A DNA stretch of 64,000 bases, from positions 1 to 64,000 of the forward strand of contig JACEFZ010027049.1 in assembly GCA_014155875.1 (NCBI GenBank), in the 5' to 3' direction. How positions within the stretch are numbered: the first letter of the stretch is position 1; each line of letters starts with the position of its first letter. Shown here piece after piece: positions 1-64,000 of the stretch. Source of the stretch: Cepaea nemoralis. Taxonomy: Eukaryota; Mollusca; Gastropoda; Stylommatophora; Helicidae. The position numbers and the translations under genes were made by a program. Under the pieces are notes generated by a model, which had not been told where the DNA came from, ran no database searches, and was given only the letters and a program-made list of their open reading frames with translations.

Positions 1-9
1 GGGGCAAAA

Positions 10-304
10 AATATAATTATGGTTGCTTTTGCACAGGTAGAAGTATTGATGTTCTGATTGTTGGTAAAGCCAGTTTTAATGATTTTCTGTTCGTTTGCAC
101 AAGCCAGATATAATGATGGTATGATTGTTGGCACAAGCCAGAAATAATTATGGTCTGATTGTTGGCACAAGGCAAATATAATGAAGGGCTTATTGTTGGC
201 ACAGACCAGATATCATGATGACCTGATTGTTAGCACAAGCCAGAAATAATGATGTTCTTATTGTTGGTACAATCCAGATATAATGATGTTCTAATTGTTG
301 GCAG
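10..304 (+). repeat. 34-bp minisatellite ending in the exon 1 acceptor
   Basis: The motif ATTGTTGG recurs at 124, 158, 192, 226 (as ATTGTTAG), 260 and 294, exactly 34 bp apart, with weaker copies back to the window start. The consensus runs ATTGTTGGCACAAGCCAG then ATATAATGATGTTCTG. The last unit changes GGCACA to GGCAGA, which makes the AG used as exon 1 acceptor. Confidence 0.9.
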
Positions 305-485
305 ACTGGGATAGTCAAACTCCCACTGGAAGCACCACTCACAAAATCAATTGCCCAAAATGTACGCGACCACTTAAGACACAGCTGGTCGGGCCGGTTA
401 GATTTCCTGATGTCCTGCATTGGGTTCTCTGTTGGTCTGGGAAATATCTGGAGGTTCCCGTATCTGTGCTACAAGAGCGGAGGAG
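305..485 (+). CDS. SLC6 transporter exon 1 in window: pre-TM1 tail and TM1
   Basis: Phase-0 start after the acceptor ending TTGGCAG (301-304) and phase-1 end before donor GTCAGT. The frame is open throughout and reads [13 protein letters not shown] followed by TM1, [19 protein letters not shown], then YKSGG with the next glycine split over the intron. Trp-Arg-Phe-Pro-Tyr is the family TM1 signature; Asn of GLGN is the Na1 ligand. Gly in SVGLG marks an amino-acid-type substrate site. There is no Met at the start, so at least one upstream exon is missing. The acceptor is the end of the last unit of the 34-bp minisatellite and its pyrimidine tract is poor, so the exact left edge is less sure than the right. 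Confidence 0.88.
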
Positions 486-514
486 GTCAGTATATATGGG
501 TTGTTGTTTTGTAT

Positions 515-990
515 GCACATCACTAGAAGAATCAGATTCGCTGGGCTGGTCATTTTATTCGCATGCCAGATCACAAGTTCCGTAAACGAAATTTTCTACT
601 GTGAGCTGCGCTGTGGTAAACGCTCCTATGGCGGCCAGAGGAAACCTTTAAAGACGCTCTTAAGATCTCACTAAAAAGTGTGGAATTCATCACGACTCTT
701 GGGAGAACTGCTGCCGAAGACCGAAATTCGTGATGTACATCATTGCGCAAGAGTGTAGTCACTTGCGACGCCAGGAGGACTGCAAGAGCTGTGGAAAATA
801 TGCTGGAAAAAAAAATCGACAGAAGATCCTCCTCCTTAAACGTCAAGTATTCCTTGCCCACATTGTCAAAAAACATTTTGAGCCAAAATATGTTTTACCA
901 GCCATCTTTAAACTCATGGTTCCAAACTTTCAACCCAACTGGATGAATTGAATGGTCATCATCATTCTTGATAGACAAACACCATCACAT
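515..990 (+). mobile_element. L-D non-LTR retrotransposon 3' fragment (C2H2-finger C-terminus), copy 1
   Basis: Broken frames read RRIRFAGLVI, then GKRSYGGQRK, a run matching SLK-x-x-x-x-x-x-WE-x-AAEDR, and CPHCQKTF...TSHL..TH. This is the well-known C-terminal part of an animal LINE polyprotein: the RT-distal domain followed by one C2H2 zinc finger. Frameshifts and stops show it is dead. It lies in intron 1 and is followed at 1105 by a second copy of the same segment. Confidence 0.75.
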
Positions 991-1104
991 TGCAAGGCAG
1001 TAGTCTGTAGGGTCGCTGCCATTGTAAAATTGACAGGGTAAGATAATATACCCACGGGTAGATAAATCCAGTTACCTTTAATGGAATTTGTCCAGAGGCA
1101 GTAA

Positions 1105-1553
1105 CTATTACACAAATGTGTGCAGGCTCCCTAAACGAATTTTTTTTTTTTTCTACGGTGAGCTGCGTGCTGGTAAACGCTCCCAAGGCGGCCAGAGGAA
1201 ACGCTTTAAAGACACTAAAGATCTCACTAAAAGCTTTTGGAATTCATCACGACACTTGAAAGACTGCTGCCAAAGACCGAAACTCGTAGCGTACATCATT
1301 ACGCAAGGGTGCAGCCACTTGTGAAGCAAAGAGGATTGCAAGAGCTGTAAAAACAAGGCTGGAAAAAAAAAAAAAAACCACTGCAGAAGATCCTCTTCCC
1401 TGAACGTCAAGCATTATTTGTCCACATTGTCAAAAGAACATTTCGAACCAAAATAGGTTTTACCAGCCATTATAAAACTAACGGCTCCAAACTTTCAACA
1501 TCACTTGATGAAATAAATGGTCATCATCATTATTGATGGACAAACACCATATG
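1105..1553 (+). mobile_element. L-D non-LTR retrotransposon 3' fragment, copy 2
   Basis: About 75-80% similar by eye to 560-990, in the same orientation: CRLPKRIFFFFYGELRAGKR, SQGGQRKRFKD, then the finger region decayed. Poly-T (1139-1151) and poly-A (1363-1377) runs have expanded inside it. Either two independent truncated insertions or a tandem duplication of one. Confidence 0.72.
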
Positions 1554-1701
1554 AGTTTCGTTCGGAGTTGGGATAGTAGTCCTATAACATCATCGACCCA
1601 CAGCTGGTTTCATGCTTCCGGACTTGTTCTATTTATTTACTTTATTTATTTATTTATTATTTATTGGTTTATTTTTTAATTTATTTAGTTATTTGTTTCA
1701 G

Positions 1702-1908
1702 GGTCTTTATGGCGACGTTGTTAAGCCACCTTCCTCGCGCTCCGAAGTTTGTGGGTTCAATTCTGGACTCTTTCATCAGGTTTACGAATGCAATTTTTCT
1801 CGGAGACCCCAGGGGGTCGTCGCTGGAGCAATAGTGATGCTTTCGACAGATCGCCGTGCTGAAAGAGGTCGAGCTATTTAGAATAAATCCCCGGTGCAAT
1901 GAATTCGT
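1702..1908 (+). mobile_element. SINE B copy (tRNA-like head)
   Basis: Matches the other SINE B copies: ATGGCGACGTTGTTAAGCC head, GTTTGTGGGTTCAATTC (B-box-like), middle CGGAGACCCCAGGGGGTCGTC, and end CCCGGTGCAATGAATTCG. Located in intron 1 just before exon 2. Confidence 0.75.
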
Positions 1909-1971
1909 CCCCCTATATTTATTTATTTTGCTATAATATGTACATTATTGTTAATGATGCCCTCTCCACAG

Positions 1972-2103
1972 GCGCCTTTCTGATACCGTACACGTTTTTC
2001 ATGATCACCTGTTCGATCCCGCTGTTTTTTCTCGAGTTTGCGTGCGGCCAGTTTGCCAGTGTCGGTATTATCACTGTATGGAGGATCAGCCCCTTGTTTC
2101 AAG
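1972..2103 (+). CDS. SLC6 transporter exon 2: TM2
   Basis: Acceptor CTCTCCACAG (1962-1971), donor GTATGC after 2103; phase 1 on both sides. The joined codon gives Gly, then [19 protein letters not shown] and the intracellular loop [18 protein letters not shown] ending SPLFQ(G). The IPY tyrosine corresponds to a Cl- ligand in GAT1-type carriers and is present. Identity as TM2 and IL1 of an SLC6 protein is clear from GAFLIPY and from the E-x5-GQ motif. SINE B lies just upstream (1702-1908), so little of the 3' end of intron 1 is unique sequence. Confidence 0.93.
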
Positions 2104-2491
2104 GTATGCTGCATCATGATCGCCTTATAAGTTCCATGTTTGACGCTTTACAGAACCTAAATGGATTGACTTCTTTTGGGTTGCTCATATGGCATGATCG
2201 GGACAAAAACATAGAGCTATAGTATGTCCCGCAAAGCATGCCTTCATGCACGATCAATTATTTTGAAAACTGTCTATTGCATCGTTATGAAATTTTTCCA
2301 GCCGTCTTATATTTACCCCCACCCAAGGAATATGTCTTTGATAGGTCCAAAAACAACATAAATCATCGAAAGCGGCGACATTTCTTTGATGTTTTGCTTA
2401 AAAACTAGTGATTTCTCGCCAATTCAGATGACACACAAGGCGTATCCGGATTCGTATGGGAGTGGGTGCAATGAAATAACTAGCCTAAAAG

Positions 2492-2716
2492 TCGAAGGGT
2501 CGGCTGCATTGCACCGGGTTTTATCCCATATAGCTCAGTTTCTTTCCGCAGCGCGGAAAGCGTCGCACAAAGCACGAACTCCGTATCTCCAGCGACGAAC
2601 CTCGGGAGTCTCCGAAAAAATGCACTCGTGAAGTGAAGGACTCGACCCGGAATCGAACATACAACCTTCGGAGCCCGAGTCAGACGGCTTGACCACTTCA
2701 CCACGGAGAATCCCGA
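2492..2716 (-). mobile_element. SINE B copy
   Basis: On the minus strand the head reads GTGGTGAAGTGGTCAAGCCG then GTTCGATTCCGGGTCGAG, a tRNA-like A-box/B-box pair, followed by TCGGAGACTCCCGAGGTTCG and the conserved end ACCCGGTGCAATGCAGCC. About 225 bp, intron 2. Confidence 0.82.
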
Positions 2717-3331
2717 GAGGGGTGCAATGTGTAATATTAGTAAAGACAGAGAATTCACAGAGGCGTGGGGTAAATAATTTGTAAATTAACAGGAAAGTAG
2801 AAGGAATATATTTCTTACCTTATTTTTCATTTCCTTCTTGTTTCTTCAGCTGCTGGTTAATAAAGATTACACAGTATTCATGTTAGCTTTTTATATTGAG
2901 TTCGTGAAAGCTTCCAAATAGCTGTGCGTTAATGTGTTATGGAGTGACCAGAAATGATACCACAATTTAGTTACCATGTTTCCATTTTTAAGGATCTGTT
3001 CAGCTGTCTGTGTAATTTGTTCACACGTACACATGGGTGAGAGAACCGCTTTGAGTCTTCGTGAAAGATTGTCTACTCTGCTGTTTACCGTTCAGAGACG
3101 GAACATGATTGCCTGTTTTGCACTATGAAAATAGTTGTCAGTGTCTCTGTAGTGGGCTTTCTTCTTAACGACCAAGAGGTTGGTCCTCTTTTCATTGAAG
3201 TTTATAGATTGATTCGTATGCACGTGTGTTGTCCCCTAATTTGACAACGTGTTTGCTCTCACGTTTCTTGTTATGCCACAATATGTCAGTTTCCACTGCT
3301 ATATTACTCTTCTGTTGGTGTTCAATGCGTT

Positions 3332-3333
<2 letters not shown>
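2717..3333. other. Intronic stretch without recognised features
   Basis: AT-rich intron 2 sequence. No open frame, transposon or repeat structure was recognised. Confidence 0.6.

Positions 3334-3378
<45 letters not shown>
3334..3378. repeat. (TG)n microsatellite
   Basis: About 22 uninterrupted TG dinucleotides in intron 2. Confidence 0.97.
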
Positions 3379-3379
<1 letters not shown>

Positions 3380-3667
3380 CAATACAGTTGCTTTGTCACA
3401 GCTGAGGGCTTGCGGAATTGAAAATTCATCACTCTGGAATACAAACTGTTGCCATTGACATTATACTCATGCTGTAATGTTTAGGGCCTTCAATTCGTCT
3501 GAATAGTTGGAGCAAAATATCCCAGTAAGCGTGCATGCGGATTAAGGTCTGGTCTCGGTTGCATAACATCCAATCCATCCTTTCTCCAATAGTCCTCTTC
3601 CTCTTTCAACACATGGTTCTCACATTTTTTCCAGTAACTTTTATCAATATTTAATACCGAGGACTGG

Positions 3668-3957
<290 letters not shown>

Positions 3958-4330
3958 CCCCGCCAGGAGCTGGGCGAAGACGGGCCGAGTCAGCTAGTTT
4001 ATTTAAATAATCACGTTTCATTAAAGAACCCCCATTGGAGACATCTCTGAACAATACCATTTAACTCCGCGCAGTTTGTGCCAAACAGGAAAATCACGAG
4101 ACAATTTCAAAAAAGCGCGGAAGTATCTTGGTGAAGCTGTAATACTTTTAAAATTTTGGACTTAACCTCTAAGCCGTAAATTATATACCGCATATAAACA
4201 AACATTGAAATCTGCTGTACAATCTCCAGAACAAAACTATTTTGTTGGGTGGACATAATGATAAGTTTATATGCTAAATCTATCATTTTCCCTCAGTTGG
4301 TTACTGAGATATTGAATTTTATATTGAGGC

Positions 4331-4351
4331 AAAAAAAAAAAAAAAAAAAAA
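4331..4351. repeat. Poly(A) run
   Basis: 21 adenines; nothing upstream proves it is a retroposon tail. Confidence 0.9.
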
Positions 4352-4791
4352 TATAATACACAACTGTAGTGATTGTGAGAAATGGCGAAACATGACCGCC
4401 CACTCTTACCGGTATGTACATGATTATCTTATGAGTTCCACGATAGACGCTTGCAGAAGTTGAAAGGTTATAGGGAGTGAGGGGGGAGAGCCTGACTTCA
4501 TGGAACCGGATTTAACCTGGCTGGCTTAGTCTCTCCCAGCAGAACGGCAAGCAGCTTGTCAAAAAAACACGAGCTCTGTAGTTTCAACGATGATCTCCTA
4601 GGGTCACCGAAACATTGAACTTGTGATCTGAACCGCGCCCGAACAAGAAGGCAATACCTTTAAAGCCCCAGGCACAAGGCGTAGCCACTTCGCGAACAAG
4701 ACCCTAGTATTTATGTACTGCATATGTTATACTTGGAAGGGACCCACCCTTCGCCCCCGCAGAAAAAAAAACGCGCGGGGGATGATTGCTA
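4352..4791. other. Intronic stretch without recognised features
   Basis: Intron 2 sequence with a higher G+C part (4440-4700) but no frame or repeat family recognised. Confidence 0.5.
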
Positions 4792-4818
4792 CGTCCTGTA
4801 CAGGATATGCAACTAACT
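4792..4818 (+). mobile_element. SINE A 3'-end remnant
   Basis: CGTCCTGTACAGGATATGCA followed by ACTAAC is the constant 3' end of SINE A copies found elsewhere in the window. Confidence 0.55.
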
Positions 4819-4916
4819 TGTAAACAGTTGTCATTTATTTCACCTTACTCAGTGTCAGATCATTGCCCGTGTGTTGTTGAATATTGACTCGAGTCACTGC
4901 TGCCTTCATCTGCCAG

Positions 4917-5145
4917 GAGTCGGCTATGGGATGATCATCATCTCCTCTCTTGTCTGCATCTACTACAACGTCATCATGGCCTGGACCTTCTACTTCCTGC
5001 TCAAGTCGATGAGCGTCGTGTTGCCATGGAGTCTCTGCCAGCAGAGCTGGAACACCCGCAGGTGCTTGGTGCTACAGCCGCGCAGCAATCTGACGCAGCA
5101 GCAGAACGGAACCAATATGGTGCCCGCCAGTGTTGAATTCTGGGA
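4917..5145 (+). CDS. SLC6 transporter exon 3: TM3 and extracellular loop 2
   Basis: Acceptor TCATCTGCCAG, donor GTAGGT; phase 1 in, phase 2 out. It reads (G)VGYGMIIISSLVCIYYNVIM (TM3 with the substrate-site Tyr-Tyr-Asn), then AWTFYFLLKSM. Loop EL2 contains LPWSLCQQSWNTRRC: the two cysteines are eight residues apart, matching the conserved SLC6 disulfide. Two glycosylation sequons, NLT and NGT, follow. The exon ends ASVEFWE, the last codon being split. The donor must be inside GGGA|GTAGGT, because reading on gives an in-frame TAG. Confidence 0.92.
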
Positions 5146-5363
5146 GTAGGTTGTGTATTTCACGATGTTTTTAGGCTTAATTCTTCTTCTAAGATTAGCT
5201 TCATAAGTGATATATGAATGAAATAACATATGAGAGGACAGAGATATGAAGTGCCTGCATGCACAATTCTTAACCCTTTGAAAGTTTGTTTGTTCGTTCG
5301 TTCTTCTTCTTCTTGCATTCGTTCTTTCATGTTTACACCGACAGACGAGTTCTCGTGGTGTTA

Positions 5364-5617
5364 AAGTTAGTTGCATATTCTTTACAGAATGTCGCAGTCA
5401 ACTCCAGCATTTTTTTTTTGGCTGTTGGTGATCTCTTGGCAAGTTTACGTTAGTAGTTTGTCATTGCTTTTTGAACGAAAGACACTCATACCATTTTATA
5501 AATATTCCAACACAAGGCGGCCTGCTCCCAAATCGCCCGCAGCTGTGTTTCGAACGCAGTATGCGGGGTTACGAATTGTGTCCATAACCGCTTCGCCACG
5601 GAGCCGGCTTCTCGTGT
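5364..5617 (-). mobile_element. SINE A copy
   Basis: Minus strand runs from CCGTGGCGAAGCGGTTATGG, through CGTTCGAAACACAGCTGCGG and CAATGACAAACTACTAACG, to the 3' end TGTAAAGAATATGCAACTAA. The same order of blocks recurs at 33017, 36357, 48894, 56060 (minus), 62308 and 63003. The head resembles a tRNA with GTTCGAAAC as B box. Confidence 0.85.
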
Positions 5618-5867
5618 TGTAGTCAACAGATTTCTTAACAAATGCTGTGCCGAACAAAAAGTAGCTTTGGATCAAACAAAAATATATGGCGGAAAATGAG
5701 AAGTAGAGGCGTGTCACAGTTATGACTTAAAGTTGTTAAAATGGTAGAATAAATGTTGTGTTATCATGGAATGGCAACATTTTGGCGATATATACTCCCA
5801 CATGGATACAGGACGTCGCGTAAGACGATTAATCATTCCATGGCCTTTGATCAGTTAAGTTCTTCTT

Positions 5868-6255
5868 TTGTTTAATTTAGTTTTGAATTCAGTGCCGTCT
5901 CGCTACGGTCGTCGTCCTGTCTTAGATGCCCGTCCTTGTGACAGTGCTCATAAACACCTTCTGCAGTTTTGCATGTCTTTGTACTCAGCTTTAGTGGCAG
6001 GACATAGTCAGATATGATTGAGCCACCGTATGACAGTAGACGGTCATACCTGCTTTCTGTTAGCGCCGAATGTTGGGCAGCGTTCTCCAAACCCGACAGC
6101 CCACATTGTGCCAACCGCTTCGGGAGGAGGAGTGCAACTGGGAGGGTAACAGCTTTATCCTGATGTGAGGTAATGCATTTTAACGAGTAAATGTCATGCA
6201 GGGCAATGTATCAAACTATCGTCTGTCAAGACGCCAAGGTGCCAGTACAGCACTC
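5868..6255 (-). mobile_element. Repeat F copy (unclassified interspersed repeat)
   Basis: Minus strand begins CTGGCACCTTGGCGTCTTGA (CAGACGATAGTTT follows), has AACATTCGGCGCTAACAGAA and GCTCAATCATATCTGACTA, and ends near 5868. The blocks are shared with copies at 11528, 18162/21438, 33655, 37060, 43690 and 63730. No domain was recognised. Confidence 0.75.
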
Positions 6256-6698
6256 AGCTCCAGTTGCAGGGCCAGAGATTGGGGTATTAATGTGCTGGGT
6301 GTCGCTAACTTTTTCCCCCAAAGTACAGGGTATTATATGGATGTTTGGGTTGTTGTTTATGGATGTAGTTCTGACTGGTGTTGTCCTGTTTATCTTTATT
6401 CTTGGTGGACTAAGCATGAGATCATCAAGTCTTGTGCTCACAGAGGTGTGTTTGCATACGTTTGTACTTTTCCGTAAGGATCATTGTTTTTGGTGTTTCT
6501 TCTACAGAATAGTGTCCCTGCTGTAGTTACTTATGCATCTCTAGGATGGACGAGGTTTTCATTGCTTGCGTGATAGTTCTCAAAGCTTGTTTCTGCGTCG
6601 TGTCTAAGATCTGCAGATGATAATTTGTTGCTGATAATCAAATATACACCAGGTTTTGTTTTATACTACATTGTAGCTTATATTTGGTCTCTGCCATT

Positions 6699-6799
6699 TT
6701 GTTGTTGTTATTGTTGTTGTGCTGTTGTTGTTATTGTTGTTGTTATTGATGTTGTGTTGGTGTTGTTGTTTGTCTTCTTTCTTTCTTTCTTTCTTTCAT

Positions 6800-6846
<47 letters not shown>

Positions 6847-6860
6847 ACTTTTCTTTCTTT
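6699..6860. repeat. TTG-rich tract and (TTTC)n microsatellite
   Basis: TTG/TTA trinucleotides at 6699-6775 followed by about 17 TTTC units at 6776-6860 with one CATT interruption. Confidence 0.93.
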
Positions 6861-7056
6861 CACAGCGTATGTTTCCCTTACACTGTGTTGCTTGGTTTTC
6901 TGTTTTCATTTCGGCATCGGATACATTTAGTGGTATGAACCGCAAATGTATTTTTTCAGAGCTTGAATAAGAGCCGCTAGCCCGAGCGACGTCACATGAT
7001 GTTTCGGATATCTGTTATTTTTTACTTTGTTCCATTTGAATATATATATATATATA

Positions 7057-7864
7057 TGGAGGACGAGACATCAATAACATTACAAATGCAGATGATACAG
7101 TATTGATTGCAGACAATGAGCAGGATCTGCAAAAATTAGTAGATGAGATGCGGTTGTTGCACACAGTGAACAACTGGGGTTAGAATCAAATTGTTAAAAG
7201 ACACAGATAATGGTCGTCACTAGGAAGAAAGAAGCACCGCAATGTAATATACAATTAAATGGGAATATTCTTCAACGTGAATCGATACAATTATCTTGGA
7301 ACTGTCATATCATCTGATGGGAGATTCCTTGAAGAGATTAGAACAAGAATCGCCATGGCGAAAGTAGCCTTTAGCAATATGAAAAACATTCTGACCAATA
7401 AAACGATTTCAAATGAAACGAGAAAAAGAGTGTTGAGGTGCTACATAGAGCCTGTACTTTTGTATGGATGTGAAACTTGGACAATAAGCAGTCAAAGTGA
7501 AAAACATCTGATGGCTGCAGAAATGTGGTTTCTGATGAGAATGCAAAGAATTGCATGGACAAACAGAAAAACAAATGACCAAGTACTACAGGAAACAAAT
7601 GAAACTCATAAATTGATTAGACAAATTAGACGTAGACAGTCACAATTTTTTGGACATGTTATGAGAAGAAATGAAATGGAGAACTTGGTGACAACCGGCA
7701 AGATCAAAGGGAACATACCAAGGGGAAGACCGAGAAGTAAATACCTGGATGGCTTGTCCATATGGTATGGTCGAGAAGGGAACACTGAGCTGATCCACGA
7801 CTCTGGTGACCGAGTGAAATGGCTAGTCATGACCGCGCACGCTTCCCGGCATGGCACATGATGG
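7057..7864 (+). mobile_element. L-B non-LTR retrotransposon 3' part (end of RT and C-terminal domain)
   Basis: Begins INNITNADDTVLIADNEQD, i.e. the RT catalytic box (A-D-D with Tyr replaced by Asn). A 200-codon open frame follows (7259-7861): RYNYLGTVISSDGRF, VLLYGCETW, FFGHVMRR, then GRPRSKYLDGL and a C-terminus TAHASRHGT. This is the standard C-terminal region of APE-type LINE polyproteins. The 5' part is missing and stops occur near 7184, so it is a truncated dead copy. It ends in ATGATGGATATATAT, and TA repeats flank it on both sides (7036-7054, 7866-7880). Confidence 0.88.
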
Positions 7865-8003
7865 ATATATATATATATATAGTTCCCTCAGAAGACAATG
7901 CAAAACATATTTGTCAGTATCCTATGACTATACTCCTAGATTCCCACAAAAGACATAGTAAGACGTACCAATATTATATGACCATTTATCCTGATTCCCA
8001 CAG

Positions 8004-8136
8004 ACGCAATGTCCTGGAAATGACCGACGGTATCGAGGATTTTGGAAGCATCCGTTGGCCTCTGTTCGGCTGTCTCTTTCTCGCTTGGGTCGTTGTCTTT
8101 CTGTGTTTGTTCAAGGGAATCAAGTCTTCAGGGAAA
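8004..8136 (+). CDS. SLC6 transporter exon 4: TM4
   Basis: Acceptor TGATTCCCACAG, donor GTAAGT (consensus); phase 2 in, phase 0 out. It completes the split Glu and reads [20 protein letters not shown], then a hydrophobic TM4 ([16 protein letters not shown]) and KGIKSSGK. The EFWERN-x-x-EMTDG stretch across the exon 3/4 junction matches the end of EL2 in GABA/glycine-type SLC6 carriers. Lies between an L-B LINE remnant ending at 7864 and an L-C LINE beginning near 8300. Confidence 0.94.
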
Positions 8137-8299
8137 GTAAGTCTTTAACATCCGTACGGCATTCATCCGTTCTATTTATACCCAGAGCTTCCCAACGGAG
8201 AATTGGTTTGGAGGCCGTTGACATTGAAATAACTAAAACCCGTGAGAAAACCAGCACAAACCTAATCTCAGTCAAACCTATTGTGCTGAATCATGATAT

Positions 8300-8913
8300 G
8301 TAAAAAGTGCGAGGGGTTCGTGGCGAAGGTTTGTGAACGGTGTTTGGCGCAGGAGAGCCTCGGATATGATACCACGAGATCTGACCTGAGAATGGAGGTG
8401 AGGGAAGTCATGGAGGCGTTCCGCTGACTAGAGGACAGACAGCAAGTGCATGTTGTGATTGTAACGGACTCACAAAGTATAATGAGAAAGGTGAAGACAG
8501 GTATGCTTCGGGTAGAGAGGCAGGCTTAAGTTTAATAATAAAATATGGAGACCATTTGGTTGATGTGTCCCCCCAGGACATGCTGATTTTGTGGGAAACG
8601 AGCAGGCGGAAATATTGGCTGGGGTAGCACCACTTGTTGGGGTATTGCTGCATAATAAGGCAGACGTGGTTGCGGCCTTGTGGGAGCACGTGTACACCTC
8701 GGAGGAGCAGATGGATCACCATAGTCTGGTAAGAATGAGACAGCGAGGTGTGACGAGGGGATCTGGCCGACGCTCGGCGCTCGGAGGAAAGGCGAGACGG
8801 ACATATAATCAGATTGCTACTGGAACTATTAGTGTTGGAACTCTTCGCTGGCTGCTGAGGATGGGGACGGAGCGCTTATGGGAATGTCCCGAATGCTGTG
8901 ATGTCGGTTCCTA

Positions 8914-8944
<31 letters not shown>
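8300..8944 (+). mobile_element. L-C non-LTR retrotransposon 3' part with RNase H domain and (CAAT)n tail
   Basis: Frames interrupted by stops read SLGYDTTRSDLRMEVREVME, then VVIVTDSQSIMRKVKTGML (an RNase H core with the Asp of TDSQS), then ADFVGNEQAEILAG. An open frame to 8914 follows: ADVVAALWEHV, MRQRGVTRGSGRRS, and LWECPECCDVGS at the end. The Cys-x2-Cys near the C-terminus and the CAAT tail (8915-8944) repeat at 24198-24476. RNase H downstream of RT is known in several LINE clades (Jockey/I/R1 types). Confidence 0.85.
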
Positions 8945-8946
<2 letters not shown>

Positions 8947-9205
8947 GGCAGCTGTGGTCGGGACACTTTAGGATCGTGTATATAGTGTGGAAGAATAGAC
9001 TGATCACCCGGACTAGAAGAGAATGGTGCTGCAGGGAGTGACCAGAGAATCCGATCGATCCTCAATACTCCTAAGTAGGGCCAGAAGGACACATAATCAG
9101 ACTGCTACAGGTACTATTAGCATGGGATTCTTCACTGGATGTTACTGATGAGGACGAAGCGCGTATGGAAAATCCAGAGTGCTGTGATGTCGGTTCCTGA
9201 TTCAA
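8945..9205 (+). mobile_element. L-C 3' fragment, second tandem copy
   Basis: Directly after the CAAT tail, a diverged copy reads KAAVVGTL, GVTRESDRSS, ARRTHNQTATGTISM and ends at TGTGATGTCGGTTCCTGA, equivalent to 8663-8914. Likely an older insertion whose flank was hit by the younger copy. Confidence 0.7.
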
Positions 9206-9470
9206 TTACTTATTTACATTATAATATGGCTCTCCGCACGTGGGACATTCCAGCACCTGCCTTTCAATTCCCCCCTCCCCACCCGGCTGGTCTCGGGGTT
9301 TGCGAAGGATGGGGGGGGGGGGGGGGGGAGGACCGGCCTCAACAAAGTGATACTTTGGCACCGGGTGGAAGCAATAGATTGATACAAGAACAACGTCCAC
9401 CATATAATCATCACACTGAGTAGATAGTGTAGAGAGCGGTCTAAGGGGGTGACAGAAAATTGTAAAGGTT
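9205..9470 (-). mobile_element. L-C-like LINE C-terminal fragment with poly-G interruption
   Basis: Minus strand encodes LDRSLHYLLSVMIIWW, ASTRCQSITLLRP and a C-terminus VLECPTCGEPYYNVNK, another ECP-x-C ending typical of RNase H LINEs. A run of 19 G (9311-9329) splits it. Confidence 0.6.
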
Positions 9471-9477
9471 TAAAGAC

Positions 9478-10027
9478 AAGAGATTCGACTTCATTGCACC
9501 GAATTTTATCCCATTTGGCTCGGTATCTTTCCATAAGATAGCCTGCTAAAATGTGTTGAGTTGAGTTAAGGTGAGCTGAGTTGAGTTGAGTTGAGTCGAG
9601 TTGAGGTGAGCTAAGAAACATCACTGCACTCTGGACATTTCAACACGCGCTCCGTCCCCTCCTTCAACAGACTGCTAATGATTCCAACTGCCATCTGATT
9701 GAAAGTTCCCCTTGTCTTCCCTCCCAGTTTTTAGATTTGTTCCAGAGCCCACGCCGATATTCCGCCTTATCATCCTCTCCACATACGAATAGATTGGCTG
9801 GGTCTGCACGCTTTGTGTGGTATTCGTGCATGATCAGGTAGATGTGGTCCCAGCCCATTGTATGCCGAAAGCGTCGCACAAGACACGAAATCGGTAGCTC
9901 CAGAGACGACCCTCGAGAATCCAGGAGACAATTTTACTCGTGAACGGAATATCGATGCGCGAAATCGAACAAACAACCTTTGGAACGCGTAGCAGGCGGT
10001 GTAAGCATTTCGCCACTGGGACTCCCA
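9478..10027 (-). mobile_element. SINE B copy split by an insertion
   Basis: The 3' part (9478-9545) and the head (9862-10027) of one minus-strand SINE B are separated by 316 bp. The insert holds a GAGTT-type tract (9557-9612) and an L-C LINE fragment. Confidence 0.72.
9613..9861 (-). mobile_element. L-C-like LINE 3' fragment inserted in SINE B
   Basis: Minus strand reads GWDHIYLIMHEYHTKRADPA, then RQGELSIRWQLESLAV and, in another frame, ECSDVS close to the end. Its 3' end abuts a repeat of AACTC units, as expected for a simple-repeat tail. Young relative to the SINE it interrupts. Confidence 0.6.
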
Positions 10028-10029
10028 AA

Positions 10030-10290
10030 GTCACTGTCATTGACTTGAGTTGAGTTGGGTTTAGATGAGTTGATTTGAGTTTATTTGAATTGAGATGAGT
10101 TGGGATGATTTGAGATGAGCTGAGATGAGTTGAAATTAGTTGAGTTGAGTTGAGATGAGTTGATTTGAGATAAGTTGAAATGAGGTAAGATGAGTTGAGA
10201 CGAGTTGTGGTAAGCTGAATTGAGTTTAGTCGAGAATGAGTTGAGCTGACATGAGTTGAGTTGAGTTGACTTGAGCTAACTCAACTCAAT
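10030..10290. repeat. GAGTT/GATGA-type degenerate minisatellite
   Basis: 260 bp made of TGAGTTGAGT and TGAGATGAGT steps of 5 or 10 bp with many substitutions. Confidence 0.9.
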
Positions 10291-10327
10291 CTGTCTTGAA
10301 TGTAAGAGTGTAAAAATGTTTTATACA

Positions 10328-10690
10328 ACCTGGTTTGCTGTATGGAACGAATCATGGAAAGGTAATAAGGAAATTAGCAATAGCTTGGAAGCAACGGAGA
10401 TGTGATTCCTGAAACGAATGCTGCGAATTCCTTGGACTGCCAGAGTAACGAACGACGACTGCGTGGAAGAGGCTAATGAAACTAGAACGTTATATACAAC
10501 AATACCAAAGAGATAAACAGTATTCTTTGGTCATGTGTTGAGAAGACAGACATTGGAGAACATCGTGACAACTGGAAAGTTCGAGGGGAAGTGAGGCAGA
10601 GGCAGACCAAGAGAAAAGATGCTGGATGGACTGAGACGGTGGCATGGAGGATTATCATCAGCAGAGTTGGTCCAGAGCACCAGGTACTGA
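10328..10690 (+). mobile_element. L-B LINE C-terminal fragment
   Basis: Decayed reading frames match the 53574-54205 copy: a YCMEGIMER-like start, then RMLRIPWTARVTN, AETLYT-type run, LEN-VTTGKF and the GRGRPREKMLDGLRRW block. Several frameshifts. Confidence 0.7.
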
Positions 10691-10767
10691 GATCTGTAAA
10701 CATACTTGAACCCCTAACCAACTCGGCAATGTACACTATGATGATTATTATTATTAGAGAAGCCATA

Positions 10768-11110
10768 AAGAATAGATTGCGCAATTTATTGTCTGATATA
10801 TTTCGTGATATATATTGATATATAAAGAGTGTTGAGGTGCTACATAGAACCTGTACTTTTATATGGATGTGAAGCGTGGACAATGAGCAGACAAGCTGAA
10901 AAAATCTGGTGGCTTGGCCAAGTGGCACGGTCGAGACAGAAACATGGAGCTGATTCACGACTCTGATGATCGAGTGAGATGGCAAAACATGGCCGCCCAC
11001 GCTTATCGGCATAGCACATGATGATGATGATATTTCGCAGCATATCGTCAGGTGTATGCTTCAGAGGTATATATCATGTGAAGTGAATATAGGAATCACT
11101 TTTTGGATGA
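10768..11110. repeat. Short interspersed repeat interrupted by an L-B fragment
   Basis: AATAGATTGCGCAATTTATT at 10769 and ATATCGTCAGGTGTATG at 11041 correspond to adjacent parts of 18041-18110, where they are contiguous. The L-B fragment at 10815-11029 sits between them, with GATATTTCG-like sequence on both sides. Confidence 0.5.
10815..11035 (+). mobile_element. L-B LINE 3' end with (ATG)n tail
   Basis: Encodes RVLRCYIEPVLLYGCEAW-like sequence in broken frames, then internally deleted to the C-terminus TAHAYRHST and ends CACATGATGATGATGAT. Confidence 0.7.
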
Positions 11111-11527
11111 AATACATACCACAGTGTCACCGTTACTTTTAGAACGTGAAGCATTCGTTATCCCCACGGAAATCGCACTATAAAGGCATTTGTCTGCAAA
11201 ACACAGGTGTTAAACACCTAATAGTTCAGGCCTTGGCGTGATTGCGTAAAAGTTCATTATTTGCCGAATACAGAATACTGTGTACAATGTGTTACTTTTT
11301 TAACTTTATGGCCGCAATTTACATACGTTGAAAGACGGCAGATGTTGTAATTTTATGACTTGTCGATTGCACGGGCTTCCTTAATACTGATTAAATCTAA
11401 TTTAAGTAAGATTTGTATTGCCAGTTACATACACAATCTGGCAAGTCCGAAAATTATATAATAAGTTTATCGCTAATTACATACACATTCTGGAGAGTCA
11501 GACAAGTATCTAAATAAGTTTAGCTCT
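11110..11527. other. Intronic stretch without recognised features
   Basis: AT-rich intron 4 sequence; no frame or repeat recognised. Confidence 0.55.
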
Positions 11528-11996
11528 GTTATTTGAATTACTGGCACCTGGCCGTCTTGATAGACGATTATTTGTAAAATGGAGTTATACCTCTCCATAG
11601 CAAAAAGCACGGGCTGAATTTATAGACTATGTGTTGCCCATGCAGCATGACCCCTCTCTCAGTCTGTCTAGTCTACTCCAGAGGAAAGTAACAGACAGTA
11701 ATACATCTGGAACAAGACCAGCTGCAGAAGCTGCCGGATCAGCAAAGCAATGCTCTAACCGTCCGCCCTTCGGAGCTTCTATACTAGGCCAGTTACCGAC
11801 AACAGCTTAGGGCCTGATCTGCGCTGCCATGACATTTACTCTTTAGGCTGCGTTTCCTCTCACTAGTATAAGGATTGTACCCTCCTAATGGCGCTCCTCC
11901 ACCTGAAGCCGTTGGCACAACATTCCGCGCTGACAGAAAGCAGGTAGTACCGTCAACAGTCATATAGTAGCTCAGTCATATCTGATTGAGACTTGA
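11528..11996 (+). mobile_element. Repeat F copy
   Basis: Starts GGCACCTGGCCGTCTTGATA, contains TGTTGCCCATGCAGCATGAC and AAGCTGCCGGATCAGCAAAG, and ends GCTCAGTCATATCTGATTGA. It fills the intron up to 44 bp before the exon 5 acceptor. A broken frame reads QHDPSLSLSSLLQRK. Confidence 0.78.
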
Positions 11997-12040
11997 CTTC
12001 GTGTGACCTCTCTGCTTAAACTACATCAGCTACTTTTCAG

Positions 12041-12279
12041 ATCGTGTATGTGACTGCCACATTTCCTTACTGCGTCCTGGTGATGCTTCTGGTCCGGGTT
12101 GTCACTCTGCACGGGGCGAAAGACGGCATCAAATATTACATGATTCCCAAATGGCATAAGTTGATCGATCTCCAGGTGTGGGGAGAGGCTGCGGTTCAAA
12201 TCTTCTACTCCATGGGGATGGCTTGTGGGACTTTCATTAACATGGCCAGCTACAACAAGTTCCACCATGACATCTACAA
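12041..12279 (+). CDS. SLC6 transporter exon 5: TM5 and TM6; 3' end is the seed of the 85-bp array
   Basis: Acceptor TACTTTTCAG, phase 0 in; donor AA|GTAAAT, phase 2 out. It encodes [21 protein letters not shown] (TM5), the EL3 stretch [17 protein letters not shown], then [20 protein letters not shown] and [15 protein letters not shown] (TM6). Gln and Ser of QIFYS match Cl-/Na+ ligands of the family. The unwound part of TM6 ([10 protein letters not shown]) is unlike the usual glycine-rich G-x-G-x-G run, which may bear on substrate choice. From 12234 the exon end, its donor and the first 40 bases of the intron are repeated tens of times downstream. Confidence 0.94.
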
Positions 12280-13826
12280 GTAAATATAGCGTGTTTCTGC
12301 TTGTAGTCTTACATTATATCATTAACATGGCCAGCTACAACAAGTTCCACCATGACATCTACAAGTAAATATAGCGTGTTTCTGCTTGTAGTCTTACATT
12401 ATATCATTAACATGGCCAGCTACAACAAGTTCCACCATGACATCTACAAGTAAATATAGCGTGTTTCTGCTTGTAGTCTTACATTATATCATTAACATGG
12501 CCAGCTACAACAAGTTCCACCATGACATCTACAAGTAAATATAGCGTGTTTCTGCTTGTAGTCTTACATTATATCATTAACATGGCCAGCTACAACAAGT
12601 TCCACCATGACATCTACAAGTAAATATAGCGTGTTTCTGCTTGTAGTCTTACATTATATCATTAACATGGCCAGCTACAACAAGTTCCACCATGACATCT
12701 ACAAGTAAATATAGCGTGTTTCTGCTTGTAGTCTACATTATATCATTAACATGGCCAGCTACAACAAGTTCCACCATGACATCTACAAGTAAATATAGCG
12801 TGTTTCTGCTTGTAGTCTTACATTATATCATTAACATGGCCAGCTACAACAAGTTCCACCATGACATCTACAAGTAAATATAGCGTGTTTCTGCTTGTAG
12901 TCTTACATTATATCATTAACATGGCCAGCTACAACAAGTTCCACCATGACATCTACAAGTAAATATAGCGTGTTTCTGCTTGTAGTCTTACATTATATCA
13001 TTAACATGGCCAGCTACAACAAGTTCCACCATGACATCTACAAGTAAATATAGCGTGTTTCTGCTTGTAGTCTTACATTATATCATTAACATGGCCAGCT
13101 ACAACAAGTTCCACCATGACATCTACAAGTAAATATAGCGTGTTTCTGCTTGTAGTCTTACATTATATCATTAACATGGCCAGCTACGACAAGTTCCACC
13201 ATGACATCTACAAGTAAATATAGCGTGTTTCTGCTTGTAGTCTTACATTATATCATTAACATGGCCAGCTACGACAAGTTCCACCATGACATCTACAAGT
13301 AAATATAGCGTGTTTCTGCTTGTAGTCTTACATTATATCAATAACATGGCCAGCTACGACAAGTTCCACCATGACATCTACAAGTAAATATAGCGTGTTT
13401 CTGCTTGTAGTCTTACATTATATCATTAACATGGCCAGCTACGACAAGTTCCACCATGACAACTACAAGTAAATATAGCGTGTTTCTGCTTGTAGTCTTA
13501 CATTATATCATTAACATGGCCAGCTACGACAAGTTCCACCATGACATCTACAAGTAAATATAGCGTGTTTCTGCTTGTAGTCTTACATTATATCATTAAC
13601 ATGGCCAGCTACGACAAGTTCCACCATGACATCTACAAGTAAATATAGCGTGTTTCTGCTTGTAGTCTTACATTATATCATTAACATGGCCAGCTACAAC
13701 AAGTTCCACCATGACATCTACAAGTAAATATAGCGTGTTTCTGCTTGTAGTCTTACATTATATCATTAACATGGCCAGCTACAACAAGTTCCACCATGAC
13801 ATCTACAAGTAAATATAGCGTGTTCT
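12234..13826 (+). repeat. 85-bp minisatellite from the exon 5 end and donor, block 1 (19 copies)
   Basis: The anchor CATGGCCAGC recurs at 12241, 12326, 12411, 12496, 12581, 12666, 12750 and then every 85 bp to 13770. Each unit holds the last 13 codons of exon 5 ([13 protein letters not shown]), the donor AA|GTAAAT, ATAGCGTGTTTCTGCTTGTAG and TCTTACATTATATCATTAA. Copies are almost identical; AAC/GAC at the Asn codon is the main variant (GAC in 13175-13600). Confidence 0.97.
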
Positions 13827-14704
13827 GCCAAGTCTTACCATGAATTACAGTAAATACAAGTTTCCTTGACTTTACATTAATATACTTTCACTTGCAGCTA
13901 CATTACATATTACATGCATCTACAAGTATACATGTTTTCTTAGTAATTACATATTCTGCTAACAGTCCACATTAACATTACATGACAGCTACGAAGTATA
14001 CATGTTATTTATTAACATATAGGTTTACATGGCTTCACATAATTACTGCACTACAGTAAATATCACATTTCTGCAGTAATTACATGTTCTCTAGTCTTAC
14101 AATAATAATGCGTGTTCCCCTGAATCTACATAAATATACTGTTCTCTAGTCTTACATTACATTAAATGGCCGTCACAGTTCCCCATAATCTAAGAAATAA
14201 CGTTTCCTGATCTACAATAATTAACTGGCCGCTAAGTCACATACATTACAGATAACGTTTCTGCTTTACTTAATATACTTACTGCCGTACAATTCACATA
14301 CATTCAAGTAAAAAGGTTTCTGCTTTATTAATATACTTACTGCCGTACAACATTCACATACATGCAGTAAAATCGCTTGCTTAGTATTACTTTTCATTAC
14401 ATGATACAACAGTCCAGCTCACAAGTTCACTGTTCTAATTAGCTTTTTCTTAGCTACAAATACATACATGCCAGTAAAAAGTTCCTTGATCTACATTATA
14501 TCTTACTGCCGTACACAATTCAATACATCCAGTAAAAAGTTCCTTGATCTACATTATATCTTACTGCCGTACACAATTCAATACATCCAGTAAAAAGTTC
14601 CTTGATCTACATTATATCTTACTGCCGTACACAATTCAATACATCCAGTAAAAAGTTCCTTGATCTACATTATACTTACTGGCAGCTACAATGCACTACA
14701 TGAC
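13827..14704 (+). repeat. Degenerate middle of the 85-bp array
   Basis: Short pieces of the unit (CTTACATTA, CCGTACA, AGTTCC, CTGCTT) occur in order but compressed and scrambled; four nearly identical 60-bp units lie at 14470-14690. Decay this uneven between near-perfect blocks suggests a consensus or assembly problem rather than age. Confidence 0.8.
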
Positions 14705-17700
14705 AGTAAAAGTTCCACCATGACATCTACAAGTAAATATAGCGTGTTTCTGCTTGTAGTCTTACATTATATCATTAACATGGCCAGCTACGACAAGTTC
14801 CACCATGACATCTACAAGTAAATATAGCGTGTTTCTGCTTGTAGTCTTACATTATATCATTAACATGGCCAGCTACGACAAGTTCCACCATGACATCTAC
14901 AAGTAAATATAGCGTGTTTCTGCTTGTAGTCTTACATTATATCATTAACATGGCCAGCTACAACAAGTTCCACCATGACATCTACAAGTAAATATAGCGT
15001 GTTTCTGCTTGTAGTCTTACATTATATCATTTAACATGGCCAGCTACAACAAGTTCCACCATGACATCTACAAGTAAATATAGCGTGTTTCTGCTTGTAG
15101 TCTTACATTATATCATTAACATGGCCAGCTACAACAAGTTCCACCATGACATCTACAAGTAAATTATAGCGTGTTTCTGCTTGTAGTCTTACATTATATC
15201 ATTAACATGGCCAGCTACAACAAGTTCCACCATGACATCTACAAGTAAATATAGCGTGTTTCTGCTTGTAGTCTTACATTATATCATTAACATGGCCAGC
15301 TACAACAAGTTTCCACCATGACATCTACAAGTAAATATAGCGTGTTTTCTGCTTGTAGTCTTACATTATATCATTAACATGGCCAGCTACAACATAGTTC
15401 CACCATGACATCTACAAGTAAATATAGCGTGTTTTCTGCTTGTAGTCTTACATTATATCATTAACATGGCCAGCTACAACAAGTTCCACCATGACATCTA
15501 CAAGTAAATATAGCGTGTTTCTGCTTGTAGTCTTACATTATATCATTAACATGGCCAGCTACAACAAGTTCCCACCATGACATCTACAAGTAAATATAGC
15601 GTGTTTCTGCTTGTAGTCTTACATTATATCATTAACATGGCCAGCTACAACAAGTTCCACCATGACATCTACAAGTAAATATAGCGTGTTTCTGCTTGTA
15701 GTCTTACATTATATCATTAACATGGCCAGCTACAACAAGTTCCACCATGACATCTACAAGTAAATATAGCGTGTTTCTGCTTGTAGTCTTACATTATATC
15801 ATTAACATGGCCAGCTACAACAAGTTCCACCATGACATCTACAAGTAAATATAGCGTGTTTCTGCTTGTAGTCTTACATTATATCATTAACATGGCCAGC
15901 TACAACAAGTTCCACCATGACATCTACAAGTAAATATAGCGTGTTTCTGCTTGTAGTCTTACATTATATCATTAACATGGCCAGCTACAACAAGTTCCAC
16001 CATGACATCTACAAGTAAATATAGCGTGTTTCTGCTTGTAGTCTTACATTATATCATTAACATGGCCAGCTACAACAAGTTCCACCATGACATCTACAAG
16101 TAAATATAGCGTGTTTCTGCTTGTAGTCTTACATTATATCATTAACATGGCCAGCTACAACAAGTTCCACCATGACATCTACAAGTAAATATAGCGTTGT
16201 TTCTGCTTGTAGTCTTACATTATATCATTAACATGGCCAGCTACAACAAGTTCCACCATGACATCTACAAGTAAATATAGCGTGTTTCTGCTTGTAGTCT
16301 TACATTATATCATTAACATGGCCAGCTACAACAAGTTCCACCATGACATCTACAAGTAAATATAGCGTGTTTCTGCTTGTAGTCTTACATTATATCATTA
16401 ACATGGCCAGCTACAACAAGTTCCACCATGACATCTACAAGTAAATATAGCGTGTTTCTGCTTGTAGTCTTACATTATATCATTAACATGGCCAGCTACG
16501 AACAAGTTCCACCATGACATCTACAAGTAACTATAGCGTGTTTCTGCTTGTAGTCTTACATTATATCATTAACATGGCCAGCTACAACAAGTTCCACCAT
16601 GACATCTACAAGTAAATATAGCGTGTTTCTGCTTGTAGTCTTACATTATATCATTAACATGGCCAGCTACAACAAGTTTCCACCATGACATCTACAAGTA
16701 AATATAGCGTGTTTCTGCTTGTAGTCTTACATTATATCATTAACATGGCCAGCTACGACAAGTTCCACCATGACATCTACAAGTAAATATAGCGTGTTTC
16801 TGCTTGTTAGTCTTACATTATATCATTAACATGGCCAGCTACGACAAGTTCCACCATGACATCTACAAGTAAATATAGCGTGTTTCTTGCTTGTAGTCTT
16901 ACATTATATCATTAACATGGCCAGCTACAACAAGTTCCACCATGACATCTACAAGTAAATATAGCGTGTTTCTGCTTGTAGTCTTACATTATATCATTAA
17001 CATGGCCAGCTACAACAAGTTCCACCATGACATCTACAAGTAAATATAGCGTGTTTCTGCTTGTAGTCTTACATTATATCATTAACATGGCCAGCTACAA
17101 CAAGTTCCACCATGACATCTACAAGTAAATATAGCGTGTTTCTGCTTGTAGTCTTACATTATATCATTAACATGGCCAGCTACAACAAGTTCCACCATGA
17201 CATCTACAAGTAAATATAGCGTGTTTCTGCTTGTAGTCTTACATTATATCATTAACATGGCCAGCTACAACAAGTTCCACCATGACATCTACAAGTAAAT
17301 ATAGCGTGTTTCTGCTTGTAGTCTTACATTATATCATTAACATGGCCAGCTACAACAAGTTCCACCATGACATCTACAAGTAAATATAGCGTGTTTCTGC
17401 TTGTAGTCTTACATTATATCATTAACATGGCCAGCTACAACAAGTTCCACCATGACATCTACAAGTAAATATAGCGTGTTTCTGCTTGTAGTCTTACATT
17501 ATATCATTAACATGGCCAGCTACAACAAGTTCCACCATGACATCTAAAAGTAAATATAGCGTGTTTCTGCTTGTAGTCTTACATTATATCATTAACATGG
17601 CCAGCTACAACAAGTTCCACCATGACATCTACAAGTAAATATAGCGTGTTTCTGCTTGTAGTCTTACATTATATCATTAACATGGCCAGCTACAACAAGT

Positions 17701-17842
17701 TCCACCATGACATCTACAAGTAAATATAGCGTGTTTCTGCTTGTAGTCTTACATTATATCATTAACATGGCCAGCTACAACAAGTTCCACCATGACATCT
17801 ACAAGTAAATATAGCGTGTTTCTGCTTGTAGTCTTACATTAT
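14705..17842 (+). repeat. 85-bp minisatellite, block 2 (about 36 copies)
   Basis: Near-identical 85-bp units from 14705 to 17842, anchors at 14779, 14864, 14949 and on to 17765. Single-base insertions (for example at 15034, 15166, 15311, 16197, 16806) are scattered only through the middle of this block. GAC variants cluster at 14779-14871 and 16750-16850. Confidence 0.97.
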
Positions 17843-18160
17843 ATTTGTCATCCTACATTATATTATACAGTCTTACATCCAATGTGCTATGTCTTGTATT
17901 ATACGTGTTAAGTCTTACTTTCTATTTGTCCAGTCTTCTTGTGCAGTCTTACATTTTATTTATTCGTTCTTACAGTCTACTTGTTCGTTCTTATCTTCTA
18001 CTTGTTTGGTCCTACTTTATATTTCAATAACGAAGACACAAACAATAGATTGCACGATTTATTGTCTGGCATATTTCACTGCATCGCGTCAGGTACATAC
18101 TACCGAAATCAAACAATACAAACTAAAGTAATTAAATAAATCCTTCAAGCTGAAATATGA
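17843..18160 (+). repeat. TCTTACTTNTA-type degenerate repeat and short interspersed repeat
   Basis: 17843-18020 is built of CAGTCTTACATT / GTTCTTATCTTCTACTTGTT steps, echoing the CTTGTAGTCTTACATTATAT part of the 85-bp unit. 18041-18110 matches 10769/11041. Confidence 0.55.
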
Positions 18161-18161
18161 C

Positions 18162-18530
18162 TTGCAGCTTGCCGTCTTAACAGACAATAGTTTGTAAAAT
18201 GGAGTTATACCTCTCCATAACACAAAGCAAGGGCTGAGTTTAGAGATTATGTGTTGCCCATGCAGCATGATCACTCTCTCGGCCTAACTAGTTTACTCCA
18301 GAGGAAATGCAACACCAACTCGTCTGGAACAAGACAAGCTGCAGAAGCTGTCGGATCAGCAAAGCAATACTCTAACTGTCCGCCTGTCGGAGCTTCCATC
18401 CTTGACAATATGCCGGCCAAGGCTTACGGCCTGGTCTGCCTTGCCATGACATTAAGTCTTTAGGTTGCATTTCCTCGCACTAGGCTTGTACCCTTCCAAT
18501 TCCACTCCTCCGCCCGAAGTCGTTGGGACA
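18162..18530 (+). mobile_element. Repeat F, 5' part, cut by a hAT insertion
   Basis: GCCGTCTTAACAGACAATAG, TGTTGCCCATGCAGCATGAT and GCTGTCGGATCAGCAAAGCA identify repeat F. It continues after the hAT element at 21438-21560. Confidence 0.8.
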
Positions 18531-18926
18531 ATGTAGATCAGTGTTTCCCAACCTTTTTTGTGCTATGCCCCACCTAAGCCTTTCTAAAATTCTTACCCCC
18601 CCCCCCCCCCCCACCCCCCCCCCCCTCTTTCTCCCAACATATACATAATTTTCAATATTCAAAAATTTTAATTTTCACTAAGAAAACTTGAATGATATGT
18701 TTTAGGAATAAATGACTAGAAAATTATTGAGCAAACACAGTAAGTAAATTTTCAAAACATGTAATGGAGAACTGAAATTCAAGAACAAAATAATTTTAAT
18801 GAAAGATTTTTCTATATTATTTTAATTATTAATAATTATTTATTATTTAAATTTAGTGAGATCCTTGCGCTTGATGCTTGCTGCAAAGAAATTTTAGGTC
18901 AGGTTCCAAATTAATTAACTTCAGTC

Positions 18927-20640
18927 TCAAGTCTCCCAATCCAGCTGATTTCTTTCTTTCTTTTTTTTTTTTTTTTTAAGCAGCAAATCATGTATGGCAC
19001 TAAATCCGCATTCAGCTAAATATGAAGATGGAAACGGTAACAATAGTTCTCTTGCACATTTGGTTGCATTTGGATATTTAATTTCGGTTTCCTCACAAAT
19101 CCATGCCATCGCTCCTTTTATATTAAATAAAGCTTTTTTAATTGACTCATCATTTTGCATTTCTGCGAGTTCTTCTTGATACTGCATATTTATATCAGAC
19201 AAATCCACTAACATTGGCTGCATCACCCAAGTTGGGAAATCAATTTGTTTCAAATCAGAAAATCATTCTTTTAAATCAGCCGATAAAATTTTCAGATGAT
19301 CGACAATAATATATATAGCGGTATCCGTCACTTCACATTTTTTGAGCCAATGAAACTTTTCAAAATTTTTGTTTTAAATATATGTCTGACATAATTCAAT
19401 AAAGGTAATGAACCAAATATTTTCACTTTTGCATCGACAAGAGTTTTATTTGTTTTTTGAAGTTGTTTATTTAATATATTTAGTTTTTCAAAGCTATCGG
19501 CTAAATAACTCACAAATGCCTTACCATCGACCGTTAACTGATTTTTCATTTCAGGTTTGTCGCTTAAAACATGACTAAGAGTATCAAATAGTTCCATCAA
19601 TCTTTTCAAGCAGTTCCCTTTCGAGAGCCATCTTACTTCAGTGTGAATCATAAGTGTCACATGGTTTTCATTTTGTTCTTCACAAAATAACTTGAAGAGA
19701 CGTTCACATTTGACATTAGCTTTAATAGCATTGATACACTTTATAACTAAATTTAGTACTTCATTTAGAACAGGCGAAATGTTTTTAGCTACCAGGTTTT
19801 CCCTGTGAATAACACAATTCACCAGAAGCATTTATGGATTCTCATCTTTCTTCAATTTTAAGCAACCATTTTTCTTCCCCCATCGTAATAGGATGGATCT
19901 GCAGCACAAGATGTTAAATGTTTCATTGGTATATTATTGACATCTAATTAATAATTTTCGCTTACTATATATATCTTTGGAGGTAGTGGTGCTTTCTAAT
20001 GATTTACAGTACAACATTTCTTCCGAAAAATCACCTTTCTCAATATATCTTACGTAAGTTATAAATAAGGCCTCACTGTCTCTCAAAGTTGATTCATCCA
20101 TTTGCACCGAGAATTTTCTTGTTTTCAGCTTTTCAACAAGATGTATTTCAATAACTTCACTCATTTTGTCTATTCTTCTGCTAACAGCATTGTTACTTAG
20201 TTTCATAGCTTTAACGTCTTTGTCATCTTTTTTCCAGAACCGCGTTAAGAAATGCTGATATTTATGTGTTGATTAAATTCTCCCCTATAGTGACTTTTCA
20301 CAGATTTAGCGATGAGTAATAAAATTTGATAAAGAGCCTCAAGAATACGATTGATAGTTGCATTATGAGCAGTAAATAGAGACTTTAATGTTACTCTTTT
20401 TTCAAAATGTTTCTTTAAAGTTTAAAAGTAATTCAAATCTGAATTAATATGAGCATTATGTTTCGCCTTCAAATGTGCCTCAAGACGACCTCGTTTTATT
20501 GATTCGTTGGTCAAGCATTGCTGGCATAAAAGACAAAAAGGTGACCGTTCATCGTGGACAGCGGGTATGAAACCAAATTATAAATATTCCTCCGAATACT
20601 GACGAATTGTTTTTCTTACTTGCACCACTCATTTCACTAT
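18927..20640 (-). pseudogene. hAT transposase pseudogene (ZBED5/FAM200-like, BED finger to hATC)
   Basis: Minus-strand pieces in order: near 20640-20450 SGASKK..., a BED-finger stretch with FCLLCQQCLTNESIKRGRL and EAHLKAKHNAH; 20206-19934 with RRIDKMSEVIEIHLVEKLKT and FSVQMDESTLRDSEALF (the conserved MDEST); 19831-19328 with VNCVIHRENL, HTEVRWLSKGNCLKRLMELF; and 19253-18927 with WICEETEIKYPNATKCARELLL and SYLAECGFSAIHDLL, the hATC dimerisation end. One TAA and at least three frameshifts break it, so it cannot encode an active enzyme. Domain order and the MDEST / VRWLSKG motifs are those of ZBED5/SCAND3/FAM200-type hAT transposases. Confidence 0.85.
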
Positions 20641-20876
20641 GGGCTGAAATAAAGATCAATTTAAAAGTTTAAAAAAAAATATAATATGAACTGGAGTAAA
20701 CGTAGACTAAAAAATGCATATTTAAATATGTTTGGCACATTTACCCTACCGGACAAAAACTTTTTACTTTGACAAATTTTTCCGGAAAATTATGCTTCTA
20801 AAACTGAAATTAATAAAAATTACCAATTGAATTTACATACCTTTTATATATCACTTATATTTATACAATGTATATA

Positions 20877-21197
20877 AGCATTTCGGACTATTTGTTCTGA
20901 ATGGCGCGAAATGCTTAGTGCCAGGATCTCACAATTTCTGTAGTGTTTCGTAGTAACGCTCAGCATTCACCGTTGATGTTAATTTGAAATAAGCGTCCGT
21001 TAAATTGTTGTAAAAGTCTCTTTGTTTATATATATATATATATTAAAACAAAGAGACTTTTACAACAGTTTAACGGACGCTTATTTCAAATTAACATCAA
21101 CGGTGAATGCTGAGCGTTACTACGAAACACTGCAGAAATTATGAGATCCTGGCACTAAGCATTTCGCGCCATTCAGAACAAATAGTCCGAAATGCTT
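20877..21197. repeat. Long palindrome: 150-bp inverted repeat with AT loop
   Basis: 20877-21027 and 21044-21197 are reverse complements with only a handful of mismatches by eye (AAGCATTTCGGACTATTTG against its complement at the far end), around a loop of TA repeats of about 16 bases. The motif AAATGCTTAGTGCC also occurs inside the left arm and just beyond the right arm. Confidence 0.95.
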
Positions 21198-21437
21198 AGT
21201 GCCGGCCTGGTATAACCAGTAGTTCAACGCTAACGTCTAACAATGAAATCACGGCTACTGACATGGCGGACAGAAGTTACTTATACTGGACGTTTACCCA
21301 GCTCAAGTAGCGACTGAGAGTCGCCATACGGTTAACTTACACTCTGGACCAGTCCATTTTCGAATCGCCCCCCCCCCTTAACAATCGAATTGCTCCCTCC
21401 CCCCTGTGGGGCGTGGGCCCCACGTTGGGAAACACTT

Positions 21438-21560
21438 ATGTGGAGTATCGGATTTGGTGTGCGCCGCCGAACATTCGGCGCCAACAGAAAGCAGGTAGTG
21501 CCGTTTACTGCCATACGGTAGCTCAGTCATATCTGACTAAGTCCTGATACACAAGCTGAA
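21438..21560 (+). mobile_element. Repeat F, 3' part beyond the hAT insertion
   Basis: AACATTCGGCGCCAACAGAA, AGGTAGTGCCGTTTACTGCC and GCTCAGTCATATCTGACTAA continue the copy begun at 18162. Confidence 0.8.
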
Positions 21561-22490
21561 ATATACAACTGTGATATATATTTTTCACAAGCCGTCAACG
21601 TCGCTGTGAACATTTCCCGCTATACTATTTCCAGACTACCACCGCAACAGTGCTGGTTTGTTCCACACTTCTAAAAATCCAAATTTTACCAGAATAGACT
21701 TATGTTCGACGTGATAGCCAAAAACCTGCAGGGGGGAAAGCTACATAAAAAGACGAACGACCGGAAAACGGCCTGTTTACATCAACCACGCACGGGACAG
21801 AAAATATCTGAGATAGTTGATGGAGTGACAGCACCCTCTCAATCGAATATTAAAATATAACATAGTTTGATTAATAAGAGGAGGAAGCCTCAGCCAACAA
21901 AGACATCGCATTTGGGAAAACGAATCCAAGGCAGATCTTGAAACCTGTTGTCGACGTGTCGTGAAGCCATGCAACCAAAATGAAGGTAAAAACAATAATG
22001 TTTTAGATTAGTTTAGTCTGTGAGCCTGTTTCCCGAGAAGAGTTGGTAAGTCAATGTGTTGTAAACCACGTGATTAGTCCTTAAGAAATTAATTTAGTAG
22101 AAACTAAATATTATATTCAGTTATCATAGTCATGGATAAACTGTACATTAGGATAAACCACAGTGAGTTTCTGTTTCTCCCAGTCAAACAACTTATTTAA
22201 TGTGTAAGCATTAGACCTAAGTTGTACATTTTATTTCTTAAGTAGTTAAACTCAATCAGCAGTGATTTAGAAGTTGGTGAGTAACTTAAGATTTAGGAGG
22301 CTAAGAATACTTAATGCAGTGGTAAGAAAACTATTTTAAATGTGCAAACACTGGTAAGACAAATTAGTGTAATGTGTAATAGTCAAGTAGATTTTTTTTA
22401 CATGAGCACATGAGAAGTCAAGTAGTTTCTTTTTTTCCATGAGCACATGGGAGCCAAATAGATTTCTATATGTATCATAATTTTGTGTGG
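21561..22490. other. Intronic stretch without recognised features
   Basis: AT-rich intron 5 sequence; no convincing frame or repeat. Confidence 0.5.
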
Positions 22491-23200
22491 TGGGTGAAAG
22501 CACCCATGTGGTGAGTCAAATGTATTTTCATTGTTGTTAACATGTGGATTTATCATTTGTGAGACACATAATAATACCTAATCAACCGCCATGCAAGTGT
22601 GTTTATGATGCATGATGAATGAATGTGGATTGGGTATATCACATAAATATATGTATTTGATGAGAGCATGTGGGGATCCATGTGTAATTTCATTATTGCT
22701 AAACAGGGAAAATCATCCTTCGTGAATCTCATAAGTATGCCTAATGATCACATAAGTCTATGTCATTGAAGAGAGCATGCCTGTGGTGAGTCATGTGTGA
22801 TTTCATTATTGTTAAACAGATGGGAATGTATCATTTGTGAACCACATCAGTATGACTAATTGTCATCCATACAGATATGATTGTGTCTGATGAATGATGG
22901 GGGAATGATTGAGATTCCATTGTAATGTCATTGTTGTTGAATCTGTGAATTTATCATGTGTAAAACACATACATATGCTTAATTGTCAACCATACAGATA
23001 TGATTGTGTCTGATGAATGATTGGGGAATGATTGAGATTTCATTGTGATGCCAATGGTGTTAACATTTAAAGTTAGCATTGGGAAATCAAATAAGTATAA
23101 TTACTTATCTTACATGCAAGTATGAGAATGATTTCTGATGAATGAGTGAAATGATCATCCATGCACATATGAATATTATGTCTGATGAATAAAGAGAATG
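22491..23200 (+). repeat. Degenerate tandem repeat of about 123 bp
   Basis: CATACAGATATGATTGTGTC recurs at 22868 and 22991 (123 bp), with older copies around 22740, 22600 and 23155. Units share TTTCATTATTGTTAA, CATTTGTGAA..CACAT and GATGAATGA. Confidence 0.75.
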
Positions 23201-24183
23201 AGCGAGATGAAGTAACATGCTGAGAAGGAGTATAAGCTGGCAATCAATCTCATGATGGAAGGCAACTTTGATTTATAATGTCCTGTCTATCAGAAGAGAA
23301 CATGCTAATGATAACCCATACACTAACTAATAAATTAGTGCACTTCGACACATGACACTACTTTGTATTAAATATCACTCATGGTACCATCATCTGGTTT
23401 GGTGCCCTAAGCACGACACAACCCATATTACATATCACGCATACTACAAGGATCTGGTTTTGTGTCTTAAGCAAGACTCCACTTTGAATTATAGATCACT
23501 CATGTTAAAACATATGGGTTAGTGTTCTGATGATTATAATGAGAATGATATGATGATTGTAATAACAATGATGATAATGATAATGAGAATGACGATGCTG
23601 ATAATTGAAGTGCAAGCATATTACAGACACGGTGAATAGGAGGGAATATACTCGCCCTGAAACTTTTGATTAGAAAAGAATTCACCTGACTACTATACCA
23701 GAATGGACACTAAGGTGTACTTATATTGTTTATAAGCAACAACTCATTGCAATGGGGAATGATTTAAAAACCCCTTAATGTTTGAGACCCCTTTTCTTTA
23801 ATGGAAGAAGATGTCAGAAAATATCTAGGTACAGAAGAGGATGGACATAGTTGTCAAATTCCAAATAAATCAAGGTAGTAATCAACCTGGAGACCCTGAG
23901 GACAGGCATAGGTGAAGATGAAACTGCACATCTGCTAGTCTAAACCTTGAACACCTTATAATGGAAGATTGGATGGAGAGCAAACAATTATGTTGGTGAT
24001 AACTAACTGAGAACACCAAGACTATCTTTCTCCTATGTTTATTTTTCTCTAGGAACAAGATTCATTTTATTGATTTCACTTGTTGTGTTCTTAGAAGTTT
24101 ACAACATTTCATTTCTGATGTTAATATTGATGATATCATTAGATTTATGATTGATGCTGAAATTTCAGGTAGTGGCTATAACT
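23201..24183. other. Intronic stretch without recognised features
   Basis: AT-rich; a short doublet ATCACTCATG...TCTGGTTTGGTG / ATCACGCATA...TCTGGTTTTGTG (23385-23475) is the only internal repeat seen. Confidence 0.5.
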
Positions 24184-24197
24184 ATAAAGATCCAGAC

Positions 24198-24476
24198 ACA
24201 AGGCAGACGTGGTTGCGGCCTTGTGGGAGCACGTGCACACCTCGGAGGAGCAAATGGATTACCATGGTCTGGCAAGAATGAGACAACGAGGAGTGACGAA
24301 GGGATCTGGCCGACGCTCAACGCTCAGAGGAAAGGCGAGGCGGACTTATAATCAGATTGCTACTGGTACTATTAGTGTTGGAACTCTTCGCTGGCTGCTG
24401 AGGATGGGGACGGAGCACTTATGGGAATGCCCCGAATGCTGTGATGTCGATTCCTAAATCAATCAATCAATCAATC
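24198..24476 (+). mobile_element. L-C LINE, 5'-truncated insertion with 14-bp target duplication
   Basis: The insert encodes ADVVAALWEHVHTSEEQMDY, GLARMRQRGVTKGSGRRS, ARRTYNQIATGTISVG and ends LWECPECCDVDS, stop, then CAAT repeats. ATAAAGATCCAGAC flanks it perfectly at 24184-24197 and 24477-24490. The intact frame and perfect duplication mark a recent insertion. Confidence 0.95.
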
Positions 24477-24683
24477 ATAAAGATCCAGACCTGACTTTGG
24501 TGATAGAAGCAACTTTGCTAAATGCTCTGTGAGAGAGTGGGGCAGAAACCTATCCACGTGCAAAAGTTCCATTTTCCTTATAGGAGAGGTAAAAGTTATC
24601 TAGCATAATTTACCTGCAAAACAATGGAAAAATCTAGAGCCAACTAGAAAATTATACAAACCTGGAAAGTACAACACACTGAA

Positions 24684-24687
<4 letters not shown>

Positions 24688-24770
<83 letters not shown>
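24688..24770. repeat. (AT)n microsatellite
   Basis: About 80 bp of AT/TA with one phase break. Confidence 0.95.
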
Positions 24771-24774
<4 letters not shown>

Positions 24775-24974
24775 TGACTGCTCGGAGCAGGAATCCAAAC
24801 CCACAAGTCACGACAGGGGAGGGCAGACCAATTATTCTGTTTCAGATTTATTACCTCAGAGGATCTGCAGAAAAATTACATGCGAAATTACCTGTTGACA
24901 TAATCCTATGTGAGGAGGAGAGTCACTGCTGAAAATATAATTAAGTGTAAAGATCTTGATGTAAATGAACTTCT

Positions 24975-25006
<32 letters not shown>

Positions 25007-26580
25007 CATGTATGTATTTGACGTATTTCAATTGATTGTTTCAAACAAAAATAACTGTTCATTACTAAATGTATAGTTAATAAATGATGGAAAAAAGGAG
25101 GTCATTTCCCCTCGTGAGTGTATTTCTTTTACTTTTCATAGTCAATTAGTTTAATCAAAAGAACCCTAGATAAAATTAGGTTAACTGAGAGAGGAGAGGC
25201 AGGGAAACACCAAAAGGAGATTTTGGGTATTAAGGGGGAAAACTTGTAAAAGTTTTCCTAGAGGTATTGCTTGGTTTTCTGAGACTCTGTTTATGGACTC
25301 AAGCAACTGAGCCATTAAAGGTTAACATAATTAAACGGGCAGGATCACACTGGGAAAGAGAAACTTAGCATCCTTTCTCTCTTTGGGGTTGAGCCATCAA
25401 CCATACATCTGACAACAACACACATATACACTCAGTAATTTGAATTTTCTACCACTGCATTACCAAATTACTGTATGCCATAGCCCAAAGTTAGGCCATG
25501 GGCCAGCCGGTGCAATCAGGCTACAGCATCATGCAACCCAGCGTGAAGATGTGATGTTCAATAATTTCACCTTGCATGAAATTTGCGAGACGGGGCTGCG
25601 GAGGAGAAGACAGCGTCTCCTGCGGGCAGTTAGTTGAGCTTGAACCACGGTCAGTGTCTGATCGAGGTCTGAGTATAGTAGAATGGCCAAACAATGAGCT
25701 CCTACTTTTATTCATAGATGTGTAGTTATTGTGTCGACTCTGAGCATGTAGTTGTGAAAACGTATATTGTAATTTGTTCAATGCTTGGAGTCAATATAGA
25801 ATGAAAATGGAGTTGTGTGTTGTTATTCCAGACATGTTGAGTTCACTCCAGTTTACGAGTTGTTATGAATAGTCCTGTGCAAGAACTTAAACTTAACTTA
25901 TGACAATGATTGAAAATGAGTCCAGCGAAAAGAACACAGTCGCTAACCAGAAAGGTGCTGACCCAGTTACGTGACCACGGCAGCAACAAATATCTACTTT
26001 GCTTGGCGGTGGAAAAGTCCAGTTATCGATTTAAGTACTGGGAAAGATATGTACAGCACCCGACATACAATCTAGTCTTGGGTAACTTCAACGAGCTTAC
26101 AGCAGTGACCATTAAAGCACGCACATTCAGCCATGGACGATAGTATTATTCTAATTCACCAACAACGAGCTATAACAAGCGTGCTATCTGAAGAGCGTTA
26201 ACAAGCAGAAGCTCCCTACTAATTCAGACGTCTCATCGCTACCTAACATAGCAGTAGCATTGTAAACTTCATGAAAGAAGTGGGACAAACTCCATGGCAC
26301 ATATGGGGAATTCACAACGGAAATGTTGAACTCCGCGTAAGAAAAATTAACCTAGACATAATAATTCTTGGAAAAATAGACAACAGACTTTTGAAAACCC
26401 GAATATGAAAATCGAGAACTGTTTAAAAGGTAAATTATTAAACTTAAATTCAAGTAACAAAGTGTTAAAGTATCAGATACACATTAATGCAAACGTTACA
26501 GCAAACAACGAACATTGACAAGCGTGCAAATTTAAATGACTTTAATATCGTCAACATTCAAGGAAAAGTAACAAAAACAC
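24771..26580. other. Intronic stretch, poly-T at 24977-25006, otherwise featureless
   Basis: Contains a run of 29 T. 25480-25640 is richer in G+C and open on both strands for 60-85 codons, but neither product resembles a known protein. Confidence 0.45.
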
Positions 26581-26587
26581 TTTACAG

Positions 26588-26807
26588 CAGGGGTGGCCAA
26601 CCTTTTCAGCAAGCGGGCCAAATTTCAGAAATAATATTTTCTGCCGGGCCACGCACCTAATTTTTTTTTGTTTTTTTTTTGGTTAATTAAAGTAAACAAG
26701 CAAGCGTGCTACAGCCTCGACCACATCATCGCTTCCCACTCCGCGGGCCGCAATATGACGTCCGGCGGGCCGCATGCTGCCCGAGGGCCTCGTGTTGGCC
26801 ACCCCTG
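26588..26807. mobile_element. Short non-autonomous hAT element (220 bp)
   Basis: Ends CAGGGGTGGCCAACCTTTT and, inverted, CAGGGGTGGCCAACACGAG. Flanking 8-mers CTTTACAG (26580-26587) and TTTTATAG (26808-26815) agree at 6 of 8 positions. GGGCC-rich interior, no coding capacity. The CAGGGGTGGCCAACC terminus is typical of hAT MITEs. Confidence 0.9.
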
Positions 26808-26815
26808 TTTTATAG

Positions 26816-28740
26816 CGATTGGCGAAAATTATTTCAACGCTGTCCGACCGATAAAAGAAACTGGCACACGGTTATGAAGTCAAGAGGTCAAGCCGTTAAG
26901 CTTGTGTAGTTGCCTGACGGAGATACAACACATACAAGATGTTTACATCTGAATTAACGACACGAGATACAACAGGTACAATAATATGTTTTATATCTTC
27001 ATTAACGACATGAGATTTGTAGTCACGAAGAAAGATGCAAGAGACTACTATGTGAACTTCAAAATTCAGCTACATAGACAACGAAAATGTAGAACAATCC
27101 TTACTGGTAGTTACTATGTAAACACAAGCGATCGTGGAGACACATGAGGTCAACTATATGGCCACAGAAACTTAACGCAAGTACACATCAACATAAGACA
27201 GTTGAGTAAGGGAAGATGTGATTTCAAAATTTCATACCGACATCGTGAAGAAAGGCGCTTGTAGAACATTCTGTACAATATCATGGGCATTTAGAACTAT
27301 CTTATTGAAGAACATTTTGTATTAAGAAAATGAACATTTTAGGCAGTGACTCAGTGATCTATAATTTAATTAAGTGTGCTTAAAAAAGTGGACAGTAATG
27401 TACACCAGCGAAATTGTATAGTTATGATTTACAAACATTTTGTGTTAGAAAAAGGACATTTGAGAGTAACAAATTGTGTGATAAAGATACGGACATTGCG
27501 TAGTTCTTATTGATTACCAAGCGTGTGTAGTATTGTGAAATGTCAGTAATGTTTACTGAAGATGTGTTAGATACGTTATTTAAATGTTTATAGTTGCAGT
27601 TGCAATTACAAAAGATGGCCTGCAGTGTAGTAATGGCGACAAAAAGTACAGTAGATCATTGTTCGACAATTAGTTAGATGATTTGGAGATTTTAAAAAGT
27701 AGTGCAGAGTTAACGCTAGCATATAGCAGTAATCAAGTGGTAGATACTTATGTAAACAAAAGATTGGGTGAAGTAATAGTAGAATATACGCTTTTATTAT
27801 CACCGGGTTATTAATATTTATTTTATTAGTTAAAGGAATTAAGTTATTTATTAGTTATTACAATATAAGTAATTTTGGGATGTGTTATAATTATGACCTT
27901 GATATTTAAGTTAGCGTTTGCAAATTATATTTTTACATGATAATTATTTTATGTTTTGTGTTTACAAAATTAACAGTGTTTAATATGAATAGCTAACTAT
28001 TTATTTATGGTTGCATGATTAAGTTCGTTCGATTTAAGTTTACATATTGGGTTTTAGGTAACACTATCAAATAAATTGAATGGGGTTCATTTCGGATCAG
28101 TGAGTGTTCCAGCGTTACGCTGACGATGCGGTGCTCTTTCATAACATCTATATTCCCTTGTGGGCGCTGCATCGGCGGGGTATCGACGGGGTAGTACATT
28201 GGTTAGAGTGGAATTCGTATAAGACTGTTGTCAAGTATTGATAGTATGAGAAGTTAAATCAGAGGTCGGTGATCACCGAGGTGGGTTTGTTGGTTGATTT
28301 GAATGCTCTGAATGGGTCGAATCCATCACGGGGAGCGGCGGTCCAAATGATTTCCAGAAATATTGGTCATATATTTTTGGTTTATGAAAGATTTTTAGGT
28401 TGAAGAGTGAAGTGAACAGCTAAAACTACAGTGTGTCAGCATTCCGTAAAGTGCTTTTGCTCTTTTCATGGTGGCAATTGCGCGTTGCGGAATGATTGAT
28501 ACAAAAGTTAGTTCAGTAGCAGCTGAATACTTGTCTATGGCGGCGCCATAATTTAATAAATGTTTACATTACTAACAGAATTAAATATTGTTGTTTGTTC
28601 ATTCACTTGATACTAACATTTATTTATGGTGCCATAAAGCCACATAGGATGGGTTAAAGATTTGATCTTTAGTCCGAAAGGAGAATAGACAGTTATTTGA
28701 AAGGTGGATATATTACTAAATGAGTATTATTATATATTAT
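26816..28740. other. Intronic stretch without recognised features
   Basis: AT-rich intron 5 sequence of nearly 2 kb. No gene, transposon or tandem repeat was recognised. Confidence 0.5.
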
Positions 28741-28754
28741 ATAGAGAATGATTA

Positions 28755-29134
28755 TTGATTCAGCTGATGACTGTGGAAATGTGGTTTCTGAGGAAAATGC
28801 AAAGAATACCATGGACAGACAGAAAAACCAATGAGCAAGTCCTTCAAGAAACAAATGAAGATCGTAAACTGATTAGAGACATTAGACGTGGACAGTCAAC
28901 ATTTTTTGGGCTTGTTATGAGAAGAAATGAATTGGAGAACTTGGTGACAACTGTCAAGATCGAAAGGAACAGATCAAAGCGAAGACCAAGAAGTAAATAC
29001 CTGGATGGCTTGGCCACGTGGCATGATCGAGACAGGAACACAGAGCTGATCCACGACTCTGGTGATCGAGTGACATGGCAGTACATGACCGCCTACGCTT
29101 ATCAGCATGACACATGATGGATGGATGGATGGAT
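28755..29134 (+). mobile_element. L-B LINE C-terminal fragment with (ATGG)n tail
   Basis: One open frame of 120 codons: MTVEMWFLRKMQRIPWTDRK, LIRDIRRGQSTFFGLVMRR, RRPRSKYLDGLATWHDRDRN and the C-terminus TAYAYQHDT, then ATGATGGATGGATGG. Starts within the C-terminal domain, so strongly 5'-truncated. Confidence 0.88.
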
Positions 29135-29404
29135 TATTGATTAATTTATAAAGAAAATTTATTTTATTTATTTATAAAATACAAAGAGTAAGATTAAATT
29201 TAATAATACTTAGTATTATTATGAACACATGTTTATTATTGTTATTTGATCATTACTATTAAGATTAAGTAATGAATATTTTTAATTATAGAAGAAAAAG
29301 AATACATTTTAGAATTTATTTATAATAATTTATTGATTGACTTGATAGACTGAACTATTGGTTTATAAATTAGGAAAAATTTAGAAATGTTGATTATTAT
29401 TATC

Positions 29405-29640
29405 TTGACCCAAACGGATATCGACCCGGCAATGTTAATGGACTACGAGATAGATCAGCGACTCAAAACATAGGCACAATGAACGTCTGAGGTTTCAGTA
29501 GTAAAGAAGAAGAGCTTATAGAAACAATGGAAGAGGAGACAATTGGACTGATGGGAATAGCGGACACCAGAACAAAGGGGAATGGATGCAAGGAGCTCCA
29601 CCGCATTTACACGTTTGTTTTTACTCTGGAGTTATTTTCT
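29405..29640 (+). mobile_element. L-A LINE 5' fragment, left arm of an inverted duplication
   Basis: Matches 44630-44830: GATATCGACCCGGCAATGTT, ATAGGCACAATGAACGTCTG, then GFSSKEEELIETMEEE and ADTRTKG. It is the reverse complement of about 30530-30700, so the two form inverted arms around the rest of the minus-strand copy. Confidence 0.85.
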
Positions 29641-30765
29641 TGTTATTTGTTATTTTCTTTATCCGTGTTTTGCTTTTTTTCGTGGTTCCACATGTTATTT
29701 TTTGCAGTATTTAAAATGCTTGATTTGAACATCTTCCACTCTTCTTCCAATGTTTTTCTTTCTGTAGGTAATTTTACAAAGAGTTCAGTTAGTTCTTTCT
29801 CATAATTTTCCCTTACTGCCCCGTCTTTAAGGTTTTTTAAGTTTACTGATTCGCATGGCATGTATTTTCCTGCTCTTTGTTTTCTTCTTCTGATGGTTCT
29901 TATTGTGGCAACGACTGCTTTATAATCTGTGTTTATACTTAAATTAGGCACTGCCCTTGCATCTAATATATTTCTCTTTCTGTTATTTCTTGTTAATATA
30001 AAATCAATTTGGCTTTTAGTATCTAGATCGTTCCATTTATACCAGGTGTATACTTATGAATCTTTATGTTTATAGAATGTGTTTGTTATATAGAGGTCGT
30101 GTTGGCTGCAAAGCTCTGTCAGTTTACTTTCGTTATCATTTCTTTCATTATGTTATCTCCAAATGCTCCAAGATGTTTTTCTATGCCCACTCTGTTGTGT
30201 CCTAGTCTTGCATTGAAGTCTCACATAACTATGATGTTGTCCTGCTTATCTATTTTATTTAGCACGTCATGGATGTCTTCGTAGAATTCCTCGCATTCTT
30301 GCTCATTATTGTTTGTATTACATGGTGCATATATTTGTACATATGTTGTAATTGTTTGTTCTTTTATTCTCATTGTTATAATTCTTTCTGATATGTATTT
30401 TATTTCTCCTATTCCTCTTGCTAGACGTGGTTCGATGACTATTCCAACACCGTGTCTTGCCCGTTCTTGCTGTTCTACTCCAGAGTAGACAAATATGTGA
30501 CTGTGGTGGAGCTCCTTGCATCCTTTCCCCTTTGTTCTGGTGTCCGCTATTCACATCAGTCCAATTTTCCTCTCTTCCATTGTTTCTATAAGATCTTCTT
30601 CTTTACTATTGAAACCGTAGACGTTCATTGTGCCTATTTTTTGAGTCGTTGATCTATCTCGTAGCCCATTAACATTTCCGGGTCGATATCCATTTGAGTC
30701 AGTCTATTTATACTTCTTAAGTTTTTTTACGTACGGTATGAAGATCCCCTGCCGGCTTGCTAGGC
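29640..30765 (-). mobile_element. L-A LINE 5' part: APE-type endonuclease region
   Basis: Minus strand reads, in several frames: GTMNVYGFNSKEEDLIETME, RLARGIGEIKYISERIITM, TYVQIYAPCNTNNNEQECEE, IVM.DFNARLGHNRVGIEKH, then NDLDTKSQIDFILTRNNRKR and, open from 29951 to 29643, MPNLSINTDYKAVVATIRTI and VKLPTERKTLEEEWKMFKSS. GDFNAR and TDH-like boxes are the endonuclease signatures (here HIVM-x-DFNARLG and NTDYKAV, His changed to Tyr). No RT follows. Confidence 0.85.
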
Positions 30766-31255
30766 CAGTCGCAGGTTTAGGACATAAATATGACACAGGT
30801 CATCCCCTATGGCGAGCCATAGCCTCATTAACCCATGACCTCGCGGTCATGGTTTCCCGGTCTGCACCACGTGGAGGTGGGGGTTGACTTGTGTAGTCTG
30901 CGGGTCATCGGCAGGCTACTAATTTTCACTTTTTACCCCTCCTAGGAGAGGCTAGCCGATCCCAACCCTGCTGGCTGCAGGGCCATGCGCATTCCACGCC
31001 TTGCAGACTGAGAGATCATACTTTTAGGGATCATTTCTATAGTATGGCCCTGCTGAGACGTGGAATAAACGTGGGCGGCACACAAGCCACGACGACGACC
31101 TTACATCACTCCCTCTGAGCGTGAGCGGGTTGTAGGTTCCACCATGGCTCTCTTGGTGGATCCAACACCTTTGAGGATCGTTATGGGAGCAAGGTTATAC
31201 AAAGGACATGCTACTGAATGAATGAATGAATGAATTAATTAATTAATTAATGAAG
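30766..31255. other. Possible LINE 5' UTR or SINE with (GAAT)n end
   Basis: GC-richer than the flanks, no long frame. GGGATCTTCATAC-like sequence near 30740 is also found at 44579-44594, so the left part belongs to the 5' UTR of L-A on the minus strand. The right end is a GAAT/TTAA repeat at 31216-31253; which element it belongs to is unclear. Confidence 0.4.
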
Positions 31256-31279
31256 TCTGCATCCTTGTTCCCGTCACAG

Positions 31280-31517
31280 AGACGCCATCGCTGTGCCACT
31301 AGTCAGCGGAGTGACCAGCGTCTTTGCCGGGTTCGTCACCTTCTCAACGCTGGGTTTCATGTCACACGAGTCGGGCGTCCCCATTGAGAAGGTCGTGGCT
31401 CAGGGCCCAGGGCTCACGTTCGTGGCTTATCCCGAGGCTGTATCAAGAATGCCGTTTGCTCAGTTCTGGGCCGTAATGTTTTTCTTGATGATATTCACTG
31501 TTGGATTGGACTCGCAG
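31280..31517 (+). CDS. SLC6 transporter exon 6: TM7 and TM8
   Basis: Acceptor CCCGTCACAG, phase 2 in; donor GTATTA after GGATTGGACTCGCAG, phase 0 out. The first base completes Lys; then DAIAVPLVSGVTSVFAGFV (TM7), the loop with FMSHESGVPIEKV, and QFWAVMFFLMIFTVGLDSQ (TM8). The Asp-Ser of GLDSQ are Na2 ligands and are intact. At the place of the Na1-coordinating Asn of TM7, the codon at 31305-31307 is AGC (Ser); the Cl- serine four residues later is kept. This exon is separated from exon 5 by 19 kb. Confidence 0.94.
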
Positions 31518-31580
31518 GTATTATGATCTGTATCACGTGTTAAATTGTTATCGAATATTATTGTCATGAGATACCAATAT

Positions 31581-31860
31581 ATCATCATCATCATCATCAT
31601 CAAGTGCCTTGCCTGCTGGCGTAGGCGTTCATGTCTCTCCATAGATCTCGGTCAATGGTGTTCTAGATCAACTCTGCTGGTGATATTTTTCCATGCCACT
31701 GTCTCAGACCATCCAGCATCATTTCTCTTAGCCTGCCCCTGTCTCTCTTCCCCTTCATCATTCCAGTCGTCACGATGTTCTTCAGAGCTTCTCTTCTCAT
31801 CACATGACCAAACAAAGCGCTATGTCTCTTTCATGTTGTTGAATATAATATTCTGAAACT
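31581..31860 (-). mobile_element. L-B LINE C-terminal fragment with (ATG)n tail
   Basis: Minus strand reads RREALKNIVTTGMMKGKRDR, GQAKRNDAGWSETVAWKNIT-like broken frames and the RHEC-type end; its 3' end is CTTGATGATGATGATGAT (complement of 31580-31600). Same region as 53574-53918. Confidence 0.78.
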
Positions 31861-32455
31861 AATACATAATATTTGAAACTAACTAACTAATACATAATTT
31901 CAGAATCGATATTACTGCACTTGGTACATTTTCACACATGCTCCATCAAACACTTCAAAACTACCCGAATGTGTCCCATGATGAATATTTCAATATCAGT
32001 TTGATTAAAATTTTGCCTGACAATTTCTCTACGCTGTGAGGATCACCAAAATCCTGTACCCCGACCCTTCTCGACTAGTATTTCCAGATATGGATACAAG
32101 TGCACTTTCCACAAGATCCCAGAAAACCTTCACCACATCACCTTCATCATAACGTAGCTCGCCGCAACGGAAGCGGCAGCTAATCTATCATACTGTTCAA
32201 CGCCCTGCACACCTGCAGGCTCTGGGCAGAACATCCATGAAATGCTCGCAGGCTCCATCTGGGCCCAGTGGTCCCAGCCACACCGCTGAAACATGGCAGT
32301 TCTCACTTACCGGAGAGTCCTCCGAGAGTCCGTTACAAGCGGACGTGTGGCCGCGTTTGCTTCCAACCATTGGCGAGCTGTAGTCAATAGCTGTGAGCCA
32401 TTCACATGTTAGAAGTAATGACGTATCTTACACCCCGCGTTTGCAGACAATCATT
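31861..32455. other. Intronic stretch, unclassified
   Basis: 32040-32400 is GC-rich and resembles a degraded repeat, but no family was recognised. Confidence 0.4.
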
Positions 32456-33012
32456 ATTATTTTTATCATCATTATTATCATCATCATTATTATCATCGTC
32501 ATCACTGTCGTTATTATTATTGTTATTATGATTATTAGTATCATCATCATTATTTATTTTTGTGCTCGATAGTTTTGAACTCAAGTGTAGTCTATACACA
32601 CTACGTATAGTAGTGCTGGACTGAATTTTTGCGTGTGTTAGCTTTCTCTGTTATCAGTGTCCATCGCCATCAGGCGAATCCTCTCCTACTTCAGAGGTAC
32701 AGTGTACTTGTAATTTACTCCCCCAAGTCAAAGGCGAGAGGTCAACATTGTAGTCCAACTATCCGGTGAAGGTGTTGAACCCTTTACCTCAGAATCAGCA
32801 CACCGGATGTTTAAGTCATCATCATTATCATTATTATTATCATTATCATTATTATTATCAATATTATTGTTCTTATTATCATCATTATTAGCATTATGTT
32901 TATTATTATCATTTTTTAATTATTATCAGCATCATCACCATCAGTTATCATATCATCGTCATCAGCATTATTATTATTACTATTATTTATTATCATTATT
33001 TTTATCATGATT
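32456..33012. repeat. ATT/ATC trinucleotide tracts flanking SINE E
   Basis: Interrupted ATT/ATC arrays at 32456-32566 and 32815-33012; similar ATC repeats lie at 33288-33310 next to the exon 7 acceptor. Confidence 0.9.
32575..32812 (-). mobile_element. SINE E copy
   Basis: Minus strand: CCGGTGTGCTGATTCTGAGG, AAAGGGTTCAACACCTTCACC, TGACTTGGGGGAGTAAATTAC, AGGATTCGCCTGATGGCGAT. The same blocks occur at 61948-62200. GGTTCAAC is B-box-like. Confidence 0.8.
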
Positions 33013-33016
33013 ATCG

Positions 33017-33236
33017 CCGGTTTCCGTGGCAAAGAGCTTACGGACGCGGTTCATAATCCAGTATACTCGCATTCGAAACACAGCTGCGCGCGATTTGGCA
33101 ACAGATGGCGCTGCGTTGGTTTTGCGTTGGTATCGGTGCCGGTCTTTCAGAACGTAATGGCAAACTACTGAAAGTAAACTTGCCAAGAGATCACAGAGGC
33201 AGAAATGCTGGTGTTGACTGCGATGTCCTGTAAAAA
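33017..33236 (+). mobile_element. SINE A copy
   Basis: TTTCCGTGGCAAAGAGCTTA, ATTCGAAACACAGCTGCGCG, AATGGCAAACTACTGAAAG and GTTGACTGCGATGTCCTGTA in the order seen in the other copies. Ends about 80 bp before exon 7. Confidence 0.88.
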
Positions 33237-33314
33237 GGAAAGGCAAGAGAAAAAAAAAACATCAGTAATATCGTTTATTATTATAATTATCATCATCATC
33301 ATTATCATCAACAG

Positions 33315-33446
33315 TTTGGATTCTTCGAGATGATAACAGCAGCGTTCATCGATGAGTACCCTGACGTTCTCAGAAAACACAGAACTCTGTTCACCGCTGT
33401 CGCTTGTGTCATCGCGTTTTTCCTTGGAGTGCCCCTCATCTTCCAG
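33315..33446 (+). CDS. SLC6 transporter exon 7: end of TM8 and TM9
   Basis: Forty-four codons, phase 0 at both ends. Acceptor ATCATCAACAG sits at the end of an ATC/ATT microsatellite (33280-33310); donor is GTACTG. It reads FGFFEMITAAFIDEYPDVLR then KHRTLFTAVACVIAFFLGVPLIFQ. The IDEYP motif and the helix that follows match IL4/TM9 of SLC6 proteins. A SINE A copy lies 80 bp upstream. Confidence 0.93.
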
Positions 33447-33654
33447 GTACTGCTAGATATAGTCATTTATCTTACACAGAGCTCAACATGGCTGAATGTA
33501 TCAGAGAGCTAGTTCTTAAACATCCGGTGTACTGGTGCCGAGGTAGGAAGTTCAAGGAATGCAGCAATCGCGGTAGTTGTCGGATATCAATCGGTGAATT
33601 GTGTTGCACTATTTCTTCAAGGCTGTAGCTCAGTATATCCGACTTCGACAAATG

Positions 33655-33850
33655 TGATTGGCGTTTGCTTTATCTGTTATCATCGAATGTTGGGCGGCGC
33701 TCACCACACCCGACACCCCACATTTTGCAACGGCTTCGGGTGGAGGAGTGCAAATGGGAGGGTACAAGCCTTATCCTGGTGAAAGGAAATTCTACCTAAA
33801 AGCTAAATGTCATGTCGGGGCAGACCAGGCCCTAAGTACTTGAAGGCAAC
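33655..33850 (-). mobile_element. Repeat F fragment
   Basis: Minus strand contains GGGCCTGGTCTGCCCCGACA, AAGGCTTGTACCCTCCCATT and GAGCGCCGCCCAACATTCG, the central blocks of repeat F. Confidence 0.75.
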
Positions 33851-34035
33851 TGGTCTATGAATGAAGAAACGATTTGACCGATCTGAATGGCGTTGACAAT
33901 GGAATACCTACAACCCGCCGAGTAAACGTTTCCAAAAGAGATCTATCCAGCCAGGCAACAGGCTGTCCACAGATGTAAAGTTGCAGTACCGTTCTTGCAT
34001 CCCCCGCTAGTTTAGTAGTCTAGAGATTAAGATTT

Positions 34036-34200
34036 AAGAAATCAAATCAAATCAAATCAACTTTATTAGGGTTACAAATTGGGCGCGCAGGCCCGTCTTA
34101 CATTCGGCCCTTCCAATCACTCGTCTTTCATTCATCAAGAGCATTATACATTTACATAGGAAGAAAAATAAACATTGTGAAATGAATGTTGTAAACATAA
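34036..34200 (-). mobile_element. Retroelement 3' end with (GATTT)n tail
   Basis: Minus strand reads GTAACCCTAATAAAGTTGAT followed by GATTT repeats: an AATAAA signal just before a pentanucleotide tail, as in CR1/L2-like LINE or SINE 3' ends. Confidence 0.5.
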
Positions 34201-34235
34201 ACAAGGCAAATTACCATGTTATGAGGCCCATCTCC

Positions 34236-35025
34236 CATCTACCCATACATCACACCACCCACACACACACCCCCACCTACCCACACACACGCACACCAAG
34301 AGACACATACATACCCCACCAACCGACCCATCCCCCTTCCGCACATCCCCCACCCACACACTCTCCCCTCACCTGTTCCGCCATCCAAAACACACTCGCC
34401 ACCCACAAACATTCCCCCACCAACCCACACATCCCACGCCCACCCACATACACATCCTAACCCACACATCCTCTCCCCATCCACACCTCAAACCACCCAT
34501 CCCCCAGCCACATCTCCATTGACCACATAATCACCACCCACGCACACAATCCCCCACCAACCCACACATCGCACATCCACTCAGACATCCCCAAACCATA
34601 CACACACATCCCCACCAACTGATCTCTCCCTACCCCCCCCCCCCCCCACACACACACACACACATCTCCCTAACCACCCATACATCCCCAATCCACACAC
34701 ACACCCCCCACCACCCACACATACATCCTCCACCCACCCATACATGCCTTAACCCAATCCCCCACTACACAATCCCCCACCCGCACATCACATACATCCC
34801 CTACCATGCAGTATTCCCAACCCACGCACCACAAACACACATATCCCTCACCAACACATCCCACACCCACATACCACCACACATCCCCACCTACACACCA
34901 CACACATATCCCCCACCCACCTACCGCACAATATTCCCACCCACACCCACGCAGATACCCTTACTCATCCACCCCACATACCCCCACCCACACACCACAA
35001 AAATCCCCCATCCACACTCCTAGAG
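34236..35025. repeat. C/A-rich low-complexity tract, nearly without G
   Basis: Almost 800 bp of CACCCAC, ACACACCCCCACC and CATCCCC steps with interspersed T; G is very rare on this strand. No fixed period. Confidence 0.93.
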
Positions 35026-35074
35026 GGTTTAACAGGTAAGTGGATAGACTTCTTTGCACTAAGTTTTATTCCAT

Positions 35075-35077
<3 letters not shown>

Positions 35078-35118
<41 letters not shown>

Positions 35119-35325
35119 GTGCCATGCCGGTAAGCGTGGACGGTCATGTTTTGCCATCCTACACGATCACCAGAGTCGTGGATCAGCTCAGGGTTCTTGT
35201 CTTGACCATACCACGTGGCCAAGCCATCCAGGTATTTACTTCTCTGCCCTCCCCTTGTTCTCTTAACCTCGATCTTGCCAGTTATCACCAAGTTCTCTAA
35301 TTTATTTCTTCTCATAACGTGACCA
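35078..35325 (-). mobile_element. L-B LINE C-terminal fragment with (ATG)n tail
   Basis: Minus-strand frame of 66 codons: MRRNKLENLVITGKIEVKRT, GQRSKYLDGLATWYGQDKNP, ending TVHAYRHGT; then ATGATG repeats (complement of 35078-35118). Confidence 0.85.
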
Positions 35326-35327
35326 AT

Positions 35328-35527
35328 TTATCCCATATAGCTCGGCTCTTTCTGCAAAGCGGCCTGCCGAAAGCGCCGTGCAAAACACGAATAACGTAAC
35401 TCCAGCGACGACCTCCGGGAGTCTCCGAGAAAACCGCACTCGTGAACCGAATGACGTGGCTGGAAATCGAACCCACAACATTCGGAACGGGAGGCAGGTG
35501 ACTAACCACTTGGCCACGGAGACTCCT
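35328..35527 (-). mobile_element. SINE B copy
   Basis: Head CCGTGGCCAAGTGGTTAGTC, then GTGGGTTCGATTTCCAGCC (B box), TCTCGGAGACTCCCGGAGGTC and the end near CTATATGGGATAAA. Confidence 0.83.
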
Positions 35528-35659
35528 AGCTTAGAGCTGTGGAGGGGATGTCTGCAACACAGCTCTCACAGAGATCGTACTTGGGTAGCGGCTCGAGAGA
35601 CAAGGCTCTGAAAGATGTATGCTGCTTTTTCAGAGCCCAAACGACCTGAGCACCAAAAT

Positions 35660-35995
35660 ATCGGATTTAGAAAAAAAAAACATTGGATTTGCGAGCTAAA
35701 ACATTGGACTTGAGATCTAAAACATCGGACTTGAGATCTAAAACATCGGCTTTAGTAGCTAAAACATTGGATTTTGGAGCTAAAACATCGGACTTGAGAT
35801 CTAAAATCTCGAAATTAAGAGCTGAAACATCGGACTTATCTAAATATCGAAATTAAGAGCTGAAACATCGGACTTGATATCTAAAAACTCGAAATTAAGA
35901 GCTAAAAAAATCGAACTTCGAGGTGAAACATCGAAATTAAGAACTGCAACATCAGACTTAGAAGCTGAAACATCGGACTTAAAAACTAACATACA
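35660..35995 (+). repeat. 19-21-bp minisatellite (AAAACATCGGACTTGAGATCT type)
   Basis: About 16 units such as AAAACATCGGACTTGAGATC and GAAACATCGGACTTAGAAGC, diverging toward the right. Confidence 0.9.
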
Positions 35996-36199
35996 CACTT
36001 CTCAAGACGATTAACAACTAACTCATCACCCAGTCATCATCATCACGAAGCAGGTCCACTGCAGAACGTCGCTCTCATACCGACTCACATAAAAACCTCT
36101 CGACCTCTGGCCAGTTCCCCTCCCTCGTGCACCTTTATGCACTCATGCTCCATTGTTCTGTGTACATCTTCGTGCTTACCAAACCCCGCCTCTTCTTCC

Positions 36200-36345
36200 A
36201 TCAACTACTCCTTCCATCATTGTTCTCCACAAGTCTCTGTAACGTTTAAGACGGCCCAGCTATTTCAGTGTAACCAACCACCTTCCTTGCAGGGAGGTAT
36301 CTACCAATGGGATCCCACAGACTTCAATGGTTCTGGTATATAGAG
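36200..36345 (+). repeat. Repeat copy with a pseudo-exon like the start of exon 8
   Basis: CCTTCCTTGCAG|GGAGGTATCTACCAA: a good acceptor followed by codons for GGIYQWDPTDFNGSG, then GTATAT donor-like and TAG. Related sequence recurs at 37420-37500 (CCAACATCCTTGCATGGAGG) and 37540-37610, so this is part of a repeat in intron 7. Confidence 0.5.
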
Positions 36346-36356
36346 AGAATATGTCA

Positions 36357-36565
36357 TACCTGCTCCGTGGCGAAGGGGTTACCGACGCAATTCGTAATCC
36401 CGATACCGCGTTCGAAACACAGCTGCCGGCGATTTGGTAGCAGACCGTTCGCGTTGGTATTTCATACATATGTGTGAGTACTCGTTGTTCAGAAAGCAAT
36501 GGCAAACTACTGAAAGTAAATTTTCCAAGTAATCACAACAAATGCTGGGGTTGACTGCGTTCCTG
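36357..36565 (+). mobile_element. SINE A copy
   Basis: CTCCGTGGCGAAGGGGTTAC, CGCGTTCGAAACACAGCTGC, AATGGCAAACTACTGAAAG; 3' end reads GTTGACTGCGTTCCTG. Confidence 0.87.
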
Positions 36566-37059
36566 TCTCCTCTACCAGGAATCAGGTCTTCCATCATTGT
36601 TCTTCACCTTCACATCGGAACATTAAAAGTGTGATAGACATTACAATAACCATGCCACTGTCTTGTCACCTGTCAATATTGTTGTTAATGATGCCAAGAG
36701 TGTTTAGCAATGAAATCGCGGTGCAGAAGAATACGGTGGCGTCATAAGGACAGTTTAAAGACGGATGTCCCATTTTTCACATGCACCATAGAGGAGAAGC
36801 GTCTGTTATCCGTTGTTTTGATCAGTGAAGGAGTGAAACCGACAGAAATTCATTGGCGAATGAAGGTCCAGTATAGTGGTGCGTGCCTGTTAGTCCAGCA
36901 AATGTATGAGTGGAGTAAGGGTTTCTAAACGGCGTGACTTCTATGACAGACTGTTCACGACCGGATCGGGCACACCGAGTAAGTAAGTGGCATCTTGCCC
37001 TCTTTGCAGATGAAAGTATGTGAACTGGAACTGGAGCTAGAATTCCAAAGTACAAAGCC

Positions 37060-37210
37060 TGGGCATTAAATCAGAGAACATGTATTGTCCATGCAAAATT
37101 ATCTTTCTCTCGGCCTTGCCTTGTTATCTCCAGAGGAAAGGATAACCAGTACGTCTGGAACAAGGTAGGCTGCAGATGCTGCCGGCTCAGCATCAAACCT
37201 CCAAGAGCAG
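37060..37210 (+). mobile_element. Repeat F fragment
   Basis: TATTGTCCATGCAAAATTAT, TCTCCAGAGGAAAGGATAAC and GCTGCAGATGCTGCCGG match the F core. Confidence 0.65.
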
Positions 37211-37419
37211 GAGGTGGGTAGCGGCCAGGTCCTCACATCCGAGGTATTTGACTTGCCCAGTAGCGACCAAGATAATCAGAGCACTTTACCCTCGCTGGAA
37301 GACTTGCACTGAACGCAGTGTTGACTACTTCGAAAAAATGATTCATTTGTACTTTAATTTTTGTTAGAGTTTAATTACACACATACACACACATATTTAA
37401 GCGTTCCATTTGAAACCCC

Positions 37420-37700
37420 CTTGCATTTCACTGTAACCAACCAACATCCTTGCATGGAGGCAGAGACCTATAGAACACCAACGATTTAAACGAGTCTTAT
37501 ATTTAACTAGAATATGCTAAAGCCCTAAACATCTTCTACCAGGAATAAGATCTTCCATCTTTGTTCTCCTAAAGACCCTGTAATTGTTAAGATGGCCAGA
37601 GTATTTCAGTTAAATCATCATCATTAAGTCCCATGCCAGCTGGCGGAGGTAGATTTCGTTATTTAGTTTTATTGATCAACTCTGCATGATGATTGTGAGG
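37420..37700. repeat. Second copy of the 36200 repeat and a short L-B remnant
   Basis: 37420-37610 repeats parts of 36200-36345 in rearranged order. 37615-37700 (minus) is the end of an L-B LINE (CATCATTAAGTCCCATGCCA is the complement of its C-terminus). Confidence 0.5.
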
Positions 37701-37979
37701 TGTTAAGATAATAAATGAGAATAAGAACGTTTTACTAGGGATATTCCGGTTGGAATTGGGTCTCATTCCCAAATACGCCCTCTACGAGGAAATAATATAC
37801 TGCCTCAAGAACCCCCAAGCGTTGATCAAGGCAAGAAAAGGGTGCAAGTTCAACACTAATATAGAAGAAAGGTTTCCCATAGAAGGCTGGGAGATCCAGG
37901 AAGTCTACCACAGACACCCGAGTAACTAGTCACTTTACCAAGAAGGTGTGTCTATGTATAAGTCTCCCTCCCCACATTT

Positions 37980-37991
37980 AATCTCCCCCCC

Positions 37992-38062
<71 letters not shown>
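37980..38062. repeat. CA and (TA)n microsatellite
   Basis: CACACACA followed by about 29 TA units. Confidence 0.95.
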
Positions 38063-38067
<5 letters not shown>

Positions 38068-38069
38068 AT

Positions 38070-38640
38070 GACAGGTATTAACTGCCATGCACAACCACAG
38101 TATTATATAACAGATGTGAACAACAACTGCCATATGCAACAACTGTATTACATAACAGATGGAAACAACCACTGTTAGACAAAATCAGCAACCATCGATT
38201 GACTATACACATCCACTTTGGAACAATACGTTCACTATGAATTAACTTCAAGGCTTGGTTAAACAACAAACAGACGACTGTATTGTGTAAACATGTGGGT
38301 CCCGGAAAAACCCTGCTGGTTGAACCATGGAGACATCTTCATGAACAGCAATGATCATATTAAAGGTAACTACACAGGTTTTGCAACCAAAACAGTCCTC
38401 CCCTAAAATCCCCAAAAAGGATCACAACAAACAACAGGTGTCACACACACAAACTAAAAACAACCCACTGTATTGTGAAGGCATCTAGGTCCTGGAAAAA
38501 CCCTGCTGGTTGAACCATGCTGACATCTACATGAACAGCAATGATCATATTTAAGGAATCTCACAGGTTTTGCAACCAAAACAGTCCTCCCCAAAATCCC
38601 CAAAAAGGTTCACAACAACCAACAGGTATCACACACAAAA
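38070..38640 (+). repeat. Tandem duplications of about 55 and 190 bp
   Basis: A 55-bp doublet (TATTATATAACAGATGTGAA / TATTACATAACAGATGGAAA) is followed by a 190-bp doublet: CCCTGCTGGTTGAACCATG at 38311 and 38501, with GTTTTGCAACCAAAACAGTC in both. Confidence 0.88.
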
Positions 38641-41030
38641 CAAAGCAAGTGAAAAACCAATCGTACAAGACAAATATAAAGAAAATCTAATCTGTCTCTG
38701 AAAATTCCTAGGTGACCATTCATGACTCCTTCTTCCCTATTACCCATCAAAAAGGTCTGGCCATTATCCCACTCGCTATAATCCAGAAAACAGCTGATAT
38801 ATACATTCCCTCGTATCCAAGGAATTTGGAATTTTACACACACTAATGGGTAATCCAACCGAATCAGATATCCAAGGCTAAAATCATGAAGGGATAATCC
38901 ATCATAATATCCACCAAGAATGTACTGTAATCCACCAAGTCACAGCTGCTAAGTAGCTGGGTTAGAGGCATTCCGGCGTGGTGTAACAGGTCGAAGTATA
39001 ATTCTCCAGCTGTCTGTATTAATAAATCCAAGATTAGGCACAGAGTTCTTCAGTCTCTCATTAATGAGGAAGGATATCACACAGTCTTCCCAGTGTTTCA
39101 TAAAAATAGTTAACCTGAAATTGGGCCTAAAATGTCTAGCCCCTTGTTCTGGATAAAGATGTAGGCTATATTTTCCGTCAGCTAAACATACGACTAGCAA
39201 TGACCTTGAGTATAGTGCTTGATTGCCCATGGCTGGGATATGCTGGATGATGAGATTCAAAGAAGCTGGGAGTTCGCAAAAATAGTCGGTGAATCCATAC
39301 TGTTAATTTGCTTTTGAACCCCAGACTATCAATGAGCCTCTTGTATATGCCAGTTGAACTTGAAAATCCGGAATTGGTTAGTAAATAGGGTATCGCTCTG
39401 AATCAAAAATGGGCCAGGCAGATCCCATGGCTCTCGAATACAATGTATAGTTGAGCAATGTCCGGAGGTTCCCAGATGTAGGAATCCACTTCAACATAGG
39501 CAAAGTCCAATAGGTACCCAGGCACTGACATACAGGTTCAGTGTGCGCGGCAGTCATTATTAGCACTTAAAACTCTAGCAGATCCATATTATGGTGGGCT
39601 GTTATCCCAGTTTCCCACTTCTAATTACACGCATGCTGACTATAAATCCAGGGTAAATACTCCACCTGCATTTCACAGCGCCTAAATAGTGAAGAAACAA
39701 CCAGGGTCGATATACATTAGTAATAAAACCCATAATTTGGTAACAATGTATCCTAATAAAATAAAGGAAACAGAAAAAGGAAGGTGTTTCCTTGTTTCCT
39801 AGCACTTGTCGCCTACTGTAGCGTTTTGCCTCACTCCAAAAGTGAGTGAGGTATCTACTCCAGCAGCAACAACTATGAACATAAAATATAAAATACTCAT
39901 AAAAGAGAAAGCCTGAGAATCTTTTCCCATACACCGTAGGAATCATCTAGTGGGCAGTTACCCCACATCTCAAAACCAGAATATAAGAACAGATGATTAA
40001 TGAACACTGTTCTCCATCCCACCAAATTCAACCATCATAAGAAGTGCATTGACTTTAAGAACACTCATGTACATTGACCTTCAAGAACACTCATGTACTA
40101 AGTCAAGCAGTAAGAATGTTGTTGGTAAGTTCCCAGACTTAAATTATTAGCCTAGACACCTACAACAGGGGTATAATGCAGACGGAGAAGGCACATCCTG
40201 CTAAACCCTTGGTTATTTGGTGCAGGTTTTCTTTCCTCTCTTCTGAGATTATAACTAAGTGACATTTCCCTTGTTCCAATAACAGCATGTATGAAAAAGA
40301 CCACAAGACAACTACACCCCTGTGTATTTACAACAATGTAAATAAAAGATTAACTCCCAAGTGCACTAAAAGCGAGACCATTTCTCTCTGCATAACAGAC
40401 TATTTAAGTTGTACACAGATAGTAACATTTTTCCAATATAAGAAAAAAATACAAAAGATGCACTCAAAGAGACAACACTTTATAACACAGAGACCAGTTT
40501 AAGAGGATATGCACTGGAGAATAAAATATATTCACAACGCATATCAAAAGGATTACACATAGTAACATTGAGATTGCAAGCTTTCAGATAACCGGCAGGA
40601 CAAAAATGGCGAGGTGACAGATTGCGCAACTCAAGCCCCCTTTTCAATGAAAAGTTATTCTCATCTTTTCACACACACACAACTGCAATCAGGAGACTAG
40701 TTGCATCAAAGCCTCTATCCTAATACATAAAATAAGACATCTGATTCTTATAATCTTACCCAAAGGCGCAGAGATCAAGTGGGCGATTAATTATCCCCAC
40801 TAACAATTATTGACTCGCTAATTTGGAGATCAACAAGGCGAGTGCCGGGATTCGCCTAGTTTAGCCAAGGCACAAATTTTGCCAGTCGACTCAGCCAATC
40901 AAAAGGCTGGAATAGAAGTACAGTTAGTTTCATTTTCCCGTGGAAAAAAATGTTAATCGCCAGACCGTCTCTTGGTATCTGGGTAAAATTTTTGGCACAA
41001 TTCCAGGGAAGCCTGCTGGATGACACAACA
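38641..41030. other. Intronic stretch, unclassified
   Basis: About 2.4 kb of intron 7. Several minus-strand frames of 60-115 codons exist, but none shows a domain, and there is no repeat copy elsewhere in the window. Confidence 0.4.
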
Positions 41031-41059
41031 GTACGTCACAATGATATTCGTCTCAATCA

Positions 41060-41362
41060 ATCCAGCATAATTACTGTTGGTCTGTCTCTGCCTCTCTTTT
41101 TCTCGATCTTTCCAGTTGGCACCAAATTTCTTCTTACCACATGACCAAAGAAGGTGTATACCTATTTCTTATTTTTATATGTAATGTGTAATGTTTTAGT
41201 TGAAATAACCTCTTTCAGGCAATCATTATTAGTTACTTTGGCAGTCCAAGTAATTCGCAACATTCGTCTTAGGAACCACATCTCTGTTGCTTCCAAGTTC
41301 TCCCTAGTTCGTTCATTTGCATTCCACAATTCACTGCCATACAGCAAAACAGGTTCATGTCA
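41060..41362 (-). mobile_element. L-B LINE C-terminal fragment
   Basis: Minus strand reads LLYGSELWNANERTRENLEA, EMWFLRRMLRITWTAKVTNN, then frameshift to FFGHVVRRN and KIEKKRGRDRPTVI. Lies immediately before the exon 8 acceptor. Confidence 0.82.
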
Positions 41363-41387
41363 GTTTAAGCAAAGAAACTATTTCCAG

Positions 41388-41588
41388 GGCGGCATCTACC
41401 TGCTGGAGATCATCGACTGGTACGCCGCCACCTTCTCCTTGATGTTCATCTCTGTGATTGAATGTCTGGTCATCTGCTGGGTATATGGTGTCCAGAGATT
41501 TGCCAAGGACATTGAGTTGATGCTCGGGAGGTCACCGTCTCTCGTCTGGGTGATCATGTGGAAGTATGTCACTCCGATTATTGTCATG
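41388..41588 (+). CDS. SLC6 transporter exon 8: TM10 and TM11
   Basis: Sixty-seven codons, phase 0 at both ends. Acceptor CTATTTCCAG, donor GTAAGT (consensus). It begins GGIYLLEIIDWYAATFSLMF, continues VIECLVICWVYGVQRF (TM10, with the family motif W-x-YG-x-x-RF), then KDIELMLGRSPSLVWVIMWK and YVTPIIVM entering TM11. A minus-strand L-B LINE fragment ends about 25 bp upstream of the acceptor, so nearly all the proximal intron is transposon. Confidence 0.94.
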
Positions 41589-41794
41589 GTAAGTGGCGTG
41601 ATGTTGAGTTGTTGTTTTTTTTTTTAGTTGTTGAGTTGATTGAGTGTTATTGTTGTTGCTGTTGTTGCTGTCATCTGTATAAGAAGGAACCACATTATTA
41701 GAATACACAACACGAATACAGAGAGAACAATACCAATAAGAGAAACATTCGAGAATTACGAGGATAAGTTAATATGTAAGTCGTTATTAACTAT

Positions 41795-42080
41795 GATAAC
41801 AAATTGAAAAAAAGTTTATTTGTATACTTACATTGTCCCTTTATTTCTCAACACAATTTCCACCAACACTGATGCACTTATTCCATAGTTTTATCAGTCC
41901 TCCCAAAGCGACTGCATGAATCTGCGTGCCCTGTTTTCATTTACCTACCATCCCGCAGAACTGTAACTTACTTATTGACTCGCCCTCGTAACTTTTTCTA
42001 CCCAACTATGCACCGCTTTACTGGAAATCGCTAGGGGCTAAGTCCACTGAATAACCACCTTGGCGTGAGAAATTTCGCGA
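41795..42080 (-). mobile_element. Mariner transposon 3' fragment
   Basis: Minus strand reads GGYSVDLAPSDFQ (family motif YSPDLAPSDF-H) and, further on, LGGLIKLWNKCISVGGNCVEK, stop: the C-terminus of a mariner transposase. The segment in between is shortened. Confidence 0.8.
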
Positions 42081-42084
42081 ATGG

Positions 42085-42240
42085 CGCCGAAGTTGAATAT
42101 GAAGTGAAAACACAGCACGCAGTTCTAAGTAGCCGGTTTGGGAAAACTGATAAAACGATGGGATAAGTGCATCAATATTGGTGGAAATTATGTTCAGAAA
42201 TAAATGGACAATGCATGTATAAAAATAAACTGGTTTCAAG
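42085..42240 (+). mobile_element. Mariner transposon 3' fragment, opposite orientation
   Basis: Reads FGKLIKRWDKCINIGGNYVQ then K and stop, followed by AAATGGACAATGCATGTATA, matching the inverted copy to its left. Confidence 0.82.
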
Positions 42241-42387
42241 TTGTTGTCATATTTCGTTATTTTTCTACAGCCATTTGTGACGTACTTATTAACTTACCCC
42301 GTATTAGAAATGAAACGATTAGATCAGCAAAGTATTGGTTAACAAAGAGTCTTCTCCTTCTTCTATTTCTTCCTTTTCCTCAGCCTT

Positions 42388-42770
42388 CTTCTTCTTCTTC
42401 TTCTTCTTCTTCTTCTTCTTCTTCTTCTTCTTCTTCTTCTTCTTCTTCTTCTTCTTCTTCTTCTTCTTCTTCTTCTTCTTCTTCTTCTTCTTCTTCTTCT
42501 TCTTCTTCTTCTTCTTCTTCTTCTTCGTCTTCTTCTTCTTCTTCTTCTTCTTCTTCTTCTTCTTCTTCTTCTTCTTCTTCTTCTTCTTCTTCTTCTTCTT
42601 CTTCGTCTTCTTCTTCTTCTTCTTCTTCTTCTTCTTCTTCTTCTTCTTCTTCTTCTTCTTCTTCTTCTTCTTCTTCTCTTCCTCCTCCTCTTCCTCTTCT
42701 TCTTCTTTTTCTTCTTCTTCTTCTTCTCTTCCTCCTCTTCTTCCTCTTCTTCTTCTTTTTCTTCTTCATG
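42388..42770. repeat. (CTT)n trinucleotide array
   Basis: About 380 bp of TTC/CTT with two GTC interruptions (42526, 42604) and a CCT-rich right end. Pure pyrimidine on this strand. Confidence 0.98.
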
Positions 42771-43124
42771 CCTTAAGATTTACTGGACACATGGTGCCAG
42801 ACCCACTTCTTCATTGACTAACGGGTACTCGAGAGGTGATGTTGTCAGTACCATGCTAACTGCCTTTACTTTTCAAGATTTGATTCTGGTACCCATGTTG
42901 AGGTGGGTCAGTTTGGCAGCTATGGAGATTTGTCAAATGTATCTACCTCAAAATAGATACGAAGCCAGAACACTGGACATACCAGGCAAGCCTCTTTCAC
43001 AGGCTACTCTGCCATGGCAGCGTGTATACTAAGGACCTGGCACTACATATGGCTCTTCCCAACGTGGCAGTGATGTCCAACAGCGGATATAGGAACATAT
43101 ATTTCATCGAAGCTCAAGTGGGTA

Positions 43125-43490
43125 GTTAGTCAGTTAGTCGCAGTTCCAACTTCACAGCAACGGGTTGTCCCCATTATGCTCCGTTCCTGTGCCAGTGAAT
43201 ATCACACAAAACGCTCCCCACTGCCCAATGTGAAAAGTGGAAAAGACAGGAGTCTCGACAAACAACAGCCCGCGCAGATACACTGTGCATAATGCCGCCG
43301 CCAGAATGTCAACACAATAGTCCCCCACGAAACCCAGAGTTCATCTCTGATGGAATCAGCAGTCATTTTCCCATTTGTATGTTTCCTAGATGTTCACCCA
43401 CACAGTCCACGAAATACAGTTCATCGTTGATGGTAGTGGCAGTCAACCAGAAGCCCAGCAGCCACGCATTTCTGCATTAGGCAAAAACCG
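43125..43490 (-). mobile_element. SINE-like repeat G, minus orientation
   Basis: GTGCCAGTGAATATCACACA, TGTGAAAAGTGGAAAAGAC, GGAGTCTCGACAAACAACAG and CATAATGCCGCCGCCAGAAT correspond, inverted, to 53205-53510. The AGTTAGTCAGTTAGT at its left edge is the tail. Confidence 0.75.
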
Positions 43491-43689
43491 GTCAACTCTG
43501 GGACATAGCCACCTGCCATCGCTCTGAACATGCAGTCACGTTCCAAAAAACCTCGGGCAGATTCAAAAGCATTTCACACGAAACTCACAGCTCACAGTGT
43601 CGCACCACGCACTCACTCAGTAGCAGGGCGACGGAACCATCAAGCCACTGGTAGGCTACAGTGTTGCTATTCTTTGCTTCCCTTATGTA

Positions 43690-43925
43690 GTTAGTGCATT
43701 GCTATAACCCGGCAGCTTCGACAGCTTGTCTTGTTCCAGGTGTATTGGTGTTACTTTTCCCTGGAGTAAACAGTGCGGGCTGGAAGAGGGATCATGCTGC
43801 ATGGGCCATACATGGTCTCTACAATTCAGCTCACGCTTTTGCACTATGGAGAGATTATTATGTCCATTTTTTAAAGCATAATGTAACAAACTCTCGTCTG
43901 TCAAGACAGCAAGGTGCCTGTAATA
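43690..43925 (-). mobile_element. Repeat F copy
   Basis: Minus strand: CAGGCACCTTGCTGTCTTGA, then an open stretch LTDESLLHYALKNGHNNLS, PMQHDPSSSPHCLLQGK, IHLEQDKLSKLPGYSNAL. This is the best preserved coding-looking part of repeat F. Confidence 0.8.
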
Positions 43926-44181
43926 GAGGGACAAACATAACGTTAACACTTATTGACCGCGAAAAGTCCTTCGACAAAACCGGGAAGGCTAACCCGACCA
44001 ACAAACGCCTGCAGAAGTCGGGTGTGTCGACCGCAAAGAACAAGTATCGCATCTCTGCTGTCAACTGACACATCGTGATTACGTCTAAACAAACAAACAA
44101 AAATATCGGAAGAACGGCGAAGAAGAAGAAACCCAATTATCCTCGAGCCGTGTTAAATGTTCCTTGAAATTATTTCCTCAG

Positions 44182-44352
44182 TACATATCGTCATTTAGTT
44201 TGGGCACTCTTGAACCTGCCAACATTAAGTCCCACACGTCTCCCAGATGGGTTATATTCTTTGGCTGGAGCTTGGCAGCTGCCTCGCTAGTTCCGCTTCC
44301 TGTGGTGGCTTACATTGGCATACTAAGGGAGAAGACTGGTACTATAATACAG
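44182..44352 (+). CDS. SLC6 transporter exon 9: TM12 region
   Basis: Fifty-seven codons, phase 0 at both ends. Acceptor TTATTTCCTCAG, donor GTATTC. It reads YISSFSLGTLEPANIKSH, then SPRWVIFFGWSLAAASLVPL and PVVAYIGILREKTGTIIQ. The W-x-x-x-x-GW and the second hydrophobic segment match TM12 and its lead-in. From about 44300 the 3' end of the exon and the donor are repeated downstream in a degenerate array of about 100-bp units. Confidence 0.92.
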
Positions 44353-44550
44353 GTATTCCATTTTCAATTATTACCTCCTCAGTTTCGATTCGCATAAAAT
44401 GGTATAAAAATTGTGCTATAATACAGGTATTCTGTTTTAAATATTACCTCCCCGATTTCAGTAATTGCCACTTCCTGTGGTGGCTTGGATTGGCATAAAG
44501 AAGGAGGGAACGAGTACAATAATACATGTATTACATTTCTTTTTATTACC
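44300..44550 (+). repeat. Exon 9 donor minisatellite, left part (3 units)
   Basis: Exon 9 end CTTCCTGTGGTGGCTTACAT and donor ATAATACAG|GTATTC (44352/44353) recur as ATAATACAG|GTATTC at 44426/44427 and AATACAT|GTATTA at 44526/44527, the latter preceded by CTTCCTGTGGTGGCTTGGAT. Confidence 0.9.
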
Positions 44551-46694
44551 TTATCTGCAACTGGCCTAGCAAGCCGCAGGGGATCTTCATACTATTTGTA
44601 GAAAAAGTAAGAAGTATAAACAGACTGATCCTAATGGATATAGACCCGGCAATGTTAATGCACTACGAGAGAGATCAGCGATTCACAAAATAGGCACAAT
44701 GAACGTCTGCGGTTTTAATAGTAAAGAAGAAGAACTTATAGAAACAATGAAAGAGAGGAAAATTGGGCTGGTGAGAATAGCGGACACCAGAATAAAGGGG
44801 GAAGAAAGCAAGGAGATCCACTCCAGCCAGTTACACGTTTGTCTACTATGGAGTGGAACAGCAAGAAAGGGCAAAACTCGGTGTGGGAATAGTTATTGAA
44901 CCACGGTTAGCAAGAGGAATACTAGACATAAAATATATATCAGAAAGAATCGTAACAGTGAGAATAAAAGAACAAACAATTACAACATATGTACAAATAT
45001 ACGCACCATGTAATACAAACAATAATGAGCAAGAATGCGAGGACTTCTACGAAGACATCCATTACGTGCTAAATAAAATAGATAGGCAGGACAACATCAT
45101 AGTTATGGGAGACTTCAATGCAAGACTACGACATACCAAAGCGGGCATAGAAAAAACATCTTGGAGCATTTGGAGACCAACATAATGAAAGAAATAATAA
45201 CGGAAGTAGACCGATAGAGCTATGCAGCCAAAACGACCTCTATGTAACAAATACATTCAAACACAAAGACTCACAAATATACACCTGGTATAAATGGAAT
45301 GATCTAGGTACTAAAAGCCAAATTGATTTTATATTAACAAGAAATAACAGAAAGAGAAATATATTAGATGCAAGGGCAGTGCCCAAATTAGGTATAAACA
45401 CAGACCACATAGCAGTCGTTGCTACAATAAGAATCATCAGCAGAAGGAAGCAAAGACAAGGAAAATACATGCCATGCGAATCAGTAAACTTTAAAAACCT
45501 CAAAGACGAGACAGTGAGGGAAAATTATGAAAAAGAGCTAACTGAAATCTTTCACAATCGAATTCAATGAAACACTCTACTTAGCCTTTGTCGACCAAGA
45601 AAAGGCATTTGATAGAGTAGATAGAAACAAGTTGTGGGAAATCCTTAAACAATATGGAGTGAGTACACATCTAACAAACCTATGTAGAAGCTTATACAAC
45701 AACAGTGAATGCATAGTGAGAGCAACTGGAGGACACTCAGAACCCTTCACCATAAGATCTGGAGCACGACAAGGTTGTGTCTTGTCCCCTCTCTTGTTCA
45801 TAACATAGAAAGACAACATATGTAAAGAAACCAGCCAAACAGAGACTGCAAGAACACCGCATGACGAGAACATAGAAGAAGAACCATCTGCAAATCTAAC
45901 CATTAGAGAACTCCTGTTTGCGGGCGACCAAGCACTAATAATAAAATCAGAAGCTGAATTACAAAACCGCATGAATAGTCTAAACGAAATGTGTAGGGAA
46001 CATAACATGAAAATTAGCACAAGTAAAACATAGGTACTGGCTATAATTAAAGAAGAAAAAGCAACAACGTTTTACCTAAACGAGTATCCCTTGAAACAAG
46101 TAAAAAGTTTCAAGTACCTAGGAAGTATAATATCATCAAATGGAAAATCAGAAGACGAGATGGAAAATAGATGCAATAAGGCAAACCAACTCATTGGACA
46201 AATAGCACCAATACTAATGAACAAACATGTATCAATAACTACTAAGAAAGCACTTCACAACACAATCTTCCTACCAACTCTATGTTACCAATGCCAAACA
46301 TGGACAATGACAGAAAAAGAGAAAAGAAAAATAACAACAACAGAAACGAGACTCCTGAGAAGAATACTCAATGTATCAAGAAGAGACAAGATCAGAAATG
46401 AAGAAATCAGGACTAAAGTGGGGGTTACAGCTGCACTAGATGTTATTAGAAAGCAGCAGGTCAAATGGTTTGGCCTGCAAGTAGGTTACCAACTGACAGT
46501 ATACCACAACAAGCAATGATATACAGACCAGAGGGAAGCAGAGGAAGAGGCCGATCACGTAAACGATGGACGCAGGGAATAACAGAGTCCATGGGAATCT
46601 CGATACATGAAGCCCATAAGCGGACACTCTTCCGCTGTTTATACTTCACCTCGACACCGCAAGGTACAAGAGGAACATGATGAGATGAGATGAG
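44551..46694 (+). mobile_element. L-A LINE, internally deleted, with (GATGA)n tail
   Basis: Endonuclease region 44690-45545: MNVCGFNSKEEELIETMKER, ADTRIKGEE, GVGIVIEPRLARGILDI, TYVQIYAPCNTNNNEQECED, IVMGDFNARLRHTKAGIEK, SQIDFILTRNNRKR, LGINTDHIAVVATIR (GDFN and TDH catalytic boxes intact). After a deletion near 45555 the RT continues: YLAFVDQEKAFDRVDRNKLW, SGARQGCVLSPLLF, then LLFAGDQALI (the YADD box changed to FAGD). C-terminus 46091-46680: VKSFKYLGSIISSNGKSED, WTMTEKEKRKITTTETRLLR, GRGRSRKRWTQGITESMG, TPQGTRGT. Frameshifts and stops make it inactive. It splits the exon 9 donor array. Confidence 0.92.
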
Positions 46695-46930
46695 ATCTGC
46701 CCAATTTTAGTTACCCCCGCTTCTTGTAGTAGATTTCATTGGAATAAAGAACGAGAAAATTGGTACTATAATGCATGTATTTTATTTAAATTATTACTTC
46801 CCCAATTTTAGTTCCTTCCCCTTCCCATGGTGGATTTCATTGGAATGAGTGGGCGAAGAATGGCACTATAATACAGGTATTCTATTTCAATTATTACCTA
46901 CTCAATTTTACTTCCTCTGCTTCCTGTGAT
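46695..46930 (+). repeat. Exon 9 donor minisatellite, right part (2-3 units)
   Basis: Beyond the LINE: CGCTTCTTGTAGTAGATTTC...ACTATAATGCAT|GTATTT (donor-like at 46776/46777) and CCCTTCCCATGGTGGATTTC...ACTATAATACAG|GTATTC (46876/46877), exactly 100 bp apart, then CTGCTTCCTGTGATGGGCGG. Confidence 0.9.
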
Positions 46931-47204
46931 GGGCGGTGTAAGGAGACTCCTTTTTTAGTGTCAAAGAGCTTCCCAACGGTAGACAGTTTCTCCTTATAGA
47001 GACAATGGCTATGGTCACCGACTAACAAGAAGGAAAGCATTGGCAAACTACTTTCTTTACAAATGCCTAGAAAATTACAGTAGTCAAAGAAACGTTACAT
47101 TTCGAAAGACTTGTGAACACGAGGTTCTGCAGTATACATATCATTGGATCATAATTTTGAGTTGAATTGTGTTTGAGTAAAGAACCGACATCACAACATT
47201 CGGG

Positions 47205-48300
47205 ACAATCTCATACGTGTTCTGATCTTATATGCAACATCCAACGAAGAGTCACAGAATAATGGTGCCAGTTGCAATCTTAATATATGTCCGTCTTGCT
47301 TTACCTCTGAATAACAACTGTCCACCATATCCTCTGACCACTCTTTGCTGCCGCATTCTCTCTAGACCAGTGATTCTGAACATTGTTTGGCCCGTGGCCC
47401 CCCCCCCCCTTTTTCACCATATTTTCAGAACGTCATTCCCCCCCCCCCCCCCTTTTCGTATTTTCTACCTAATAATATGGCCCGTGCCCCCCTTCATCAT
47501 ATTTTCAGAACGTCATTCGTATTTCCTACCTAAATATCGCGCCCCCGCCTGTACACAGTATACGTAATAATGGAAGCTAAATTTAATAGCACATACTACA
47601 ACAAGTCTAGACATCCACATAAAGCATGATTTGTGGGTCTACTTACTTTATAAATTGAATTTTAGAAGGGTGAGTCGTACAGAAACGTACAGATTGAAGG
47701 GAAAAACAATATCACGAAATCGGTTCTTTTATTAACGCGATCTTGAAATAATCTTAATTCCCCCCCCCCCCACCCCCCGGAAACCCTAAAATCCCCCACC
47801 CCACCTCGAGGGAGGGGGGGGGATTCCCCACCGTTTAAAACCACTGCTCTAGACCATGATAGTCTATCTGTTCTTCTACACATGCTTCCAGAGGGCCTTC
47901 ACCACAACTGCCGTTTTTCTTGATCAAATCACCTCTTAAAGATGAAGCACCGGCCAATCTGTCATTCTGATCATTTGCAACCCCACCAGGGTGTCCTGAA
48001 GAAAGGATCCAGCGAATGCTCACAACCCGCGACCTCTGAATCGATTAATGTCATTCTGCACGAAGCATGCCAGTTTTCACCTAAGACAGTATGCTTTGTG
48101 AATCAGTAACAATCACAACATGCGTATACAGTTTGTTCTCTAACCAACAGAAAGCTGCAGTAACCGCCTCCGCCTCCATTCTCATGCTATTCTTCACCTT
48201 TGTCAGCATACTGTATGAATCAGTAACAATCACAACATGCGTGTACAGTTTGTTTTCCAACCAGCGGAAAGTTGCAGTTGGTAGGCAGAGACTAAACACC
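47205..48300 (-). mobile_element. L-C LINE 3' part with RNase H, split by a hAT element
   Basis: Minus strand from 48300: EAEAVTAAFCWLENKLYTHV and VVIVTDSQSIL (RNase H core, present twice as a 105-bp tandem duplication), then SGHPGGVANDQNDRLAGASS (the C-terminal RNase H Asp in N-D-x-x-D-R-L-A), EEQIDYHGLE at 47850, and after the inserted hAT element RMRQQRVVRGYGGQLLFRGK and ARRTYIKIATGTI at 47367-47240. Confidence 0.87.
47368..47846. mobile_element. Non-autonomous hAT element (479 bp) with perfect 8-bp target duplication
   Basis: CTCTAGAC flanks it at 47360-47367 and 47847-47854. Ends CAGTGATTCTGAACATTGTT and, inverted, CAGTGGTTTTAAACGGTGG. Interior has poly-C tracts like the 18539 element and no coding capacity. 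Confidence 0.95.
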
Positions 48301-48533
48301 TATCCCTCTCTGCACTCCGGTCTACAACCTGTGATGGTCACAACTCTTCATGTACTCACACCAGTTTTCTACTATTGGACTTACTGTTCTTTTTCATAGC
48401 CATTTAAGTCACATTTTTCTCACTGCATTTGACACCTTCTTTTTATCCTGGATCAATCAGGTGCCGTCTCCACAATGAAAATTTGCTGCAATGGATCTTT
48501 TCTCAACTGTACATTCTTTCAGACTGCTGTTCA

Positions 48534-48780
48534 AGTGGCGAAGTGGTCAAGCCGTTTGACTCGTGTTCCGAAGGTTGTTGGTTCGATTCCGGGCCGCGCC
48601 CTTCGGTTTACGAGTTAAATGTTTCGGAGACTCCTGTGGGTCGTCGCTAAAAGCTACGGAGTTCGTGCATTTGTGCGACGCTTTCCGTGCTACGGAAAGA
48701 GACCGAGCCATGTGGGATAAAACCCGGTGCAATGAAGTCGACCCTGTCGACTTTTAAGCGACTTTTAAGCGACTTCTAAG
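48534..48780 (+). mobile_element. SINE B copy with target duplication and (GACTTTTAAGC)n tail
   Basis: Best preserved SINE B: GTGGCGAAGTGGTCAAGCCG, GTTGGTTCGATTCCGGGC, TCGGAGACTCCTGTGGGTCG, ACCCGGTGCAATGAAGTCGA, then three GACTTYTAAGC units. ACTGCTGTTCA (48523-48533) and ATTGCTGTTCA (48781-48791) flank it. The head has A- and B-box-like blocks for RNA polymerase III. Confidence 0.9.
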
Positions 48781-48893
48781 ATTGCTGTTCATCCACCTCT
48801 TGATGTTATCTTCCCACCTGTATCGTTATCTACTACCTCCTGCTCGCTTGCCCTCCTCCTTACCCTCTAGTTTGGTTTTTATAAAAGTGCTAT

Positions 48894-49135
48894 GTGTGTT
48901 GTGGCGAAGAGGTTACAGACGCAGTTTATAATCCCGCATACCGCGTTCGAAAAACAGCTGTGGGCGATTTGGCAGCAAACCGCCATGAGTTGGTTTTTAT
49001 ACAAGGAGATGAGAACGGGCCGTTCAGACAGCACTGGCAAACTACTGAATGTAAACTCGCTAGAAAATAAGAAACAGCCAGAAAAAGGGGGTTGATTGCG
49101 ACTTCCTGTAAAGGATATGCAACTAAATTTTGTTA
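48894..49135 (+). mobile_element. SINE A copy
   Basis: GTGGCGAAGAGGTTACAGAC, GCGTTCGAAAAACAGCTGTG, CACTGGCAAACTACTGAATG and TTCCTGTAAAGGATATGCAA. Confidence 0.9.
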
Positions 49136-49490
49136 ATGTCTTTTAAAGTACTCCAAATATTTCACTTGCCTTTTTGTTATTTTTTCATCAACTGTCTTTT
49201 CATTTCCAGTTTTATTTTTCGAACCTTTGTATTTGTTTTGTGTCCATGAAGCATGACATATTCCCTGGTAATTATCCACATCTCCAGGGCCTCTATTAGA
49301 CTTTCTAATTGCTTTTTCATTGTCCAGGCTTCCGGTTTATAAAGTCGTGTCGAATATACATATCATTTGACAATTCGCATATTTAATGCGTTGTTAATTT
49401 CTCTAGATATTAATACCGATTTCATGATGTTGAAAACATTTTTGCCATTCCTAGTCTCTTTTTTATGTTTGTTTCACTTTTTTCCATCGT
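49136..49490 (-). mobile_element. Possible LINE RT/C-terminal fragment
   Basis: Minus strand frames such as INRKPGQ and LYKPEAWTMKKQL-like sequence across a shift suggest the C-terminal domain of an L-A-like LINE. Strongly decayed. It fills the intron before exon 10. Confidence 0.4.
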
Positions 49491-49508
49491 CTGTTATTAC
49501 ATTTCCAG

Positions 49509-49823
49509 GATAGAAGAATCTTTTCTACTCCACAGCGCGTCAAAAAACTGGCACAACCGGCTTATAATTGGGGGCCTGCTCACGTTGAAAACAAAATCAA
49601 ATATTTCAAATCTATGGACAAGTTTGAAAAAGAACGCTTTGAAGCGGCCTACTTTGACTTGGACAGAGATCGTTACCTGTCGCGTAGACACGTTGACACA
49701 CGAGACATGACGGTCAGCATAAATGTAGACCCGGCGTATCCAGTCACTCAATATATACTGCCTTTGGAAGTTGTTACATATTTTCCAGTTCTCTCCCATT
49801 GGCATGAAGACGTCGTTGTCTGA
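49509..49823 (+). CDS. SLC6 transporter terminal exon 10: cytoplasmic C-terminal tail and stop
   Basis: Acceptor TTACATTTCCAG, phase 0. The frame begins DRRIFSTPQRVKKLAQPA, then YNWGPAHVENKIKYFKS and continues to the stop TGA at 49821-49823, 104 residues in all. The LAQPAYNWGPA stretch is the typical position of the L-x-P-x-x-x-WGPA motif just after TM12 in SLC6 proteins, which fixes both reading frame and identity. The rest is charged and ends EVVTYFPVLSHWHEDVVV; a terminal hydrophobic/acidic end could bind PDZ proteins, but this is inference. No AATAAA signal is evident in the next 230 bases. Confidence 0.88.
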   Translation, partial: DRRIFSTPQRVKKLAQPAYNWGPAHVENKIKYFKSMDKFEKERFEAAYFDLDRDRYLSRRHVDTRDMTVSINVDPAYPVTQYILPLEVVTYFPVLSHWHEDVVV

Positions 49824-50820
49824 TGGTTTCTTCAAAACGGTTGGGAATTTACATGTTGGACACATTTAGACGACAGATTATTAATTATCAAAAGACGGTG
49901 GCATTGCTATTACATGTGAATGTAGAAATGACTGTGTTGGTTTCGTTTCTTGATTGTTTCGTTCATTTGTTAGTTGGTTCCTTGCTTCTTTCATTTGTGG
50001 TTGGATAATTGTTGAAATTTGTCAACAACATAATTTTAACTATTAACCCAAACAAGTGATTGAATTAGCACAGTGCAAGAGCTGACTTCCGGTGGGCGCG
50101 TTCATAATAGTCGTTCTTTAAGCTATGAACAGGGTACAGAGAAGGCATCATGTCGGCAATGACATCTATTGGGTCATATCAAGCCACCGATGTGGAGGCG
50201 ATGGCAGAGGCTTGGGGGAAAGAAGCTGGCTTTTTCGCGGTTCAATGTAAGGTACAGTGGTAATGTTAGCAGATGCACCGAATGTACAATGTTCGCCTCC
50301 CGGAGGGCAGGATGTTTGTGGATAGTCACACATAGCTATGTTCCTGCGGGATACGTGAGAAAAATGAAACATCTCGGAGGTGGATATGCGACATCACTAC
50401 AAGATAAAAACGTCTGGGGTCCGTGACCCGCACGGGCCCATCCTCTAAGAGTGTCAAAGAGGTAAAGGGGTCAAAACATTCGCAACGGGGAACATTTTCT
50501 GAAGATCGCAAGCGTCTTGTCATACTTGCTCCGGGAATGAGTTCTAGTTACTTACTCTCAAGTCCAATGTATTGCTGTACATATGATTATATCCCGAAAA
50601 GCGCTGGCATCTTTCGGCGCGAGGTTGGTGTAGAGATGTCCCACCCGACCCAATTTCAAAATATTATCGCCAAGGGTAAGGTGCTGCAGAGCAGTAGCAG
50701 CCACTTCTGCTCATAAACCTGCGGGGTGTGCTGGAGCAATTTTGAAACTTCACATCTGATGTTAATGCGATAAAAGCAACAGAATAGACTTCATTGGCTA
50801 ATGTGGTGTCTTGAGAACAA
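49824..50820. other. 3' flank of the SLC6 gene; 3' UTR not resolved
   Basis: The first 200-250 bases are AT-rich and could be 3' UTR, but no AATAAA/ATTAAA signal was seen. 50070-50820 is GC-richer, open in short frames on both strands, without a recognised domain. Confidence 0.45.
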
Positions 50821-50825
50821 CACAT

Positions 50826-51235
50826 CTTAGCTGGGTGGTCTCGAGGTATGGTATCCACCTCGAGTGCTGGAGGTCCTGGGTTCAAGCCCCGGTGAGGGCC
50901 GGGATCTTTTCACGTGGCCTTCTAGTAACACAATTTGCCCTGGTCTCTGGGTAGTGAGATCGGAGGCCCGTGTGTATTGTTGAGCGCGTAAAAAATCCCC
51001 TGGCAGTTGGAAATCGAAAATGAGTGTAATTGCGCTGCCCTGGCAACAATTTCAGTTTAAAAATCTATTCAAATTTTTTTCAGGATCCTCGCCGGTGCTA
51101 CGGAGTTAATGCACTGAGCTGAGATTCTCCGGACTCAGGCTTGAGTTAGGAGTAGAACGGGACATTTATGGGTTACACCCGTGTGCCGTGATGTTGATCC
51201 GTCGACTAAACTAAAACTAAAACTAAAACTAAAAC
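50826..51235 (+). mobile_element. SINE D (tRNA-like head, (AAACT)n tail)
   Basis: Head GCTGGGTGGTCTCGAGGTAT, CCTGGGTTCAAGCCCCGGTG (a consensus-like B box GGTTCAAGCC), body with TGCGCTGCCCTGGCAACAAT, and a tail of AACTAAAACTAAAACT. About 400 bp, single copy in this window. Confidence 0.8.
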
Positions 51236-51329
51236 ATCTAACTCCACAACAAACAGGGTTAAGAAAGTACAGATCGACTACGATCAAATAATGAGCATAT
51301 CACAGGAGATATGGGATGCCTCTGATTAC

Positions 51330-51347
51330 ACCCCCCCCCCCCCCTTT
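51330..51347. repeat. Poly(C) run
   Basis: About 17 C. Confidence 0.9.
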
Positions 51348-51599
51348 CCTCAGATACCCGAAGAAGTGACCCAGCACAATCAATGCATAAACTTCGCAGC
51401 ACCGGTAGAATCCAGAAGAATGTATACAAGAACCGGAAGTGCTATAAATACTCCTGTATAACAGGTGTTCAGATGGGTAATTATACCTCGGCGGCAATAT
51501 ATTCAATCTACTCGTTTCAATGTCCACCTGCAGAGTTAAGTTAGTTGCGTATTGTTTACAGGACGTAGCGTCCGTAACCTCTCATCTGCAGAAGGATAT

Positions 51600-52921
51600 G
51601 TTTAATAGTAAACTAGTCTCATGGATTCCTTTAGTTTTTATACACTTATCAGAGAAACCAACGTAGAGGTAAAGAACAGATGTGATGCATTGTCCGATAT
51701 GGAAATATTATTTCAAGATGTCAGCGACCAATGGGAAATATTAAAGAAATCAGTCAACCAAGCTTCAGAAACAATCATCCCAAAAATAAAGATAATGGGA
51801 CGCAAGAAATGAATGACGGAAGACATCTTAAAACTCATGGGAATAAGAAGAAATAACAAAAACAACAAGGAAAAAATATGAGAGATTCACAGGAAAATTA
51901 GGAAGCTATGCAGAGACAAAAAGGAACATGGCTTGGGGAAAATTGCAAGGAAATTGAAAACCAACACAACACCCGGAATACCAAATTAATGCCTAAAAGA
52001 ATTAATGACATCACTAACAAAAGAAAAAACACATCAACAAGTTGCCTAAAAACCAAAGATGGCAAACTCATAATAGAAAAAGATCAGATTTTACATGCGT
52101 GGTCAGATAATGTGAAAGACCTTTATGGTGATACAAGAGAAGAACAGTATGATCATCGGAATAATAATGAAGGCCATCAATTTTGAAGACGGAAGTTCAG
52201 AATGTTCTTAACCATATGAAAACTGGCAAGACCCCGAGTACAGATAACATCATAACAGAAATTATCAATGCCTTAGAAGAATATGGAATAGACCAAGTCA
52301 CCAGACTGCTGAACACAATATATGATACTGGAGATATACCTCCTGAATTATGTAACTCTATATTTATTACAATCCCGAAGAAATCAGGAGCCTTGGAATG
52401 TGATCCATCCAACATTAAGTATAATGAGTCACAACACGAAGATGTTGCTGAGAATTATCATGCAAAGAGTTAGGAAGAAAATACAACCCGAAATAGGAGA
52501 AGTACAATGTGGGTTTGTAGAAGGTAAGGGCACAGTAAATGCTGTGTATATACTGAGAACAGTAATTGAACGTTCTATAGAAGTAAACAAAGATCTACAC
52601 CAGTACTTTATTGACTACACAAAGGCTTTCGATAAAGTGATACATGACAACATGATAAAGATGCTTGAAGATCTACAAATTGATGGAAAATACCTTAGAC
52701 TTGTAAAAAACATATATTGGAGACAACAAGCAGCCATCAGAATTGATAATGAAGTAGGTCAATATCAGCCTATTAAAAGAGGTGTGAGACAGGGATGTGT
52801 AATGTATCGATATCTTTTTTCCCTTTACAGTGAAAATATTTTCAGAAGTATAGAAGGTATGGAAGGAATCAACATTGGGGAATGATACATCAATAACATT
52901 AGATATGCAGATGATACAGTA
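51600..52921 (+). mobile_element. L-B-like LINE: linker and reverse transcriptase domain
   Basis: 51621-51812 reads ALSDMEILFQDVSDQWEILK; 52183 on reads VQNVLNHMKTGKTPSTDNII and GDIPPELCNSIFITIPKKSG (RT finger motifs). After a frameshift and small deletion, 52435-52885 reads QRVRKKIQPEIGEVQCGFVE, YFIDYTKAFDKVIHDNMIKM (catalytic box A, D-Y-x-K-A-F-D), GVRQGCVMYRYLFSLY (box B), then INNIRYADDTV (box C, YADD intact) just before it is cut by SINE A at 52922. Stops at 51810 and 52163 inactivate it. Confidence 0.9.
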
Positions 52922-53045
52922 TGAGTGTCGGTCGTTTAGAAAGCAATGGCAAAATACTGATCGTAAACTTGTCAAGAAGTCACAAACAGCCAATAGTACT
53001 GGGGTTGACTACGAGGCCCGGTAAAGGATATGCAACTAACTAACA
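52922..53045 (+). mobile_element. SINE A 3' half
   Basis: TGTCGGTCGTTTAGAAAGCA, ATGGCAAAATACTGATCG, GTTGACTACGAGGCCCGGTA and AAGGATATGCAACTAACTAA. It joins the RT directly after YADDTV. Confidence 0.83.
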
Positions 53046-53204
53046 CTGGTCACACTGATTCCTATGGTTCTTATGCACTTATCTGAGAAACCCTGGCGTC
53101 CAATTTACTACCGCATTATTATAAGGAATATTTTATTAATTAAACTGTCTCAAAACAGTTTCTGGCTATGGGTGAGTAATGTAATAAGCTGCATGTTCAA
53201 AAAA

Positions 53205-53495
53205 AAAATGGCGACCGACCGGTCGCTGAACTAACTGAGTTAACTTATGCAGTAATGTGTGAATGCTGGTTTTCTTGTGACTGAGGCTTCCATCAATGAT
53301 GAACTTTATTTTTCGTGGCGGATTTTGTGTTGGAATTCTGGCAGCGGCATTATGCAAAGTATACCTGTGCGGGCTGTTGGTTTGTCGAGACTCCTATCTG
53401 TTCCACTTTTCACATGTGGCAGTGAAGAGCATATTCACTGGCACAATGAACGAAGTTATAATGGCGCGACCCTTTGCCGCGAAGATGGAACCGCG

Positions 53496-53544
<49 letters not shown>

Positions 53545-53575
53545 GCAGCTAAATAACTAACTAACTAACTAACTC
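53205..53575 (+). mobile_element. SINE-like repeat G with (TAAC)n tail
   Basis: Copy of 43125-43490 in the opposite orientation: GATGAACTTTATTTTTCGTG, CGGCATTATGCAAAGTATAC, GGTTTGTCGAGACTCCTATC, CACTGGCACAATGAACGAAG, then GCGACTAACTAACTAAC to 53575. Confidence 0.78.
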
Positions 53576-54205
53576 ATCATCAAGTGCCGTGCCGGCTGGC
53601 GTAGGCGTTCATGGCTCTCCACAGATCTCGGTCTTTGGTGTTCTGGATCAACTCTGCTGATGATATTCCTCCATGCCACCGTCTCAGTCCGTCCAGCATC
53701 ATTTCTCTTGGTCTGCCTCTGCCTCTCTTCCCCTCGATCTTTCCAGTTGTCACGATGTTCTCCAATGCCTCTCTTCTCATCACATGACCAAAGAAAGATG
53801 TTTGTCTCTTTCTTATTGTTGTATATAGTGTTCTAGTTTCATTAGCCTCTTTCAGGCAATCGTTGTTAGTTACTCTGGCAGTCCAAGGAATTCGCAACAT
53901 TCGTCTTAAAAACCACATCTCTGTTGCTTATAAGTTCTTCCTAATTTGTTCATTTACATTCCAAGATTCGCTGCCATACAGCAAAACTGGTTCTATATAG
54001 CATTTTAGTACTCTCTTTCTTACATTAATTGATAGCGACTTATTGCATAAGATACTCTTCATTTTCTGAAATGCTGTCTTTGCCTGCCCTATTCTGCTCT
54101 TAATCTCTTTTGTACATCTTCCATCTGATGTTATAAGTGCCCCTAGGTATTTAAAATTATCCACTTGGTTGAGAATTTCCCCTTCTATTTCTAACTAACT
54201 AACTA
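53574..54205 (-). mobile_element. L-B LINE C-terminal part with CATCAT-type 3' end
   Basis: Two frames on the minus strand: MDNFKYLGALITSDGRCTKE, VLKCYIEPVLLYGSESWNVN (54164-53928), then after a one-base shift MWFLRRMLRIPWTARVTNND, RKRQTSFFGHVMRREALENI, RGRGRPREMMLDGLRRWHGG and the C-terminus ASRHGT. Best reference for this domain in the window. Confidence 0.9.
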
Positions 54206-54264
54206 ATGTTATAAGTGTATCACATTTTTAATGCACAGCGGAGGAAAGGGCCAGTCACTCTTAC

Positions 54265-54720
54265 TTTGTTGAGGAAAACATTGTTCAGGAAAACTCTGTT
54301 TGCGAAATCTCTGTTGAGGAAAACTCTGTTTGGGAAAACATTTCTAAGGAAAACTGTTGAAGAAAACTCTGTTTGGGAAAACTCTGTTGGGAAAAAATCT
54401 TTTGAGGAAAACTTTTGGGGAAAACTCTTTTGGGGGAAAACTCTGTTGAGGAAAACTCTGTTGGGGATAACATTGTTAAAGAAAACCCTGTTTAGGAAAA
54501 GTCTTTTGGGGAAATCTTAGTTGAGGACAACTCTGTTTGGGAAACCTCTTTTGAGGAATACTCTGTTGGGGAAAATTATGTTGAGAGAATCTCTGTTGGG
54601 AAAAACTCTTTTGAGGAAAACTGCTGGGGAAAACTCTGTTAGGGAAAACTCTATTGGGGAAAACTCTGTTGATAAAAACTGTTAAGAAATACTCTGTTGA
54701 GAAACACTCTGTTGGCGGAC
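54265..54720 (+). repeat. 15-bp minisatellite (GGAAAACTCTGTTGG type)
   Basis: About 30 units, variants GAGGAAAACTCTGTT and GGGAAAACTCTGTTG. Confidence 0.95.
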
Positions 54721-55119
54721 GACAAAGTTAGGCGTGGAACCCTAGCACCAGTGTAGCTCCCTATCAGCTACACTAGCGAGTATGGCCAGATTGGAGTAAG
54801 CGTCAGCAAAGGTCACCAAAGGGCTCATTTAGCGCAATGAGACTACTGGATATATGGTTCTTGGTCCATTACTTTAGACCTGTCGGCAATCGATGGGCGT
54901 GATGGCCAATATCCGACTAGACGCCTTTACTTCCTGAGAGATTTGCTGGTACTATTTTAGGCTGAGTCGACTCGCTGGGGGTGGTCTCATAAATCAAATA
55001 CAATTCCCGTCTCAAAGTGGATTCGAATACATTAAGATCACACGCTGGGTAGCACTCTGAGCCACCCCTTTTATCGAGTCAGAATGAAACAAACGTAATG
55101 TTTGCAACTTGTCGAGTAG

Positions 55120-55300
55120 CACGCGCGCACACAAACACACACACACACACACACATACATACTGACAGACGCACGTACAGACATATACACACATATATAG
55201 AGACTGGGAAAAGTGAGAGAGAGAGTATGTGTGAGAGAGACAGAGAGAGAAATATACACGCACACACAGTCACATGCACATAAACACGCGTACACATATT
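55120..55300. repeat. CA and GA microsatellite tracts
   Basis: (CA)n at 55133-55155, GAGA-rich 55200-55255, CACA-rich 55255-55290. Confidence 0.9.
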
Positions 55301-55302
55301 TC

Positions 55303-55475
55303 ATCATCATCATCATCTTCCATTTTTGCTATCAAGCGTCATGGGGAGGAATAACTGGCGTTCCAGAGCCCGAAGGGTGGCACTTGAGAGAGTCATTCCG
55401 TGTGAGTGTACAATGTCTTTGATGTCGTCAATCCATTTTCTTCTCGGGCGTCTTCTTGCTCTCGTCGCAGATGAT
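55303..55475 (-). mobile_element. L-E LINE 3' end, copy 1
   Basis: Minus strand reads RSSATRARRRPRRKWIDDIK, DIVHSHGMTLSSATLRALER and QLFLPMTLDSKNG, then ATGATGATG tail. Same as 56302-56500. Confidence 0.82.
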
Positions 55476-55523
55476 CTTTGAATACACACATATAGAGAGA
55501 CAAATAAAAAATGACTTTTTTCA

Positions 55524-55566
<43 letters not shown>

Positions 55567-55667
55567 ACGCGTACAATTACATACACATACACAGAAATAA
55601 GAGAGAATGAGAAAAAGAGTGTGTGTATGTGTCAGACAGACAGACAGACAGATAGACAGACAGACAG
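55524..55667. repeat. (CA)n and GACA microsatellites
   Basis: (CA)n 55524-55564 and AGAC repeats 55634-55667. Confidence 0.93.
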
Positions 55668-56054
55668 GTGGATGTTTAGTTAGGAGTTTTCTAGAAGACT
55701 ATGCGGCGTAACTCTTCAACTCCGATGCACCGGCGCTCAATTCGCATGTGCACTGAGAGTATCATGTGTCTATCGGAGAAAGGATGATTTAGAGACTGTT
55801 CACCCGACCAGGTACCAAAATACCACCTCCACAGGAACTGTGGTGTAGCGTTACCATTCCCCTCTCCAAGTCTAGACACCAGCATGGTGTGCAATCACGG
55901 ACTGGCTGTGGTTAGGCCTGAGTTGTTCATGTTGCCTTCAAAAGTTGTAGGTATTTCATTGTCAGCAGAGGAAAAAAAAATGTTAAAGGTTGTTCTAAAA
56001 AAAAAAAACATCCCCTCAAACAATTAAAGAGCTTCAAGTACTTTAGTTAAAGTT

Positions 56055-56290
56055 ACTAGCTTGTCCTTACAGGACGCCGCAGTCAACGCCAGCATTTTTT
56101 GGCTGTTTGTGATTTCTTGGCAAGTCTACGTTCAGTAGTTTGCTATTGCTTTCTGAGCGACCGGCACTCATACTATTTCATAAAAAACCAACGCATGGCG
56201 GTCTGCTGCCAAATCGTCTGCAGCTGTGTTTCGAACGCGGTATGAGGGATTACGAATTGCAACCCCTTCGCCACATAGCCGGCTCGTGTA
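56055..56290 (-). mobile_element. SINE A copy
   Basis: Minus strand: GGCGAAGGGGTTGCAATTCG, CGCGTTCGAAACACAGCTGC, AATAGCAAACTACTGAACG, GTTGACTGCGGCGTCCTGTA. Confidence 0.87.
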
Positions 56291-56300
56291 CTAAGGAAGT

Positions 56301-56301
<1 letters not shown>

Positions 56302-56340
<39 letters not shown>

Positions 56341-56720
56341 ACTCCCACTTTTGCCTTCAATGGTCGTGGAAAGGAATAATTGGCGCTCCAGGTCCCGACT
56401 ATAAGTGGATAGTGTCATTCCGTGTGATTGTACAATGTCTTTGATGTCAATCCATTTTCTTCTTGGGCGTCCTCTTGGTCTCGTCGCAGATGATCTGTGA
56501 TGTAGGATCAGTGATGGTAGTTGATGGTGTTGCATTCTAACGAGATAGCCAAACCACTTGATCTTCTGTTTTTCAATAAATGTGGCACAAGGTGTTGATC
56601 CCACTGTCTGTCTGATAACAACATTTCTTACTCGGTCTCGGATTAAGTTGGCAGCTCTCCTCGTGCATATCACCTCACAGGTGTTGAGTTTGCGAAAGCG
56701 TGCTTTGGATAATACTCAAG
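56302..56720 (-). mobile_element. L-E LINE C-terminal part with (ATG)n tail, copy 2
   Basis: Minus strand: MICTRRAANLIRDRVRNVVI, CATFIEKQKIKWFGYLVRMQ, RPRGRPRRKWIDIKDIVQSH, ERQLFLSTTIEGKSGS and then ATGATG repeats (complement of 56303-56340). Confidence 0.85.
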
Positions 56721-56881
56721 TTTGAGACTGATAGCATATGGTTGGTGTGAATATGCTGTTTATTATCTGTCGTTTTGCGGACATGGATATATTCTGATGT
56801 TTCAGTATGGGTGATAGTTGATATGTAAGTGAACTTGCTTTTTGACATCTGATTTCGATTTCTCTGTCCAATCTGGCTTAC

Positions 56882-57460
56882 ATAGGAAGTACAATATAAT
56901 CAAATGGCAAATCAGAAGACGAGATCGAGAATATATGTAATAAGGCAAACCAACTCATTGGACAAATGGCACCAATGCTAAAGAACAAACACGTATCAGA
57001 AAATATTAACAAATAAATACACTCTATAACACAATCTTCCTATCAACTCTGTGCTACCAATGCTAAACCTGGACAATGACTGGAAATGAAAACATAACAA
57101 TTACAACAATGTAAATGAGATTCGTGTGACGAATGCTTTACGTATCAAGAAGAGTGAAAATAAATGAATAAATCAGGACTAATGTGGACGTAATAGCAGC
57201 GCTAGATTTCACTATAAAACAGCAAGTGAAATGGTTCGGCCATATAACTAGGCTACAAACTAACAGTATAGCACACCAAGCAATGATGTACAGACCACAT
57301 GGAACCAGAATAAGAGACTGACCATGTAAACGATGCACAGATGGAATAATAGAGTCAAAGGGAATCTCGCTATATGAAGCCCATAATCATGCATTCTTCC
57401 GCTGGTTATACTTCACCTCGACACGGCAAGGTGCAAGAGGAACAAGATGAGATAATGAAA
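56882..57460 (+). mobile_element. L-A LINE C-terminal fragment with GATGA tail
   Basis: Broken frames: SNGKSEDEIENICNKANQLI, GQMAPMLKNKHVS, then a decayed stretch and RHGKVQEEQDEI; matches 46120-46690. Confidence 0.78.
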
Positions 57461-57508
57461 TGAGATAAGGTAAGAATGACAACATACTCCAACCCAAGAC
57501 CCAGAGGA

Positions 57509-57583
<75 letters not shown>
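57509..57583. repeat. (GA)n microsatellite
   Basis: About 37 GA units. Confidence 0.97.
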
Positions 57584-57584
<1 letters not shown>

Positions 57585-57734
57585 CTTATCATCGGTAAAA
57601 CAATGTTTTTAGTGTGTCCGTTATTTTGGGGCAAATTCAGAAATGATGATATCTGGGCACATGGATACAAGCAGATGGAAGCTGCATCACAGACATAAAG
57701 AACAGTACACGACAAGCAAACAACCGCAGTCTAT

Positions 57735-58290
57735 CAAATGAAGAACAGTTTGTGTAATAAGTCTTTATTCTTGAAAGTAAACAAAAAAGAGTTTTTGCAT
57801 GTTACATAGAACTAATTTTAACTTACGGCTGCGATTCCTGGGCAATTAGTAACTTTACTAATTGCCCAGGATTCGCAGCTGTGTGTTAAAATTGATTATA
57901 AAATAATCTGTTACCTGGATGCCTTGAAGATTCGATTTGATATATCGTTGAATATTAAATATACGGCCAAAATGATCAGTCTGGACATGCTGAGGGATGC
58001 TAAATGGAAAGGACAACTTATCACAAACATCAGAAAGAAGCAGTCATCTTTCTTTTCTTTTTTTCTTTTTTTAAACCACATTAAGAGAAAATAAAAACGA
58101 GAATATGTTGTGTCAACCGGAAACATTTGTGGAAAGGAGAGGAACAAAGCGTGAGAACATTACTGTCTTGTGTGATAGCACGGAAGGGATTCAACACACG
58201 AATTGATCCATGCAGTCGAAGGTCGCATTTTGTGGAGAAGTATGATCGCCCACACCAGCCGGCACTGGATGATGATGATGATGATGATGA
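57735..58290 (+). mobile_element. L-B-like LINE fragment with hairpin and (GATGAT)n tail
   Basis: Broken frames: RVFACYIELILTYGCDSWAI, LDMLRDAKWKGQLITNIRKK, QSSFFSFF, then EYVVSTGNICGKE, RDSTHELIHAVEGRILWRSM, IAHTSRHW and GATGATGATGATGATGATGA. A 25-bp perfect-but-one hairpin (57828-57879) interrupts the YGCDSW block. Confidence 0.75.
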
Positions 58291-58478
58291 AAACCAACAA
58301 CGATTTACTTAGTTTGTTTCGTTCATAGATTCAAGAGTTTATAAATGTGCTCCGGAAGTTCATTTACCCATTAGCGCCACCAACACAAGGGTCACAGGTC
58401 ACTGACAGTCATGGCCACCCAAGGAAAACCTCAACCAGTCAATGTCTCCGAGTTTGTAGCAGCCAATGAACCCTATCT

Positions 58479-58570
58479 GTCAGGCTAACGGACCAAGAAG
58501 CTTGTCTGTCAGGCTAACGGACCAAGAAGCTTGTCTGTCAGGCTAAAGGACCAGGAAACTTATTTGTCAG
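58479..58570 (+). repeat. 28-bp tandem repeat, three units
   Basis: CTGTCAGGCTAACGGACCAA followed by GAAGCTTGT, repeated three times with slight change. Confidence 0.93.
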
Positions 58571-58609
58571 GGAGAATTTATCAGTTTAATTTAGTGCTTC
58601 TAGTTAATT

Positions 58610-58689
58610 TAATTTATGTAGCAGTTAACTAGTTAGTTACTTAGTAGGTAGGTAGTTAGGTAGCTATTCAGTAACTTAGTTTAGTAGCT

Positions 58690-58736
<47 letters not shown>

Positions 58737-58860
58737 CTAGTTAGTTAGTTCGTTAGTTAGTTAGTTAGTTAGTTACTTAGATCGTTCGTTCGTTTGTTCG
58801 TTCGTTCGTTCGTTCGTTCGTTCATTCGTTTGTTAGGTAAGCAGGCAGGCAGGCAGGCAG
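58610..58860. repeat. (TTAG)n, (TTCG)n and (GCAG)n tetranucleotide tracts
   Basis: TTAG/GTTA 58617-58780, TTCG 58784-58823, AGGC 58839-58860, each grading into the next. Confidence 0.93.
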
Positions 58861-59034
58861 TTAGTTAAATAGATCAACCTCATTGGACATCCACAAGAGC
58901 TCAGGCCCTTTAATCAGTATCTCCTTCAGCGTGTGGCGACAGACGACACCAGTTCTCTGTTGGTCGGCTATTCTTCTTTGGCGCATGGCGGTCTTGTGTA
59001 GTCTTCATCTAACAATTAATTAGCAGACAAGTGC

Positions 59035-59371
59035 GGGACGCAGAGGTGTTTCCAAGGCACCAGGGCCGGGTTTTATACTGGCCAAGACCTATTGACGCGT
59101 CCTCGTCGAGCGTCCTGGGCAACAGGTCCCTTCGGGGTCCTGGCTGAAGTCAATAGGATCGCCGATTCCTCCGAAGTCGGAGAGTGTCTGCCTGTATGGC
59201 GAGGAACCACCAGTCTGCACACCAATAAGCCAGACATGGGACAACGGATACTCACGCAAAACTCAGGTCCTGTTTGACATCACACTGATGTTGGACAACA
59301 GGATGCCTCCATCCGACATACAGGACTTTGCGTTGGAGCTCAAGCCAACGAACACAAGCAAGCAAGCAGCA
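59035..59371 (+). mobile_element. SINE C with 13-14-bp target duplication and (CAAG)n tail
   Basis: Begins GGGACGCAGAGGTGTTTCCA and ends ACACAAGCAAGCAAGCAGCA. AGCAGACAAGTGCG flanks it at 59022-59035 and 59372-59385. About 95% identical by eye to the inverted copy at 62420-62756, with the same 5' start, so this is the full-length unit rather than a random truncation. No clear tRNA head was seen. Confidence 0.93.
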
Positions 59372-59689
59372 AGCAGACAAGTGCGAGATTATATGAAGGC
59401 TGTAAAGATGTGTTTTAAAGAAGAATGATGAGAACATCGTGGACGGATATAAAGCTATATTTTGAAAGATGTTAACTCAAACAAGGGTTACTCGAATCAG
59501 ATGAAGATCGTCAAGCTTTTTGTGTATTATTTTGTTTTGTTTTGGGTTACATTTTTTGTGTTTTAATCTATCGTTTTTAATGCGAAGAATTTCAAATAAT
59601 CATTTTCGTTTACTTTTCCTTTAGCACCAAGAACTCAAGATCCATGTAGGCGATGGTTGTTAAGGAATAAACAAATGGAATATTGAATT

Positions 59690-60135
59690 TAATAGAAGTC
59701 GCAAAATAACAAAAGGAAATCATAAATTTGATGGAAGTCACGCAATAATCAATGGAAATCATAAATTTGAATGAAGTCACAAACTAATCAAACGGAATAA
59801 TTAATTTTATAGAAGTCACAGAATAACCAAAGGAAATAATTAATTTGATGGAAGTCACACAACAACAGGAAATCATAAATGTGATTGAAGTCACAAACTA
59901 ACCAATGGGAATAATTAATTTGATCGAAGTCACAAATTACCAAAGGAAATCATAAATTTGATGGAAGTCACAAAATAATCAAAGGGAATATTTAATTTGA
60001 TGGAAGTCACAAAATAATCAAAGGAAATCATAAATGGAAGTAATAAAATTACCAAAGAAACTCAGGAATTTGATGGAAGTCACACAATAACAAATGTGAA
60101 TAATTAATTTAATGACAGTCACGAAATAATCAACT
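59690..60135 (+). repeat. Degenerate minisatellite (TTTGATGGAAGTCACAAAATAA type)
   Basis: About 10 units of 35-48 bp: AATTTGATGGAAGTCACAAA, ATAATCAAAGGAAATCATAA. Confidence 0.9.
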
Positions 60136-60394
60136 AGAGATAATAACATCATGATACTAATATGATATTAACATTAAAAATACAAAGATGATTCTTGAAA
60201 TTGAACAACAGAAAACGAAACAGACAAGTCTATAATACGAATTAAATGGAGGTAAGCATATTTACAAACATAAGAAACACGGTGTAGAACAACTACAGAA
60301 GATAAGCTGTAACACAGATATACAGGCATCAAAACATTCATTAGCACTAAATAATCATGAAACAAAGAGAAGAATTCCAAACGCCTTCGGTAAG

Positions 60395-60703
60395 TGCTGT
60401 CTTTATTTATTTATTTATTTATTCCTTCCTTCTTTTCTTCCTTCCTTCCATCCTTCTTTCTTTTATTTTTGTCTTTCGGTCTGTCTTTATATTTTCATGT
60501 TTTCCAGTCTATCTTTCTTTTTTTGTGTGTGTGTGTTTCTTCCTTTATTCGTTCGTTTAATCGCTTTTAATTCTTTCTTTCCTCGTTTCTTTCTTTCTGT
60601 CATTCATTGTTTCTTTCTTTCATTCTTTCTTTGTTTGCTTCTTTTTTTCTTATTTATTTTTATTTTTCGGTCTTTCCTTCTTTCTAAATACTGTTTCACT
60701 ATT

Positions 60704-60735
<32 letters not shown>

Positions 60736-60800
60736 TCCTTGTTTTGTTTTTCCCTTCTTCTTTCCTTTGTTAAATTGTATTTCTTTCTTTCTGTCGTGGT
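60395..60800. repeat. T/C-rich tract with (TTTC)n
   Basis: 400 bp, mostly TTTC, TTCC and TTTA steps; perfect TTTC at 60702-60736. Confidence 0.92.
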
Positions 60801-60837
60801 TGCTACTCAGACTTCTGCTAAAGACCCCATGGTATCT

Positions 60838-61245
60838 GAATAAAATTGGGTGGGATTGCGGTAAAGCTGTGAAAACGTAAACAATATAAAATGACACAAA
60901 GTAGTGCAGCTTTACATAAGAGAATTACTACACACACAAGACATTGCGGCGATTAGCCTTCATCAGCAAACTTTTATTGTTTACATTTTCACAGCTTTAC
61001 CGCAGTCCCACCCAATTTTATTAATATTTTACTATGTTTACAACTGCAACTAAGTGTACTATCTTCTTCTGTTAATCGTTATATGTTACTATCTGGGTTT
61101 TAGATTTATTCACTTAGAACTCCTTGACTATATGTTGTGTTTTGTGAATGTATTTGTTTGCTGATGAAGGCTAATCGCCGCAACGTCCTGTATGTGTCGT
61201 AATTATGTTAAGTGAAGCCTCACTACTTTGTGACATTTTATATGG
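60838..61245. repeat. Nested inverted repeats with hammerhead-like motifs (possible Penelope-like remnant)
   Basis: AATAAAATTGGGTGGGATTG (60839 on) is inverted at 60975-61020, and 60886-60975 is inverted at 61157-61245. The second pair carries GCTGATGAAGGCTAATCGCC followed by GCAACGTC (minus at 60939-60971, plus at 61158-61190). CTGATGA, a short stem and ..AAC-GTC recall the hammerhead core at Penelope-like element ends, but the G-A-A-A is GCAA here. Element identity is inference. Confidence 0.6.
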
Positions 61246-61735
61246 TATCAGAAGAGTAAAAAGGACACACGCTATGGTATCAGAAGAGCGACAAGGACAC
61301 AGGCTATGGTATCAGAAGAGCGACAAGGACACACTCTATGATGTAACAAGACCGACCAGGACACACGCTACGGTATCAGAAGAGCGACAAGGACACACGC
61401 TATGGTATCAGAAGAGCGACAAGGGCGCACGCTATGGTATTAGAAGAGCGACAAGGACACACGCTATGATGTCACAAGACCGACCAGGACACACGCTATG
61501 GTATCAGAAGAGCGACAGGGACACACGCTATGGTATCAGAAGAGCGACAAGGACACACGCTATGATGTCACAAGACCGACCAGGACACACGCTATGGTAT
61601 CAGAAGAGCGACAAGGACACACGCTATAATATCAGAAGCGCGACAAGGACACACGCTATGATGTCACAAGACCGACCAGGACACACGCTATAGTATCAGA
61701 AGAGCGACAAGGGCATACGCTATGGTAATGGCATA
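61245..61735 (+). repeat. 32-bp minisatellite with two unit types
   Basis: About 15 units of type 1 (TATGGTATCAGAAGAGCGAC + AAGGACACACGC) and type 2 (TATGATGTCACAAGACCGAC + CAGGACACACGC) in a partly regular 1-1-2 order. Confidence 0.96.
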
Positions 61736-61947
61736 TTGTCAAATGAATGTCCTAGGAAAACGAAAAAAAAAACAGTTCGCGTGTAATTCGACTGAATTTT
61801 AATTCGATTTCAGCTTCAACCCAAAAACTCTAGAATGCATATATCGGACAGAAGGATATCATGTTTCTCTGTGTATTTGTACCTGAAGAAGAGATTAGAA
61901 CTTTGCTCTAAACGTTCTAACAATATGTTTCATTACAACTAAAAGGA

Positions 61948-62200
61948 GATCAGCGTGGACAAATGGATAAGAGCGCTCGATCCTAAATTTCCGTTGCGCT
62001 GATGCCGAGGTAGTGGATTCAACCCCTACACCGGTCAGCTGGACTAACATATTGACTGTTCGCCCTTGACTTGGGGACGTGAATTACAAGTACCACAGAA
62101 GCTGGAATGGGTTCGCCTGATGGCGAAGGACTCTGGTAATAGGGGAAGCTAATCCCCACACAAAAATCAGTCTAGTGCACTAGAAGAAGTAACACGTGTA
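61948..62200 (+). mobile_element. SINE E copy
   Basis: Head AGCGTGGACAAATGGATAAG, GTAGTGGATTCAACCCCTAC (B-box-like), TGACTTGGGGACGTGAATTAC, GGTTCGCCTGATGGCGAAGG, and GTCTAGTGCACTAGAAG at the end. Confidence 0.83.
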
Positions 62201-62307
62201 TGGACTACGCTTGGGTTCAAAGCCAGCGACTCAAAATTACAACTAAATACCTGCATTCGCTTAACACGCAAACGTATTTATACATGTATACTGAACTCAA
62301 TGCCGGT

Positions 62308-62885
62308 CTCTCTGGCCGAGGGGTTACAACACTTTCTCCGTAATCCCGTTTATCACGCAGAGTCTCGTAGCGGGCGAGAACTGTGAGCGGTTCGTCCCCC
62401 GCTTATTGACTTGCGGGATGCTTGCTTGCTTGCTTGTGTTCGTTGGCTTGAGCTCCAACGCAAAATCCTGTATGTCGGATGAAGGCATCCTGTTGTCCAA
62501 CATCAGTGTGATGTCATACAGGACCTGAGGTTTGCGTGAGTATCCGTTGTCCCATGTCTGGCTTATTGGTGTGCAGACTGGTGGTTCCTCGCCATACAGG
62601 CAGACACTCTCCGACTTCGGAGGAATCGGCGATCCTATTGACTTCAGCCAGGACCCCGAAGGGACCTGTTGCCCAGGACGCTCGGCGAGGACGCGTCAAT
62701 AGGTCTTGGCCAGTATATAACCCGGCCCTGGTGCCTTGGAAACACCTCTGCGTCCCACTTGCGGGATAATTGAGCCGGCCGCTCAGAAAGCAATGGCAAA
62801 CTACTGAGCGTAATCTTGCCAAGAAATCAACATACAGCTGAAAGATGCTGCTGTTGACTGTGATGTCCTGTAAAGGATATGCAAA
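62308..62885 (+). mobile_element. SINE A copy split by SINE C
   Basis: Head half 62308-62419 (CTGGCCGAGGGGTTACAACA, AGTCTCGTAGCGGGCGAG) and tail half 62768-62885 (AAAGCAATGGCAAACTACTG, TGACTGTGATGTCCTGTAAA) are separated exactly by the SINE C insertion. Confidence 0.9.
62420..62756 (-). mobile_element. SINE C inserted into SINE A, 11-bp target duplication
   Basis: ACTTGCGGGAT flanks it at 62409-62419 and 62757-62767. Left edge GCTTGCTTGCTTGC is the inverted CAAG tail; right edge CTGCGTCCC is the inverted 5' start, identical to the 59035 copy. Confidence 0.95.
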
Positions 62886-63002
62886 TAAAAATAAAAACTG
62901 AACTCAATGAGCACGATAAAAAAAAGTCAAGACTAGCCACATACGACATGATTGACTCACACATGAGCACATTACAATTAGTCCAGCTAGCTTGTATCTG
63001 CC

Positions 63003-63238
63003 CGTCTCCGTGTCGAAGGACTTACGGACGCGATTTGTAATCCCGCTTACCCGCGATCGAAACACAGCTGCGCGCGATTTGGCAGCATACCACGTTGCGC
63101 TGGGTTTTAACGAATTGGTATGTGAGCCGATCATTCAGAAAGCAATGGCAAACTACTGAACGTAAACGTGCTAAAGCATAAACAACAGCAGTAAAATGCA
63201 GGTGTTGACAGCGATGTCCTGTAAAGGATATGAAACAC
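63003..63238 (+). mobile_element. SINE A copy
   Basis: CTCCGTGTCGAAGGACTTAC, GCGATCGAAACACAGCTGCG, AATGGCAAACTACTGAACG, GATGTCCTGTAAAGGATATG. Confidence 0.9.
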
Positions 63239-63244
63239 ACAAAA

Positions 63245-63450
63245 AAAGCTTGTATCTATGTACCGGGGCAAGCAAGTGGAATAGACAAGTTAGCCGATCA
63301 GTTGGCCAACGTGGGGGTCATGGAGATGGGAAAAGCTATGGATGTGTCAGACATCATCGGAGATTTAAGAAATGCTGACCGAACAGGTGACTTTAGGGAC
63401 GCATGGGACTCTACTTCCTTGTGCACAGTCAGGGAGATGTGAGTGAAGGG
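63245..63450 (+). mobile_element. RNase H fragment of a LINE
   Basis: One frame reads CIYVPGQASGIDKLADQLAN then VGVMEMGKAMDVSDIIGDLR and RTGDFRDAWDSTSL. VPG-x-A-x-x-x-x-x-x-LADQLAN matches the last RNase H motif of LINE polyproteins. Confidence 0.65.
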
Positions 63451-63454
63451 GAGC

Positions 63455-63657
63455 CAATAGACATGAACATTTTGTTAAGCGCACTAGACATGAACATTTT
63501 GTTGAGAGCACCAAATATGAACATTTTGTTGAGAGCACCAGGCTTGGACATTTTATTAAGAGCACTAGGCATGGACATTTTATTAAGAGCACCAGGCATT
63601 AACATTATGTTACAAGCACCAGACATGAACATTTTGTTAAGAGAACCAGACATTTGA
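63455..63657 (+). repeat. 33-bp minisatellite, in-frame 11-residue repeat
   Basis: Six units of GACATGAACATTTTGTTAAG + AGCACCAG; as 33 is a multiple of three, one frame repeats MNILLRAPDMN-like blocks to a stop at 63655. Confidence 0.93.
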
Positions 63658-63729
63658 TTAACCAACGGAACTGATCACTAACCACCGCTAAATCTGTTTT
63701 AGTTTTTCTTTTTCATTCATTCATCATTG

Positions 63730-64000
63730 GCACATTGCCGTCTTGACAGACGATAGTTTGTTACATTGTCCTTCACAAAAGGTATAATAGCTACAACCAA
63801 TGACGGAGAACAGAGATAGAGTTATACCTCTCTATAGCACAAAGCCTGTAGAGACCATGTGTTGCCCATGCAACATGATCCCTCTCTCGGCCTGCCTAGT
63901 TTACTCGAGACAAAAAGGTAACACCAATATGTCGGGAACAAGACCAGCTGCAAAAGCTGTCGGATCAGCAAAGCGATGCTCTAGCTGTCCGCCTGTCGAA
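63730..64000 (+). mobile_element. Repeat F copy, runs off the window
   Basis: TTGGCACATTGCCGTCTTGA, CAGACGATAGTTTGTTACAT, TGTTGCCCATGCAACATGAT, GCTGTCGGATCAGCAAAGCG. Contains a 40-bp insertion near 63775-63815 relative to other copies. Confidence 0.85.

Follow-up and report, generated by a model that had tools for sequence, protein, structure and literature searches.

The closest precedent that we find for the locus described here is IFI6 (6-16 / G1P3), whose repeat unit is about 12 bp long, whereas our array has an 85-bp unit and 54 clean copies in the assembly. IFI6 reportedly carries a minisatellite with multiple splice donors, which Turri, Cuin and Porter are said to have described in 1995 (Nucleic Acids Res 23:1854). 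According to the part of the source available, downstream repeat units of IFI6 serve as donors (PMC4526556). As far as that text goes, the two loci share a minisatellite that supplies splice donors and differ in outcome, since in IFI6 the choice of donor reportedly yields different protein isoforms, whereas at our locus 0 of 53 later donors keeps the frame open. We regard the array as a variant of this known kind.

Other systems share single aspects, as described in the available parts of their sources. In potato RdRp, a tandem duplication across an intron-exon boundary led to a new intron (PMC4974935). Like our array, it spans a splice junction in a live gene, but it is one acceptor-side duplication with intron gain, whereas here many donor copies occupy an existing intron, with no sign of a new one. 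Each clean unit of our array does contain a GT and an AG 27 nt apart; the protein alignment needs no intron there. The same source describes fission-yeast genes in which 24-bp AGGT exon segments are multiply duplicated. These also form several tandem copies with splice signals, several of which an intron may span, but the segment is exonic, the intron runs across two or four duplicates, and the repeat itself makes the intron. Finally, the intron-6 VNTR of TERT affects splicing through RNA pairing (PMC3948165) and resembles our array in that the tandem repeats lie in an intron and splicing can change with their number.

Results

The window analysed here is a 64,000-nt stretch of Cepaea nemoralis DNA, and its host gene looks, from sequence comparison, like an intact, glycine-transporter-like SLC6 gene. 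Ten SLC6 exons were found in order and all open by tblastn with six gastropod proteins (three alignments listed), and these exons are most similar to gastropod proteins; the best among the 120 matches listed come from gastropods and other molluscs, with identities of at most 71%. The SNF domain extends over the exons (Pfam was run on three), with open frames and GT-AG junctions; computed joins, which cover exons 1-2 and 4-5-6, preserve the reading frame, while those near exons 3 and 7-10 were placed by eye from the boundaries. Exon 5 (12041-12279, + strand, 239 nt, phase 0 to 2) was identified by tblastn and translation and matches the Pfam SNF profile over positions 205-283 (E = 7.2e-31), while exon 6 (31280-31517, + strand; acceptor CCCGTCACAG) continues it over 285-364 (E = 5.5e-28), in agreement with the earlier note's assignment of SLC6 exon 5. 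Exon 5 ends in the exon part of the first repeat copy, followed by the first donor, AA|GTAAAT (GT at 12280, donor to 12285, + strand). Joining 12279 to 31280 would create a lysine codon at the junction (AA|A) within HDIYKDAI, gap-free against 13 relatives and also in the two alignments shown with transporters of solved structure, which supports the previous claim that the real donor is the first.

The array occupies the start of intron 5 and is real in the assembly, with 85-bp units arranged head to tail from 12234 to 17843. TRF reported it with period 85 and 66.0 copies (12234-17844; score 7933, the highest of the 74 rows for the window). Each unit joins the last 46 nt of SLC6 exon 5, through the donor AA|GTAAAT, to 39 nt of intron; the exon part thus comprises 14 whole and two part codons, rather than the last 13 codons as previously described. 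Units of one length and sequence, within the approximately 10-100 bp of a minisatellite, are repeated head to tail, and each contains a potential donor: CTACAAGTAAAT has 54 exact matches in the array and, by exact matching, none on the + strand of the window outside it. Beyond 17843 no copy of the unit, eroded ones included, was detected above the level of shuffles (fit 0.208 versus 0.183, sd 0.029).

Circular alignment to the 85-mer yielded 54 clean units on the + strand, numbers 1-18 (12234-13762), the first of which is the exon end plus the intron start, and 34-69 (14772-17843). The units had been called near-identical, and among the clean ones this is borne out, 34 of the 54 being identical to the consensus. 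Over approximately 4590 bases, the differences amount to 14 substituted cells of five types, 12 single-base insertions, all within units 37-58, and one deletion, in unit 6. The A21G variant appears in runs, in units 12-17, 34-35, and 57-58.

Between the clean runs lies an eroded block (approximately 13826-14715, + strand) of the same unit, absent from the earlier note and degraded chiefly through deletions and fitting two registers in part. Compared with the unit, 13843-14691 shows 814 matches, 422 deletions, 25 substitutions, and 10 insertions. All 231 bases of 14105-14335 match, with 107 deletions, as do all 180 bases of 14501-14680, with 85 deletions, and neither stretch has a substitution or an insertion. 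Such deletion without substitution rules out a diverged old array as the origin of these two stretches; the argument does not cover the messier 13843-14104, with its 23 substitutions (227 matches, 91 deletions, 12 insertions). The remaining stretch, 14336-14500, has 158 matches, 90 deletions, 6 substitutions, and 1 insertion. In a second register, too, the block shows an imperfect fit to the array, scoring 0.410 per base (754 matches, 89 substitutions, 6 insertions); two sets of simulated-deletion controls, each of 10 runs, reached no more than 0.115 and 0.178. When long arrays were compared by common subsequence at fixed offsets, the values of 0.84-0.88 did not discriminate, presumably because such arrays can slip into phase. 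A reverse-strand mixture was rejected as the source of the block, as the reverse-complement fit was 0.155 per base, compared with 0.116 for shuffles (sd 0.011) and 0.628 for the forward strand.

We read the block as a probable long-read consensus artefact that hides further units. Hence the earlier note's figure of about 55 holds for clean assembled units, of which there are 54, and not as a biological copy number, while its single 5.6-kb array stands as a head-to-tail array that is not uniform. The block serves as a warning that consensus artefacts may hide in assembled arrays. Single-base insertions are typical of unpolished long reads, and those in units 37-58, together with the resemblance of the 0.9-kb block to a consensus artefact, could suggest that all or most of the array arose in assembly, through multiplication of a single copy or a few. 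We consider this quite improbable: substitutions are common to runs of units (A21G), the outer units adjoining both unique flanks are clean, and the consensus artefact, as we read it, itself requires many copies in different registers.

The exon-5 frame runs into TAA right at the first donor. Consequently, every later donor would bring a stop, with none of the 53 exact ones keeping the frame open, and so would a 58-nt unit cassette if spliced in. Normal protein is thus predicted from the first copy only; the copies that the spliceosome would face as equals, according to the earlier note, are alike in sequence and unlike in outcome. All four substitution types in the exon part are non-synonymous in the exon-5 frame (T4A, Ile to Asn; A21G, Asn to Asp; T40A, Ile to Asn; C44A, Tyr to stop), so that the array copies show no sign of coding constraint. 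None of the four occurs in unit 1, and the Asn changed by A21G is invariant across a 14-row alignment. A coding repeat was rejected, given that the unit length of 85 is not divisible by 3 and that reading on in the exon frame hits TAA at the donor.

Among seven donors tested for U1 pairing, the first donor of the array ranks as the weakest, at -3.3 kcal/mol (the others range from -5.2 to -10.4), and 30% of the 3264 GTs of the window outside the array pair as strongly. Clean use of this donor among so many copies is therefore not obvious. One answer would be that folding decides, with a stem of CUACAAGUA and UGCUUGUAG across the donor masking inner donors and leaving the first open. When a single unit is folded, the predicted minimum-energy structure contains the stem (z = -1.96, matched by 9 of 200 shuffles), and in one setting opening the first donor costs 4.38 kcal/mol, versus 4.65-6.54 for units 2-11. 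Across lengths, however, z weakens to -1.49 (50 nt), 0.21 (124 nt), and 0.11 (533 nt); the first donor opens more easily than units 2, 3, 5, 10, and 45 in six of nine settings and not in the other three; in five of the nine, the last copy, unit 69, opens more easily than the first; and compared with 60 random GTs (mean 4.18), half of which are at least as closed, the first donor shows no greater openness. Since neither the structure nor the opening advantage is robust across settings and lengths, we reject RNA structure as the donor selector and hold this explanation to be very unlikely.

The same gene contains a second donor duplication, of similar pattern, that is missing from the earlier note. 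The end and donor (CAG|GTATTC) of SLC6 exon 9 (44182-44352, + strand; tblastn and copy scan) recur, with the intron start, in two diverged copies at 44388-44551 (44388-44459, partial, 76.7% identity; 44468-44551, 77.4%), and two more copies lie at 46717-46908 (46717-46808, 76.3% identity; 46816-46908, 82.3%), all on the + strand. The pairs are separated by a reverse-transcriptase element (RVT_1, in frame at 45542-45805, E = 4.7e-11). Two of the four copies have T for G before GT. The four diverged copies are older than the exon-5 array and offer a possible picture of such an array once decayed. Copies crossing a junction were found for two of nine donors and none of ten acceptors of the gene, nor for the end of the last exon, which has no donor; in the scan, the exon 9 and exon 10 acceptors were set 12 and 3 nt, and the exon 8 donor 2 nt, away from our final boundaries. 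Among 300 random intron positions, 44 had a copy on the same strand no more than 6 kb away, and any crossing match was seen at 116; no enrichment of duplication at splice junctions was demonstrated in this comparison.

Discussion

We consider it likely that the array is an intronic minisatellite seeded by a donor-crossing duplication and tolerated since the first donor is used. The seed would be a tandem duplication straddling the exon 5/intron 5 boundary, the breakpoints of which have approximately 1 nt in common (GACTT|TCATT and TATA|TTTGTC). The upstream copy would have been kept as exon end and true donor, with every further copy intronic; these copies would then have multiplied and been kept alike through recent expansion or homogenisation. 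The later copies would act as decoy donors, identical in sequence and leading to a stop if used or if a unit became a cassette. We propose that the array is tolerated because the spliceosome mostly takes the first donor, next to the exon, and because products that carry a stop are destroyed. In C. elegans, the duplicated donor doublet of unc-73 is likewise described, in the available part of the source, as used less than the upstream original (PMC8865678).

Alternatively, the array may be a working switch, in which later donors or cassette units yield stop-bearing mRNA and array length tunes transporter output. The stop after every later exact donor fits such a rheostat, and TERT intron 6 is, in the part of that source available, a precedent for VNTR-dependent splicing (PMC3948165). 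The pyrimidine share of TTTCTGCTTGTAG in the unit, 0.69, lies within the 0.56-0.81 of the gene's seven tested acceptors, which makes unit cassettes conceivable. On the other hand, recent spread accounts for the near-identity of units without a switch, and the older exon-9 copies have decayed, half of them at the base before GT, which speaks against lasting selection on such arrays. We therefore regard a switch as unlikely. It is similarly doubtful that this lineage repeatedly amplifies exon ends and donors into the next intron (twice here, one case fresh and one decayed), such arrays being temporarily tunable banks of poison donors that would lower or regulate output.

To our knowledge, most work on donor competition has used small numbers of engineered sites. 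The native gene described here, as assembled, carries the same weak donor in 54 exact copies, and because only the first could yield normal protein, the locus offers a natural test of choice among identical splice sites. If transcripts cleanly join 12279 to 31280, the choice must depend on position alone, the first donor being nearest the exon and transcribed first; if the joining is not clean, the leak would be countable where units differ, at A21G and other variants.

Results

Searching the window by tblastn with six gastropod proteins (three printed) places ten exons of the SLC6 gene, lettered A–J and here numbered 1–10, in sequential order between 305 and about 49.8 kb; one or more further exons are likely to lie upstream of the window. 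Exon 5 (12041–12279, forward strand), identified by translation and the Pfam SNF profile, matches profile positions 205–283, while exon 6 (31280–31517, forward strand), whose join was computed, matches 285–364; the residue missing between the two parts is a Lys encoded by the split codon AA/A. The joined exon 5–6 product (159 residues) aligns without a gap at the junction to 13 homologues. The same holds for the two alignments shown from a search that matched 104 solved sequences, whose best rows include glycine transporters. The top database matches are glycine/proline-transporter-like proteins of gastropods and other molluscs, with identity reaching 71% across 77% of the query; no identical protein occurs among these best 120 of 6775 matches, from a search that scored only the 7977 candidates with most words in common. 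Joins A–B and D–E–F were computed and are in frame. The remaining joins were judged from printed boundaries, those of exons 8 (41388–41588), 9 (44182–44352), and 10 (49536–49823; all forward strand) coming from the BLAST comparison.

Several other features accompany the exons. A 34-bp minisatellite (47–304; 7.6 copies, 79% matches) directly abuts the acceptor of exon 1, and the TTCTAATTGTTGGCAG that precedes the exon at 305 comes from the final, partial copy of this repeat; BLAST of exon ends found no repeat match extending into that exon. The sequence at the exon 7 acceptor (33280–33314) is rich in ATC/ATT, and its pyrimidine tract is poorly developed (pyrimidine share 0.62); a CTT trinucleotide array (42385–42767; 128.3 copies, 94% matches) separates exons 8 and 9. 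Near-identical translated segments on opposite strands at 59073–59279 and 62512–62769 (e.g., LTSARTPKGPVAQDARRGRVNRSWPV) suggest a dispersed repeat family.

The earlier note's 85-bp array spanning the exon 5 donor was confirmed by TRF and circular alignment, with corrections. TRF reports a single array at 12234–17844 (66.0 copies; score 7933, the highest of 74 rows in this repeat-rich window). Its first unit lies inside the open exon and consists of 46 nt of exon end, the donor AA/GTAAAT, and 39 nt of intron. Fifty-four units (1–18 and 34–69) are clean, and 34 of these equal the consensus, bearing out the claim of near-identity. Circular alignment of the clean units yields five substitution types: A21G (numbered within the unit) occurs in ten units (12–17, 34, 35, 57, and 58), whereas T4A, T40A, C44A, and A51C each occur once. 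That neighbouring units share A21G in runs argues for copying of several units at a time inside the array. All 12 single-base insertions fall within units 37–58, a pattern suggestive of less thorough polishing of the array interior; the other clean units have none.

Between approximately 13826 and 14715 the array is eroded. Compared with the unit, 13843–14691 has 814 matching bases, with 422 deleted, 25 substituted, and 10 inserted, and two parts are perfect ordered subsequences of it: 14105–14335 (231/231 bases, 107 deletions) and 14501–14680 (180/180 bases, 85 deletions), both free of substitutions and insertions. The left end, 13843–14104, is messier (23 substitutions, 12 insertions), and 14336–14500 has 6 substitutions and 1 insertion. 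The fraction kept in the block, 0.68, is close to what shuffled units share as a common subsequence (0.656). A second array register also fits, imperfectly: over the whole block it reaches 0.410 per base (754 matches alongside 89 substitutions and 6 insertions), against maxima of 0.115 for random deletions and 0.178 for a repeated random 58-of-85 pattern (10 runs each). For 14501–14680 the value is 0.508 versus controls of 0.144 and 0.267, and for 14105–14335 only 0.299 versus 0.156 and 0.180 (40 runs each). We infer from these fits that the block is likely a consensus artefact in which reads of different registers were merged, an outcome for which multiple copies are needed. The 54 clean assembled units agree with the earlier estimate of about 55 copies, but such merging makes the assembly's copy number untrustworthy, too high or too low alike.

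By U1 pairing, the exon 5 donor is the weakest of seven tested (−3.3 kcal/mol versus −5.2 to −10.4). Neither its −1 nor its +5 position is a G, and of 3264 forward-strand GTs located outside the array, 30% pair as strongly. The array holds 54 exact donors (12279 to 17804). Because the exon 5 frame reaches TAA right at the first donor, none of the 53 later ones leaves it open; a 58-nt cassette, the stretch from a unit's TTGTAG to the next donor spliced in as an extra exon, also gives a stop. Read in the exon 5 frame, each of the four kinds of substitution within the exonic portion of the unit is non-synonymous, one creating a stop and one hitting an Asn invariant in the alignment, which, in this small sample, points to copies without coding constraint.

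Folding was considered as a basis of donor choice and dropped, as predicted energies vary by context and setting. A single unit is predicted to form a stem across its own donor (z = −1.96; 9 of 200 shuffles equally good), while z is −1.49 for 50 nt and 0.21 and 0.11 in wider contexts. One run gave opening energies of 4.38 for the first donor, 4.65–6.54 for units 2–11, 5.47 for a single-unit control, and a mean of 4.18 for 60 random GTs. The first donor lay below all inner copies tested (units 2, 3, 5, 10, and 45) in 6 of 9 settings, and the last copy lay below the first donor in 5 of 9.

A duplication of the exon 9 end plus donor, older and with four diverged copies, spans 44291–46908. When exons and exon ends were compared by BLAST with the window, the exon 9 end, its donor CAG/GTATTC, and 24–34 nt of intron were seen to recur at 44388–44459, 44468–44551, 46717–46808, and 46816–46908 (forward strand; 76–82% identity, E = 8e-9 to 1e-19); two of these copies keep CAG/GT and two read CAT/GT. 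A reverse-transcriptase element (RVT_1 in frame at 45542–45805, E = 4.7e-11) lies between the second and third. Translation continued past the exon 9 donor runs into a stop ahead of the following donor. Within the window, junction-crossing copies occur at two of the nine donors and at none of the ten acceptors. Since 44 of 300 random intron positions also have a copy on the same strand no more than 6 kb away, this does not demonstrate enrichment at junctions; it shows only that junctions are not spared.

Discussion

Most probably, a founding duplication, with about 1 nt common to its breakpoints, yielded two copies, which slippage or unequal exchange then expanded, recently to judge from the near-identity of the units. 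Duplication across a donor would not disturb the exon and donor upstream and would consign extra copies to the intron, a possible reason for its survival; leaky products from later donors would contain stops.

The nearest precedent is the IFI6 minisatellite with several donors; no further donor-bearing minisatellite is among the literature matches listed, which come mainly from open-access papers. Related published cases are introns made by tandem duplication in potato RdRp and fission yeast (PMC4974935), repeats in TERT intron 6 that affect splicing (PMC3948165), and C. elegans unc-73(az100), in which the original donor is used more than a duplicated doublet lying 18 bases downstream of it (PMC8865678), a parallel for preference of the exon-proximal donor. 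The SLC6 array offers a natural setting well suited to testing how donors are chosen.
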